64,000 nucleotides of DNA from Siderastrea radians (Eukaryota > Cnidaria > Anthozoa > Scleractinia > Rhizangiidae): contig OZ024898.1 in the NCBI GenBank assembly GCA_964017195.1, forward strand, positions 13,384,557 to 13,448,556. The letters are read 5' to 3'. A program made the position numbers and the translations under genes. The notes under the pieces are model-generated. The model saw only the letters and a program-made list of their open reading frames with translations. It ran no database searches and was not told the origin of the DNA. This document shows positions 1-64,000 of the stretch, piece by piece (within the stretch, counting starts at the first letter, position 1; each line of letters opens with the position of its first letter).

Positions 1-414
1 CGTACATCTAAAAGAAATAATTATTTATCGTCTAAAAATGTTTATCCATCAAGAATCTTGTAAGGTTTTTCTTAAAAATTGTGCATGGCATTGGCCTTCT
101 TAAAAATACTGGGAGAGACATCCAGTCATTTGTAAAACGGAAGTAGGACACTCTCTGGTGGGGCTATCGACAGAGCTTTCGCGTTAATAGTTACTCGTTT
201 CAGTGGAATGAATTAATGATAAAAACGATCACTTCAATTTGTTTCTTTGTTCCAAACTGTTTTCTTGATCGAGCGCTGTGTATAAATAACACCCCATTGA
301 TTGTTGATCAATCACTTGTAAAAACATAGTGCCTGAAAAAGGATCACCTCGTGTTTCTTACACGGCTGGCTCTAAGTTGAAAGTCATGCTGTTTGCAGAA
401 GAGATGGATCTAAC
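1..414. other. No gene recognised
   Basis: I see no convincing reading frame, RNA gene or repeat structure in this left-edge stretch. It may be the 5' part of the broken pogo-type element that follows, but nothing in the sequence shows that directly. Confidence 0.4.
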
Positions 415-697
415 CTCACCCTGTATGTGGTTTTCAAGAGAAATGATCCTGCCAAAGAATGTTAACTCTCCTAACAGTGTGTTGGTAAGATGCCAGGAAT
501 AAGGCTGGATAGACGAACCCCTTGTTAAAGACTGGCTAGACTCTGTTTGGTCTAAAGTTGGAAGATTGATGAAGCGAAAGTTTCTCCTTGTGTGGGATTC
601 ATTTAGAGGCTACCTGACGCAGCCTGTAAAGAACTCACTAACCTGTCTCAACACTGTGCCTCTCCATTTCCCTGGAGGAATGACTAGTATGCTGTAA
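415..697 (+). pseudogene. Pogo/Tigger-type DDE transposase fragment
   Basis: Read in one frame, this stretch looks like the catalytic core of a pogo/Tigger-family (DDE superfamily) transposase, the enzyme that cuts and rejoins a DNA transposon. Visible landmarks are GWIDEPLVKDWLDSVW, then LLVWDSFRGYLT with the family's second catalytic aspartate (codon 596-598), then PGGMTSMLQP. An in-frame TAA lies at 500-502 and another stop follows ATGCTG at about 695. No amino-terminal DNA-binding domain is visible, so this is a dead internal fragment. It lies just outside the large inverted-repeat element that begins at 951. Family assignment rests on motif recognition only. Confidence 0.7.
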
Positions 698-940
698 CCA
701 TTCTGAGAAAGAATCACAGTATTCGATAGCTTGCCATGAATAAATTATAATTAACACACGTTGTCTGAAGTAACTTATCCTTTGATTTGCACTGTAAGAA
801 AATATTTTTTTTATTCAAAACATTTAACTATTTTTGATATTGCCATTCTTCGTTTGCATAATTGTCATTTCTCCTACCCTCTCATTCTTTTCTTGCTCGT
901 TCTCAGTTCGTCTCTTTTATTATGAGGTAAGGTCACTAAG

Positions 941-950
941 CCACCTTGGT
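941..950. repeat. Left target-site duplication of the 15.2 kb element
   Basis: CCACCTTGGT here matches CTACCTTGGC at 16130-16139 in 8 of 10 positions; both differences are transitions. A 9-11 bp duplication is typical of Mutator-like elements. Confidence 0.5.
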
Positions 951-1135
951 GGTTGTCACGAAAACTAAGACCCGCAAACTAAGACCTTTTTTTTTCTTGA
1001 TTTGTCAGTTTTCCGGTAAGGTAAATACCTTTTTATCTCGGACTGCCACTTTTCTGGTGGGGTCTTAGTTTTCGTAATTAGCTTCTGTAATTACGAAAAC
1101 TTAAAACCCTCATCTTCAGGCAATTAAATTTAGCG
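951..1135 (+). repeat. Left terminal inverted repeat
   Basis: About 185 bp, carrying the motif ACGAAAACTAAGACC in both orientations, spaced by a unit that includes CTTGATTTGTC and ATCTCGGA. It pairs with the longer right repeat at 15636-16129. Confidence 0.65.
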
Positions 1136-1608
1136 TTAGGTGTAATTATTATATGTAGGGGTAAACAATCACCTTTCTGTGATTTGCTTCTATTCTACTC
1201 CGACGAAAACAACAAATTGCTGCCCACTCAGTGGATGCAAGACTGAAAACAAACATACCAATTTCTTTGAGAAGTGTACGGGATGGGTAAAAATTATGCC
1301 AGCATTTGTTTCCCATCTTTTCAGTGCAGATTCGTAGAACAGAGTACTGTTAGTTACTTAGTTAAGTGCAGTACACAACGTATTAGAAACTCGCCAAATG
1401 TTCTGACTTGTTTTTTTATAGCACAAGTCCCTAGAGAATGTTGAGAAGTTTTATAACTGGTTTTGTTTTCGGATCTATCTGAGTAGGTTTTAATTATTTT
1501 TGTCATAAATCACGTTAAATTTGAGTGGTCACTTTAATTTGCACATTGTGGCTGATACAAAATGTTTCTTGCCATTAGTTGCTTCAACTTTTAGCTGCCG
1601 AAAAGTGC
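1136..1608. other. No gene recognised
   Basis: AT-rich sequence between the left terminal repeat and the first foldback element. No open frame of note, no repeats seen. Confidence 0.4.
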
Positions 1609-1618
1609 ATATTTTGTC

Positions 1619-2911
1619 CGGTAAGTACAAAATGCAGACTGCAGACTAGGTACAAAATGCAGACTGGGTACAAATTGCAGACTGCAGACTGAGTACAAAA
1701 TGCAGACTAAGACCAAAACGGTATAATAAACTATAAATGATAATTTCAATCATAGAAAGAAAAAGTTCGGTCAGTTGACTAGCCACCGATCAGATGCAAG
1801 AGGAAACCTTAAGAAAGTAAATAAATGGTCAATCACGAAACCACAGTTCGCTTTTCCTTGCTAAAAATTCATCCTATCATCTTTTCTTTTAATTTTTGTA
1901 TCCAGTAACATTTTTATTCTGTTGTTATTTTCTTCGAACATGCAGTGGAATTGAAGTGGTTCACTACTAGGATGGCAGGTATTGTGGGGCACACACAGAT
2001 TTTTGTACTTAAAATTGTCTTCTGGAAAAAAGGGTATGCTAGTAAAGAGGAGAAATAATAATAATTAACAAAAATGCGGGGTGGCAGGGAATTTATTTAT
2101 TGTTAAAAAAATAACTGTCACTTAATCAAACACAGCATCTATTTTTTTCATTTTTCTTGCCCCATGTCACGCAGTCGCCATTGCGAGTTCATCTATCCGC
2201 GGAAATTTGAACTATTCAAAGAGCACACGAGCCTCGAAAAGTACCACTTATAATCTTTAATAAAGATAATGCGTTGGACCTATGGTTGCTACTGAGGTGA
2301 CTGTTTTTTTAATACTGCAACAACTTTATCGAGTCTAGTGTGTTCTCTGACCTCTTTGAATAGTGAAAATTTTCGCGGATAGACGAACTCGGAAAAGGTG
2401 ACTTCGTGACACGGCAAGTTAAAAATCGAAAATATCTGCGTGTTTGATAAAGTGTCACAGTTCTTGTTTTCAAACAATAAATAACTAAATTACCTGCCAC
2501 CCTGTTTATTTTAATTTCATTACTAGTTTACCCATTTTTTACCGATTCACACCCCACTATACCTGCCATCATAGTAGTGAAAGTATAAAGCACTGGCCCC
2601 TTCAGTTCCACTGCATGTTCGAAGAAAGGATGATAGGACGAATTTTTTTCCAAGGAAAAGTGAATTGTGGTTTCGTGATTGACCGTTTGTTTACTTCCTT
2701 GTGGTTTTACCTTGCATCTGATCGGTGGCTAGTCAATAATTGACCGAGCTTTTTCTATCTTTGATTGAAATTATTTCGTTCATAGTTTAACAGACCGTTT
2801 TGGTATTAGTCTGCATTTTGTACTCAGTCTGCAGTCTGCAGTTTATACCCAGTCTGCATTTTGCACCTAGTCTGCAGTCTGCAGTCTGCTGTCTGCATTT
2901 TGTACCAACCG
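1619..2911. mobile_element. Foldback element 1 (palindromic, about 1.29 kb)
   Basis: The element is almost one long palindrome. The left arm (about 1619-2230) reappears inverted at about 2335-2911, around a loop of roughly 100 bp. Termini are CGGTAAGTACAAAATGC on the left and, reverse-complemented from the right, CGGTTGGTACAAAATGC. Both ends carry short arrays of CTGCAGACT and GTACAAAATG. A 10-bp duplication flanks it (ATATTTTGTC at 1609-1618, ATTTTTTGTC at 2912-2921; 9 of 10 match). It has no coding capacity, so it is non-autonomous. The duplication length suggests a Mutator-type transposase supplied in trans. Confidence 0.8.
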
Positions 2912-2921
2912 ATTTTTTGTC

Positions 2922-3279
2922 ATGCAACAAAACAAAAGGCACATATTTGAGAAATGTCTGGTGACGAGATCACAATGCTGGACTCACATTTCCTGCAACT
3001 CACACATACATTCACATCCTCTGCTTATACACGGTCCTGTGAAGGCTCACCCTCAACAAACAGAACATAATGCATTCTATAATACTATATCTCGTTCTCG
3101 GGCGATTTAGAAATTGCACCTCGTATTCTTTACAAGTTTTTGTTTTTGCAATCCTGGAGCTCCTTTTAAAATGGGCATGGCGGGGTGGGGGACACAATGA
3201 CATTACACATCTGTGATTTGCGCTGAGTTATCTTCACGCTAATGGAATAGTGTACTGAGACCTCAAAACTGCGAACATC
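2922..3279. other. No gene recognised
   Basis: Interior of the large element between foldback element 1 and the kinase-like pseudogene. Short frames here do not resemble any family I know. Confidence 0.4.
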
Positions 3280-4420
3280 TTAATTAGTAACCAAGATAAC
3301 AGCTCCTTATCTGCTAAAGGTGATGAATTCAAGTTGAAGTATCAGTCTAGACTGGTGACCTGTAAACTTACTGACTTTGGTGAAAGTTGCTCTTTACTTA
3401 CTCAGACGCACTTGCTTCTAAAACTAACAACGTTGATCGAGGAACAGTAGTTTATGTGGCACCAGAGATTCTGTTGCAAGGAAAGCTTACATCTGGTGCA
3501 TCCATTGCTTATTTGAAGTTTGCAGATGTTTGCAGTATCCCTTGCAAGGTGTCAAGTGTGAAATCGAGCGTGCAACTGTTTGGCGGGAGTTAGAGGAAGT
3601 TTACAAAGGATCCGTCAATTTTAATAGGGAAGAACTTTTAACAGGGAAGAACGAATGTCCTTAGACGAGGCATCTAAATTTACTTTGAGGAGGAGTAAAG
3701 ACCGCTACAGAAGAGATGTCGACTTTATTCACTTGAGCGTAAGCCAAGACACCACTGTACAGGAGTTTGATCATAGGCTTGCTTGTCAACTCGAGAGGGA
3801 AAACGAAGAGGTTGTACAAATAGACCCCGCCCAACAAACAGTGGTACCAATGCGTGCGCCATCCTGTCTGTTAAGGTGGCTGATGTCATCTTAACCTCGT
3901 TTGAAAGAGGGAGTGATATTTTTACACGTTTAGCTGAATCTGTTGAACAGATCATTTGCCTCTTGCCGGACAAAATAATTGCGCATCGCAATCTTGTGAA
4001 AATGTACAATCTCGTGGAAGCATATAAAATTCTTAGGGAGCAACATATTATTACATCCTCTGACGATATCTAATAGTTGCCTTTTGGAGACGGGGTCCAT
4101 TTTTCTGCTGGCAGAGGAAAGCTGTACTCCAAACGCTGCCATCTTAGTTGTAACGACTTCACTGCTGTCTTCACCAGTGATCCTTTGGTTTTGACGGTTG
4201 GGTGTTTTGATGGGAAACCTTACCTCATCAACACACATCCAGTTCACTGAGTCCCCGAAAAGGCAATGGTCTTGTCCTGGTTGGAGTAGAGAATCCTCCA
4301 GAAGTTTGGATGTTGCTAGGTGCCTGGCTGTGGGAGTGTCTAAACCACTCCATGAAGCCCAGCATAATTCTGAAAAGGAAACATGTTGGATAATTCCTCG
4401 CTAAGCAAGGTTTATAAATT
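3280..4420 (+). pseudogene. Broken protein-kinase plus cysteine-peptidase-like gene
   Basis: The first part reads as the activation segment of a protein kinase: TCKLTDFGES (DFG motif, about 3370), then NVDRGTVVYVAPEIL (APE motif, about 3430-3470), then LKFADV. The second part (about 3780-4300, with frame changes) reads as a separate domain. It has GTNACAILSVKVADVIL with a candidate nucleophilic cysteine and, further on, VGCFDGKPYLINTHPV with a candidate histidine. That order suggests a cysteine peptidase-like fold, although I cannot name the family with certainty. Several frameshifts and stops break the frame, the kinase N-lobe is absent, and the 3' part decays after about 4260. It may be cargo of the 951-16129 element, because no other element boundary surrounds it. 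Confidence 0.55.
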
Positions 4421-5945
4421 TGTCGCGTGGGGTTCGCGCGAGGATCGCTGAGGGTGGCCGAATCTCGATCTGCCTTATATATATATATATCTCGATGGTG
4501 TCCGCACAGTTGCCTAGCAACAAAACCAAATCGCGACCGCTGACAGATGCGCACTCTCATGTTTCTTCGCTACGTACATTTGAATGCTGTGTTTTGTTCA
4601 TCGTCTGTGAACAAGTTTATAATATCTGGACCAATTTCTGATGCAAATGAGGGCATGAGCAAAGACAGCAACGCCTGATTTAGCAAGTGGCTGGAAATCC
4701 ACCGTGGGGGAGATTTACCAGTGAAACTCAGCATGAACGCCGACTTGAAATTCAGCGCAAACAACGAAGGTGAAAGATGTCAACGACAAGAAAGCACGGG
4801 TAGAGAACATCGTTTACCGGTAATAGCCAAGTGAAGACTAAAGCCGTCAGCAGGATACAGATATCACAGGCGAGAAATCTTAGGCAACGTAGTTTAAATT
4901 TAGCTTGATAGCACAGCGCTCCTACAAAACGAGATTCCCTAACAACGGGAGAATCGATACAAGGTCTTTGAATCACACCGACTGAATAATAAGAATTATG
5001 AACTCAGCGGCTACAAACTCTTTGAGAAAATGTGTGCTGAAACCGATCAGGACCGGCGACACCAACAAGAAGTGCTTCGACAAACTGATTTGTTAGAAGC
5101 AACGAGAGACGACAAGAAATACACGATCATCAAAATGCTTTTGTTAGAATGAGTAGAATACCTTTCCAACGGATGGTGACTGAACAGATTGGCTCAAAAT
5201 TATTTCCTCTCTCTACCATAAATATCTTTACTCTTGATGTACCAGTAATTATCAACATATAATTATTTTTCCAAGTATGATTAAAACCACAGATTACACA
5301 AGAGAAATTCAAATATTTCATAAAATAGGTTTCAGTTCCCCAAACAGTGCATATTTGTGTATGAGCAGTAATATACAGATTTCGCCAAGCCTAAAAGCGG
5401 AGCCACGAAGGAATAAACTGGTGTTCGTTTCTCAAAAGTAGTCCTGAAACTTTTCGGTCTGAAATATATTTCGGGGCTTTTTTTGTCTTGTTCGCTTTCA
5501 AAAAGTGTTTCTCAAAAAGGATGAAAGTGTTCCGAATTGTCCTCCAATATTTTGGGGATCTGTTCTGTAAAACCAAGCTCCAAAGGTCATTCTAGAGGCT
5601 GAGCACAGCTTGATTATTTTACTCACGAGCCGTCTTGCTTGGTGTTTGCAATGTTTCTATATCCTGTCATTAACTGTCAAGGCTTGTCAAATCTCCTTGG
5701 ATTATTGGCTGTTCGCTTGAATGAACTTGAAACGGCGCTCATTTACAAAAACAAAATAAAAATTATTCGAGTATTTAAATGGCTTATCTTCATCGCGTTC
5801 GGATGTTAACAAATAACATGAACTGCTACTAAATAAAAATATTAGTCTGGTCAAAAATTTATACTGACATTTCACCGGCATTTTACTGGGACTACCCGAA
5901 AGAAAGGATCTGGGGAGCTTCGAAGCACTTGTAATAAACTTATTA
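4421..5945. other. No gene recognised; short TA run
   Basis: No supported gene. A (TA)n run lies at about 4477-4491. The rest is AT-rich sequence with only short unrelated frames, up to the first L1 promoter-like monomer. Confidence 0.4.
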
Positions 5946-5949
5946 AAGA

Positions 5950-6480
5950 AATGTCGCGTAGGTTTTAGCAGCTGCGAAAAAATTCAAGCACTTTGAGGAA
6001 CACACATTACTTAATACCAGATAAAATAGCTTTAAACTCAAAACTGCTCTGCTTATAGTTACTTAAGTAACCCTTATATTTCGTTCTTTAACTTGAGACC
6101 ATCGAGATTGAAAACAAACAAACAAACACCGTCCAAACATTAACTCTGTGACATAAGTTTTGCGGCAGCAAATTGTCTGAAATTCGAGCGCTTTTAAAAA
6201 TGCACAGAACTGTTTTTGGAAGCTTTTCGGATATAATAGGTTTAAACCGACAACTGCTTCGCTTATAGTTTTTCAAATAACTGTTATATTTCGTTCTCTA
6301 ACTAGAGACCATCAAGATTCAAAACAAAGAAACGCCAAACACGCTTTAATTAAATAATGCGGGCATAAGTTTTGCGGATGCGAAGTAAGCCTATATAAAG
6401 TTAGGCGCTTTGAGGAACGCACAAAACTGTTTTCGGAAGCATTTGGGATAAAATAGAGGGACTGGGTCGAGGCATGCGGA
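5950..6480 (+). repeat. Tandem monomers of about 200 bp upstream of L1 ORF1
   Basis: About two and a half imperfect copies of a roughly 195-211 bp unit. Landmarks recur in order: a GTTTTGCGGC-like box (about 5957, 6155, 6366), a GCGCTTTGAGGAACRCAC-like box, GATAAAATAG, GCTTATAGTT, TTATATTTCGTTCT and AGAGACCATCRAGATT. The array ends immediately before the L1 ORF1 region. By analogy with 5' monomers of other L1s it is probably the L1 promoter; that role is inference. Confidence 0.6.
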
Positions 6481-6678
6481 GGCAGTAGACGTGTTCCAAG
6501 CTGCTCCACATAACTTCGTCACTAAACGATGTTTTACGGCCTTTAATTCTTATGAATTCCAAGCGAAAAGCTAGAAGAAAGTAGTAATTCCAGTGCGTCT
6601 GGTGCTTCGCCGGTCGAAAAAAGAGCAAGAGAGTTAAACTCAAGTTCCTCGCCCGAGCGCTCTACTGAGGTCTTTGAA

Positions 6679-7395
6679 ATGCCGTCGGATGCCTTGGAGT
6701 TGAAATTAGATCTAATTCTGAAAAGACTAGAGACCATGGACAGTAAACTTGAGGAGATTAACACCACGGTGTCCAGCCTGGAGAGTAAATTCAACATATT
6801 AGAAGGTAGAGTGGAAAAGCTAGAAAATGATCAATCGACCACGAGGACCGCCGTAAAAGAGTTGCAAGATGGCCTCCAAGAATTCAATACGCAAGTCAAC
6901 GAAGCAACAGCGGCCCGAGAAAAAGCGAGCGAGCTCTGTGAGAACAGGTACAAAGAGTTGGAAAACAAACTGTTGTATGCTGAAGTGTAACAAAGGCGAG
7001 AAAATTTGCGTTTCTACGGTATTAGCGAGGAAGAAGAAGGCAGAGACTGTCGCATGGTGCTTAATTCTTTCCTGGAACAGCAATGTGGAGTCCAAACAGA
7101 AGGTATCGAATTTCAGCAGGTCCACAGGATCGGAAAGATTCATGATGATGGAAGCCCTAGAGCAATTATCGCTCGGTTTCTTAGATATTGCGACAGAGAA
7201 GCAGTTTTTTCAAAAGCAAAGTCGTTGAAGGATTCCGGGTACAGGATCACTGCAGACCTGCCAAAAGAAATAGTAAATCGAAGGAAGCTCCAGTCGAAGA
7301 AGCTGGTCAATGCAAGAAAAGCGGGTAAGATCGCGTTTTTCAGCCGCGCTGAACCGGATAAATTGTATATCGATGGACACTTGAACAAACTTTAA
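6679..7395 (+). pseudogene. L1 copy A ORF1 protein, one in-frame stop
   Basis: This encodes the L1 ORF1 nucleic-acid-binding protein, which packages element RNA. Residues about 1-100 form a heptad-rich coiled coil (LEEINTTVSSLESKFNILEG). The second half is the RRM-like and C-terminal domain (RRENLRFYGI, SPRAIIARFLRYCDREAVF, DLPKEIVNRRK, LYIDGHLNKL). An in-frame TAA at 6988-6990 falls between the coiled coil and the RRM. The frame is open further upstream (from about 6556) without an ATG. A likely original start, ATGAATTCC near 6551, is now out of frame by one base. Both changes indicate a dead copy. ORF2 follows after about 500 bp. Confidence 0.8.
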
Positions 7396-7903
7396 TTATT
7401 GCTGTTTACTTTATTGCTTGGATTGTTGATGCCTACATCTTGGCACAGCTTGAACATGACATTGCACGCGAATTTGTAACTAGATAAACTTGCCTCGGTC
7501 GTAGAAGGTTTTGCTTTTTTTCTTATTATAATTTCAATAGACGAAGTTATGGGGAACAAATAACCATCGTAATCATCATTTTCCCTCTCCGCTTAGTTTT
7601 CGTATTTAGTTTGTGTTTATGTTTATGTTGTTTTTTGTTTCAATCAATTTCCTCGAGTCGTTCTATGGTGGCACAACAGTGTTTCTGGTCACCTTTTATG
7701 TTCTGTCGTTTTCGTTATTCGTTAGTGTCTTGTAGGGTGTTAATTGCAAGTGTAATAAGGGAGAGTGTTAATTTTTTTGGCAAACAAACGCCTGCTTGAC
7801 ATAATACTTTTCATCACAACTTTTGTATGCAAATGGGTTCAGGTAACGTTTTTTGTTATTCCATTCGTGGCCTTTTACAAATTCCAACAGTTGTGGTAAA
7901 ATC
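7396..7903. other. L1 copy A inter-ORF region
   Basis: Non-coding spacer between ORF1 and ORF2 of L1 copy A. I see no further gene. Confidence 0.6.
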
Positions 7904-9506
7904 ATGGCAGCAAGTAACTTTGCATTTAAACTATTATCTTTAAATGCTCGTGGGATTCGTTCTTTTGAAAAAAGGAAAGCAGTATTTGGATGGGTAATGA
8001 GACAACAAGTCGACATTTGCTTTATTCAGGAAACCTATAGTACTAAGGAAGTCGAAAATGTTTGGAAAAAGCAGTGGAAGGGTGAGAGGTATTTCTCGCA
8101 TGGTTCCGTACATAGCAGAGGCGTGCTTGTCTTAATTAAAAATAGTTTGGAATTCCAAATCAAGACCATGCGGCAGGACAAAGAAGGTCGTTTTATTTTT
8201 CTAGAGGCGCTGGTGCAAGATCAAAAGTTTTTGTTAGTTAACATCTATGCTCCAAACAAAACGAGTGAGCAAACTTACTTTTTCGACAAAATCAAGGAGG
8301 AATTGGATAACATTGATATAGATGACGACTGTAGAATAATAATTGGGGGAGATTTCAATGTTATTTTAGACCCCGACCTTGATGGTTGGGGAGGCAAACC
8401 CAAATTAAAGGAATCAGTTAAGCAGATTGAGAATATTTGCTTACTGTACGATCTAGTAGATATTTGGCGACTTAGGAACCCAGGAATAAGACGTTTTACT
8501 TGGACGCAGAAAACTCCCATGATCCAAAGGAGGCTTGATTTTTGGTTAACCGACAATGCCTTGCAAGAGGAGATTGAGCAGGTAAGTATTATTCCTTCCA
8601 TAAAGTCTGATCACTCAGCAATTCTGTTGTCAATTAATGGAATAGAAGAAAAATCACACGGTCCTTCCTTCTGGAAGTTTAATGCAAGTTTATTAGATGA
8701 CAATGACTATGTAGCTCTAATAAACGATAACTACCAGGTTTGGGTTGAAGAATTTGGGGATATACAAGATCCCAGATTGCTTTGGGATCTTATTAAATAC
8801 AAAATTAGACAGGAGACAATTTCATACAGTAAATGCAAAGCGATGGAAAGAAAGGCGAAATTGACAACTTTAGAGGAAAAATTGACAATCCCTCAAGAGC
8901 TATGTGATCAGGATCCATCAACGGATAATCTGAATAGACTAGAGATTTTGAAAACCGAGTATGACCTTCAATATGAATACATTGCACAAGGCGCTATAAT
9001 CCGATCAAGGGCCAGATGGTATGAGCAAGGAGAGAAAAGTAGCAAGTATTTTTGGAACTTGGAGAGCTCTAGGGGTAAAAAGAGCACGATCCGAAAGATT
9101 CTTAAGGAGGATCAATCTCTGACAACGAACCCCAAAGAAATAATGGACGAACTTAGAAGTTTTTATTCAAATCTTTATCAAGTGAACTCCACTAGAGAAA
9201 GTGAAGCCTCATTAGACGCATTCCTTAACAGCGTATCCGTACCCACACTGTCTGAAATACAGAAAGAGAAGTGTGAGGAAAAATTGACTATCGGTGAATG
9301 TTTCAACATTTTGAATGATTTTCAAAAGAACAAAACACCAGGCAACGACGGCCTTACAGCGGAATTTTACTTAGCCTTTTGGCCTATTCTTGGAAAACAT
9401 TTAGTAGCTTGTCTCAATTATGCACATAATCACGGAGAGTTATCTAACTCTCAGAAACAAGCGGTGATCACTTTATTGGGAAAGAAAGGAAAAGATAAAA
9501 GGCTGA
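7904..9506 (+). pseudogene. L1 copy A ORF2: complete endonuclease, start of RT, then truncated
   Basis: ORF2 carries the apurinic-type endonuclease that nicks the target and the reverse transcriptase. The frame is open from the chosen ATG (MAASNFAFKLLSLNARG) to the break. The endonuclease spans about residues 1-235: LSLNARGIRSF, CFIQETYST, NIYAPN, IIIGGDFNVIL, and the terminal SDHSAILLSI. The linker and RT start follow (RARWYEQGEKSSKYFWNLE, KNKTPGNDGLTAEFY, AVITLLGKKGKDKRLI). At about 9506 the protein breaks off exactly where the family normally continues with NWRPISL. The next bases belong to a different L1 (copy B). L1s usually lose the 5' end, so loss of the 3' end is unusual. Confidence 0.85.
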
Positions 9507-9770
9507 TCAATTATTGTGCGTTTTGTAAGTCGTGAAGACAGAGAGCTTGTGTGGTCCAAACGAGGTAAGATTAAACAAACACATCAACTTGAAGAAGCCT
9601 ACATAACGGAGGATTACGCCCGGGCGATCCAAAAAGAGAGACAAATCTTAATTAAAGCTATGATGAAAGCTCAAAATGATGGAATAGACAACATTAAAGT
9701 AGTAGGCAGATTTCTGGTGGTAAACGGTGAGAAATTCGACTGTAGATCGACCCCGGACAGTTTGATGTGA
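9507..9770 (+). pseudogene. L1 copy B ORF1, C-terminal part only
   Basis: From the junction with copy A the frame reads IIVRFVSREDRELVWSKRGK, then EDYARAIQKERQILIKAMMK and VVGRFLVVNGEKFDC. This is the RRM/C-terminal half of an L1 ORF1 protein, of a lineage different from copy A. The amino-terminal coiled coil is missing because copy B starts here. It ends at a normal stop, with ORF2 of the same element about 430 bp downstream. Confidence 0.7.
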
Positions 9771-10204
9771 CTTTAGCTTTAAAAATTAAAAAAATGCCTT
9801 GAAGGTCTCTGTACTTTGAAAACATATTTGATAAGAAGGGCAACACAGAAGAAATACTGCTTGAGAGGATTTATTTGAATTGTCACCCTTTAGAATTGCA
9901 TCTGCAGACTGAAATTTAGAACCACCTTATGCCGTACAAACTATTCAACATATTTACCTGGTCGGTTTGTGCATACTAATTTTGCAGTTGCACGAGAAAA
10001 ATCCATTTTTAGGTGAGATGATGGACAAAACCTCAAGGGGAAAAGGCCCAACAATAGAGAGTTTTTATTTCAGTATGCAGTGCTGCTCTTCTGTGTGTAT
10101 ATTTAAATCTTTGTTTGTCACGTGTGCGTTAATTCGTTCCCTAGGTATTTGTTCTCATACCGTGGCTACCCAATTTGCAATAGGCAGTATAAACCCAAAC
10201 ATAA
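9771..10204. other. L1 copy B inter-ORF region
   Basis: Spacer between ORF1 and ORF2 of copy B. A short frame here (9967-10230) resembles nothing I know. Confidence 0.5.
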
Positions 10205-12848
10205 ATGAATCTCAGTATCTGTTCTCTTAATGTGAGGGGACTGGGGGACAATTTGAAAAGACGAGAACTTTTCAACTGGCTTAGAAAGAAAAAACAGTCA
10301 ATTTATATGCTGCAAGAAGTTCACTGTTCTGAAAACACAAATTCCATGTGGTCTGCAGAATGGGGATATAAGACTATTTTTAGTGGACAAGCTAGCAGTA
10401 AGTGTGGGGTCGCCATTTTGTTTAACAACACCTTCGGCTTTAAAATCCGAAAATCCTTCTCTGACCCAAACGGTAGATTCATTATCTGCGAAATCGAAAC
10501 AGAACAGAAATGTATTACTTTAGCTACATAATACGCGCCTAATGTAGATGATCCAAGATTTTTTGAGATTGTATTTGAACATCTGCTCGACTTTGAGTGT
10601 GACGAAATCATCATAGGCGGAGACTTTAATCTTGTTTTGAACATAGATATGGACAAAAAAGGTGGACTTGCTAGGACAAACAGCAAGTCTCAAGAAATAG
10701 TTAACGACCTCGCTGCCCAATTGGATTTAATAGACGCGTGGAGCATAATAAACCCGGATAGTCGTAAATACACTTGGCGCCGGAGAAGGCCTGAAATCTC
10801 ATGCTGCCTTGATTTTTTCCTCGTAAGCCAGTGTCTTATGTGCAGCGTTACGAGTGCGAATATCTCAGCTGGTTACAAAACAGATCACTCGCTAATCGAC
10901 ATCAGAATAGCTCTTCACTCAAACCCTAGAGGTCCAGGTTTCTGGAAACTTAACACTTCCTTTCTAACTGAAATCGACTATGTTAATCGAATTCGAGATG
11001 TTATTAAGAAAACACATGAAGAATATCAATACGATGATACCGTAAACAGAGCCTTACTATGGGAGATGACGAAACTTAAAATAAGAGAGCAGTCAATAAA
11101 GTATGCGACGGCTAAAAAGGCAAAAATGTCAAGGCGAGAAGAAGAACTTGAGGAAGAAATTAATTCTTTGCAAAATTATATTGAATCCAACCAAATAAAT
11201 CCAAATGATAAAACAAAGACCTTTGGCATCCTCGAGGCTAGAAAAAGTGAACTGGAAAAGATCATTGAGTATCGCACCAAAGGGTCAATTTTAAGGTCTA
11301 GATGCAGATGGTATAATGAAGGGGAAAAAACACGAAATACTTTCTAAATTTGGAAAAACCACATTTTAAGCAAGGAGCCATCACCCAGCTAAAAGTAGAC
11401 GATGAAAACTTCGTTACAACGGATAAAGACATTTTTAAATCAATGTGAAGCCTTTTATAGAAACCTTTACAGCTCAAAAACTGACCCCCCTAATGAAAAG
11501 TATGATCACATCTTCTTCGAGGCTTCTACAGAAACGAAACTAAATCAAATTGAGCAGGATAGCTGCGAGGGTTCTTTGACGAGAGCAGAATGCCTAAAGG
11601 AACTTAAAGAAATGGATTCCAATAAAACACCAGGCTCTGACGGACTACCTGCTGAATTTTATAAAATCTTTTGGAACGATATTGCTGACTTCCTTCTTGG
11701 TTTAATCAATTATGCTTATAAAACAGGGCAACTATCCGTATCTGAGAAGCGTGGGATCGTTAAACTCATTCCAAAAAAAGATGCAGAGCCATATTATGTT
11801 AAAAACTGGCGTCCAATATCTCTGTTAAACTGCGACTACAAACTGGCTACGAAAGCTGTCGCTAATCGACTCAAACAAGTACTTCCTAAACTTATTGATA
11901 ACGATCAGACCGGCTTTCTTAAAGGTAGATTTATCGGGTAGAACATCAGACTTATTGATAGTATCATTAATTTTACAGCTGCTAAAAACATTCCTGGGCC
12001 TCTAGTTTTCCTTGATTTTGAGAAAGCCTTCGATACAGTAGAGTGGCCGTTCATACAGAAAACCTTTCAACACTTTAATTTTGACCCATCCATTATCAGC
12101 TGGATTAAGCTCTTTTATCATGATATAGAAACCTGTATCTTAAACAATGGCTGCTCTAGTAATTTTTTCAAACTAGAAAGAGGGGTAAGACAAGGCTGTC
12201 CGCTATCACCTTATCTGTTCATTCTATGTGCAGAGGTCCTTGCGGACGCAATAAGAAATGACAATAACATCAAAGGTATAACAGTTGATGGACAGGAATT
12301 TAAAATCAGTTTGTATGCAGACGATACAACTCTTATTCTAGATGGATCTAGGGCATCTTTCCAAAATTCACTGCAGGTATTAGAGAATTTTAGTTTGATA
12401 TCAGGTCTCTGATTAAATTATAAAAAAACAGAAGTGCCGTGGATTGGCGCCAATGCGGGTAGCGAAGAAAAATTGTGTCCTGAACATGATTTGAAATGGA
12501 TGAAAAATAAAGTCAAAACTCTAGGTGTATGGCTCTCAACCGACCCAATAATAACGATGAAAGCTAACTATGATGAAAAGTTAACAAAACTCAAGGCAAG
12601 CTTGAGCTGCTGGGAACTGCAAAGAATAAGTCTACTTGGAAAAATCACAGTGTTAAAAAGCTTAATCGTTTCTCAGCTCACGTATATTTTGTCACCTTTG
12701 TCAACAAACCAGTGTGCTGTTGACGAGGTCAACACCCTTTTCTTCAAGTTTTTGTGGAATGGCAAAGGTGACAAGATCAAGCGTGACGTAATGATCAGTG
12801 AATACGAAGATGGAGGACTAAAGATGATTGATATAAGACTTTTCACCC
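10205..12848 (+). pseudogene. L1 copy B ORF2, 5' part (endonuclease and RT)
   Basis: Almost one frame throughout. The endonuclease begins NLSICSLNVRGLGDNLKRR, with MLQEVHCSE, YAPNVDDP, IIIGGDFNLVL and the end motif TDHSLIDIRI. The RT shows SNKTPGSDGLPAEFY, YVKNWRPISLLNCDYK, LVFLDFEKAFDTVEW, RGVRQGCPLSPYLF and the catalytic LYADDTTL (YADD at 12314-12325). Breaks are a TAA at 10529-10531, a pair of nearly compensating frameshifts between about 11330 and 11440, a TAG near 11939 and a TGA near 12412. The frame reaches DIRLFT, where foldback element 2 interrupts it. It resumes at 14227 in register once that element and one target copy are removed. Confidence 0.85.
12842..12848. repeat. Target-site duplication of foldback element 2, left
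   Basis: TTCACCC here and at 14227-14233. Removing one copy plus the element restores the L1 reading frame (RLF-TQALK). Confidence 0.85.
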
Positions 12849-14226
12849 CACAGGAGGCCCAGACGCGTTGTATGTGGAGTTCATTTAAAAATAGAAAAGG
12901 GTGAAACTATATGTAATAGCACGAAATAAATCTTTACTTCACGAAATAAATCTTGTTTACTTCTGCTTATTGTGTCCTCTTTAATTAATTTCCGGTTAAT
13001 CTTGCACCGCTCCCTTACGCTTAGATAAGCCGTTAAGCCTAAGGTTTGCAGAGATTTATTACGGACTAACCGGTGATAAGAGAATCAAGATATCTTGAAA
13101 TATAGCCTGCCTACCTTCAGCTCAATGCTCCCCTGTTCGTCCTGGCTAGTTTAAATGACATTTTGTGGCTTTTTTCAATCGGAGGTATAGCTTCCACTAA
13201 AGAAGAATCAAAGGCTGGTGACCCGGCCAACAAACCATCTTCACGCGAAGCGCAATAAATTCCCGAATAATGGACGGATCCGCTCCAAATTGCGCTCAGC
13301 TGAACCATGGATTACGTGGTTTGCTGTATATTGCACGCTGGCTCTCAAAATCCATCGCAACTGCCCGACAATCCCTCATTTATCTACCTAAACTTGACCT
13401 TTTCGCTTCGTCATGAACCGTAACACCGACGGGTAGGCTACGGGATTTGAATACTCAAGCTTAGCGACCGCGTTCGCTCAACAAAATAGCACTGGCTACA
13501 GGAGGGACGGTACTATTACCACTGGAATCGAATTTGCTTTGGGAATGTCCCTCCCGTAGCCAGTGCTATTTTGTTGAGCGAACGCGGTTGCTTAGCTAAA
13601 GTGTTCAAATCCCGTAGCCTACCCGTCGGTGTTACGGTTCATGGCGGAGCGAAAAGGTCAAGTTTAGGTAGATAAATGTGGGATTCTCGGGCAGTTGCGA
13701 TGGATTTTGAGAGCCAGCGCGCAATACACAGAAAACCACGTAATCCATGGTTCAGCTGATCGCAATTTGGAGTGGGTCCGTCCATTATTCAGGAATTTAT
13801 TGCGCTTCGCGTGAAGATGGTTCGTTGGCCGGGTCACCAGCCTTTAATTCTTCTTTAGTGAAAGCTACCTCCGATTGAAAAAAGCCACAAACTGTCATTT
13901 AAACCAGCCAGGACGAACAGGGGAGCATTGAGCTGAAGGTAGACAGGCTTTATTTCAAGATATCTCGATTCTTTTATCACCGGTTAGTCTGTAATAAATC
14001 TCTTCAAACCTAAGGCTTAACGGCTTAAATAAGCAGCGACGCTAACAAGCGATTGCGTAAGAGAGCGGTGCAAGATTAACCGGAAATTAATTAAAGAGGA
14101 CACAATAAGCAGAAGTAAACAAGATTTATTTCGTGAAGTAAAGATTTATTTCGTGCTATTACATATATTTTCACCCTTTTCTATTTTTAAACGAACTCCA
14201 CATACAACGCGTCTGGGCTGCCTGTG
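12849..14226. mobile_element. Foldback element 2 (palindromic, 1378 bp) inside L1 ORF2
   Basis: This is a near-perfect palindrome. Arms of about 660-680 bp (12849-about 13511 and about 13546-14226) flank a loop of roughly 35 bp. The left terminus is CACAGGAGGCCCAGACGCG; the reverse complement of the right terminus is CACAGGCAGCCCAGACGCG. A perfect 7-bp target duplication (TTCACCC) flanks it. There is no coding frame, so it needs a transposase from elsewhere. The superfamily is unclear: a 7-bp duplication is within reach of P- or hAT-like elements. A transcript through it would fold into a long hairpin. Confidence 0.9.
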
Positions 14227-15340
14227 TTCACCCAAGCCTTAAAACTGAACTGGGTGAAAAAGTACCTTGACACAGGAAATCATGCAAAATGGAAGCTGTT
14301 TTTCAATTTACAATTAAGAGACTTAGGAGGCGGTACTATCTTCAAAGGTAATCTGCACGAAAAGGATTTACTGGCCTACTTCAAGGTATCAGATACTTTC
14401 TTACAAGAAATTTTGCAAACCTGGTCAAATATTAACTACGAAGATAATATTTCTTCAAAGGAACAGTTACTTTCACAGTATCTCTGGCTAAACTCTCTCA
14501 TTCGAGTCAATAATAAACCAATACACTATGCAGCATGGTCTTCTCAAGGAATACAGAATATTGGTCATTTGATGGAAAATGAGACTAGATTTCTATCCTT
14601 CTCTGAATTCAAAGAGCGTTATAATATCAAGACAAACTTTCTATCTTTTTGTGGAGTAATATCAGCCATAAGACAGTTGGTCATAATCTTTAAGAAAAAC
14701 GCCTCACGAAAACACCAACTATGAAAGTTTTCTTGATAAGTTTTTAAAGGCAAAAAAATCCAAATAGAGCTGCATACAAAAACTTGTAGAAAAGAAACAA
14801 AGGCAGCCTGTTAACAGCCAAACGAAATGGTCGGTGGACTGCATGATAGAAGAAAATGAAACTATTGACTGGAAGACTGCTTACAAGTTACCTTTTCAAT
14901 GTACGAAAATATCAAAACTTCTTGTTTTTCAATTTAAACTCTTACACAGGAGACTGGCCACTAATAATTTCTTAAAAAAAATAAATCTAAACGACAACGA
15001 CCTTTGCAGCTTCTGCCAACTCGAAGAGGAAACTCATCCATCTTTTCTGGAACTGTACGGGTAACTTCCTCCTTTTGGGATAATTTTAAGCAATGGCTTC
15101 TCAATAATGAAACTTCTCCACGTTCGCTTGAGTTAACGCCTTCCTTGGTTATAGGTTGAAAGCCCCACCCATTTCTTCGCAAGTATTTCTACTTTTTATT
15201 CTTAGTTGGACCTGTAGAACACGATGTACTCGTCCTATGATAGACAATTTCCCCCTTTTCCTCTCACATTACAATCTTTGAAAGATATTTTTTCCTGCCT
15301 TTTGCGGATTGAGGACCACGTATGTGGAACAGTAGCTAGT
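14227..15340 (+). pseudogene. L1 copy B ORF2, 3' part (C-terminal domain)
   Basis: Continuation of the RT protein after foldback element 2: FTQALKLNWVKKYLDTG, then WLNSLIRVNNKPIHY and NIGHLMENETRFLSF. A frame change near 14720-14830 is followed by TAYKLPFQCTKISKLLVFQF and RLATNNFLKKINL. The C-terminal cysteine/histidine motif (CSFCQLEEET) runs into a further frameshift near 15045. The normal frame then continues as IHLFWNCT. The end of ORF2 is at about 15330. Confidence 0.75.
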
Positions 15341-15636
15341 CAGGGTACATGTAGTTCGAAAAGATAGCATAATAATTTGTTTTTTTGGGGGGGGGGGGTT
15401 AATGTAAGCTAGTATTGTTGAAAGTAATGAATGTTATGTAATAACTATATGCTGTATTTTCTACTCTGTTATCTATGTTAGTATGTAACTAATGTTCTTT
15501 AAGTGAAGTGTAGTATGTATGGCATGTATTATGTAAATATGATGTCATGTAAGTTAGTATGTAAATATTATGTAAGTTATGTCTGTAAGTTAGTATGTTA
15601 GACGTAATGCAAGTAAATAAAGTGTAAAAAAAATTT
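15341..15636 (+). other. L1 copy B 3' UTR and poly(A)-like tail
   Basis: Low-complexity sequence rich in GTAAGTTAGTATGTAAAT-like repeats, with an 11-base G run at about 15385. It ends with AATAAAGTGTAAAAAAAA at about 15615-15635, a polyadenylation signal followed by a short A tail. The right terminal repeat of the large element begins directly after it. Confidence 0.7.
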
Positions 15637-16129
15637 AATTGTTTAAAGATGAGGGTCTTAGTTATCATAATTACGAAAGTTAATTACGAAAACTAAGACC
15701 AAAAAAAGGTAATTTCCCTACCGAAAAAGTGACAAATCAAGAAAAAAGATGGGGTCTTAGTTTTCGTACTTTTGAAAGCTCATTACGAAAACTAAGACCC
15801 CACCAGAAACGTGGCAAATCCGAGATAAAATAGTACTTACCCACCGGAAACGTGACAAATCAAGAAAAAAGATGGGGTCTTAGTTTTTGTACTTATGAAA
15901 GCTCATTACGAAAACTAAGACCCCACCAGAAACGTGGCAAATCCGAGATAAAAATAGTACTTACCCACCGGAAACGTGACAAATCAAGAAAAAAGATGGG
16001 GTCTTAGTTTTCGTAATTGCGAAAGCTCATTACGGAAACTAAGACCCCACCAGAAAACTAACGAATCAAGAAAAAAAGGGTCTTAGTTTTGGGGGTCTTA
16101 GTCCTTAGGTCTTAGTTTTTGTTACAACC
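15637..16129 (-). repeat. Right terminal inverted repeat with tandem units
   Basis: Inverted counterpart of 951-1135, expanded by two to three tandem copies of a unit of about 125-130 bp. Each copy contains ACGAAAACTAAGACC, CACCAGAAACGTGGC, AAATCCGAGATAAAA, ACGTGACAAATCAAG and AAAAAGATGGGGTCTTAG. The outer end is GTTACAACC. Confidence 0.75.
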
Positions 16130-16139
16130 CTACCTTGGC

Positions 16140-16670
16140 TCATGTTCCCGGTCATGAAGGATTTACTCAGCACAAAACTACTCTGTTCAAAAGGAATTAA
16201 ACCAAAATGTTAGCCTAAATGGATAATAAATCAAGGAAGAATTCCTCAGGTATAAGACGTTTTCATTTTTTGTAGTGTTCTGGGATGTTGCTAGCTATTT
16301 TTGACGTTTTCGATCAAAAGCGTGAGAAATTAATTTTAGTCGCATTTGTGATTTGATAAACACTTAACAATTTACAGTGTGTAGCAGACTTTGAATAAAC
16401 TTTTCCTTACTTTGGAGAAATGATCAGATTGCCTTTTTGTTCCAAAAATATCGCCAAAACTTGGGGTACGGCCTACAGACGTGCATGGTCTTCTTAACGT
16501 AAAAAATTCGAAATTTTCACTTCCTGACCGAGCATTCTCAAAAGTTATTGACCGCAGCTCTTAAGAGCCTATGGTATGTCTTGTAATATTGGCAACATTC
16601 AGTATTTGTCCATCTAGAACCAAGCTCGCACGCATATGGTTTATTTTTGTTATGGTATCTGGATGCAGAA
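16140..16670. other. No gene recognised
   Basis: Sequence to the right of the large element. No supported feature. Confidence 0.4.
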
Positions 16671-16683
16671 ATGAGTACACATC

Positions 16684-16860
16684 TACCATCCATGCCCTCA
16701 TGCTGACTGTTCTCACAAAGATGTCTTGTTCAAGGATTTGCAAAGTCACTACACAGCAATGCACAAGGGTAGCATTTATGTTAACGATGGACAAAAAGCA
16801 CAAAAAGAGCGGCGGAAGCAGGCCATGATACACAAGGTTCTAAACATGTCAAGTATGGTG
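16684..16860 (+). CDS. Possible exon with C2H2-like zinc-finger motif
   Basis: One frame reads CPHADCSHKDVLFKDLQSHY, followed by TAMH and then a charged stretch (NDGQKAQKERRKQAMIHK). The cysteine and histidine spacing (C-x4-C-x12-H-x4-H) resembles a C2H2 zinc finger. The frame ends at a good splice donor (GTG|gtaagt, about 16860). No clean upstream acceptor in the right phase is visible, so this may be a pseudogene exon. I do not recognise the gene. Confidence 0.3.
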
Positions 16861-17887
16861 GTAAGTGATTCGAACACTGAGACTTTCAATTAAAAAATCC
16901 TTTTGACAACTTGCAGAAATTTCCAACGTTGGCCACCTTGGTTAGCTAATCCAGCTTTTTTTAGCCATGGATGGTAAAGTAATAATTGGGAAGGGGAAGG
17001 CGCAAATTGAGAGAATGTAAAAAATGTAAGGGTTAGTGTCATGTCATTTGAGTGGCAGTCGTGTAATTGCAAAATAATAAGAATTTGTATGGGGAAACAA
17101 ACTTCCTATTGACCTCTTGCTAAGATTTTTTAAACACAAATTGCTCACCTGAACTTGTCTGGATCCCAGCGGTCTATGATTATTCAGATAATTTTCGTAA
17201 TATATCTATTTCTTACTGTAATGTCTGTAATGAGTACAGAAATAAACAAGCCCACCTACTACGGACAACCAAAATACATGTACATACATACAAACAAAAA
17301 TACAATTTAAGAAAGCACCAGTAAATTACAAAAATAAAGAGACCACTTTTTGACTCTGACAAGAACCAATAACATAAAAAAATAACGACCACTAAGCAGT
17401 TGACAACACGACCTGGAGTAGGTTAACTCATGAACAGTGGATGAAAGGAATGATGACATCTTGAAAACAGGGATGTTTGGCAACAAGGAGTAGATAACTA
17501 AGGAGCCTGTCAATCCTTTACCCGCACCCTCACTGCAAAACAGAGTGGCATTACATTTATCCCCATAGCTATCCTCAAGTCGATGTTTCGAGAAGCCTGC
17601 AAATTTCATGCTAATCCAGGTAGCATTGGTCTAAAACCTGGAGTGCCCGATGACTCATGTACGGTTGCCGGCATTTCAATTTAAGTTTACTGCATTAACC
17701 CTGGAAAAGGTGGCACTTTAATCTGCGCTCGTACCTGCATGGTCCACTCCACTAATGCAGGCTGCATATGTGAACAGCCTGGGTTGCCTGTGCCCATTTG
17801 AGATCTGTTGGATGTAAATAGGTGGATATATGGATGTTTATCACCAAATTTGCCTCGATTTCGTGGTCCTCGAATTGAGGCCATTGT
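16861..17887. other. No gene recognised
   Basis: Short frames on both strands only. No supported feature. Confidence 0.4.
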
Positions 17888-18175
17888 CGAGCACTTGACC
17901 GTTGATAAAGTGGGATGTGGTAAACTCACACCCTGGAAATCCTGTTTCATCTTTTTTGTGTAAAAAGCCCCATTTTTGCAAAGGCGGTGAAGGGTTTCCT
18001 ATTTTGTATTTATTTCTTTGAGTCAATCAATTCAGAAAGAAAATGCCATTTTAACGTTGGAACCCTAAAGAACACTCAACCGTTGATAAAGTGGGATGTG
18101 GAAAACTTATAATAGAGAAATCCTGTTTTGTGTAGAAAGCCACGTTTTTGCGAAGGTGGCAAAGAGTTTGAAAGC
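17888..18175. repeat. Tandem duplication, about 181-bp period
   Basis: The block ACCGTTGATAAAGTGGGATG followed by AAATCCTGTTT, AAAGCC and TTTTTGC appears at about 17897-17995 and again at about 18077-18172. The two copies are imperfect, with small indels. No function is evident. Confidence 0.6.
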
Positions 18176-19044
18176 AGGTGCAGAAAACGTTTACATGATG
18201 AAGCGAGGATTGAACGCGATTCGTTTCTTGAGGTAAAGCAGTTCTTATCTGAGTAAACGCTCTTTTTAACAAAGCAGTTCTCATCTGAGTAAAATATTGC
18301 CTAAAAATAATTGTATTTTGTTCTCTGTTCTTCCATTCAAGTTTTTGGGAAACACATAATCATCACGTATGTGTCACAGTTGCATCACCATCATCCATCA
18401 TAGGCAGTTCACCGTCACGCGTTTTACCAATGACCAAGATTTTTGTGTTCAAGGCCACCTGCTGTCTTTATGAAAGAAACTTCACTTTTGGCCGTTAAAC
18501 CAGTGTTCCTCTCTATGCACTTTACCCGCAGCACTTCATTTTCTAATGGAAACCACTAGTCATACTTTTATAAGTAGGTAACAATTTGTAGAATCCTAAT
18601 GAGAACCTTTTTTGAGACAAAGGAGAGCCAGTCTTGGAATGAAGCAAGTTATGCCGTGATTGGAGAGTCGGTAATGAATATGTAAACATCATCTGTTAGC
18701 TTCCTCAAAACGAATTTACTAAATCCCGCTCTGAAATTTATTACCCAGCTCTCAGACAAACTAATCTCAACGGGCAGTTGTACTATTTTATCTACTGACT
18801 TATTTACTGTTGCTTTGGCAGAGAAAATGACTGTTCAGTACTAAAAAAAAACATTCAATGTACCAGTGGCCTGAGACACCGATTAGCTAATTCACAAATA
18901 AATCCCCCTATGCAGCAAAAACAACAACAACAACGAACATAAACCAGTAAAAATGAAGACATTTCACTGCTAAGCCAGATACTGTCCTTATGTCTGTTTC
19001 TGTCATTCTTGTTTCCCCTTGTCATCTTGGAATTGGTGTAATTC
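18176..19044. other. No gene recognised
   Basis: No supported feature. Confidence 0.4.
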
Positions 19045-19297
19045 CTCAGTAGTCTTAAAGAAGATGAGTATTTCCTGCTCATCAAACCTCTTGATTTGTA
19101 CAGCAGATGGAGCTCAGAAAGGGCAAAAAGTTTCTGTCAGTAATTTGCAGAAGAGGGTTGCAGACTGCCCTCCAAACAGATTCAAGTGTTTGAGGGGGGA
19201 CTTCAAACCAAAGAGATCCATGATTTACTTAAGGACCTGACCACCAAGGAAATAACTCTCAAAGAGATGGAGACAGAGGCACGCCACATTAAAGAGG
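19045..19297 (+). CDS. Possible exon of an unrecognised gene, one stop
   Basis: A frame bounded by an acceptor-like TTCCTCAG and a donor (AAAGAG|gtatgt) encodes a charged, helix-prone stretch ending KEIHDLLKDLTTKEITLKEM. An in-frame TAA near 19140 interrupts it. It may join the 16.7 kb and 19.8 kb exons, but this is inference. I do not recognise a family. Confidence 0.25.
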
Positions 19298-19779
19298 TAT
19301 GTAAGGTGCGTTTTTACGAATGAGACAGGATGCAAAACGTGGCAAGAAGCTAGTGAAAGATGAGAACCTAAAAGAGTATTATGATTTTTGAACACTCATT
19401 TTTAGCCTTTTTTGGCATAATATGTACACATTGAATTTTTTATAGATACTATACGTACATTGTTTATGGATCATTTATATTGCAAAGACATTACGAAGAA
19501 GTATTTATGGAAGAAACCGGGCTACGACAGTCAATTCCTTGATCTTTTCCAATCAAAGAATAAATGTCAAAAAAGTAACAAAAACAGTCATATCTTTCCA
19601 CTTTTGCTTATAAAAAATGTGGAAAACCTCAGCGATAAAGACCACATCTTTCCAAAATTGACACTTTAGAATATCCCACTTTATTTTTCAATGTGTTTAT
19701 ATGTTGGTCCAAATATCATATTATGAAGCATTTGAAGCAATAAAAGTTACTGTAATAGCTGGTTAACATCTTTAGTAAA

Positions 19780-20022
19780 ATGTCTTTACAATGTGGCAGG
19801 ATTATCAAGGGAGACCCAAAAGCTAGCAAGAAGCCTCCAACATCCCAGAAATGGGTTATGCACAATAAGGAAGGTGGTGGTGCAGTGATCCCTTGCACGT
19901 GGAAACTAAGTGTCAGAGACAGTGACGATGCTGACAGTGTCAAAAAATTGCTCCAGGACACCATAGAGTGCATGAAATACACAGAGCTACACATTGAAAG
20001 GCTTGAGGTGAACGAACTGTGA
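19780..20022 (+). CDS. Possible last exon of an unrecognised gene
   Basis: An open stretch ending in a stop at 20020-20022. It reads CGRIIKGDPKASKKPPTSQK, IPCTWKLSVRDSDDADSVKK and LQDTIECMKYTELHIERLEV. It is preceded by an acceptor-like TTTAG at about 19773. The acidic, helical composition looks coding. The family is unknown. Confidence 0.3.
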   Translation: MSLQCGRIIKGDPKASKKPPTSQKWVMHNKEGGGAVIPCTWKLSVRDSDDADSVKKLLQDTIECMKYTELHIERLEVNEL

Positions 20023-20263
20023 TGAGACACCACGAACGTCACAAAATAGTAACTTGACTCCCCTGACATGTGATTCGGCTTTAACTATGTAACAAAACAG
20101 ACATGTGTCTTTATAGGGCTAGGATATAGTCGAATACAGCAAATAAATACTAACTGTTGGAATCTCCATGTGTGCGTCTTTATTGGCCTTCATACCGTTT
20201 CGTGGCATCAGAACTGGGATTGCAAAGCCAGCCTTGAAGTTAGTAGCATCTCGACATACTCGA

Positions 20264-20366
20264 AGTAAATTATAAACAGAGTTTCTAAGAAGGCTGGCCA
20301 ATGGATTTTCATTACTGCCGCCAACCCAACTCACAATTCACAGCAATAACGTCGCCAAAATAGCAG
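20264..20366 (+). repeat. Direct repeat copy 1 (HECT-gene exon fragment)
   Basis: About 103 bp (from AGTAAATTATAAACAG to GTCGCCAAAATAGCAG) matches 26218-26335 in the same orientation at roughly 87 per cent by eye. Copy 2 is in frame with the HECT-like gene fragment. This copy is frame-broken and stops abruptly where the Mutator-like gene begins. Confidence 0.7.
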
Positions 20367-20380
20367 CAATCGAGTTCCCT

Positions 20381-23127
20381 GAAGTGGTGTTCATTCCGAG
20401 ACGCTGAACCTCGTCGATGGTCACTTCCTTCAGGATGCATTAAGGGAATCTGCTATCTGCAGAGACTGTAAAACTAGTGAGCTACAGCTACTGGAGGAAC
20501 GAGACACGCGAAGCGGGCAAGGGCAAGTTTGGGTTCTCCAGTGTAAACGTGTGGATTGCAAATCACACAAACATCCAACCCGTTTTCACACATCGCCCAA
20601 AAATTCGCGATTCTACGACGTAAACCGGGCCATCGTTTTGGCCTTTCGATCGATTGGCCGAGGATATTCAGCTGCACAGAAGTTTTGTAGCATTGTCAAC
20701 CTGCCAAATCCAGTCAACAAAAGACCGTGGTTTCAGCATACGAAAGCTATACTGAGCAGAAACAATGCTCGAGCAAGAACTTTGTGATGCCGCCTTTGAA
20801 GTGAAGAAAATATTGAGAGATGTGGGAGACAACGAAGACTGTTCAGATGAAGAACTAAGGGAAAAGATTATAAATGCTGGTGCAAGTTTAGACGGCTCTT
20901 GGAGCAGCAGAGGCTGGACGGCGCGCGATGGTATGGTGGCTGCGATATCGGTCGAATCGGGGAAAGTTGTCGATGTTGTGTACCTCAGTAGTTCGTGCAA
21001 TCAATGTACAAAGATGGAGGAAAAAAGAAACAGAGGACAAATTTCGACGCGAGTACATGGAATGGTATCTCAGCCACGATGACGATTGTTTCATGAATCA
21101 CGAAGGAAGTTCGGGGGTATGTATTTCTAATCCTTGCCTTATTATCATATATTTTTCATTGTCTCCTTCCTATAATCACTACAGGTGATTGATTGACTGT
21201 ATTGCGTGACAGTTGCAGATCAATACTCGTCTGATATATTTTGTCAAAAATTCTTTTTGGGGGATGATCTTTTAGTTCTGGGGGGGGTCTTTTAGTTCGA
21301 GTGAATCATACAGGGTGTGTTATACATGTATATCCTAAGAGAAGATTACACTTACAGGGAATTAAAAATTCCTGATACAGTCGTTTCAGATTTCTTATGT
21401 TTGACTATAACTGTGTGACAGTTGACAATAAGAAAAATCTTTTGCTGCATTTTGATGTCAAGAATACTTGCTGGCAAGAACTTTTTTCTTGGTGATTATT
21501 GTATCCTGAAAACATGCTAATCCACAACTGATATGTAGTTGGATGGACCTATGCAACTCTGCAAACGGGTGCCAAAACGTTGCAACTTTTCTATTTTGTG
21601 TTCCATTTCAATAATATAATTTTGTCTAACTTTTCTGTTTTTAGGCCATGGAGGCAGAAGGTGCAGTGCGCATTTATCAAAGGTCAGAGGAGAGACGGAA
21701 GCTGCGCTATATACTATATGTTGGAGACGGTGACAGCAAAAGCTACACTAGAGTGAGAAATGCAACCCCTTATGGACCTGCTGTCTTTATTGACAAGGAA
21801 GACTGCATTTCACATGTCACCAAGAGGATGGGCTCAAACCTGAGGTCCCTTGTGAAAAAATACAGTGGTAAGCCTCAGCACATAGAAAAAAAATATGAAT
21901 ATTTACCTTTCCATCCTTAAATATTTTACCTTGTTGACAGCATTTCTGTAGCTGCGAGTGTAATGGTTTTTACTATGAATGACTTCTTCCTACCCGAGGT
22001 GTCAACACTCTCTAACTATAACAAAATCGTGCCTCTGATAAACAGGCATGTTATGGCATATTAGACATTCCACTGCATTTTATGTTTGTTGTATATTTCT
22101 AAAATACTGGTAGCCATGTTCTGGAAACTTTTGCTTCATTAAGCATGCTTGTAGCTCTGTCGTATGCTGAAACTTCATCTGTTCCCCTGATGTTTTGGGA
22201 GGCTTATTATGGGAGATTTGACTGTTTATTCTTTTTTCTTTCCTGGTTTAAGTGATTTTTTGGTTTGTATTTCAGTTTACTGAGGCTGAATTAATGCCGC
22301 ACTGCTTCTTAATTCGAATTAGTCATAAATGTTTTACCATTTGGCAGGCTAAATTTTAGCAAGGGTTAAGCTAAGATTGATTTTCTTCAAATGATCTCAT
22401 CAACACAGGAAAGAAATTGTCAGATGGTAAGGCAATCAATGGCACTGGAAGGCTGACAAATGCCAGAATTGATGCCATGCAGTCATTTTATGGAAGGGCC
22501 CTGAGGGACAACAAGGGTAATGCAAAGGAGATGGCTAAGGCAACAAGAGCCATTCTCAAGCATTATGCTAGCACTCCAGAGAACCCCCAGCATGAGGACT
22601 GCCCAACTGGGAAACATTCTTGGTGCAGCTACCAGAAAGACATTGCATGTGGTACAAGGGACCATCAAGCAATTAAAGATCCCCTTCCCCCCGAAGTGGT
22701 TGCAGTTCCCCAAGAAGTTTTTACGAAACTTGGATCTGAGTCATTTCTAGCTGGCTGTGAACGCTGTTTAAGCCAAAACAGAAACGAGTCACTACACCAT
22801 GTAGCATGGGGAATGGCACCCAAGGAACAGTATAACTCACCACAGGAGACTTACTTAGCAGTGTGTCTTAGTGTTCTCCTTTTTAATGCAGGGGCAGAAG
22901 CTACTTATTCCAAATTATTTCCAGCAGTAGGGATTCCCGTCAGACCCAACATGTTGGAGGGGTGGAAACGAATTGATAATGAGCACATGCGTGGAAGTGA
23001 TTATAAGGAGAAGTCAGCTGTGAAAGACAGGAGAAAGAAACTTAAAAGGCAGAAGGCAAAGAAGCAAGATGGTTTTGTGCACAGAGAGGGCACAATGTAC
23101 TGCTCGCAAGCTTTTTATTCAACATGA
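20381..23127 (+). pseudogene. Mutator-like transposase gene, three exons, two frameshifts
   Basis: The gene encodes a transposase of the animal Mutator-like type, a nuclear enzyme that cuts and inserts DNA. Exon 1 (about 20381-21116) carries a zinc ribbon (CRDCKTSEL...LQCKRVDCK), then RFYDVNRAIVLAFRSIG, YSAAQKFCSIVNLPNPV and the first catalytic region SLDGSWSSRGWTARDG. Exon 2 (21645-21867) has YILYVGDGDSKSYTRV with the second acidic residues, and CISHVTKRMGSNLRSL. Exon 3 (22409-23127) has DGKAINGTGRLTNARID and the CPTGKHSWC motif, then a lysine-rich tail. Intron borders are GT-AG and phases match. One-base frameshifts lie in exon 1 near 20770 and in an A run near 21020, so this copy is inactive. 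Confidence 0.8.
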
Positions 23128-24259
23128 TGCCTTGACACTCTGTAAAATGGGAGAAGCAATTGCTGAGAGCCTTTTGCATAGATGACAAGCTCTTTGTGCA
23201 AGAGAGGAGGGGGAAGAAATTTCCATGTTTAGCAATAATAAAACATCACCTCATATTAGCCCAGTTTGGCTTGCATTTTTAACGCCACAGGAAGGAATCC
23301 CTGTAAATTTCCTATACACCTATACCAAGGTTTATGGGGGCAAATGCTTTAGAATATTGTCTCTAAAAATCAGTTCTTCTTATTCTTCTCTTGCACCACA
23401 TCATTAACTTACCATCAATTACACGTACATTTATGTAGTATTGGTTTTGCTTCGTTTGCGGATAATTACATATTCATATATATTATAGATTGACTCTTTT
23501 AGAAAAATGTATTTTATGCTTTTGCACTTTCATCCAATTAGCCAAGCATAAATACAGCCCGTTTTTTTTTTCCCATAGCATTGAATAGATCCAGATCCTC
23601 ACTTTTTGATGTTATTAACAAAATTAAAAACAAAATTAAGAATTAATTGCTGTACCAACCAATGTTCAGTATGAGTGGGCATGGGGGGGGGGGGGGTGCA
23701 AAATCATTAGTGAAAGTGGGGATCCATAAGTGGTTCAAAATTATTGAACAGTACTGTTCGAGTCAGCACTGCCTGCTTTATTGTCATTTCATTAAATACA
23801 GTAGATTTATAAAAAAGATTCAAGCATCTTCCACTCTCCTGATCTCCATCACCCTGCAAAAATCTGCAAGGGTAACCTTGAATGCATCCTGTATAAGATA
23901 CAATTTGAAACTATAAGGTTGGAATGATTGATGTTGCTATCCTAGAACCTCTGTTAATTTCCAAAAACAAAAGCAAGAAGGAGAAAAGTATTACTACATG
24001 TATTACTACCCGTGACTTATTTACAAAAATGCAATAATTCATTAGCTACTCCCTCCCCTCCCCCACCCCACTCACGCACATTTTAAAAGAAATGACCAAA
24101 AAAGGCACGCATTACAAAAAAAGGTAGAAACCGGTCTTACGTCTTACCTGCAATAAGAATATTTGAAAACAGCAAGGAAACCAAGGAAACAAAGGACTAC
24201 TTGTACCTCCCATATCCAAACCCCCCCCCTCAATCCAGTCAATGGAAAACAAATTGAAT
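23128..24259. other. No gene recognised; G run
   Basis: Includes a run of about 14 G at 23683-23696 and AT-rich sequence. Possibly the 3' flank of the Mutator-like element, but I could not find its terminal inverted repeats. Confidence 0.4.
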
Positions 24260-25085
24260 TCAACAAACCACGCGAATTTCCCCTTTCACATCACCAGGGA
24301 CAAGTTCCCTAATGTAGTTGAGGACTTCCGCTGGAAAAGCGTACTCGCTGTCCTCTGGCCCACTTCGTTTCGCTGAAAAGAAACGAAAAAAATTCAAAGC
24401 TCGCATAGCTTGACATGTGCCTGCACGAAAGCGCCTTTGTTGCTCTTAGAAGCTTCGCAGGGGCAAATTTTGCGTATTCACGTAAGCTGGAGGTAGAGCA
24501 AAAGAGAATAACGTACAAAGTCATTTTTTTATTTGTAGAATCGGGCTAAATCGAGGAAAAAAATATAATTATATAAATATCAATTGCTCGGAGACAATGT
24601 GCGGCGACACAAGAAAGATTCGGGGTGAAATGCTTTTAGCCTTTTACAATTTACTTACCATCAATGCATGGGCCCACGAACAGTAGTGGAAGTACCGATT
24701 CTTGCGCGGTGGCTTCCCCTTTTTCTTTCTGTCTGTTGTGCTCTGCTCGAGCATGTCGGCGAAGAAATTACCGTCGAAGCTGTTAAAATATATCATATTT
24801 ATCATTTATTCTAGAGGTGACAAATGTTGCAAAATCACTCGGGCTATGTATATTGAGCCCAGTAGCAACAATGGCGTCTTCAGTTCAAGGACTTTTACCT
24901 AGGAATTATAACACGTAGATGAATTTAACCATTAGCATTATGTAGTGAACTTACCTGATTTCTGCCATCGCCATAACCATTTGATCCCGGTAGTTGACCG
25001 GCGGTTCTACAGCACTTTCACTACGCCTTGGCCACTTCTGTTTAGTCCCCGCTGCTTTGTTTGAAGGTCTTTTAGTTTTCCCCAT
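24260..25085 (-). CDS. Small three-exon gene, unknown function
   Basis: Exon 1 (25085-24955) starts MGKTKRPSNKAAGTKQKWPR and continues PPVNYRDQMVMAMAEI. Exon 2 (24779-24659) reads FDGNFFADMLEQSTTDRKKK, then PPRKNRYFHYCSWAHALM. Exon 3 (24372-24260) reads GPEDSEYAFPAEVLNYIREL and VPGDVKGEIRVVC, then a stop. All borders are GT-AG. The exon 1-2 phase fits, but the exon 2-3 phase is off by one, so a short exon is missed or the copy is frame-broken. The total is about 120 residues, basic at the start and acidic at the end, with no known domain. Its neighbours are the Mutator-like gene (opposite strand) and a Penelope-like fragment, so it could be accessory cargo of a transposon. Confidence 0.5.
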
Positions 25086-25189
25086 TTTGCTGATTGTGGT
25101 ATAAATACCGACGTCTAACACTGAGAATATCTGAGTTATAATACGACAAAATCTCGGTAGACTTTTGAACGTGACACGCGGATTTGCGT

Positions 25190-25262
25190 GGAGAGAATAA
25201 GGCGCGAAAATTTCCACAGGAGGTTACCGGAAGAAAAAGTAACATGCACTGATTGGTCAACT
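25190..25262 (-). promoter_or_regulatory. Candidate promoter of the 24.3-25.1 kb gene
   Basis: About 110-175 bp upstream of the start codon the minus strand carries an inverted CCAAT box (plus-strand GATTGGTCAAC, 25250-25260). An E2F-like GGCGCGAAAATTT sits at about 25201. Similar elements precede the SAM-domain gene at 37.8 kb. Confidence 0.35.
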
Positions 25263-25741
25263 GTCGGCAAAGGTGTTTGGGGGCGGTGTTTGTTTACGTA
25301 GCAAAGATTTTCTTTTGAGCGCTGTTTCTCAACATTTATTTTTCGCTTGAAGGCGACACTTCAAAGAGTTCCAACTCAAGTGCAATTTGTTCGATTTTAA
25401 TCAAATTTGGAGAGTCGCTAGCTTAACGCTTCTTTAACAACACCGTGTCCGGGAATTCGATAATTCTAAAAAGAATTTTGTTAAGAGCCATTTCCGTGCG
25501 GTCGCTCCGTATTTTTTTCTCGCGATTTAGAAAATGTTTGGAAACTTTTGAACGCGGACGAATAAAGAAAAACCCCAACACGGTTTTTTTGCCCTTGTGT
25601 ACTGGACTTTAGCCAAGAAAAAAAAATCGCGAAATTTTAAAAACAATTTGAGCTGGAGCTTTCAAAAGACGATTTAAACCTTCATATTCAGACTTCTCGA
25701 AAAACTTAACAATTCGTATTTGTGAAAAGTTAATGGCATAT
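25263..25741. other. No gene recognised
   Basis: No supported feature; AT-rich with several A and T runs. Confidence 0.4.
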
Positions 25742-26216
25742 TCAAATAGCCAGTTTTATAAGCTTTAATTTGATATAGGGTTTTGGGTATCTGCGACAAA
25801 ACCGAGAAGCGCAACATGCGTTAGACTGGAGACACCTCTGAAGGTGCACGGTAACCTTAAGTGTCCCGATTTGAAAAATAATTTTTTCTTCTAGGTTTTT
25901 ACGGCTTTCCATGTTACCCTGGTGTAGGGAAAGGCCGCAGATCGTCATGTGTTGGCTAGAATGATTAGGGAGATTGAAATGTCAGGCGACTGGTTTGGAT
26001 GCATCCTTGTCATTTCTTTCAACGTCTCGTAGGTGTTCACGGAAACGGTCACCTAGTCTCCTCCCTGTTTTGCCAATGTATATCTTTTTGCACAAAGTGC
26101 ATGTTATGCAATAGATAACATTTGCGGAGGTGCATGTAAAGCGATCCATGATTTTAATCGATCACTTGGGTCCTGTTATTTTGTCCGCATTGTGAATGAA
26201 AGGACAAGTGTTACAT
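25742..26216 (-). pseudogene. Penelope-like element fragment with GIY-YIG nuclease
   Basis: Read on the minus strand, this is the C-terminal end of a Penelope-like retroelement polyprotein. A cysteine cluster (CNTCPFIHNADKITGPK) leads into the GIY-YIG endonuclease core: NVIYCITCTLCKKIYIGKTG, then RRLGDRFREHLRDVERND, with the conserved arginine. It continues HFNLPNHSSQHMTICGLSLH and NLEEKIIFQIGTL, after which the normal family ending is lost. In-frame stops lie after TGPK and after KPVA. The RT part is absent, and the upstream junction is at the repeat starting 26218. It is a dead 3' fragment. Confidence 0.85.
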
Positions 26217-26217
26217 C

Positions 26218-26335
26218 GTTTGCATGCGCTCGCAGTAAATTATAAACAGTTCATAAGAAGAATGGCCAGTGGATTTCCAGTACTGCCGCCACCCCCACTC
26301 ACAATTCACAGCAATAACGTCGCCGAAATAGCAGA
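26218..26335 (+). repeat. Direct repeat copy 2
   Basis: Partner of 20264-20366. Here the sequence is in frame with the HECT-like fragment that follows. Confidence 0.7.
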
Positions 26336-26728
26336 CATACCACCCAGCAGCACAGTTCTTTGCAGGTACAATGGGTATTCTTTACAAGGGTTGAGGGGGT
26401 AGCTTTTCCCTTTCAGGTATGATCATTATTTATATTTTAGATTGAATCCTAATTTGTTTTTTCTTTGCTTGTTTGAACAGGTGGAATAAGAGAGGGAGCA
26501 ACCCTAGCCCATACATTGTGGTTCACCACAGGGTCAGATCAAGAACCTCTCTTGGGATTTAAACTGCACCCCACACTGTTATTTATTGAAGTTGACAATT
26601 CATTGTTACCTTTGGCAAACACGTACATAAATGCAGTCACTTTGCCCACTCCATCACTTACATCTGACGAGAAGCTATTTGATTTATATGACTGGGCCTT
26701 TTTGAATCGCTACTTTGGTAACAATTAA
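26228..26728 (+). pseudogene. HECT-like E3 ligase C-lobe fragment
   Basis: Exon 1 (to about 26400) reads LPPPPLTIHSNNVAEIADIP and STVLCRYNGYSLQGLRG. After an intron (acceptor TTGAACAG at about 26480), exon 2 reads LWFTTGSDQEPLLGFKLHPT and LPLANTYINAVTLPT, then a stop at 26728. The order FTTGS...GF...LP-x-A-x-T-x-x-N...LP matches the C-lobe of HECT ubiquitin ligases. The position of the catalytic cysteine (TCF/TCI in the family) is tyrosine here, which would abolish ubiquitin transfer. The phase across the G-rich donor is off by one. The N-lobe is absent. Assignment is by motif and moderately sure. Confidence 0.4.
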
Positions 26729-26898
26729 TTATTATTATCACTAATGGTGATAGCTGTACTCTTTAATCAAACTGTTGTTGTCAAGTTATACTAAGTTTTC
26801 TAGAGGGAGGAGTTTATAGTACACTTATTTTAAGGAGTGAAGTGGCATGGAGCTGTAATGTATTGCTATGGTAGACCTCCTTTTTGATTGGCTCCTTT

Positions 26899-26903
26899 GA
26901 TAT
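26899..26903. repeat. Target-site duplication of the Ty3-type element, left
   Basis: GATAT here and at 31630-31634. Confidence 0.9.
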
Positions 26904-27049
26904 TGTTACGATATGCAGTTCTTGCGTGACCGTATTAGCGTGACTCACTGTAGTTCATAGTCACATGTTTAGCTGTCACTTGTATTACCTTATTTGGTCA
27001 TTAAAGATCAGTCCTTGTTAGAACTCAATGGCGTGTACATGTCACATCA
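26904..27049 (+). repeat. 5' LTR of the Ty3-type element
   Basis: TGTTACGATATGCAG...GTACATGTCACATCA. The 3' LTR (31484-31629) is the same length with five substitutions. At 146 bp it is very short for a Ty3 element. Confidence 0.95.
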
Positions 27050-27069
27050 TGGTGTCAGGACAAAAGCAG
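27050..27069 (+). promoter_or_regulatory. Primer-binding site
   Basis: TGGTGTCAGGACAAAAGC directly abuts the 5' LTR, the position and TGG start expected for annealing a tRNA 3' end. I cannot name the tRNA. Confidence 0.6.
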
Positions 27070-27189
27070 ATTTTTTAAGCCTTATATTCGCTCAAGTCCC
27101 CAGAAAAACACCGCAAGCCTGCAAGTTGAAGCTGCCCCCTTACACTTATTGTGTTTTCGAAGCAACACGTACCTTGAAAGTGTACGAAG

Positions 27190-30100
27190 ATGTTGGCAGA
27201 TGGCGACCGCGTGGATTCGTCGGTTTCACAAGATGTAGCGCCAACACAAGCAAGTCAAGCAAGTGGCACATCCAGCGCTGTTCCTGCTTATATTCCACAA
27301 GTAATTCTGCACAATTTCCTGCTGCCTAGTCCAATGACCTGCCGTGGAGATGTGGCTGGTAACTGGGATTTTTTCAAGCAGCAGTGGAACGATTACGAGA
27401 TAGCAACAGGCCTCGATAAGCGGGATGAATCGATTTGCCTAGCTACTCTACGTTCAGCAATGGGCCGCGATTGTCTGCAAATTTTCCTCAATTTGAACCT
27501 TTCGGTGGAAGACAGGAAGAAAGTCGACAAGTGTTTAGAAGCCTTAGAGCGTTATTTCAAGCCTACGAGAAATGTTGTGTACAAAGGATATGTTTTCAAC
27601 ACGTGCGTGCAGCAAAGCGATGAATCTGTGCAAAGTTAGGTCACAAGAGTGAGAAAATTGGCCGGGTCCTGCGAGTACGGCGAGACGGATGATTTTATAA
27701 GAGACAGGCTTGTTATCGGTTTAAAGGACAATGGAGACAAAGTCAGGTTGCTGAGGGAAAAGAAGCTCGACCTACAGAAAGCCATCCAAAGGTGCACGTC
27801 TAGCGAAGTCGCATCGCAGCAAATGAAGAAAATTCAAGGCGTGGAAAGTAAACAGACAGAAGAAGTTAAGAAGCTTGGTGAGAAGAAGAAAACGGCAAGA
27901 AAGCCTCGCCCGAAGAAAGAAGCAGAAAAACAGGCGAAATCTGGTGATAAATCGAAGAAACCTATTTCAAGCGACAAGTGCAGATACTGTGGCCGTCAAC
28001 AACGTCATGTAAGAAGAACAGAGTGTCCGGCTTTCGGTCAAACGTGCAGCAATTGTCAAAAGAAGGGTCATTTCACCTCTGTGTGTTATGCCTCCAAGAA
28101 AGTACACCAGTTAGAAGACAGCCCTGTGTCAAGTTCTGATGAGAGCTGTTTGAGAGTGGAAACTGTGTCCTTGGTGCAAACAAAAGCAAAGCAGTGGTTT
28201 GCTGATATCAAGTTCTTCAAGTCAGCACAAGAAAACTTCACAACAGCTTTGGCATGTCAATTGGACACTGGAGCTACATGCAATGTGATAAGCTTGGATG
28301 ACCTTTCAGCTATCACACAGCTAGAAGAGCCACCCTTGAACGAATCCTCTGTTAAGCTGAAGCTTTTTGGCAGCTCAACAATGAAACCCATAGGGGAATG
28401 TAGTCTGCAAATCAAGTACAATGGTACAAGACAGAATCTTCAGTTTCAAGTTGTTAAAGATAAGTGCAAGCCTCTCCTGTCTGCTGAAACTTGTAAGAAG
28501 TTGCAGCTTATCAAATTAAACACTGACATCACCAACTCTGTGCACCAAGTAAATGACAGTTCTGTCCAAGACTCCCTGTCAAAGGATGAGGTGATGAACA
28601 AGTACCACGATGTTTTCGGTGGCTTGAGGCATATTGGAGATGCCAAAATTTTGATTGACAAGAGTGTTACACTAGTCCAACATTCACCTCGCCGTGTGCC
28701 AGTAGCCTTACAAAAGTATGTAAAAAAGAAGATCAGAGAGTTAGAAGAGAAAGGTATCATCGCTAAAGCCGTGGAGCCCTCAGAGTGGATCAGCAGTATG
28801 GTAGTGGTCGCTAAACCCTCCAAGATTCGGATTTGTCTGGATCCAAAGGATCTGAACCAGGCTGTTCAGCGTCCCAAGTTCCAAATGCCAACACTAGAGG
28901 AACTTTTGCCCGAACTGACCAAAGCTCGAATTTTCAGCTCGTTTGATGCAAAAGATGGTTTCTATCAAGTCAGCCTAGATGAAGAGAGCAGCAAGCTAAC
29001 TACATTCTGGACTCCCCTGGGAAGATAACGGTACCTCAGAATGCCCTTTGGAATCAGTTTGGCACCCGAAGTGTTTGAAAGCAAGCTGCAAGAGTGTCTT
29101 GCCGATCTTCCTGGTGTGAAAGTCATCAGAGATGATATCCTTGTGGTCGGATATGGTGAGACTGACTCAGAAGCGCTAATCTATCATGATCAGAATGTCA
29201 TACAGCTACTCGAAAGAGCAAGACAGGTGAATCTAAGGCTTAACAAGTCCAAAGTCAAGCTTCGCCAAGCGGAAGTCAAGTTCATGGGCCATGTGATTTC
29301 CAAAGGTGGACTGAAACCTGATCCGGATAAGGTTACAGCCATTAAGAACATGCCCAAGCCTGAGTCTAATTCTGAGGTACTTACCTTGCTGGGTTTTGTC
29401 AATTACCTCTCAAAGTTCTTACCCAAGCTTTCAGAAGTGTCTGCACCTTTAAGAGAACTGACAACAGAACATGCTGAATTTCCATGGGCGTCACAACATG
29501 ACGAAGCCTTTGCCACCATACAACAGCTGGTTATTCAGCATCCTGTCTTAAAGTTCTACAACATTGCAGAAGATGTCACAATTCAGACAGATGCCAGTGA
29601 CAAGGGTCTAGGAGCCGTCCTCCTTCAGAATGGCCAGCCAGTAGCATTCGCATCAAGAACTCTCTCGAAGACAGAACAAAGATATGCCACTATTGAAAAG
29701 GAGTGCCTAGCAATTGTGCTCGGTTGTGAAAGGTTCAACCAGTACCTGGCTCGCAGAGAGAAGATTTTGGTGCAAACAGATCACAAGCTCCTTGAATCAA
29801 TATTCAAGAAGTCACTGCTAGCTGCACCTTGCCGACTCCAGAGAATGCTGCTCAGGCTTCAGTGTTACAACCTGTCAGTCAGTTGCAAACCAGGTTATGA
29901 GATGCTTTTAGCTGACCACTCGTCAGGAGCTGCTCAGCAAGAAATCACAAAGCCAGAAGATTTATTTCAAGTGTTTTCCGTTGAGTTAGAGAACACTAAT
30001 CCTATGCAAGCATTGAAGTTGTCGCCAGAAAGACTGGAGCAGTTACAACGCTGTACAGGACAAGATGCAGCTTTGCAAACCCTGAAGACGACAATCCTGT

Positions 30101-31331
30101 CCGGATGGCCTACATAGAAAGAGCAGGTGCCCATCAACATCAGAGAATTCTGGAACTATCGAGAAGAGCTTTCAGTACACAATGGCGTCCTGTTCAAAGG
30201 CATGAGAGTCATCATACCCCAAGTCATGCGACCTGAAGTGATGTCCAAGATACATGCCAGCCATTTAGGCGTAGAAGGTTGTCTTCACAAAGCTCGAGAC
30301 ACAGTGTTCTGGCCAAACATGAATGGTGAAGTGCGTGACCATATCAGCCAGTGTTATCAGCCATTTGCAGTGAATTTCAGGCCAAGAATCCAAAAGAGCC
30401 TATGCAAAGTCACCAAATTCCAGAGCATCCCTGGAGTAGAGTTGCCACTGACCAGTTCAAGCTTCATGGAAAGGAGTATATTGTGCTCGTGGACTTCTAC
30501 TCAGATTTCATTGAAGTCAAAGATTTGCACGAGAACACCTCAACGACTGTGATTGAGTTTCTTAAAGAGCAGTTCAGCAGATACAGCATTCCAGACACGC
30601 TAGCGACAGACAATGGTCCTCAGTTCACAAGTCAAGAATTTTGACAGTTCTCGCAAGATTGGGAGTTCCTCCATGTCTCGTCCTCCCCACATCATCACAA
30701 ATCAAACGGAAAAGTGGAGTCTGCTGTGAAAGTGGCCAAGGAGTTGCTAAAGAAAGCCCTCAGAGATGACAAGGATCCTTGGTTAGCAATGCTAGATCAG
30801 CGAAACACACCCACTGAGTCACTCGTATCACATCCAGCCCAGAGATTGATGTCTCGGTGCACCAAAACGTTTCCACCAACAGCTACTAACCTGTTGCACC
30901 CCAGAGTTCCTGAGAATGTCGGTGAAAAGTTGAAGCTGAAAAAGCAGAAAGCTAAGTGGTATCATGACCGATCTGCCCGCTCCTTACCTGAGATAGACAT
31001 AGGACAAGAAGTCAGAGTTGCGCCCTTGCAGAGAAATGAAACCTGGACACAGGGAACCTGCGTTGACAAGCTGTCGGACAGATCCTATATGGTGAAAATG
31101 GATGTAAGTAACCAACTCCTCCGTAGAAACCGAGAGTTCCTGAAGCCAGCTGTGAAACCAGCAGTTCCTTCCGAGCCAGTGGAAGTTGATAAGAGCCAGC
31201 CCGTGAATAACAACACAGAGCCAACAGTTCCTGAAGGCAAACAGTTGACCCCAGCACCACCTCCACCAGCCGTGAAGACAAGAACCAGAGTGATCAAACC
31301 TCCCTCGAGGTTCAGTGACTTTGTGAGCTAG
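27190..31331 (+). pseudogene. Ty3-type gag-pol polyprotein, five disruptions
   Basis: Gag starts MLADGDRVDSSVSQD and includes a capsid-like region (NWDFFKQQWNDYEIATG). A zinc knuckle (CRYCGRQQ...CSNCQKKGHFTSVC) and a protease (CQLDTGATCNVIS) follow. The RT has IRICLDPKDLNQAV, SSFDAKDGFYQV and VIRDDILVVG; arginine before the DD pair at 29131-29136 is odd. The RNase H has TIQTDASDKGLGAVL and KECLAIVLGCERF. The integrase has LHKARDTVFWPNM, WSRVATDQFKLHGKEY, LATDNGPQFTS and SNGKVESAVK, which supply the D, D and E. Defects are a TAG at 27637, TAA at 29026, TAG at 30115, frameshift near 30350 and TGA at 30642. Apart from the frameshift the reading frame is preserved. Confidence 0.92.
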
Positions 31332-31470
31332 TTTTCGTTTAAGAGACAGTTACTAGACACTAGAACATTCAACTTCATTTTTATTTACCTTTTTCATGTA
31401 ACTATTGTTTTTCAATGTAGGTTAGTTTTTCTTTTGTATTTTTGTTACTCTCATTCCAGTTCAGCTTTTC

Positions 31471-31483
31471 AAAAAAAAAGGGA
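31471..31483 (+). promoter_or_regulatory. Polypurine tract
   Basis: AAAAAAAAAGGGA immediately upstream of the 3' LTR, where plus-strand DNA synthesis starts in LTR retroelements. Confidence 0.8.
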
Positions 31484-31629
31484 TGTTATGATATGCAGTT
31501 CTTGCGTGACCGTATTAGCGTGACTCACTGTAGTTCATAGTCACATGTTTACCTGTCCCTTGTATTACCTTATTTGGTCATTAAAAATCAGTCCTTGTTA
31601 GAACTCAATGGCGTGCACATGTCACATCA
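31484..31629 (+). repeat. 3' LTR of the Ty3-type element
   Basis: TGTTATGATATGCAG...GCACATGTCACATCA, followed by the GATAT duplication. Confidence 0.95.
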
Positions 31630-31634
31630 GATAT

Positions 31635-32659
31635 TGAACCTGTTAAGATTACCACTGAATTGTGAAACTTGAATTGTTAAATCAGTGTTGTTGTTCAGTT
31701 GGAAACGGAAAAGTTCATGTAAAGACAGGAATGCTTTAGTACAGCAGTGCTGTCAATGGGTAGTCCTCCTTTTTTCAAAACAAGTACACACATACAGTGA
31801 TATCAGTTTGTTGTTTCTGCACGTTTCCCCATTTACAGCAAGAGGTAGTCATTACTTACCACGAATTTGTAGAAGATAAAAGGTACTCGATATTTGTGTT
31901 ACAGCATGACTACTGTAACCAGAGTCACATACAAAAATTAAAACCAATCACATTGTTTTGATGGCACAGATGCAAAGAACTTCATCATTATGTCACTGAG
32001 TTGTAATGTTGTACCAAGCAGTTGGATTGGCTGGGGTAAATCAAAGCTGGAATTCGTTATTTTTGCTGAGTGGTTTTGCATGCATGTTCAGTGATAAGTA
32101 TTTGTTAGATTACATCAACTAAACAAAGGATAGAAACAGAACTTGACAGTGAAATAGAAAATGGTAACATGCAGTGACTGTAAAGTCTGAAAATGAATAG
32201 CCACAGAAAATGAAGTCTACAATACATAACATGTTTGCCTGCAAATAGAGTTTTTATGTCTTTTCTCTGATTATTTGTTGTTTAATGATTTACGTGAAGC
32301 GGGGGATTGTGGGGAGGACTTATTGGGCATTGCTGTCACCCCCCTCTATTGTCTATATGTTGGTCACCTGATCGCACGAACCAGGTGCTTGTCATTCGTC
32401 TCGAGACAGCCGCGGATCAAGACGTGTTTTTGTCACAACGTGGTAAGTTCAGTTCCTTCGTGTTTATTTCCCCCTTTTTACTCGGTATTAGCCTATTCGA
32501 GTCTCCTGTTTCTGGTTTATTTGGTATTTTTTCCTCGAGGTTTATTTTAATTGTCGGCCTGGGTCGTTTCTCGCTTCGCATTCCTCACTTACATTCTATT
32601 GTTAACCTTTGTTGTTGTTTCCACGTGGTCGGTTACTTGTGACTTTATTGTTATTTGCG
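31635..32659. other. No gene recognised; leader of the SGNH-bearing retroelement from about 32300
   Basis: 31635-32300 shows nothing I can support. From about 32300 the sequence becomes GC-richer and runs without a boundary into the SGNH hydrolase frame, so it is probably that element's leader or repeat. Confidence 0.35.
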
Positions 32660-33153
32660 ATGGCTCTTTCTCCTCCCACAGTCCTTGTTTTTGGTCATTC
32701 TTTTGTTAGGAGGCTTCGTGATGACCTTCGGTTGAGTTTTGATCCTCGGGCTGATGAGACGTTTAACCTCTCGGGTGATGCCATTGTTCACTTGTATGGC
32801 GTCGGCGGGCAGACCGTGCGAAGATTGCACCAACGAGGAGACCTTGATGTTGTTTCTTCGATTTCTCCCGCGATTGTAATTCTCGAGATGGGCACAAACA
32901 ACCTGTCTGGACTTCGGCCAGAGGTCGTAGGATAGGAAATCGAGGAGTTGGTCTCTTTGTTGCTTAAGTCCTATTCTGTTCGAGTAATCGGTGTGTGCGA
33001 GGTGATATCTCATGTTAGGGCGCCGTTTTTTAACGACGCTGCACTGGTGCTCAACCAGTATCTTCGCGGGGTTTTGGACCTTATTCCCAATGTCTTCTGC
33101 TGGCGTCATCGGGCTTTACGGATCCTTCATTTCACCCGTATTCATCTGACGGA
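32660..33153 (+). pseudogene. SGNH hydrolase of a YR-type retroelement, 5' part
   Basis: The frame starts MALSPPTVLVFGHSFVRRLR, with the GxS block I (FGHS, nucleophile serine). It then has YGVGGQTVRRL (block II glycine) and VILEMGTNNLSGLRPEVVG (block III GTN). SGNH esterases/hydrolases of this type are carried by Ngaro-type tyrosine-recombinase retroelements. A TAG lies in frame at about 32933-32935. A one-base loss near 33110 moves the frame so that GFTDPSFHPYSSDG continues in another register. The gene is cut at 33153/33154 by the CACTA element; the remaining codons are at 43762-43809. Confidence 0.75.
33151..33153. repeat. Target-site duplication of the CACTA element, left
   Basis: GGA here and at 43762-43764. 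A 3-bp duplication is the hallmark of CACTA/EnSpm insertion. Confidence 0.85.
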
Positions 33154-33840
33154 CACAGGAAAAAATCCCTAATTCCCAACCTTGGTAAAAAATTGTTTTC
33201 TTCTTGGTAAATCATCTAATTCCCAACAAAATCCCAAACTTGGTAAAATCGAGCATTCCCAAATTCATTTATTCTTGGGAATTTGATTTACCAAGATTTT
33301 TCCCAAGGAAAAGGGACATTGGTAAGTATTCTCTACCAAGAAAATACCAATTTATTTACCAACTTAAAAATGCCAACAGTTCACGGGAAACATCTGAATT
33401 CCCAATCTTGTTAAATTGTTATCTTGTTGGTAAATCATACAATTCCCAAGTTAGTTTAAAAGCTTGGTAAAATGATCATTCCCAATTTTATTTGGTCTTG
33501 GGAATCTCATATTACCAAGGTTTTTCCCAACAAAAAAGGAGGTTATTAGAAGTTACATTATACCAAGAAAATACCTACAACCAGGGAAACCAATAAAAAT
33601 ACCAATCTTAGCACAACTGGGAACGACCAATATTTCTCAGTCCTTGGTAATATGTGATTTAAATTACCATGGTTTTTCCAAGTAGGAACCATCTTGATTA
33701 TCCTTATGTTCCTACCAAGAAAATACCAAAAACTAGAGAAACTATCATTATTACCAACTTCAGTCTGTCTTGGGAACATTAAAATACCATATGGTATTTC
33801 CAAGATACATGATCCAAGCTGGTAGTTTTCATGTCATCAC
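33154..33840 (+). repeat. Left subterminal repeat array of the CACTA element
   Basis: Dense, alternating copies of TTCCCAA and TTGGTAA (and their complements), often as TTCCCAANNTTGGTAA, with poly-A/T spacers. In plant CACTA elements such arrays bind the accessory protein; here that role is inference. Confidence 0.8.
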
Positions 33841-34533
33841 TTGACCTAGATTTTTCTAGGTAGACATGTGTGTTGTTACATTTTGATTACCATTACCATT
33901 TCTTACAGGGTAACAACGAAAGAACATTCTAGCAGGATTTATTAATAGAATAAAATAAAGAAAGACTAATAAAGCAATATGAAACTAAAATATGAGTTTA
34001 ATTTCTGCTAGTTGACACTTAAACACAACTGTAGCTCTACAGACAAGCATATGCAGGGACTGTAGTTCCAACATGCAATTATTCTGTACTAACCTTTTTA
34101 CCAATGTCAATTTTCAGTGCTTTACAACGACTTGACAGATTGATTTATCATTACCAAATTAGTCTCCAAACTTGTGGGTATTACCCCTGGTATATGAGTA
34201 CACAAATTCCCTAGTACATATTTTTTGAACAAAGAAATCAAGTGTATGCTAACTTACACCAGGTTGCCTACTTAGGCATGCATTTCTTTGTAAAATGTGA
34301 AAGTGTTTTTTAAATTCATTTCTACAAGTTTTAGGCAGTTTAGTATACAACTTTGCAGTTTTACTTAATTCAATATGATAAATTTGTTTAATGAATGTTT
34401 TGTGTTGTAATGATAAGCACTGGAAAACTTAATACCCATTTAGCTGAAACAACTGAAAGTTTACAAAAGGTTAACGTTACCAACTCAATGTCCCTGCGTA
34501 TACAATGTACACTTTCCTAGAGACAGTACAAAC
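33841..34533. other. CACTA interior, no gene seen
   Basis: AT-rich, holding the 3' flank of the SAM-domain gene. No repeat or frame stands out. Confidence 0.5.
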
Positions 34534-37500
34534 TCATCGTACTGAAATACTATCCCTGTGTAAGCAGTAAAAATCGGCATCCTCTTTCAATACTACTCGT
34601 TTTTTAAAGAGTAGTTCTTTTGCAAGGATCATAATCAGCTCACTCTTGTCTTTTGCTTTAAAATGTCTGATTTTCAATTCCCGGCACAAAGGATTAAGAT
34701 GTTCTTCTTTCTTGATTTCTTTGGTGTACCCCTTTTTAAAGAAGGCTAACAGTATTGTCTCTGCCGTGCTCAGGGGGACTGTTGTTGCACCACCTAAAGT
34801 AAGTTTTTGAATCAGGTTAAACTTCGTTAAGCACTTAAGAAGAAAAATAAGCAAAAAAAACACAACGTTTCAACGTTGCCATGACATCATTTTCAAGTGA
34901 GAAAATAAATAAAGTCATTTGAATTTTATTTTCTCACTTGAAAATGGTATCATGGCGACATCGAAACGTTGTGTTATGTACATTTTGACAACTAAAGTGA
35001 ATATTTACAAAGTAGTGAAAGTTTGCAGTCTGGTAAATGTGGACAACTTGCAAAGCAACGACTGGCAAAACCGTAAAAAGAACTATTACAAGAATAAGAG
35101 TACTAATATTATTTTCATTATTTCAAAGTGACAAGATGGCCATGGGTTGTTTACACTAACTTAACAGTGATATTACCCAAAGTAATTAGTGGGTAAAAGT
35201 GGTTATAAGGGTAATGGTAGCCTAAGGATGAAAAGCAAAATATAGTAACGTTTTAAATAATTTTTCTAGATTACCAGGTAACTGAGGTTCATCCTCAAAG
35301 GCATCAGAATTACTATCATCTGTGACCTCTGAGGTCACATTATCATGCTCAGAACTCCTCTTTCCCTTTCCACAGGAGCCATTTGTTTCGCTTTGTGAAG
35401 CCTCAAAGGAATGGTCACCATCACTGCCCTCTTCTCCACAAATGTTTTTCTCTCCAGCCTTTTCATCACTGTCATCAGTGGAGCTGGTTTCCTGTGCACA
35501 CACCAAACAAATAACAAACTTTGAATGCCAGTATGGTCTAAAATAAATAATATATTTTTCAACTGGAGAAATTTTTGAAGAGCATTTTAAAATGAGAGTT
35601 TATGATGACAGCTGCAAACAACACTCTGATATCCTCAGGGTCAAGTTTAAAACTGTGAAATGGCATGAGTGGTATTTGTCATTTTAAGTCATAAGCTATT
35701 GAAATGTTCACTGTCTTGACTTACCCCTGCATCAGCATAGCTGTAGCCTTCCCGCACCATTCTCCTTCTTTCATCTAGAATTGCTCTTATGTGTCGCCTG
35801 AGTTCCTCTACGATAAAATAAGACAAGAAGTTTGAATAAAACAAATGCCACACCAAAGCTTCAAACCAAATTTTGCTTCGTCTAAAGACTGAAATTTGGA
35901 ATAAGGAATTAAAATTTCTGAATTATTACAGAAGTAGTGCTCTTAAGTGTCTACAGCAGGCCTGGATAGGTGCTATATAAAAAATTAATGTTCTTATTAT
36001 TCTAATTATTATTCACGTCAGTTTTTGTTTTGGAGGGGAATGCTTGCCCTTTTTTTGCATAGAAAATTCTTGACGGTTTACCATAATGAAATCCTTACCT
36101 TCATCATAGCCAATTTCAGGTTTTAAGAGGTCTCTGCAACTTTGTACAAGTTCCTCAAATTGCCTTTTGGCAACTGCATTGCCTCTGATGATAGGGATTT
36201 TATTTCCTGGAAACATGCAAACAGTTTTACGGTGGACCTGCCTCCTTCTGCAAACAAGAAAGTAGTATAACGTCTTAACATCTTCTAGGCTGGCTTTTAT
36301 CACCTTAACAGACTTAAAGCAAGCCGCTGAGTGTTAAATCTTTATCAAACATTGTTTTTTTAACAAACAAAAACAAACAAACAAAACTATTAGAATTACT
36401 AGCTGCAGCTCACTTACTGAACTTAAACTACTACTGTGGTATATTGATCCTTGTATGAAGGATTTTGAATGCACTACACTGTAGTAAACTATCATGCAAG
36501 GTATAGATCCTTTTGTTAAGCCTAGGACGGGATAATTATGTTTCTGCTTGCACTGACCATGGTGTGTAACTGCTGTTGCACAGGTGACATGATAACTTAA
36601 AAGTTGGTCGTGAATAATCCAATTTGCCGTTATTTTTTTGGTGGTTTTTTTGCAGTCGCATCACCTGTATGGAGGTTGCTACATGACTTTCCCCACATGC
36701 TGGTGATACGACAAGTGCAAGCACAAAAGAGCTGATGTAGCCATAGCTTTAAGTACATGTATGTCATGAAAAATTAAATAGGCTTTAATTAGTACCTTCG
36801 AAGTAAGTCATCCTTTTGTTGTGGCGACAGGTCTAGGGCTTTCTTTGATCTCACTTTAGAAACTTTTGGGACTTTAATTTCCTTACAGTTGCCTTAAAGA
36901 AAAAATGCTATTTTACTTCTGCTCATTCTTCTTATTCTTACCTTCGCTCGCCAACCCTACAAAATGATATTTATGAGCTTAGGCCATAGGTTTACATGAG
37001 ATGGTAATTTTCTGTAAAATGAGAATGATAAACTAAGATTGTTTTCAAAAACTGTGATCAAACTAGATTTGACATTAACCATATATCTGAAAAAATATGA
37101 TCACTCTTCTGAGTACAAATGGCACACACAACATGACAAAGATATTTAATTTTTGACAAAGTGAACTTTTAATCGTTTACAACCTCAGTGATGACTTACC
37201 GACCAAATCTGCAATCTTCCTTTTCAGTAATTTCTGATCTCCAACCGTTCGCACCTCACAGGCGCCAAGTTCGCCCTCTGATAGCCCCTCTTTAAGGCAC
37301 ATTCCGTCTATTTTCTGCTCTAAAGGAAATGTCCGTGAAATAAATTTAAATTTTCATCTATGCATTCAAAGTTATAACTAAGTAACACTTACTTAGATAG
37401 CTTACCTTTAAAACCACGTGTGAAGGCTTTTAACCCTTGGCTTTCGAGCCACTGCACTACATCGTCTGTATTCCATTCTAAGAGCAAAAGGGTAAATTAC

Positions 37501-37784
37501 TTTAAAAGCTTACATAAATAAAGTTAAAAGTAAAAAAGTTCATGCTCTTTTGGGTAAATGGCTTTGGACATTTGACATGTAAGAAAGTGAGCTTAATGTT
37601 ATAACAGAACTTCTTCGCTCGACCCGACAGTTGTTTGAGAAACTAACTCGTAACCGCTCGATTACAAAGAGGCTAGATGTTGTTAAAACAAATCATCTAA
37701 CAGAATCATACCTTCGACACCTTTTTCAGAATTTGTGCTAGAAGAAGAGGAGCTGGCTAAAGGTGTTGTACTTTTAGACGCCAT
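34534..37784 (-). CDS. SAM-domain protein of the CACTA element, eight exons
   Basis: Exons on the minus strand: 37784-37712, 37477-37406, 37319-37200, 36892-36796, 36247-36099, 35817-35725 (start refined to 35807), 35491-35275 and 34793-34534. With the refined sixth exon the coding length is 1071 nt (356 residues). All introns are GT-AG and all phases agree. Residues 1-24 are Ser/Thr-rich (MASKSTTPLASSSSSSTNSE). Residues about 25-88 form a SAM domain (EWNTDDVVQWLESQGL, then GFKEQKIDGMCLKEGL), a protein- or nucleic-acid-interaction fold. A basic linker and KRQFEELVQSCRDLL come next, then a helical stretch EELRRHIRAILDERRRM, an acidic Ser-rich segment, and a C-terminal lysine-rich domain (LLAFFKKGYTKEIKKEE). 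There are no catalytic motifs. I infer an accessory factor, possibly binding subterminal repeats or the transposase. Confidence 0.85.
34861..34973. repeat. Palindromic hairpin in intron 7 of the SAM gene
   Basis: Left arm 34861-34908 (CACAACGTTTCAACGTTGCC...) and right arm 34925-34973 are inverted copies around a loop of about 15 bp. It looks like a tiny foldback element lodged in the intron, just upstream of the exon 8 acceptor on the coding strand. Confidence 0.7.
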
Positions 37785-38059
37785 GTTCGACAAAATGAGA
37801 ATCAAAATGAGCGCGAACGCCGCGAAGGAAAGGGCGCGTTTACATCCTTTTTCGTCATTGGTCAATTTTTGCTGTGGCGCGAATTCGCAAGACCAATCAG
37901 AGCCATCGTTAAATCGTAGTTTTGGCGCTTAGTCGAAAGCGCAGCGCGACCGAAAGAATCTCTCTGATCAAGGATATCTACTGTAATTTATCTTATCATA
38001 CAGGAACAGCGTACACGCTAAAAATTCAAGACAGGCAATTGCTAAAACTATTTTCTCAC
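37785..38059 (-). promoter_or_regulatory. Candidate internal promoter for the short SAM isoform
   Basis: Between the two alternative first exons are an inverted CCAAT (ATTGGTCAA, about 37857), a plus-strand CCAATCAG at 37893-37900, and an E2F-like TTTTGGCGC at about 37920. Together they would suit transcription starting upstream of 37784. No TATA box is evident. Confidence 0.4.
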
Positions 38060-38552
38060 CTTCAATAAGCCATCCACCCCAACTTTCCACGTCGTCGTCT
38101 GAATCGCTTACCATCTCAGTGTCGTATCCACCACTCCAATCACCCACACACAGGAAAATGTCGTCATCTGTTTGCAAAGTACTAAGATTTTCAATTTCAG
38201 TTGGATTTTCTCTACCACGGCGAATAAAAAATCTACACTTTTCATGTAAAACACTGGAAATTTCAGTAAGGTCGCCTCTTAATTTGTGTAGTTCGTCCAC
38301 GATAAATATGCAACTTGATTCTTCGAAGTGTTCCAAAGCTCTACCGATAATAATTTCTTTAAATTGTGAGAATGGAATTGGCCAGGTATCAAAGTTCACT
38401 TGCCAACCGTCAAAATGAATGCAAAGAAGTTCCAACTTTACCCACACTCGCATTTTCAAAGCACAATGCAAAGTTCTGTGTTCTGTGTCAAAGGCCGAAA
38501 ACATTGATGGAGCAGGGCTGGGAACAAAACTAGGTCCAGACCCCTCGAGCAT
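38060..38552 (-). CDS. Alternative first exon of the SAM-domain gene
   Basis: This is open from ATG at 38552 (MLEGSGPSFVPSPAPSMFSA) to a donor GAAG|gtgaga at 38060. The exon has 493 nt, 164 codons plus one base. That leaves the same phase as the short first exon, so it splices in frame to the exon at 37477 (GAA-TGG). It would give a protein of about 496 residues. Visible features are a hydrophobic-aromatic half (HFDGWQVNFDTWPIPFSQFK), DELHKLRGDLTEISSVL, and an acidic tail (SDSDDDVESWGGW). I recognise no family. The alternative is a separate one-exon protein reading on to a stop at 37968. Confidence 0.6.
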
Positions 38553-38665
38553 TCGGTTGTGGACAATGTGACATGTGGACGGCTCTTCGCTGGGGAGAAG
38601 AAAATGAGTTGAAACGAAGCTTTCGCCGTTAATTGATTGATTTCAGAAACGTTTGTTTGTTTTCT
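38553..38665. promoter_or_regulatory. Shared divergent promoter region
   Basis: Only about 113 bp separate the start codons of the long SAM isoform (minus) and the transposase (plus). Both genes must therefore be expressed from one short bidirectional region, or the transcripts overlap. An in-frame upstream ATG for the transposase exists at 38633, just before an acceptor-like TTTCAG. Confidence 0.5.
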
Positions 38666-41600
38666 ATGCCTTCGACATCCTCATGTCGGTGTGATGCTAG
38701 AGGTTATCTACATGCGCATTGCTATTGCTCCGTTTATAACTGTAATGGTAAAGCCGTGTCTCGTTCCACCTACCAACACCATCGGAAAGCAGCTCAAGAA
38801 TCGCAAATTTTAAGCAGCAGCAATTTGCAAGAAACAAGGGAAGAAAATGGCAGTGAAGGGGCATCTAGAACAGCAGAATGTAATTCAGAAGCAGGTAAAC
38901 TTTTTATTTAATACCGCCTTTCCCTCGTATACACAAAAGCCGACAGAAAAGATGAAACATAAGCTTATATTATAAAATCTTAAGTGTCAAATGTATTTAG
39001 CACTAAATAAATAAACAAATATTGCAAACAGAACAGAAACTTGTTAAAACAAGTATATTTTTATAGTATATTTATTGATTACCCACAGAACATTATAAGC
39101 TAAAATAAAAGTTAAGGTTAATATTTTCAGCTTTTTGCCATACACTACCGACTAGATCCTAAATTAAAATTCTGCCAACCAGGCTCATTTAAATCCTGGT
39201 TGGTAGGCATTTTAGCAGTAGTTTTCCCAACTGAGTTAGGTACCACCCTAGATTAATCAAACTGGAGATTCTAAAATTTTCTTCAAAGTCGAATACCAAA
39301 GTTTTCTCAAATTTTAAAAAACTCAGTATATACCAAGTTCATCCCAAATTTGAGATTTTGATATTTGTTGCTTAGTACTTTTTACCATTGCAATGCTAAG
39401 GAAATACCAGATTTGTGACATTGCTTTTGCACGTGATCCCTGATTATCAAAATTTGACCAAGCAAAAAATTGCATAAGCAACAACAAAAACAAATCGCCA
39501 ATTATAATGATGATGATGATGATGATGATGATTAAAAACTCTAATTATAACTTTCAATAAAATTTTTACTTTCCTCCTAGATGAAAATGGCATTGAGCAG
39601 AGTTTTGAAGAAACAGAATCCTGTGACAGTGATAACACCAATTCAAGTGAAGGTTTTCCTAACATCGAACTCAGGCAGACAAAAGGAACACAGACAGATG
39701 AAGAAACATGGGAGCAGAAGATTGTTGCAGCCATTTTAAATGCTTTACCTTTAAAACACCAACAAGGAGATTCAATTAAATCCTTTGAGGACTGGCTCAA
39801 ATGGGCCAAAGATTTTGTTATTACTGACCAAAAAATGAAAGATATGTGGCCAACCTCTTGGACAGAGACTGAAGATATTTTAAGAAAGGTTGGATATGAA
39901 TCTCCAAAGCAATATTTCATTTGCATGAGTGAAGAACATCCAAGGGAATGGGACATAATGGAGTCCTCCTCAGAGAAGTGCCGACACTGTGGAGAACCTG
40001 GTGATATAAGCTATTATTATATGGGGCTTTCTTACAAGATTAAAAGATGGTATAGGAATCCCGAGAAATGTAGTGATATGCTTGATCACTGGAGGGAAAG
40101 AGACCACTGGTTTTACAATTTTGAAAGGGGACAAACTCAAGGTTGGCCCATCAAAAAAGAACTATGGGATGGTACACGTTTCTCTCAGTATTCTTGGTTT
40201 TTTGACAAGGATGTGGAGTCCTTGTTACCAGCCACTTGTCCACACTGCCAGAAATTTGGGAAAATTACTGTTATTTCACCTTTACATATCACTTCCCTTG
40301 ATGTTCTTGAAAATGACACTGTGAACATTGTTTGTCATAGCTGTAGAAACGTGTTCAACCATGAACCTAAATATACCAGTGGAGATCCCAGAAATATTGT
40401 GTACATTGCACACTGGGATGGGTTTAGCCCCTTTGGTACATCTGGTGGCCACAGTACAGGTGTCATTGATGTAAAGATTGGGAACATGTGCAAGAACAAA
40501 CGGAATCATGCTGACCAAGTATTTGTGGTAGGATTTGTACCTTGCTTCAAACTACCTGATGAAACTCCTGAGTTTCTTGACCCTTTCCTTAAGCCATTAG
40601 TTAAGGAAATAGTAGATGGTTTCATTGATGGTATTGAAGTAGAATACTGTTCTGACTTTCCTGAATTTGGGATACAGAAAGGACCAGCAGTTATACGCCA
40701 CCTCATCATTCTTTGGACAGGGGACCACCCAGGACAGTGCGAGGTAACAAAAGTGAAACGTACAGGAAAGAAAGCATGTCGTCGGTGTCATATTTGCGGT
40801 ACTCAATTAGAGCCTGGATCACCTCATTATTATTATGGGAACTGTAGATATCATGCAAGACACAAGTGGCCTAGTAGAACTATGGAGGAATCAATCCCAC
40901 AAATGAAGATTGCAGATGAAGAAGTGGGAGCAGCATGGAACAGGGTTTCAAGGGACAGTGGATTCACTGGTTTAAGCCAACTTGCTATTCTTTATGACCT
41001 TTATGGATTTGATGTACTATTTGACACTCCTATTGATCTGATGCATAACTTACCAATGAATCCAGTCAAGAAGCAGTTGCGACGCTTACTCGACACTGGA
41101 AATGTAAACAAAGACCTCGTTGAATCAAGACTCTCAAGCTTTCCGTGGACTCCAGAAATGAAGGCCTCTCGGTACCCTACTGGAATAACATCGCGACTTG
41201 GATACTGGAAAGCAGAAGACTATCAAAAATTCTGCTTTCCAGCCTCTGAAGTTATCTTATATGACCAAATGCCTGCTAATGAATTTCAGTGCTGGAAACT
41301 ACTAGTGCAGATGGTTACAATGGTTTTCAACTGCTGTCGCACCCATGGGTGGACCTACAGGGACATTGAACTGTTCAGTAAATTAGCTTGGCGCCACAAT
41401 ATCATGGTTGAGGAGGTGTTTGGCTTAGAAGCTTGTGTCGTTACAGAGCACAATTTGATTCATGTTGCTGATGATATTTACCGTTTTTCATCACCAGATA
41501 ATTATTGGGTTTTTGACCTAGAAAGAGCTGTTAAAAGGTATGTTAACCAATCAACAAATCGTCGCAACATTGAGAAGACATACAGTGACAACGAAACGAG

Positions 41601-42564
41601 GAGAGAAGTTCTTCAGAATTTAGACATTTCAAGAAAAGGAAAAAATGAACCTGTTTTAACACAGAAGGAAACTGATTCAGCCATCAAGTTAAGACAGGTT
41701 TCCTCATTAAATAAAGGTAACTATTTGATTGCATATGCACATGCACATGAGAGTTTGACTGATATTCAAGGTGGAATACTTGTTGGGAGCGAAAACAAAG
41801 GATTTCAAGAGATTTCTGAATCCCAACGACATCAAATATTCCAAGACATCAGAGATCGTGGAGCAGATATTGAATATTGTACTCTCCCTTCTGCCACTAA
41901 AAGATGTAAAAGCTTTCTAAAGCCTGGAAAAGAACCTGGTGTTCCTCACATGGTGTACAGAAAAGGAGAAAATGCAATGCTTTTAGTCAACAATGAGGAA
42001 AGAACAGGCAAAATAAGTGACATTCATTCAGTAATGATTAAGAATGGAGATGGCATGGAAAGTGTCCATTTGTTGGTGGAAGTTCAGTTATATCATCATG
42101 TCACAGATGACAATGGTCACCCAAAATACCATCCTGGAAGTCAAAGCCAGTGTCTTTGTTTGTCCCAAACTATTCAGATGGTGAATACCATTGATGTTTT
42201 GAGAAAGGTGATATTGTTTCCAGACCAATCAATTCCTCATCAAGTTGTCTTGATAGACTTTGACATGCCTTCTTTGCCATCTCAAAAGCAATGTGTGGTT
42301 GTTCCATTTTACCCAAAGAAAAATGACATGGTATTGATTTTAGGTGAAAATGATGTTCAGTGGATAGCCAAAATTATCTCTGTCCAACAGGATGATATGA
42401 GAGTTGGGCTTCACTTCTTAAAGGAACATCCAAGATGGCCTGGAGGAAAAAAGTTTATCAGGGAAAGTTCTACAATGCATAGTGTACATTGGGACAGCAT
42501 CATAAAGGAACTTGAGGGCAGCTGGATGGCAAATGGAATATGGGAATTAAAGGACACATTGTGA
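38666..42564 (+). CDS. CACTA/EnSpm transposase, two exons, 1070 residues
   Basis: Exon 1 (38666-38894) and exon 2 (39581-42564) join in phase with GT-AG borders to a single 3213-nt frame. Residues about 7-40 hold a Cys/His cluster (CRCDARGYLHAHCYCSVYNC, then SRSTYQHHRK), likely zinc-binding. Further CxxC pairs follow (CRHCGEPGD, CPHCQKFGK). The Tnp2-like core shows HWDGFSPFGTSGGH, ILWTGDHPGQCEVTKV with CRRCHICG, and DLMHNLPMNPVKKQLRRLLD. It then has EHNLIHVADDIYRF and NYWVFDLERAVKRYV, the order seen in CACTA transposases with a DUF4218-like tail. No stop or frameshift interrupts it. It should bind element ends, cut and reinsert. The upstream ATG at 38633 would add 11 residues. Confidence 0.9.
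39150..39435 (+). repeat. Copy of the right subterminal repeat inside the transposase intron
   Basis: The intron contains TACCAAGTTCATCCCAAATT, TTTTTACCATTGCAATGC and TTGCTTTTGCACGTGATCCC. This is the same string of landmarks as at about 43460-43600 near the right end. It is a likely extra binding site array within the gene. Confidence 0.65.
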
Positions 42565-42829
42565 ATTCCAGGTTACCGGAAGCTTGAGTCAGGGGACGTG
42601 AGCTTTAATCCCCTGCAAAATTTAACTTGAGATAGACAAAATGAAATACTCAATATTTCACAAAAAACATGCTTTATTATATCAAATATGGAATTATTAA
42701 TCAGCAAAGGTACAAACACTGAACATTCTTGTATTCTTTCATTGTGCTACTAATGCATCTGCTGATTGGCAAGACATGAAAAGGTTGTTGACAAGCAAGT
42801 CATTTCACAATAATATATGTATGTTTATT
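42565..42829. other. 3' flank of the transposase gene
   Basis: Short non-coding stretch between the stop codon and the right subterminal array. Confidence 0.5.
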
Positions 42830-43761
42830 GATGCAAATCTTTGCATACCAAGGTTATCCCAAATTTGGGGTTTTAATGCTTGGTTCTTAGCATTTCTAGC
42901 AGTAGATTTACCAACAGATTCCCATTGAGTTAGTCACTTATCAAGTTAAATCAATTTGGGATTTCTGACATTTTTTCAACATCAACATTACCAAGCATTT
43001 CCCACTTTAAAACCAAATTTGGGATTTTGATTTAGCACTTGATTTGTGTTTACCAAGATTTAACCAATCCAATGAAATATTAAAATTTGGAAGTTAAATT
43101 TGAACTCTGCATCCCAAGTTCATCCCAAGTTTGGGATTTTAATCTTTGTTGCTAACCACTTTAACAGTAGTTTGCCCAACATTTTCCCAACGGAATTAGT
43201 AATTACCCAAGATTTCATTAAACTGGGAATTTGGATGTTTTTACAACAACTCCAACACCATTATTTTACCAATTTAAAACTCTGCATACCACGTTCATCC
43301 CAAGTTTGGGATTTAAATCCTTGCTGCTAAGCATTTTAGCATTAGTTTTCCAAAATTTTCCCAAAATTTTCCCAACTGAATTAGTTACGTCTAAAGATTT
43401 AATCAAACTGGAACTTTGGAACTTTTTAACAACACCAATACCAAAGTTTTTCCAAATTAAAACTTGGCATACCAAGTTCATCCCAAATTTGGGATTTTGG
43501 CATTTTTTGCTCAGTACTTTTTACCAATACATTGCCAATGAAATACCAAATTTGGGACTTTGCTTTTGCACTTGATCCCTGTTTACCAAGAATTAACCAA
43601 TTTACAAAAACAATAAACTTGGGAAGATACTTTTACCAATATGTATATGTGTGATTCTCAGTTGTAGTTTTTCCCAGTGTTGGTATGTTATTGGTAAATT
43701 ATTGGTAATCTTAAGATACCATGTGTTTACCAATCTTGGGAATTGGGGATTTTTTCCTGTG
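42830..43761 (-). repeat. Right subterminal repeat array of the CACTA element
   Basis: Three to four imperfect copies of a unit of roughly 190-200 bp. Each copy contains TTCATCCCAARTTTGGGATT, TTTTAGCANTAGTTT, TTTTCCCAACTGAATTAG and TTACCAATTTAAAACT-like blocks. The array ends with the inverted terminus. Confidence 0.8.
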
Positions 43762-43809
43762 GGAGTCCACATGAATTCGTTAAGACAGTACTGTTTGTAT
43801 CACAGTTAG
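43762..43809 (+). pseudogene. SGNH hydrolase, 3' part after the CACTA insertion
   Basis: GGAGTCCACATG continues the DG-VHMN motif begun at 33145-33153 (Y-S-S-D-G, then V-H-M-N-S), then LRQYCLYHS and a stop. The histidine of the DxxH catalytic pair is here, and the aspartate is on the far side of the transposon. Confidence 0.75.
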
Positions 43810-44778
43810 CGGGGCGCCATGTTGAAAGCTTTACGTATGCTTCCTTCCTTCCCACCCTCACTGTAAGACTTCTTGCTTTACTCCTGTTTGTTTGTTATGC
43901 TGCATGCTTGATATAGTTGTTATTAGTTTTTTATGTTACTGGCTTATATAATAACACCAACGGACTTAATTTCCTTGGTTGGCTTGTTTTGTTTCTTATT
44001 ATTTTGACGAGGGCACGTTCCTGAGTTCATATTTTTATGTTTTTTCCTGAGAGAGGTTCCTCAGTTTGTATTTTTCTGAGACATTTTATTGTTATGAGGC
44101 ATGTTCCTCAGTTTATATTTTTATGAGACATGCTCCTCAGTTGTATTGTGAGGCAGGTCCCTCAGCTTATAGTTTTTATTGAGACATGCTCCTCAGTTCT
44201 GTTGTTATGAGGCATGTTACTCAGTTTATATTTTTATGAGACCTGTTCCTCAGTTTTATTGTTGCGAGGCACGTTCCTCAGTTTATAATTTTTGAGACAT
44301 GCTCCTCAGTTCTGATGTTGTGAGGCATGTTACTCAGTTTATATTTTTATGAGATCTGTTCCTCAGTTATTGTTGTAAGGCATGTTCCTCTTGTTAAGTT
44401 TTTGTTGAGGCACACACGGGACTTGCTGCTGCGGCAACCATGTGTTAGCCATGCTTGCCCAGCCTCGTAGCTTGAGTTTTTGTTCTTTGGGATTGTTCAT
44501 GTTTACCATTTGTTTATTTGTTTGGGTAGTGTATGTTTATTATCCCGAGGCTTTGTTCCTTGGGATATTGTATTGTCTCTCAGGTCATGTCTTGGTTGTG
44601 AATTATTTTTTCTCCTTCTGAGTGACACACAGAATTTACTACGGTGGTAACTATTTGTTAGCCATGCTTGTCCTGCCTTGTTTGTCTATTTTATTGTGAG
44701 CACCTACTGTATTTGCATGTGCTCTGTTACATGTAATCCTCAGTCCGGATACCTGCTTTTGTTTATGTTCAGTTTCAG
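43810..44778 (+). repeat. Imperfect tandem repeats between hydrolase and Gag
   Basis: From about 44040 to 44400 a unit of roughly 55-65 bp recurs (GAGGCATGTTCCTCAGTTTA, TATTTTTATGAGACMTG). From about 44405 to 44690 a longer unit repeats twice (TTGTTAGCCATGCTTGYCC at about 44443 and 44657). It is probably the non-coding repeat or regulatory part of the retroelement. Confidence 0.6.
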
Positions 44779-45841
44779 ATGCCTCCCAGACGGTCCACCC
44801 GTAACAAGGGGCCTTCGTCTCAGGCTCTTGAGGCCTTAGCCACAACCCCTCAGAGACGACGCAGGGGGGTAAGTTCCCAAGATGAGCCGGTTGCTGCAAC
44901 TGCTGACCAACTGCTTAACCAGAGGTGTCCATCCCTTCGTTTGATTTGCCGCCTCAAGTTGTATCTGATATAGTGGCCCAAGTTACTGCCAAGGTGACAC
45001 GGCTGGTGCAGCCCCTCTTGGCCTCAGTTCACGTGCAAGCACCACCACAGCTTATGTCCCAGGTCCCAGCACCACAGGTGCAGCAGATATAGCCATCTCA
45101 GGATGTTCAGCCGACAAGGGAGGTTCCCATAACAGACTGATTCCCAAGCTCAAGCTTCAATCCAGCCCGCTCTCCAAGCAACTCACAGAGCCCTGGCAGG
45201 TGAGCTCTTACGGACAGATTTACAGCGCCCCAAAGACTTATTTTCCTCAGTCAATTTGCCAGTGCACGCCCATGTGTCAAACAAAACAAAATCCAAAAGG
45301 AGTTCATAGACTTCGAGTCCCTTTTCGTCAACCCAACCTTGGATGGGCGTTATCAACTCACCATCCAGAACTCGGGTGAGGGTATCGGACCCGCCTTGTC
45401 TTTGGAGCTGGTTAACAAAGCTAAGAAGATGAATTGTATTGATACTTGGCTTCAGGCCTTTCATGTCTTTGTTGGCATTTATGCTAGTAGATATCCCCAA
45501 GAAGCCCCTGGGTTGATGAAATATGGGGCCACGGTTCAAGACCTAGCTAAAAGGGGTCATAACTGGAGATTTTATGATGAAAATTTTAGGTACCTAAGGC
45601 AAACTCAAGCATCATCCCTCCCTTGGGAAAGCATTCACTGGGAGCTCTGGTTCCGCTCCCAGAATGACCCCAGTACTCAGAGAACTCCCCCTGCGGGGGT
45701 TCTAGGAAGCCCTTTTCCCCACTACGGGTCCCAACGGGTTATTGTTTTAAATTCCATAAGGGTGCGGATTGCTCAGGATGCGTTTTTAAGCATTCATGTT
45801 TTAAATATGAGGGCTCCCACACCCAAGCATGCAGTGATTTC
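44779..45841 (+). pseudogene. Gag-like protein of a YR-type (DIRS/Ngaro) retroelement
   Basis: It starts MPPRRSTRNKGPSSQALEAL; the frame changes near 44925 and again near 45290-45340. The capsid-like core is GRYQLTIQNSGEGIGPALSL, DTWLQAFHVFVGIYASRYPQ and RGHNWRFYDENFRYLRQTQ, then SIHWELWF. After another shift near 45730, a cysteine/histidine knuckle is readable (CFKFHKGADCSGCVFKHSC, then FKYEGSHTQAC). This is the Gag layout of tyrosine-recombinase retroelements. The gene stops at the start of foldback element 3, and the RT, RNase H and recombinase are missing. Confidence 0.7.
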
Positions 45842-48096
45842 TAACTTTTCGTCAATCAGTTACCATGGTAACATAACTTATAATAAAAGTGTTCGCTATA
45901 AATTGAATGAAACTTCTGAGAAAACATGGGGAAGGAAACACTAACCCCTTGCCAGCGTATACTAATGTTTGGATAACCTGTGCACATTGAAACTATTACG
46001 CTACAAACATGAAATGTACTGAGGTATAGAAGAGGAAACTGGTCATTGTACAAATCAAACCTATTATGTAACAAACACGCTCAATGAAGAAAAATTAAAC
46101 TAGCCGTGAAATCTTGTGCCTTTCGTAACTTTAACAGGTGAAAATAAATAATAAATACAAGTAAAATTAATCGCTGGATTGTGCTGTCTTGTTCACATGT
46201 TACAGTACGATGCTAGTGAGAAAAAACTATGACACAAAAGAAGGATGTAATGCTCGCCTACTTTGCTATGATGATAGTGGAGAAACATAGGAAAAATCGT
46301 TCAATATTTGTCAATGTAGTCGCTCTGTACCGTGCGGGGTTACGGGGCTACCACGGTACGCTGCTATTACTTGTTGCTCTTACTGTGTGGGGTACGGCGC
46401 TACCACGCTACGCTGCTATTATTTCCTACGTCACTGTATAAGTCGATCGTTCCTTGTGGGGGTACAGGGCTACGACGGTACGCTGTTCCTTCATTACTTA
46501 ATTGATTGTAAATAATTTGTCATAAATTTCTAAAGTGGTTTTTAGAGATGTTCTGGATGAAATCGCAATACAAAGCTACTATACCCATACGAAATAGATT
46601 ACGTTCACGCAGTGCTGCTTCAGCGGCTAAAAATGATTGCAGTGAGCACAACGGAAAGGTTGCACAAACGCTTTTTTCATTGCGCTGCAGCAGTGACAAA
46701 AAATGAATGCATGAGTGCAGTCTTCTCAGCTTTTCTCCATATGTTAATTTGTTTGTACAACATTTGTCTTATCTTCTCAGCGTTTCTCCATACGTTAGCT
46801 CGTTTGTACAGTATTTGTCTTATCTTCTCAACGTTTCTCCGTACGTTAGTTCGTTTGTACAGGATTTGTTTTATCTTCTCAACGTTTCTCCATACGTTAG
46901 CTCGTTTGTACAGTACTTGTCTTATCTTCTCAACGTTTCTCCGTACGTTAGTTCGTTTGTACAGTGTTTGTCTTATCTTCTCAGCGTTTCTCCGTACGTT
47001 AGTTCGTTTGTACAGTGTTTGTCTTATCTTCTCAGCGTTTCTCCGTATGTTAGTTCATTTGTACAGTGTTTGTCTTATCGTTTCTCTGTACATTATAGTG
47101 ATGCACTGCTAATCTACCATAAAGCTTCATGTTGCTATTTTATAGTAGCTCTCTTGCAGCGTTCCAGCAGCTTTCAATCTCGCTTCTGCCTCACTCATGC
47201 AGTCATTTTTTGTCACTGCTGCAGCGCAATGAAAAAAGCGTTTGTGCAACCTTTCCGTTGTGCTCACTGCAGTCATTGATAGGCGCTAAAACAGCACTGC
47301 GTGAACGTAATCTGTTTCGTACGAGTATAGTAGCTTCAGTATTGCGATTTCATCCAGAACATCTCTAAAAACCACTTTAAGAATTTATGACAAAGTATTT
47401 ACAACCAATTAAGCAATGAAGGAACAGCGTACCGTCGTAGCCCTGTACCCCCACAAGGAACGATCGACTTATGCAGTGACGTAGGAAATAATAGCAGCGT
47501 AGTGTGGTAGCACCGTACCCCCACACAGTAAGTACAACAAGTTATAGCAGCGTACCGTGGTAGCCCCGTAACCCCACACGGTACAGAGCGACTACGTCGA
47601 CAAATATTGAACGACATGTCCTGTTCCTCCACTAGCATCATAGCAAAGTAGGCGAGCATTGCATCCTTCTTTTATCTCATAGTTTTTTTCTCATTAGCAT
47701 CGTACCGTATCCTGCGAAGAACAGAGCAGAATCCGGCGATTAATTTTGCTTGTATTTATTATTTATTTTCACCAGTTAAAGCTACAAAAGGCACAAGATT
47801 TCACAGCTAGTTTAATTTTTCTTCATTGAGCGTGTTTGTAACGTAAGTTTTGATTTTTATAATGACCAGTTTCCTCTTCTATACCTCAGTACATCTCCGT
47901 ACACTGATCATGTTTGTAGCGTAATAGTTTCAATGTGCACGTTATCCAAACGTTAGCATACATTGGCAAGGTGTTAGTGTTACCTTCCCCACGTTTTCTC
48001 AGAAGTTTCATTCAATTTATAGCGAACACTTTCATTATAAGTTATGTTACCATGGTAACTGAGTGACGAAAAGTTATAGAAATCACTGCATGCTTG
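45824..48096. mobile_element. Foldback element 3 (2.3 kb, long arms and tandem-repeat core)
   Basis: Left arm about 45824-46718 is repeated inverted at about 47191-48096, with scattered substitutions and small indels (about 5-10 per cent by eye). The centre (46717-47095) is a 51-bp tandem array. The arms contain imperfect repeats of GGGGTACGGNGCTACCACGG, giving local secondary structure. The outermost 18-19 bp of inverted match (CAAGCATGCAGTGATTTC) coincide with the Gag zinc-knuckle codons on the left, so the true left boundary is uncertain. I found no direct target duplication and no transposase. Confidence 0.8.
46717..47095 (+). repeat. 51-bp tandem repeat array (about 7 copies)
   Basis: The unit CTTATCTTCTCAACGTTTCT, then CCGTACGTTAGTTCGTTTGT and ACAGTRTTTGT, is 51 bp (17 codons) and recurs about seven times with few changes. 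Because 51 is divisible by three, two plus frames stay open and mimic repeat proteins of 166 and 190 residues. Confidence 0.85.
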
Positions 48097-48476
48097 AGTG
48101 ATGAGTATGTATAAGGCAAGAGTAGCAGCGTACCGCGGTACGTTCAATGATACGGTTTGAAGTGCATCCGATTTTTCAACAGGTATATTATTTGAACTTC
48201 AAAACAGTTTTCTCCTATAAGATGTCTTTTCTGTATTAATTGCAAAATTTCGAAACGATAATTTCTTGCCGAAAGCTCACAAGCCTGTTGAGTTTGAGTC
48301 ACCCAACAAAATGTCACGCACCTGATCTTACCTGACCTCGGGTTAGACCTTGGAGGGGAAAAAATGCACAGGAAACGACAACAATAACAACAACAACAAC
48401 AACAACAACAACAAAAGAACAAGCAAGCAAAAAACAAACGTGAGAACTTTGAAAACCTGTGGACCCAAGGACCGAT
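48097..48476. repeat. Unassigned stretch with (AAC)n microsatellite
   Basis: A CAA/AAC trinucleotide run lies at about 48378-48414. The segment 48128-48150 (CAGCGTACCGCGGTACG) resembles motifs inside foldback element 3. No gene. Confidence 0.6.
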
Positions 48477-48928
48477 TACCGTAAACTGCTGCTTATAACC
48501 GCTGGGCTTATACAACTTTGTAAGGGCTTTTGGGTGGGCTTATAAACGGAGAAGCTTATATCCGGGGGGGCTTATAAGTTTCGAAATGAGCCACAGCAGT
48601 GTTGATCAAAAGACGTTTGCAATTTAACAGTTTTTAATTAACCTTTGAAACGTCATAATAAATCTAATTCATTTCAATTTTAACAACAAAATCAAAACTG
48701 TAACAACAGGAACATAACCGGAATGTAACAAAACAGAAACTCAGAGTCCATCTTCGCAGTGTTTTTTGAGAGTGCTTACTATTAAAGAAACAGGGAAAAC
48801 TAGAAGGGGACTTATATCCGGGGGAGCTTATAACCGGATGTATTTTTTTGTTTACAGGTAGATGGGCCTATAACTGGGGGGACTTGTAAGCGGGGGGGGG
48901 GGGGGCTTATAAGCGGCACTTTATGGTA
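48477..48928. mobile_element. MITE-like element with GGGGGGCTTATAAG repeats
   Basis: Ends are inverted: TACCGTAAACTGCTGCTTAT on the left, and TACCATAAAGTGCCGCTTAT from the right end reverse-complemented. Subterminal blocks repeat GGGGCTTATAA variants, and a G run lies at about 48892-48905. Non-coding. The target duplication is not clear. Confidence 0.6.
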
Positions 48929-49299
48929 TTTACGTATTTATCAGTATCATTAGATGCAGTGAAGCCTTGCCAAGACCTTGCCTGTTACTAGGGCTTTGAA
49001 AAAGAAATTATTATTAGGTCTTTATGTATTGGTCTTCAAAAATTGGTCAAGACAGGAGTAAGAATGTAAAAATGTATGTTGAGTTTATTCACGCCCAAAC
49101 CAGGGGTGTGGCCAGGGGTGCCGGAACCGTCCTTTTCGTTTTTTATAAGCTTGTGAAACCATTTTATGGCAAACATAGCAGATAACACTTTTATACATGA
49201 AACTCAAAATTAAGTTGAGTTTGAAACTCAACTCATGTTGAAACTCATCATGACAAGGAGTCCTAATGTTCAGGGCTCTTTGTCGCTTGCCGCCTGATC

Positions 49300-49400
49300 T
49301 TCTGAGCAGTGCAGGTGACGAAGGTGAAGACCATCCTTCTGACGCATGGCTAATGCTCGAAACGTCAGCTTTCAATCTCTTCACGGTGGCTTAATTTACC
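49300..49400 (+). ncRNA. Degenerate hammerhead-like core, Penelope-type 3' repeat remnant
   Basis: At 49339-49369 the string CTGACGCATGGCTAATGCTC, then GAAACGTCAGC, follows the layout of a minimal hammerhead ribozyme: CTGANGA, short stem, CGAAAC, GTC. Penelope-like elements carry such ribozymes in their terminal repeats. Here the conserved A after CTGACG is C, so self-cleavage is unlikely. It is a remnant only. Confidence 0.4.
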
Positions 49401-51785
49401 TTATCAACTCAGTTGATAAATACAAAGTTTTGTGTTTCGCTTCCCCACCGATGCAGCACCACAGTTTCTCTAGAAACTAACCCCCTTGTTTGCCAGATGA
49501 CAGTTGGCTGTGCGATATTTCTCCGCCTTCTCGCGGTTGAGAAGAACGAGCTTGGTTTCGCTTAGAGCACTGCTATGGACGGTAGACCATCTGATGACAG
49601 GGCCTTAGATTTCATACCCGGACGGATTCCTTCTTTAGAAAACTGTATATTCGAGAGCATGCTCACACCATTGATCTTCCAAGTGGCCACTAAAGGGCTT
49701 GCAATGGACGCGCACTGGGTGACACTTAAGGACATCTGCCATCACAGCGAGGAATGCACGAAAGTGGGTATGAGAAAAAAGTGTACTTACCAGAGCCCAC
49801 TGGAAGGAAGACACTGATGTGTTGCAAAATAGCTTTGGACTCCGACTTGCCAAATTACACGGTCTGCTTTTCTCACTTTCCTGTTCAAGGCATACTTAGA
49901 CAGCCCTGGTAGAACTCAACATGACCAACGTCGATTAGTTCCCTCTGTGCTATTCCCAGACAAGAGCGATGGGCTGGGCAAATGGTCCATGTTTAGAATA
50001 CTAATTAGAATACTATTGCACGTGCTAAAAGAAAACCAACGAAGCTCAACTTCTGAGTGGATATCGCTGATTCCAACACTGCAAGTGTGACCCGAAAAGT
50101 CTTCTTTTGCAACTGGAACAGCAACTGCTCGTTCATATCGCATGTAAGAGGCGCAAACGCCTGCAACTGGTTTCTGAAAAGAATAAGTGACCTCTATTTG
50201 CAGCCAAGGGAGATTATGGTTTGATTGGCTATTGTAGTCGGTGACAGGGGTCCTGACTGCGAGAAATCCAAGAACCCTGTCCTTTTACAATGGTGATATA
50301 TAGAGTAAGCGCTCTACAACTACTCTGTCAGTTAAATCTGGCGTTTTCCTTTTTTTTGTTTCTTTTTTGTTTTAACATTTACTCAAAGCCGATCTGCACT
50401 TAAGACATTTTGTCTAGTTTCCAATAATGTTGCACCTGAAATTCTCACACGCCTGATTTCCAACAAGAAAATTATTTCCGCAAATGGCAGCTTCTCGAGG
50501 TGCCTTCTTCGACGCAACACTGATGGATTGCAAATAATGTTGAAATCCTTCACTGTGGAATTAATTAGGTTGTGGGAAGAATATCCTAAAATGCATTCAC
50601 GCTAGGGAATATTCGCGTCTTGAAAAGTCGAACTCTGCAGTAAGATATAAAAAAATAGATCAATGTTTCCTATTATCGACTATCAGAAGCTAATACTTTC
50701 TGCTTCTAGTGAACACATGAAAATTTTTTTCCTCTCACCAGAGCATCACAAAATGTACATCAATGTCATCTGCAACTTGTTTTGTACAGGTCAGAATTGT
50801 GTGGTGAATAGTCCCGTCATATGTAGTATCACTCTATTTTACTAGTTGAAAGAAATTTCAGGCATAACTTCGGCGGTGTAACATGACACCAAACAGAAGG
50901 ACGGAATGTGAGTAAACAAACACAGTTGTAGCCAAGTGCTCCGCATTGAAAACTCTCGATTATAGAGAAAAGTGAACTTAAATTTTCAGGGAACTTGTAA
51001 AAAACAAATGGATGCCTTCTTTGTTAACCTTTGATATGCTTCAGTTTAAATCATGGAAAAAATTCAGCTATCTCTGCGGTTTGTTTTTACGTTGAGGTAG
51101 TCTGCCATCTGGGATGAAAACGGGAAACGATCATTCTGGTCGAGTTGCTGAAACAAACGCCATCACTATTTATATCGCCTTCTATCTTGTACAATTTTTT
51201 TCATAGCTTAAGTTATTTCAGACGTCCTAATCTGTCGATTTTTTCCCCATTTTTGCAATCCCGTCACCAAAACCTATCCTGTGACTTGACCAGTACCCGT
51301 TGCGTGACAGACAAATTTAGTTAAATCAGACCATAATAACAGTGCGGTTTCTGAGATGAATGTGGAGATCACTGCAAAGATATTTAGTTTCTTCAGGGAA
51401 TTAACACTAAGAGATTTTAAAAATTCATTTGCCATTCGTCGAGGGATGTGAATGTGATGGCAGAGTCGTTACTCATTAGTTGAAAGTCACTCTGGAGATA
51501 CCAGGAGATAACGGTCGATTCCACACGACAAGATGGCCCTTGGACAGTACACCTAAAACTTGACAAAACCTGGCATTTTCAAAATCCTATTCAAGGTGAG
51601 CAAGATGTAACCTTTATCCTGTACTTTTCATCTAAATACCAAAGGAAACAACAACAAAATTCCAAGTTTTTGGCTATTTGGTCGGAGGCACAAGCCTATT
51701 GTTTGTACTGGTAGGTTAATGTTGTGATTATCGGGATTTTGAGAGCGTTTGTACTCGGCGCTGATAAAAAGCCTGAAACTAATTC
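49401..51785. other. No gene recognised
   Basis: Several short frames, including 49575-49817 (80 codons, plus) and 50663-50845. None has a domain, splice pattern or similarity I can support. Confidence 0.4.
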
Positions 51786-51789
51786 TTAA

Positions 51790-52887
51790 CCCATTACCGC
51801 CCGCGTGTTTTTTGAGGGCGTCGCTAAATTAGCAGTTGGTAATAAACAACCCCATGTGCAGTACGAAGCGACAATTTATAGGCTCGAAAACACAACACTC
51901 ACTTGATCTAGAATAGTTAAAATTTCTCACTTTCGAATAAAATACACCAGCTGTCAATTAAGAATTAGCCAAAAATACTATCTCAAAGTCTAAATTTTGA
52001 AAATTTACGCAAGAGATTACGCATCTTGTCTCACGCGTGAAATCAAACCGCAGCAGAGGATTTGTGTCTGTTTAGGTCAGATTACTATTTTTCGAAATTT
52101 CATGAACGAAGATTCACAGAAGAGGAGACAGTAAGCTTTTCTGAATAATACATTTATTAATACACGCCTTTATTCGTTTCTGAAAACCAAACGCGTTCAA
52201 TTCTTTCTTCGAGGGAAGCTACGCGCAAGCGATTTCGCTCGATGTGCAGGTTATTTTGAAGAGCATTTACTGATGCGAACTGTGCACGTTTTTCAAAACT
52301 TTTACGAAAACTTTAAGAAATACAAAGAATCCTTCAATTAAGAAGTTATCTCGGTAAAAACTTACAATCAAATGTGTAATTTACTCTACCGTAGACTCGT
52401 AGAAGTGCTTGAGCATTTCCCAGAAAGTCCGCAGCTCGAAAAATCTCTTGCGATGGAAGATTGTCCTTCGCTGTGACAAAACGGCAGTTCGTCCTCGAAA
52501 GATGTTTTCTTCGCTCTGAAAGCTCTAAATTCCATCGCTTAACTTGTCGAGTGTTCCTTAGAGCTTCTTCTTTCTATTTTTAACTTTCAAAAGGTAATCC
52601 TTCCTTCTGAGAGTGAGATATTGCCATCTTGAAAATTCACGCGTGAAGAGCACGGCAGCCATTTTGAGTGAAATGTGATCTTCTTGGAGAGTGACAAGAA
52701 GTCTTCCCTTCTAGGACCCCCTCAAGCCTTCAAATATATGCGCAGTAGGTGGATTCTGATTGGTTGAACATTCCCAAAGACAACTAGGACAAAAGGGGAC
52801 CAAAAAAGCCTTTCTAGGGGAGGCTGGGGCCAAAAGCGAACACGTGCAAAATCAAGGCCGGCTCAGGCCGGCACGGACGTTAATGGG
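51790..52887. mobile_element. piggyBac-type MITE, 1098 bp
   Basis: Flanked by TTAA on both sides (51786-51789 and 52888-52891), the piggyBac target. Ends are inverted: CCCATTACCGCCCGCG on the left and CCCATTAACGTCCGTG from the right, matching 13 of 16. There is no coding frame; it is internally AT-rich with CACGCGTGAA-like motifs repeated (about 52032, 52638). It is mobilised, if at all, in trans. Confidence 0.8.
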
Positions 52888-52891
52888 TTAA

Positions 52892-53123
52892 ACCTGATTT
52901 TAAAATGGTATTTCGTCTTTCAAGAATTCTGAATTTCAAGTGATTTGGTGTTTTACCGGCGAGGGAAACTTTCTCTTGAAAAACTGTGCCAAATTGAGAA
53001 TTCAAAGCAAGCAAATTTTAGTGATTTTCAGCAGCTCGCCATGACCTTGAAAATTAATTCACAGATCTAAAACAGGACTCAGTTACTTCATACACACTTC
53101 AAAAGCAAACTTCCACGCTTAAA
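52892..53123. other. No gene recognised
   Basis: No supported feature; it may be the promoter region of the following gene. Confidence 0.3.
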
Positions 53124-54487
53124 ATGGGGGATTTCTGGGGTGCGAATCAAACAGAGCAACGTTTACGAGAAGATACGATACACGTTTATTTCGCGTGTTT
53201 ACAGGACACGTGTGGTGCAAACGTGTTAAATTTTTTAGGGCTTAAAAAAATTTCTACCACGTTTCTTAGATTACCAGAGGGTATCCGTGGAAAATTTATG
53301 AGGGAATTTTATTTTTCATCATGTGCCACCATTCGCTCGATGTTAGTGGACATCCCCTCTAAAGAGATTAAACGGACTTCAATTTCAATTTCCATTATAA
53401 CTGAAATTGCTACAATGGTTGGTGGGGATACAATGGTTGATTGACTATTTCAGCGCACCAGTGGAAGTAATGGAACTTATTCTGAGTACACTGTGAGGCT
53501 TGAAGGAGATGGAGCTGCAGGCACAAAAACTGTGGTGAAAAGTAGGAGGGAAGCAGCAAAACTGTTTGGTTTGGTCCGTCACCATCATGGCAAACTGAGG
53601 GCTCTTGGCTCTTGTGTGTGATCGAGAGGTGGAGGAGAAGGAAAGGGAGCTTACAAGAAAGAAGCATGATCTCGATAGAAGAGAGAAAGAACTTGAAAGA
53701 AAAGAAGAACATGTTCACATTACTAATGCAACTAACAGAAAGAACGAAAGGAGAAAAGGGGATTCGTCAGAGCTGGTTGGGCTCTCTTGGAGAATTGAGG
53801 AGGTGGAGGATGAAGATTGTGAGGATGATTCAGGTAATGAGGTCCTTTACATTCTAATTGTCAGACCTACAGGCAACTGAACGGATAAAATTAATTTATA
53901 ACATAAAGAAACGTTTAGATCCATGTAATGTTTATTGATCAAATTGTAGTTTTGTGCTAACAAACTACTCTGCAAACATTTGTTTCTTCTTTGCAAAATG
54001 GACATACAGGAGTTATAATAAGCAAATGTATTTCAGCACATGGGACAAAACTAATGCTGTTATTACATATACAGTTCTTATATTCTATTTTGTTTTCCAG
54101 ACTTAGGTGATAGTGGATTGGACTGTTCTACAGATGACATCGATGTCCTTGAAGCAAGCAACATCATTACAACTTCAACCCCCAAAACACTTCAGAGAAC
54201 AACCATTGGTAAAAAGTGCAAGCCTTATACCAGTAAGTTCAACTGCTAAGAAGTGCCCAAGAAGGCAGAATGAGCCAGAGTGCACTCAGTGTCGCCATTT
54301 GTTAGCAGAAAACAAAGAACTCAGAGAATCAGATGCATTGCTAACAGAACAGTTGAATGCCCAAAGGCTAGATGTGCAGCCAAGTGAAGCCCCCAGACCT
54401 GGGAAAATTTCAAAGGAGCTTGCTGAAAGATATCAAGCAGATAGATTGTACCTACAATACATGTACATGGGACATAATGCTTGCTAA
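53124..54487 (+). pseudogene. Broken coiled-coil gene, 5' part
   Basis: The first frame (53124-53444) starts MGDFWGANQTEQRLREDTIH. Shifted frames then continue YSEYTVRLEGDGAAGTKTVV, SRREAAKLFGLVRHHHGKLR and a strong coiled coil (REVEEKERELTRKKHDLDRR). An acidic end (EVEDEDCEDDSG) leads to a donor. A second block (54107-54487) has a CxxC pair (EPECTQCRHLLAENKELRE) and KISKELAERYQADRLY. At least two frameshifts are present. I do not recognise the family. The gene seems to continue at 59.56 kb beyond an inserted retroelement. Confidence 0.4.
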
Positions 54488-54517
54488 TAATATACTTTCA
54501 CCAAACTATTTCTGATG

Positions 54518-54770
54518 GGGAGCATCAGCCAATAGTTTATTGGGTGATGTGCTTCTAAATAACAAACATCAGTTTTGGGTCACGGCAGTCTTGCATCATA
54601 CTTGGATCCAAGCAACTTGTGCAGTTTATTTTAGTACTAGTTTCGCATCACTTGATTACCGTAAAACCACTAGTTGGTTTTTACCTAATGTAAGTAAAAG
54701 TACATATATGCTTGGTACAAGAAGGGATCGCCTGGAGATTGAGTTTTATTGTTCAATCGCTTAGCTTGCT
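54518..54770 (+). repeat. Left direct repeat of the YR retroelement
   Basis: GGGGAGCATCAGCCAATAG to CAATCGCTTAGCTTG, repeated at 58877-59132 with about 90 per cent identity and two small insertions in the right copy. It contains an open frame in both copies (NNKHQFWVTAVLHHTWIQAT), whose significance is unknown. Confidence 0.85.
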
Positions 54771-54829
54771 AGTACACGCTACACCTGGCTAGTACACATG
54801 TTGGCAGTTTCTCTTTTTCTTTGCTTGCA

Positions 54830-55995
54830 ATGGCTGCCAACGACGACATATCAACTGACCTGGCTGCTGAGAAAAGAATGCCCAAGTGCCCGGGCTGCAA
54901 ACTGCCACATAATATACACTCGTTTGGTGACCCCGGACCTTACTGCACCGGGACAACGGGCTTGCCTGCCGCCGATAGCGCTTCAGGCCTTGACTCCTCG
55001 GCTGAACAGTCAAACGGAGGAGAAAACAACAAATCCACACTGCTGTCTGACCCTGGTGCGGCAAAAAATCCATCAGTGCAACCAGCTGAAGAGCCAGAAG
55101 AGGACGAAGAAGCCAAGCTCTTAGCAAAGCTAAACGAACTGAAAGTGGCAGAGGAAGCCATCACAAAGAAGAGGCGGGTAGAGCTGTTAAAAACGGCCAT
55201 CGCACAGGCTGAACAATGCCTGCCAAACCTGGTTGACGCGCCGGTGGTTAAACCAGCATCGGGCTCGAACACTCTCGCCCACCATGTTGGATGGAATGCT
55301 GGCGGACACAAGGGGTACTAAGAACACGAAGTCCAAACCGATACCACAAACACTGCTGGACGCTTTGATCACGGGGCAGCAAACAAAACAAAATGCCGGT
55401 CTCCCTTTGGCAGCACAGGAGTCCGCAATGTTCCTAAAGCCGGCTCAACTCGCCAAGGGTGAGAAAGTACTAAGAATAGTTGATTTTATAGACAAAATTG
55501 TCTCAAACACTGAGGACAGAACCATATCTGATTTAGGAACAACAAAACGTCATTTCTTCTGGGCCCAAAAGGCCTAAGTTGGAATCTGTTTCCATCGCCC
55601 AGTGGGTAGTGGGCAACACTAGAATATTTCATCATTTACTTTGTAGTGGTAAGCTGCCATCCCCTCAGGATGTCCAGCATTATCTTGCCTATACTGTTAA
55701 AATAATGGAATTAAGTGCAAAATTTAGTTGGCCTTCTGTGCTTCAATATGATGACGAATTTCGTCATATACAAGCCCTGTATAATTATCCATGGAGTTTT
55801 GACTCCCATCATCTCCACACAGTAACATTAGAACCTTTAGTATTAGCACCTAAGCCATCACTGGGCAAAACTTCCCAAGTTTCTTCTGTTTTTGCTAACT
55901 ATAGCTCAGATAGTAGAGTCATTTGTACAAACTCTAATCGGCTAAAGGGTTGTACCTTTTATGAGTGTCACTTTGCGCATCAATGCAACCGCTAG
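54830..55995 (+). pseudogene. Gag of the YR retroelement
   Basis: It begins MAANDDISTDLAAEKRMPKC and has an amino-terminal cysteine pair (CPGCKLPHN). An acidic coiled region (EEPEEDEEAKLLAKLNELKV) follows, then after a frame change KVLRIVDFIDKIVSNTED. The last part (about 55579-55995) has the class-typical SVLQYDDEFRHIQALYNYPW and a knuckle (CTFYECHFAHQC, continuing VNGKACGQSH past a stop). At least two frameshifts are present. Confidence 0.65.
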
Positions 55996-56104
55996 GTAAA
56001 TGGCAAGGCATGCGGCCAATCACACCCTTCCCATAGTCACCCTGGGGGTGGTAGGGGGGTCTCTCCAGCGACAGGGGACTTCAGCTACATCCAGCTGACT
56101 CCCT

Positions 56105-57065
56105 ATGGCCTCTCCCCTCAACACAAATCTTTGGCTGGTAGAACTTACTGGCGATGAGGATCAAGCGTTCCTCTCTGATGGCATTTGCAATGGCTTTACG
56201 TTGGCTCCAGTAGATTGCAATTATGAACCAGCGCACCAGGGCAACTATAAATCAGCTACTTGTGCAGAGCAAAAATTGGCAGTTGAGGAAACTATCTTAG
56301 GTGCGATTGCAGAGGGCAACTACGTTATCACCGATGTTAAACCTCCTATTGTCAGTGCATTAGGAGCTATTCCTAAACCTGATTCCTCAGAAGTGCGCCT
56401 AATTCATGATAGCTCCCGTCCTGTTGGTCATGCTTTCAACGACTACATCGCTAGCCAATCCTTTAAGTTTCAAACTTTGGATGATGCGATAAAATTGCTA
56501 AGGCCAAATTATTTCATGGCAAAAATCGATCTGAGGCATGCATACAGATCAGTTCCCATTCACCAAAGCAACTATTCAGCAACAGGCTTGCAGTGGCAGT
56601 TTTCAGGGCAACCTAATCCACTTATTTCTTTGACACTCGGCTTCCTTTTGGTGCCAAAAGCTCACCTGAAACTTTTCACTGTCTGACGCAGTCCGTGCGG
56701 CGCATGATGGCCAGGCGCGGCTTCCAGACAGTTGTTGTCTACCTGGATGACTTTCTCGTCACGGGCAAGTCCAAGGAAGAATGTCAAGAAGCCTTCTCCG
56801 TACTTTTAAAGCTGCTCCAGGACCTGGGTTTCCAAATCAGCTGGCGCAAGGTCATTGGCCCCACACAGAAGCTTGTGTTCCTTGGAGTGGAATTGGATAC
56901 CCACCGCTGCGAAATGGCATTACCACGCAATAAACTGGCAGAACTCCATCAGGTTGATCTCCCGGTTCCTCACCAGGCGCAGGGCCAGCAAAAAACAACT
57001 CCAGCAACTTGCTGGCAAGCTTAATTGGGCCTGTCGCGTGGTCTATGGAGGGCGAACTTACCTTC
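56105..57065 (+). pseudogene. Reverse transcriptase of the YR retroelement
   Basis: It starts MASPLNTNLWLVELTGDEDQ. RT landmarks are PPIVSALGAIPKPDSSEVRL, IHDSSRP, YFMAKIDLRHAYRSVPIH and, after a frame change near 56680, VVVYLDDFLVTGKSKEE with the catalytic YLDD (56740-56751). FLGVELDT follows, and after another shift near 56950 KQLQQLAGKLNWACRVVYGG. This matches the DIRS/Ngaro RT type. Confidence 0.75.
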
Positions 57066-57079
57066 GGTGAATACTTGAT

Positions 57080-57640
57080 ATGATGAATTCCCTGGGGTCC
57101 TCCTCGGCAAAGAAGCGGCTCTCTCCAGAGTTTCATGAGGACATTAGGTGGTGTCATTCCTTCCTGACACATTTCAATGGCAAATGTGCCTTCCTCCATC
57201 AGCAGCCCACAACTGATGTGCAAACAGATGCGTGTCCACTAGCAGCAGGGGCCTTTTTCCGTGGGGACTGGCTGTACCACAACTTTGCAGTTGACTCCCC
57301 AGAGCTAGTACACCTTCACATAAATTACAAAGAAGTTGTTGCCCAAGTTTTCGCAGCATTTTGCTGGGCCCCTAGTTGGGCCAACCAACATGTCATTATT
57401 TACTGTGATAACAAAGCTGCTGTGCACATTATTAATAAAGGCTCAACTGCCCATCCTCTGGTTATGCATGCATTAAGGCAGTTATTTTGGTTATCTGCTA
57501 TTTACAATTTTAGATTCACAGCCAAGCATATTAAGGGTGAACTTAATGTTATTGCCGACGCAGTGTCGTGCCTTCACCAGCCTGTCAAGTGCTTGGCCTT
57601 TTATCAGCACCTATGTTCACTGGTGCCACAACCAGAAGTG
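57080..57640 (+). CDS. RNase H domain of the YR retroelement
   Basis: The frame is open and reads HEDIRWCHSFLTHFNGKCAF, TDVQTDACPLAAGAFFRGDW, INYKEVVAQVFAAFCWAPSW, VIIYCDNKAAVHIINKG and HIKGELNVIADAVSCL. These supply the D, E, D and D of an RNase H that removes template RNA. It is separated from the RT by a stop near 57070. Confidence 0.75.
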
Positions 57641-57716
57641 AACAGCATGCTGTTATCCCATCACATGCCTCTTAACAGCAGGAATCTTCTTTCTTGCAGA
57701 TTGTCTGGACCCTCAG

Positions 57717-58700
57717 CTGGCCAAGCAACTCGAAGATGAAATTTTCCTATACAGATCTCAGACGTTTTCTACCAACACCAAGACTACTTATTGTACACAC
57801 CGCAACAGCTATTTCCGCTTTTGCCGGCATATGGGATAGCCCCCTATCCCAGCACAACCCACCCACATTTGTCAGTATGCTGCTTTTTCAGCGCGGTCAC
57901 TTAAGCCATCGTCGATTCCTAATTATCTGAACATTAGTAGTATTTTGCAGAAAGAATTCAACTTGCCCAACCCTTTAACCAACAACTGGCCCCTCCAGTC
58001 TTTGCTTACTGGCATCAAGTGGGTTAAGGGGAAACCACCCTCTCAGAAGCTTCCCATCACCCCAGATATTCTTCATCTTATATATACTAAGCTTAACCTG
58101 CGCTCCAGCTTTGATGCCTCCTTCTGAGCAATATGTTTGGTCTCCTTTTTTGGGATGCTAAGGAAAAGCCATCTTTTAGCTAGTTCTACACGCTCTTTTG
58201 ACCCTTCCCAGCAGCTCCTTCGGTCAGATTTCCAGTTTTTGCCCTGGGGTGTTCTCATAGATATACGGTGGAGTAAAACTATTCAGTTTCGGGAATGGGT
58301 GGTACAACTTCCCCTACCTCTCATAACGGGTTCTCCCCTTTGTCCAGTCACGGCTATCCGACGTGCATTCTCCTTTGTTAAAAACCCTCCTTTGCAATCC
58401 CAGGGCATTATGTGGGTTGACCCTACCTCACTTGCCTACAAAGTTTTCACCTATTCTAGATTTCTGCGGTGCCTCGAAAACATCCTCCAAGCCCTGGGTC
58501 TGCCAGCCACAGATTTTGCGAGTCACTCTTTTCGGCGCGGTGGTGCCTCCTTTGCCTTTAGTGCAGGGTTGCCTGTTGAGCTCATAAAGATTCTTGGTGA
58601 TTGGTACTCTGATGCCGTACTACTTTATCTTACGGTTCCACTGTCTGTTCGATTAGAGACCGTCAATGTTATTGCCAATACTATACTTTCCACAGTTTAG
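57717..58700 (+). pseudogene. Tyrosine recombinase of the YR retroelement
   Basis: The amino-terminal core-binding part reads LAKQLEDEIFLYRSQTFSTN and is frame-broken near 57830-57950. The catalytic domain is open from about 58137: GMLRKSHLLA (first catalytic arginine), SHSFRRGGASFAFSAGLPVE (H-x-x-R), ILGDWYSDAVLLYLTVPL (nucleophile tyrosine). The full R-H-R-Y set is present. It would integrate a circular DNA intermediate without target duplication. Confidence 0.8.
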
Positions 58701-58876
58701 TTTCATATTTTCTATCCACAACCTCCACCTTCTGGGTTTGGAGTGTTATTTGACTTGTTAGCTTATATATTAAAATAATAGTTATATATTGTGAAAATTA
58801 GTTAATTTATAATCTTGTAATTAATAAAGGCTGTCTTTGTCCCAAACTCTGTCTACGGTCATGTTATGTGGTTTAG
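58701..58876 (+). other. 3' region of the YR retroelement
   Basis: AT-rich sequence with AATAAAGGCTG (about 58823), a possible polyadenylation signal, directly before the right direct repeat. Confidence 0.5.
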
Positions 58877-59132
58877 GGGGAGCATCAGCCGATAGTTTAT
58901 TGGGTGATGTGCTTGTAAATAACAAACATCAGTTTTGGGTCACGGCAGTCTTGCATCATACTTGGATCCAAGCAACTCGTGCAGTTTATTTTAGTACTAG
59001 TAATTTCCCATCACTTGATTACCGTAAAACTGCTAGTAACTGTTGGTTTTTACTTAATGTAAGTAAAAGTACTTACATGCTTGGTACAAGAAGGGATCGC
59101 CTGGAGATTGAGTTTTATTGTTCAATCGCTTA
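58877..59132 (+). repeat. Right direct repeat of the YR retroelement
   Basis: Second copy of the 54518-54770 repeat. Confidence 0.85.
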
Positions 59133-59199
59133 GCTTGGGTGCTTGCATGTTTGACAAATGACAATACGCAGTTTATAAATTATTCAATAAAAATACCCA

Positions 59200-59470
59200 T
59201 TAACCCTTTCACTCCTAGACCAAAAATGGCAGGATGATATTGCCACAATTGTAACTTTTGAGTCTGTGGACGAAATCCTATGGTGTTTAATGATTTACTA
59301 ATTCTCTGCCATCCATATATACAATGAATAAAAGAAAACACGAAGGAAAAATAGTAAAAATGAAATAAAAAAACTAAAAGATGGCGGGATAGTAGCAGGG
59401 GGAAACTTAATTCCCATTGCAGGGCTACACGTGTAGTGATGTAAAAATGTCCACAGAAGTCAGTCACATA
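59200..59470. mobile_element. Possible piggyBac-type MITE, one end only
   Basis: TTAACCCTTTCACTCCTAG at 59200 has the TTAA target and a CCCTTT start as in piggyBac-type MITEs. No matching inverted end is visible to the right, so it is a fragment at best. Confidence 0.3.
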
Positions 59471-59562
59471 TGGATCAGGTTTGGCTGGTATGTACTCTTA
59501 TGCTAATAACAGCTGCTTTATGTCTAAATGCTAACAGTCCTTCCTATTATTTATTCTTTGTA

Positions 59563-60062
59563 GGTTTTGCAAGAAAGAAGTTCCCTGCTTTAATTTCAGA
59601 CAGTGGTGTGAAGATATCTTTGAGGAACAAGATAACTTGTATTGAAGCTACGTTGAGAAAAAAGACAGTACAAGTTTAAAGAAAGTTCAGACAAAGCTTC
59701 TTAAAAAGCCTGTTACACCTTTATTTGAAATGATCTAATTATTATGATGACAACTCGCATTTGCTGATGACTGTGATGAGGAAACATGAGACTCGTGGGA
59801 GGAAGATGAGAATTTAGACAGTATGAAGCATGAGGAAGATCAAGACAGTGACCATGCAGATGGTGATCAGCAGGAACAGTTTCTTTTGTACCCCCGGGCA
59901 AGGATTACACTTGGTGTAAGTGTGCTCCTGATTATTACATTTTCAATGTGCCGTAAACTCTCCGGAACTGCCTTAGCAGATTTGATTACACTTATCGATC
60001 TACATATCATCGCATCCAATTGTTTTACAAGGTCTATGACAACTCTTCACCAAGTTTTTTAA
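59563..60062 (+). pseudogene. Possible 3' exons of the broken coiled-coil gene
   Basis: After an acceptor (TTCTTTGTAG, about 59562) a frame reads GFARKKFPALISDSGVKISL, then RNKITCIEATLRKKTVQV and a stop. A later acidic stretch (SMKHEEDQDSDHADGDQQEQ, about 59820-59880) resembles the acidic parts at 53.8 kb. The link to the 53.1-54.5 kb gene is inference from order and strand. Confidence 0.3.
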
Positions 60063-60525
60063 GCAACTGAAGAATCCTGTACAATTTCACTATTACTGCT
60101 CATTTTGCTGAGTACATTGGTTAATCCATAAACGAACATGCTGTACAAACAAACATTGTCTGCAAGACTTAATAAAGAAAAATGGTTTATCGTATTTCAT
60201 TGTGATCCTACTGGAACTTCAACTGAAGACTCTTCTTGAAAGTGAGTAACTGATTGCTGTACTTTACTCATACAGCAGCCACTATAATACAACTCCTTTA
60301 CATGACTATTAGTAATTGGCATCCTCCTGGGCCAGCAGTCGGTTGCCAGGAAGAACTATGGCATAATAGAATTTCTTATCCCACAAATCACATAATTCAA
60401 ATCGACTTCTACCCTTAATAACAGTTACACAAACGGCCAATTTAAAAAGGATATACTATCCCAGAGTCTCACCTGGCAACCATCGCTGCTGACCATGGAG
60501 CCCGTGTACTCTCAGGGTAATGTCG
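60063..60525. other. No gene recognised
   Basis: No supported feature. Confidence 0.4.
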
Positions 60526-60610
60526 AAAACGAAGACCCCTCATGAAAATGAAGACTCACTATGAAAAAGAAAACCCACTATGAAAATGAAGACCCATTAA
60601 GAAAACGAAA
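60526..60610 (+). repeat. Short tandem repeats GAAAACGAAGACCC-like
   Basis: Four to five degenerate copies of a unit of about 18-20 bp (TGAAAATGAAGACYCACTA). They are reminiscent of the ACGAAAACTAAGACC repeats at the ends of the 951-16129 element, so this may be the end of a related element. Confidence 0.5.
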
Positions 60611-61009
60611 ATACTCTTTTTTAACCAGACGGAAACGAAAAACAGAGTAACAACAGGCAAGAAGGTATCTAAACGGGCATTTGAAAGTAACCCAAAACTG
60701 TTTTGTTAAACCTTCAGTTACTGCTATGATTCGTGCAGGATTATTTATGTGTCAAAGCGATCTAGCACCCTGTAAAGACAGGGTGCTAATTGGGGACACA
60801 CTATATAATAACTACAAATTGTTAAAAAATAAAGTAATGTCTAAACAATATAAACAACAATTTTCTACATAATTCAAGTAAATGTAACGAAAATACTTCA
60901 GCTGTTAAATGAAAATACTTCAGCTGTTAAATTTCACTGACAGGACAAATTCCTGCGCAGTGCCGATTTTCAGGTCTAAGTCTTCGACATTCATCTTCAC
61001 CATTTTGCC
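60611..61009. other. No gene recognised
   Basis: Contains a short inverted repeat, AGCACCCTGTAAAGACAGGGTGCT (two arms of about 9-10 bases, 60765-60788). Otherwise nothing is seen. Confidence 0.4.
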
Positions 61010-61090
61010 TTAACCCATTGACACCTGAAGCGCCCGAAACCGCCCGTGCGTGACAACCCCTGAATTCCCTGAAGCGCCCGAAACCGCCCG
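61010..61090 (+). repeat. piggyBac 5' terminus with subterminal repeats
   Basis: TTAA at 61010-61013 is followed by CCCATTGACACC. Two direct copies of a 23-bp motif (CTGAAGCGCCCGAAACCGCC core) lie at 61024-61046 and 61068-61090. This is a typical terminus layout for piggyBac. The right end of this element was not found. Confidence 0.6.
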
Positions 61091-61282
61091 AAAAAATGGC
61101 TGCTGGATTCGCTCCTTTCCCCACTCCCCCTTGGTGTTTTTTTGTATTTTGTTGTCATGGAGACCCAGATGGGTAATAAACCAATCATTTGCCGTCTTTT
61201 GCGCATTTTTTGACAGGTTATGAGAAGCACCATGAGGTCGGGATTTTTTGAGTTAGCGCGTGCGATCAATTTTCACTAAACA

Positions 61283-62209
61283 ATGGCTGCTTGTAATGAT
61301 ATTGATTCAGAAGTCGCGTCACTTTTTGGGGACTCAGGGGATGAAGAAAGCTTTGATGGTTTCGGAGAGGGGGGTAGAGATGATAGTAATAATTCTGATA
61401 TAGATTTAGATGGCCTAGAGGCTGAAGAAGACGATGCTGGGCCTCAAGTTCCAGAAGTACCACAGCCTGGCGACGACACGGACGATGAAGAAGAAGAAGC
61501 TCAATGGACTCCCCACCTGACTGACATCCGAGTACCTCCCTTCCTGGCGGCCAGTGGTCTTAATTTAGATTTAAATAATCCTAATGAATTAGATATCTTT
61601 TTAAATTTTATAGGTGATGATTTGTGGGATATAATAGTGGAGGAAAGTAATCGTTATGCGCAGCAGAAGCTAGGCGATCGATTTGCAAATTTTCATCGCA
61701 TCACGCGCGTAGAATTAAAGGCCTTTATAGGAATAAATATAATTATGGGGATAATGCGGCTCCCAAATTATGCTTTATTTTGGTCAACGGATGATTTTTT
61801 TGGTAACAAAGGTATTAAAAGGACCATGACTAAGAATAGGTTTGAAGAATTAAGTTATTTGCATTTTAGTGATTCAACTAAGGAACCCGCTCGAGGTGAT
61901 GTAAATTACGATCGTCTTTTCAAAGTTAGAACTGTAATTGATTATGTCCGTGGTAAATGCGAAAATAACTTAAATCCCTCAAAGAATATTTCTGTAGACG
62001 AAGGAATGATAGCTTTTAGGGGTAGACTATCATTTAGGCAGTACATGCCAGCCAAACCAACTAAGTATGGAATTAAGGTTTGGATGGCCGCTGATTCTAG
62101 CAATGGTTATGTTTTGAATTTTGATGTGTACTTAGGAAAGGAGGCTAATCAGCGCAGAATTTATGGCCTAGGTTATGATGTTGTATTAAGCTTTAAGGCC
62201 AAACATTAA
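61283..62209 (+). pseudogene. piggyBac transposase, C-terminally truncated
   Basis: 308 codons start MAACNDIDSEVASLFGDSGD. After an acidic amino-terminus the DDE_Tnp_1_7 domain begins: ELKAFIGINIIMGIMRLPNY, KRTMTKNRFEELSYLHFSD, NISVDEGMIAFRGRLSFRQY (first catalytic aspartate), KPTKYGIKVWMAADSSNGYV and IYGLGYDVVL. The protein then diverges (SFKAKH) and stops. Family members normally continue for another 200 or more residues with two more catalytic aspartates and a C-terminal cysteine-rich domain. All of that is missing, so the enzyme is inactive. Confidence 0.85.
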
Positions 62210-62490
62210 AGCGCAGTTAATGGAGCGAGACGCTCTTGGCCCCCGCAGGGTCGTTAATGTTTATTTTGATTGTGTAATGTAACGCAATGAAACTGTACGC
62301 TTTTCTTGTCTCGAAAGGACAATGATTACAATGGCCGTTTAGAAATAAATGTTGCAACACTGTCTAGCACAATTATATCAGGCATTTTGTATGGCTAGTC
62401 TTTTAAATATCTCTATTCATGTCTCACTTAAGCCTGCATGTGGTCCTTGCTTTCTATGGTACACTATTTGCCATTGGCCTAAATCCAGAC
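62210..62490. other. Junction region before the right-edge retroelement
   Basis: No gene. It holds the break between the piggyBac remnant and the leader of the next retroelement. Confidence 0.4.
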
Positions 62491-62494
62491 AACT

Positions 62495-62596
62495 GTCTGG
62501 CTATAAAAGTTTATAGAATGAACTTTAGCATCATTCGCTAGTTGTATCGCTTGTGCTACTGTAACCTAGTTCGAAATTTGTAAATTGGTAATCGCA
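62495..62596 (+). promoter_or_regulatory. Candidate promoter and leader of the right-edge retroelement
   Basis: A TATA-like CTATAAAAG at about 62500 lies about 95 bp upstream of the Gag start codon. Confidence 0.4.
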
Positions 62597-63480
62597 ATGG
62601 CTCGTCCACGTGGCGCAAAACCAAATGGTCGTCGTCCTCGCCGTGCTGAGAACGAGAACCTGGCTCAACTCACCTCCGAAGTACTTCGCCTTCGTCTTCA
62701 GGCGTTGAACCTCCCTATTACAGGGAGCAAAGCGCAAATGGTCAAGCGTTTGAAAGCCGCTTTACAACCGCAGCAAGTTCAGGCGGAGAATCCTGGTCGT
62801 GTTCGCAAACGGTCCAAACGCAAAGCTAACACTCGTGTGGTTCGTGAACGGCGTGACAAACAGCCGAATCCTACTAATCAACCAGACGAACGCGATCCTA
62901 CAAGGGCTGGCGCCGTCGACGAGGTGGACGACGATTTTTCCTCAGTTAGCTCGGTGAAGGACAGTGCAGATCCACTGGATATCGACGACCCTTTGGCGGA
63001 GGTAACTTTGGAAGAAACTCAGCCTGCACCTTTTACGGCATCGCAGTTGGCCACTATCCGCGAGACGGTGCAACGATCCCTCGCAGAAGCGCTGCAACAA
63101 TCGCCTCCCCAGCCGCTCCATGGCCTTGCCGTCTCGCCATCACTTGCCACACCACGTCGACCTGGCGCCGCTACTCCACTTGGCCTCCAACATCCAGTGG
63201 ATAAAAGCACAGAGGACAAAATCTTGCGGGCCCGCACCACAACCAGAGCGACTGCCCGAGCGCTGACCCTTCCCGCCAGCAGACAAAGAGTGGACCAGTG
63301 TGCTTCCGATTTAACCGCGCCTCTGGGTGTACCACCAGCTCCTGCCACTTCCCGCATGTCTGCCGTCGCTGCTACTCCAACAGCCACTCTATCCTCAACT
63401 GTCCAAGAAGCATCAGCAGGAAGGACCACAGCAGCCAGCGATACCAGGGCTCCAGCCATGGCGGAAGCAGCAAAAGATAA
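62597..63480 (+). pseudogene. Gag with SAP domain and zinc knuckle, YR-type retroelement
   Basis: It starts MARPRGAKPNGRRPRRAENE. Residues about 20-58 (ENLAQLTSEVLRLRLQALNL, then GSKAQMVKRLKAAL) form a SAP motif, a short DNA-binding fold. A basic then acidic region follows. The expected capsid core is absent: near 63222 (DKILR) the sequence passes to a linker and then, in another frame, to CFRFNRASGCTTSSCHFPHV and CRRCYSNSHSILNC, a clear cysteine/histidine knuckle ending with a stop at 63480. I read this as an internal deletion with frame change. The original frame stays open through the region and runs on into the RT. Confidence 0.65.
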
Positions 63481-64000
63481 AGTACACCTCCTGGCCAAGC
63501 AGAAGACACCTAATGTATCCACCCCGATTAATGTTAATGTTTTAGAAAGGGAATTATCCCTACATCCTGACCGTAATTTTGTTACTAGTTTAAATAATGG
63601 TTTACGCTATGGCATACATGTCGGCTATACCGGTCCTGAAAAATCCCGGGTATCCCGTAATCTCATTTCCGCTGACCAGCACCCTGAGGTGGTTTCTTCA
63701 AATCTTTCTAAGGAGATTAACCTTGGGCGGGTAGCGGGCCCTTTCAACTCCCCACCCCTCCCTAACCTCCAATGTCACCCGGTGGGTGTGGTGCCTAAAA
63801 AACATTCCTCTGAATGGCGTACTATCTACCACCTTTCTTATCCCGAGGGCGACAGCATTAACGACCATATCCCCAAGGATCCCTACAGCCTCCAATATGT
63901 TCGGGTAGATGATGCTATTCGCATCCTTAAGTCCCTGGGCCCGGGTTCTTTCATGGCAAAAACCGATCTAAAATCAGCATTTCGCCTGATCCCTGTCCAC
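63459..64000 (+). CDS. RT of the right-edge YR-type retroelement (partial, runs off the window)
   Basis: Read from MAEAAKDKVHLLAKQKTPNV, overlapping the Gag knuckle frame, and open to the window edge. It shows GRVAGPFNSPPLPNLQCHPV, VVPKKHSSEWRTIYHLSYPE, INDHIPKDPYSLQYVRVDDA and FMAKTDLKSAFRLIPVH. This is the amino-terminal half of a DIRS/Ngaro-type RT, before the catalytic YxDD. No disruption is visible in this part. Confidence 0.8.

Follow-up and report, generated by a model that had tools for sequence, protein, structure and literature searches.

A stretch of 64,000 nucleotides of Siderastrea radians DNA (the window) was analysed, and positions 33154–43761 were found to hold an apparently intact 10.6-kb cut-and-paste transposon of the EnSpm/CACTA type, which includes two divergent genes, one for a transposase and one for a protein with a SAM domain. 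The favoured reading, to which a probability of roughly 0.55 is assigned, is that the element encodes a two-protein system of the EnSpm/CACTA type, in which the SAM protein would act at the arrays of subterminal repeats.

Termini, target site and subterminal repeats

The termini at 33154 and 43761 are exact (CACAGG..CCTGTG), i.e., of the CAC..GTG type, and the perfect GGA duplication reported in the first-pass annotation was recovered as an exact 3-bp match on both flanks (33151–33153 and 43762–43764). The left terminal inverted repeat (33154–33189, plus strand), which begins with CACAGGAAAAAATCCC..., matches the right one (43726–43761, minus strand) at 33 of 36 bases, or 33 of 37 if counted to base 37; the earlier figure of 34/37 had to be corrected by this recount. 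According to a binomial estimate, the chance expectation of pairs with at least 33/36 matches over the whole window is 3e-7. As a control, 2,000,000 random 37-mer pairs were drawn from the window, the best of which reached 33/37, since the window contains other inverted repeats: an exhaustive count gave 19 diagonals with at least 33/37 matches. Arms were 3–20 kb apart in four of these 19, one being this element, and the remaining three paired a stretch near 1040–1090 with 15773–16060. When the window was compared with itself, neither the element nor its flanks turned up a second time, and only tandem repeats within the right flank were seen, and the junction of the empty site was crossed by none of four reading frames of at least 100 residues.

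The proposed subterminal TTCCCAA/TTGGTAA arrays proved to be real. The motif TTGGKAA was present 61 times in the whole window (mean of shuffled sequences, 28.9; largest of 100 shuffles, 44). The element ends contained 37 copies, 22 of them in the left array (33154–33790), in both orientations, and 15 in the right array (42900–43761); seven were located between the end arrays, still inside the element, and 17 in the 53.4 kb outside. For the ends, with a length of about 1.9 kb, 500 first-order Markov resamplings yielded a mean of 2.1 and a maximum of nine matches, far below the 37 present. Parts of the right subterminal block recur in intron 1 of the transposase gene (39187–39461, plus strand), where 132 nt are 86% identical to positions 43469–43600.

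The transposase gene and the SAM gene

The prediction of a two-exon transposase of 1070 residues was confirmed, with exons at 38666–38894 and 39581–42564 on the plus strand, a GT-AG intron and no stop codons. Exon 2 holds D356, D458, C476xxC479, H700xxxH704 and E724 (numbering of the spliced protein), and the full D-D-C2C-H3H-E signature is thus present, with a spacing of 20 from H to E. An alignment of 16 rows, counting those with a residue at the respective position, showed D356 in 15/15, D458 in 16/16, C476 in 16/16, C479 in 14/16, and H700, H704 and E724 in 14/14 rows each. The Pfam family Transposase_21 (PF02992) matched with E = 6.9e-6 and 25.9 bits, the cut-off being 28.6; two relatives scored above this value (P0004, 29.0; P0008, 38.9) and two below (P0009, 25.0; P0014, 14.1). 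Extra CxxC pairs at residues 210, 296 and 328 could be parts of DNA-binding fingers. The nearest match, P0004, was 90% identical and its cluster stands for 110 member sequences, which may not be separate genomic copies, the table showing one contig.

Assignment of the second protein to the SAM-domain proteins was upheld by Pfam SAM_2 (E = 1.9e-9, 38 bits, cut-off 20.5) and also by SAM_1 (26.9 bits, cut-off 23). In profile comparisons, the closest SAM domains of known structure included those of liprin-beta-1, SHANK2/3 and SARM1 and, as weaker matches, PHC3, L3MBTL3 and SAMD1. The gene model of eight exons and 356 residues could be followed on the minus strand from 37784 to 34534 without stop codons and with seven GT-AG introns, but it was incomplete, as a second first exon had been missed. 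Exon 1 of the short form (37712–37784) comprises 24 codons plus one base, and a similar short start is found in P0003 (Exaiptasia isoform X2). The SAM domain is divided between exon 2 (37406–37477) and exon 3 (37200–37319); exon 4 (36796–36892) is followed by exon 5 (36099–36247) with a basic, conserved middle domain, exon 6 (35725–35807), exon 7 (35275–35491) with an acidic, serine-rich linker, and exon 8 (34534–34793) with the C-terminal domain and the stop codon. The charge is +7 in the middle domain and +6 in the C-terminal segment. By fold or sequence, BEN was considered for the middle domain and a Rho_N/SAP-like or winged-helix domain for the C-terminal one, neither with a clear-cut match. 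A hairpin with arms of 51 nt was noted inside the element at 34859–34975, and weak inverted pairs were seen around the SAM gene (I9, 27 nt, 70%; I22, 22 nt, 73%; I21 and I25, 75–76%).

The alternative first exon (38060–38552, minus strand) leads to a long form of 496 residues in total, with a splice phase identical to that of the short form and likewise a GT-AG intron. The splice junction of this isoform is supported by P0002 from the octocoral Paramuricea, which matches across it: 23 of 43 residues are identical over the tail of exon 38552–38060 and the start of exon 2. Between the divergent start codons of the long SAM form and of the transposase lie 113 bp (38553–38665), a putative promoter common to both genes.

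Homologs and origin of the SAM gene

Three homologs of the SAM protein with 52–56% identity were obtained, two of them from the anthozoans Paramuricea and Exaiptasia, and the homologs span two anthozoan subclasses; an alignment-based protein search yielded none beyond these three. Five of the seven exon joints were without an indel at the joint when compared with the homologs; P0002 lacks joint 3, and in the neighbourhood of joint 6 P0001 is shorter by three residues and P0003 by one. P0001 consists of an uninterrupted frame of 302 residues on a contig of 1,211 bases and therefore probably represents a spliced transcript. In Exaiptasia, the transposase has a full-length homolog with 62% identity, LOC110235289, and the SAM protein one with 52–54%, LOC110235292. 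The two genes appear to adjoin each other, because their locus numbers are neighbouring and a contig of 408,752 bp is reported for each. Searches in viral contigs, a collection without animals, gave 112 pattern stretches for the SAM alignment and 15 for the transposase alignment, with no relatives among either, and no hits for the terminal sequence; bacterial and archaeal contigs, also without animals, gave 124 stretches for the transposase alignment, no relatives, and again none for the terminal sequence.

The SAM gene, which had been considered to be part of the element, is most likely element-borne, because it is located inside the termini, its joints read through in homologs but for small differences in length, the protein is conserved in three other sequences, and the pairing apparently recurs in Exaiptasia. 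Since SAM domains occur widely among animal genes and eight exons look host-like, it might instead be a captured host gene, a passenger that plays no part in transposition; this would be hardly probable, in view of homologs in two anthozoan subclasses, one apparently beside a homologous transposase, and of the similar divergence of both proteins from their Exaiptasia counterparts. Domesticated host genes or decaying copies, an explanation for the Exaiptasia pair and perhaps for the present one too, would agree with a single such pair among named records and with the lack of a further copy within the window, but the intact termini, target-site duplication, reading frames of both genes and catalytic residues make it quite improbable here, and the 110 members of the P0004 cluster, although perhaps not separate copies given the one contig in the table, would fit a multiplying family. 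Small insertions inside the element are suggested by the hairpin, and the SAM gene is flanked by the four weak inverted pairs; SAM exons and transposase could thus have come together by chance nesting of elements. This last explanation, already disfavoured, is very improbable, as none of the four pairs has matching 3-bp flanks and both genes apparently adjoin in Exaiptasia, too.

Comparison with known systems and possible function

The EnSpm/CACTA superfamily is taken here in the broad sense of PMC12730594; the element shows CAC..GTG termini, a 3-bp duplication and a D-D-C(2)C-H(3-4)H-E transposase. The CAC..GTG ends and 3-bp duplication are shared with the plant CACTA elements (maize En/Spm, Tam1, soybean Tgm; proteins TNPD/TNP2 and TNPA/TNP1), as are asymmetric subterminal repeats and a second protein, and the transposase resembles their Transposase_21 type with a score below the cut-off; unlike in plant CACTA elements proper, the terminal core is CACAG and not literally CACTA. 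Both En/Spm proteins are produced from one gene by alternatively spliced transcripts (PMC2613891), whereas the second gene described here is divergent, on the opposite strand and equipped with its own first exons. In the same paper, TNPA is described as binding the subterminal repeats and as required along with TNPD, and TNPA and TNP1 as having little similarity to each other (PMC2613891). Therefore, the fact that none of the five families which Pfam listed for the SAM protein at E values of up to 10 is a plant CACTA family bears on membership and not on working alike. The best explanation would be that the SAM protein works like plant TNPA, kinship being supported by none of the matches found.

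CACTA-related elements of animals and fungi (SmTRC1, other TRC elements, Repbase EnSpm) resemble the element in animal hosts, inverted repeats and splicing, and probably in a transposase of the Transposase_21 type. SmTRC1 is about 4.5 kb long, has CCC ends and a 2-bp duplication, and is reported to contain one frame of 1,683 bp for 560 residues, with alternatively spliced transcripts that hold frames for different proteins (PMC1636069); no SAM protein is mentioned in the abstract, the opening results or the Transposase_21 section of that paper.

The D-D-C2C-H-H-E type of transposase is shared with Transib/RAG. The H to E spacing of RAG1 is also 20, and ProtoRAG carries a second element-borne gene; its RAG2-like partner has kelch repeats, and the target-site duplication of Transib/RAG is 5 bp. 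The present element differs in its 3-bp duplication, in its Pfam match, below the cut-off, to Transposase_21 instead of RAG1, and in a partner with a SAM domain instead of kelch repeats. Harbinger/Nuwa, in which a transposase and a DNA-binding Myb/SANT partner form a two-protein DNA transposon (PMC12730594), is alike in design, but unlike in transposase superfamily and partner domain.

For the two-protein system the following steps may be envisaged. The SAM protein would bind the TTGGKAA arrays by its C-terminal domain, by the basic, conserved domain in its middle, or by both, and SAM-SAM contacts would link bound molecules along and between both element ends, coating or bridging the arrays. 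With the CACAGG termini brought side by side in this way, the transposase would cut and insert with a 3-bp stagger. The two SAM isoforms may also tune expression or activity, because array copies are present in transposase intron 1 as well and the long isoform, which has an additional acidic region, begins beside the start of the transposase. The same gene pair, which a sea anemone appears to have, suggests that two proteins may be needed for movement of such elements. A more far-reaching version can be offered only tentatively: the anthozoan EnSpm lineage might possess an obligatory two-protein machine, with a polymerising SAM protein carrying new kinds of DNA-binding domains, filaments on TTGGKAA which pair the ends, and two isoforms as a switch from assembly to repression and back; this would be a solution like that of TNPA, arisen independently in animals.

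SAM domains are general interaction modules, and those of liprin-beta-1, SHANK2/3 and SARM1 are among the nearest solved ones; the conserved SAM gene could thus encode a regulator, a chromatin tether or an anti-silencing factor, while the transposase alone would read the ends, perhaps with its own CxxC pairs as DNA-binding fingers. Regulation is suggested also by the two first exons of the SAM gene. This alternative is regarded as rather unlikely, since arrays of such density suggest that a protein reads them, a task which falls to the second protein in plant CACTA elements (PMC2613891); this argument is not decisive.

Among the open-access papers listed, no description of a CACTA/EnSpm element with a SAM-domain protein was found, although subscription journals or Repbase may hold one, and none of the pairing of ends in animal CACTA/EnSpm elements. 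With a conserved second gene containing a recognisable assembly domain, the question of end pairing becomes testable. Accessory genes of elements can be mistaken for host genes, as is illustrated by the Exaiptasia SAM homolog, which is annotated as an uncharacterized protein. If the two-protein reading is true, a two-component tool for gene delivery could possibly be obtained, and two-protein CACTA systems would have arisen with unrelated partners.

Termini and subterminal repeats

The element extends from position 33154 to 43761 (10,608 bp); its left end begins with CACAGGAAAAAATCCC... and the right end is the reverse complement, with 33 of 36 bases matching, and GGA is present at both flanks. 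The first-pass annotation had placed the termini correctly, while its match of 34/37 was slightly off, 33/37 being counted here. From a binomial estimate, about 3e-7 pairs with at least 33/36 matches would be expected among all pairs in the window. In a control, random pairs taken from the window also reached 33/37, because the window contains further inverted repeats: 19 diagonals were found at 33/37 or better, four of them with arms 3–20 kb apart; one of these four is the element itself, and the other three represent a single stretch near 1040–1090 paired with 15773–16060.

The heptamers TTCCCAA, TTGGGAA, TTGGTAA and TTACCAA are a single motif, TTGGKAA, in two orientations. Twenty-two copies are located in a left array (33154–33790) and 15 in a right array (42900–43761); 7 are found in the element between the arrays and 17 in the 53.4 kb outside the element. 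The whole window contains 61 copies, compared to a mean of 28.9 and a maximum of 44 in 100 shuffles; for the approximately 1.9 kb of the ends the values were 37 copies versus a mean of 2.1 and a maximum of 9 in 500 Markov resamplings. Partial repeats of the right array (132 nt, 86%) are also contained in intron 1 of the transposase gene, near the starts of both genes.

Transposase and SAM genes

The transposase is encoded by two exons (38666–38894 and 39581–42564), separated by a GT-AG intron of 686 bp; together they were translated into 1070 residues without a stop, in agreement with the uninterrupted protein reported earlier. A Pfam scan yielded Transposase_21 with E = 6.9e-6, slightly below the family cut-off, and of four relatives scanned, two were above this cut-off and two below. 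The element's own sequence and all 15 homologs found were aligned (16 sequences). D356 was conserved in 15 of the 15 rows having a residue, D458 and C476 in 16/16, C479 in 14/16, and H700, H704 and E724 in 14/14. Due to these conserved D, D, C-C, H-H and E residues, the element is of the EnSpm/CACTA type in a broad sense, with the core CACAG, not CACTA.

The SAM gene runs on the opposite strand from 37784 to 34534 and has, in its short form, eight exons encoding 356 residues, with all seven introns of the GT-AG type. Exons and introns were as previously annotated, but a second possible first exon (38552–38060) had been overlooked. At its end it has the splice phase of exon 1 and, spliced to exon 2, yields a long form of 496 residues. 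The tail of this exon together with the start of exon 2 shares 23 of 43 residues with P0002, a homolog from an octocoral, and therefore a relative possesses a counterpart of the long-form splice junction; the sea anemone homolog P0003, labelled isoform X2, has a short start containing serine, resembling exon 1. Homologs cover 67–72% of the long form; the first approximately 137 residues of the long exon fall outside the matched region and gave no match in a Pfam scan. Only 113 bp separate the start codons of the transposase and the long form, which suggests a putative shared two-way promoter.

The SAM protein matches SAM_2 (Pfam, residues 23–87, E = 1.9e-9). A conserved basic middle domain (residues about 110–195, net charge +7) comes next, then an acidic linker (−17) and finally a C-terminal domain that is likewise conserved (+6). 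The last intron of its gene contains a hairpin (34859–34975; arms of 51 nt, 90% complementary, loop of 15 nt), resembling a small foldback element nested there.

Neighbouring features in the window

A GDSL/SGNH-hydrolase-like frame (32606–32935; Pfam E 6.2e-5, below cut-off), possibly part of a retroelement, lies about 220 bp upstream of the element, and diverged direct repeats (43999–44404, about 77%) start about 240 bp past its right end. A Mutator-like transposase fragment (22381–23127; PF20700, E 2.6e-7) is followed at 23286 by a near match, with 2 mismatches, to the first 16 bases of the element terminus; chance alone would produce about one match of this quality in the window. Other features were a DDE_Tnp_1_7 transposase fragment (61280–62209; PF13843, E 2.6e-49), of the piggyBac type, a LINE-like endonuclease frame (7847–9535; PF03372, E 3e-12), and three long frames at 27640–31331, by eye an LTR retrotransposon, the first of which, the sole one scanned, matched reverse transcriptase with E 3.9e-6, below cut-off. 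By eye, frames at 56099–58700 resemble a retroelement of the tyrosine-recombinase (DIRS-like) type; two of them were scanned, and neither matched a Pfam family at E 0.01 or below. Inverted repeats were present at 45820–46717/47192–48100 (about 0.9 kb with 90% identity; direct repeats at 46721–47086 lie between the arms), at 12848–14227 (arms near 12848–13513 and 13542–14227) and at 1625–2889 (arms near 1625–1867 and 2644–2889).

Association of the SAM gene with the element and known systems

Protein searches yielded, among the matches listed, at least three homologs of the SAM protein with 52–56% identity: P0001 (56%), P0002 from the octocoral Paramuricea clavata, designated "uncharacterized transposon-derived" (55%), and P0003 from the sea anemone Exaiptasia diaphana (LOC110235292, 52%). 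A transposase homolog of Exaiptasia, P0009 (LOC110235289), is 62% identical across the full length. Both Exaiptasia genes are recorded on a contig of 408,752 bp, and from this same size, rather than a contig name, we take them to share one contig. The contig that encodes P0001 is 1,211 bases long and carries it as an open frame of 302 residues, as might be expected for a spliced transcript. Five of the seven exon joints of the SAM gene show no indel at the joint in the homologs; joint 3 is absent from P0002, and around joint 6 there are 3 residues fewer in P0001 and 1 fewer in P0003.

Against the association, no Paramuricea-named transposase was among the 15 transposase homologs found, and the more distant transposases P0014–P0018 (34–43%) have no known partner; thus, the pairing of transposase and SAM protein may be confined to one branch. 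That SAM homologs are missing elsewhere among the matches listed means little.

Among the papers listed in searches of an open-access library, none describes a SAM protein in a CACTA/EnSpm element. SmTRC1, an early animal relative, is reported to have one main frame, CCC at its ends, a duplication of 2 bp, and transcripts that are alternatively spliced to encode different proteins (PMC1636069). By analogy, we think that the element would work like plant CACTA elements, although these employ alternative splicing of one gene, whereas the element of Siderastrea radians possesses a second, divergent gene that has first exons of its own.
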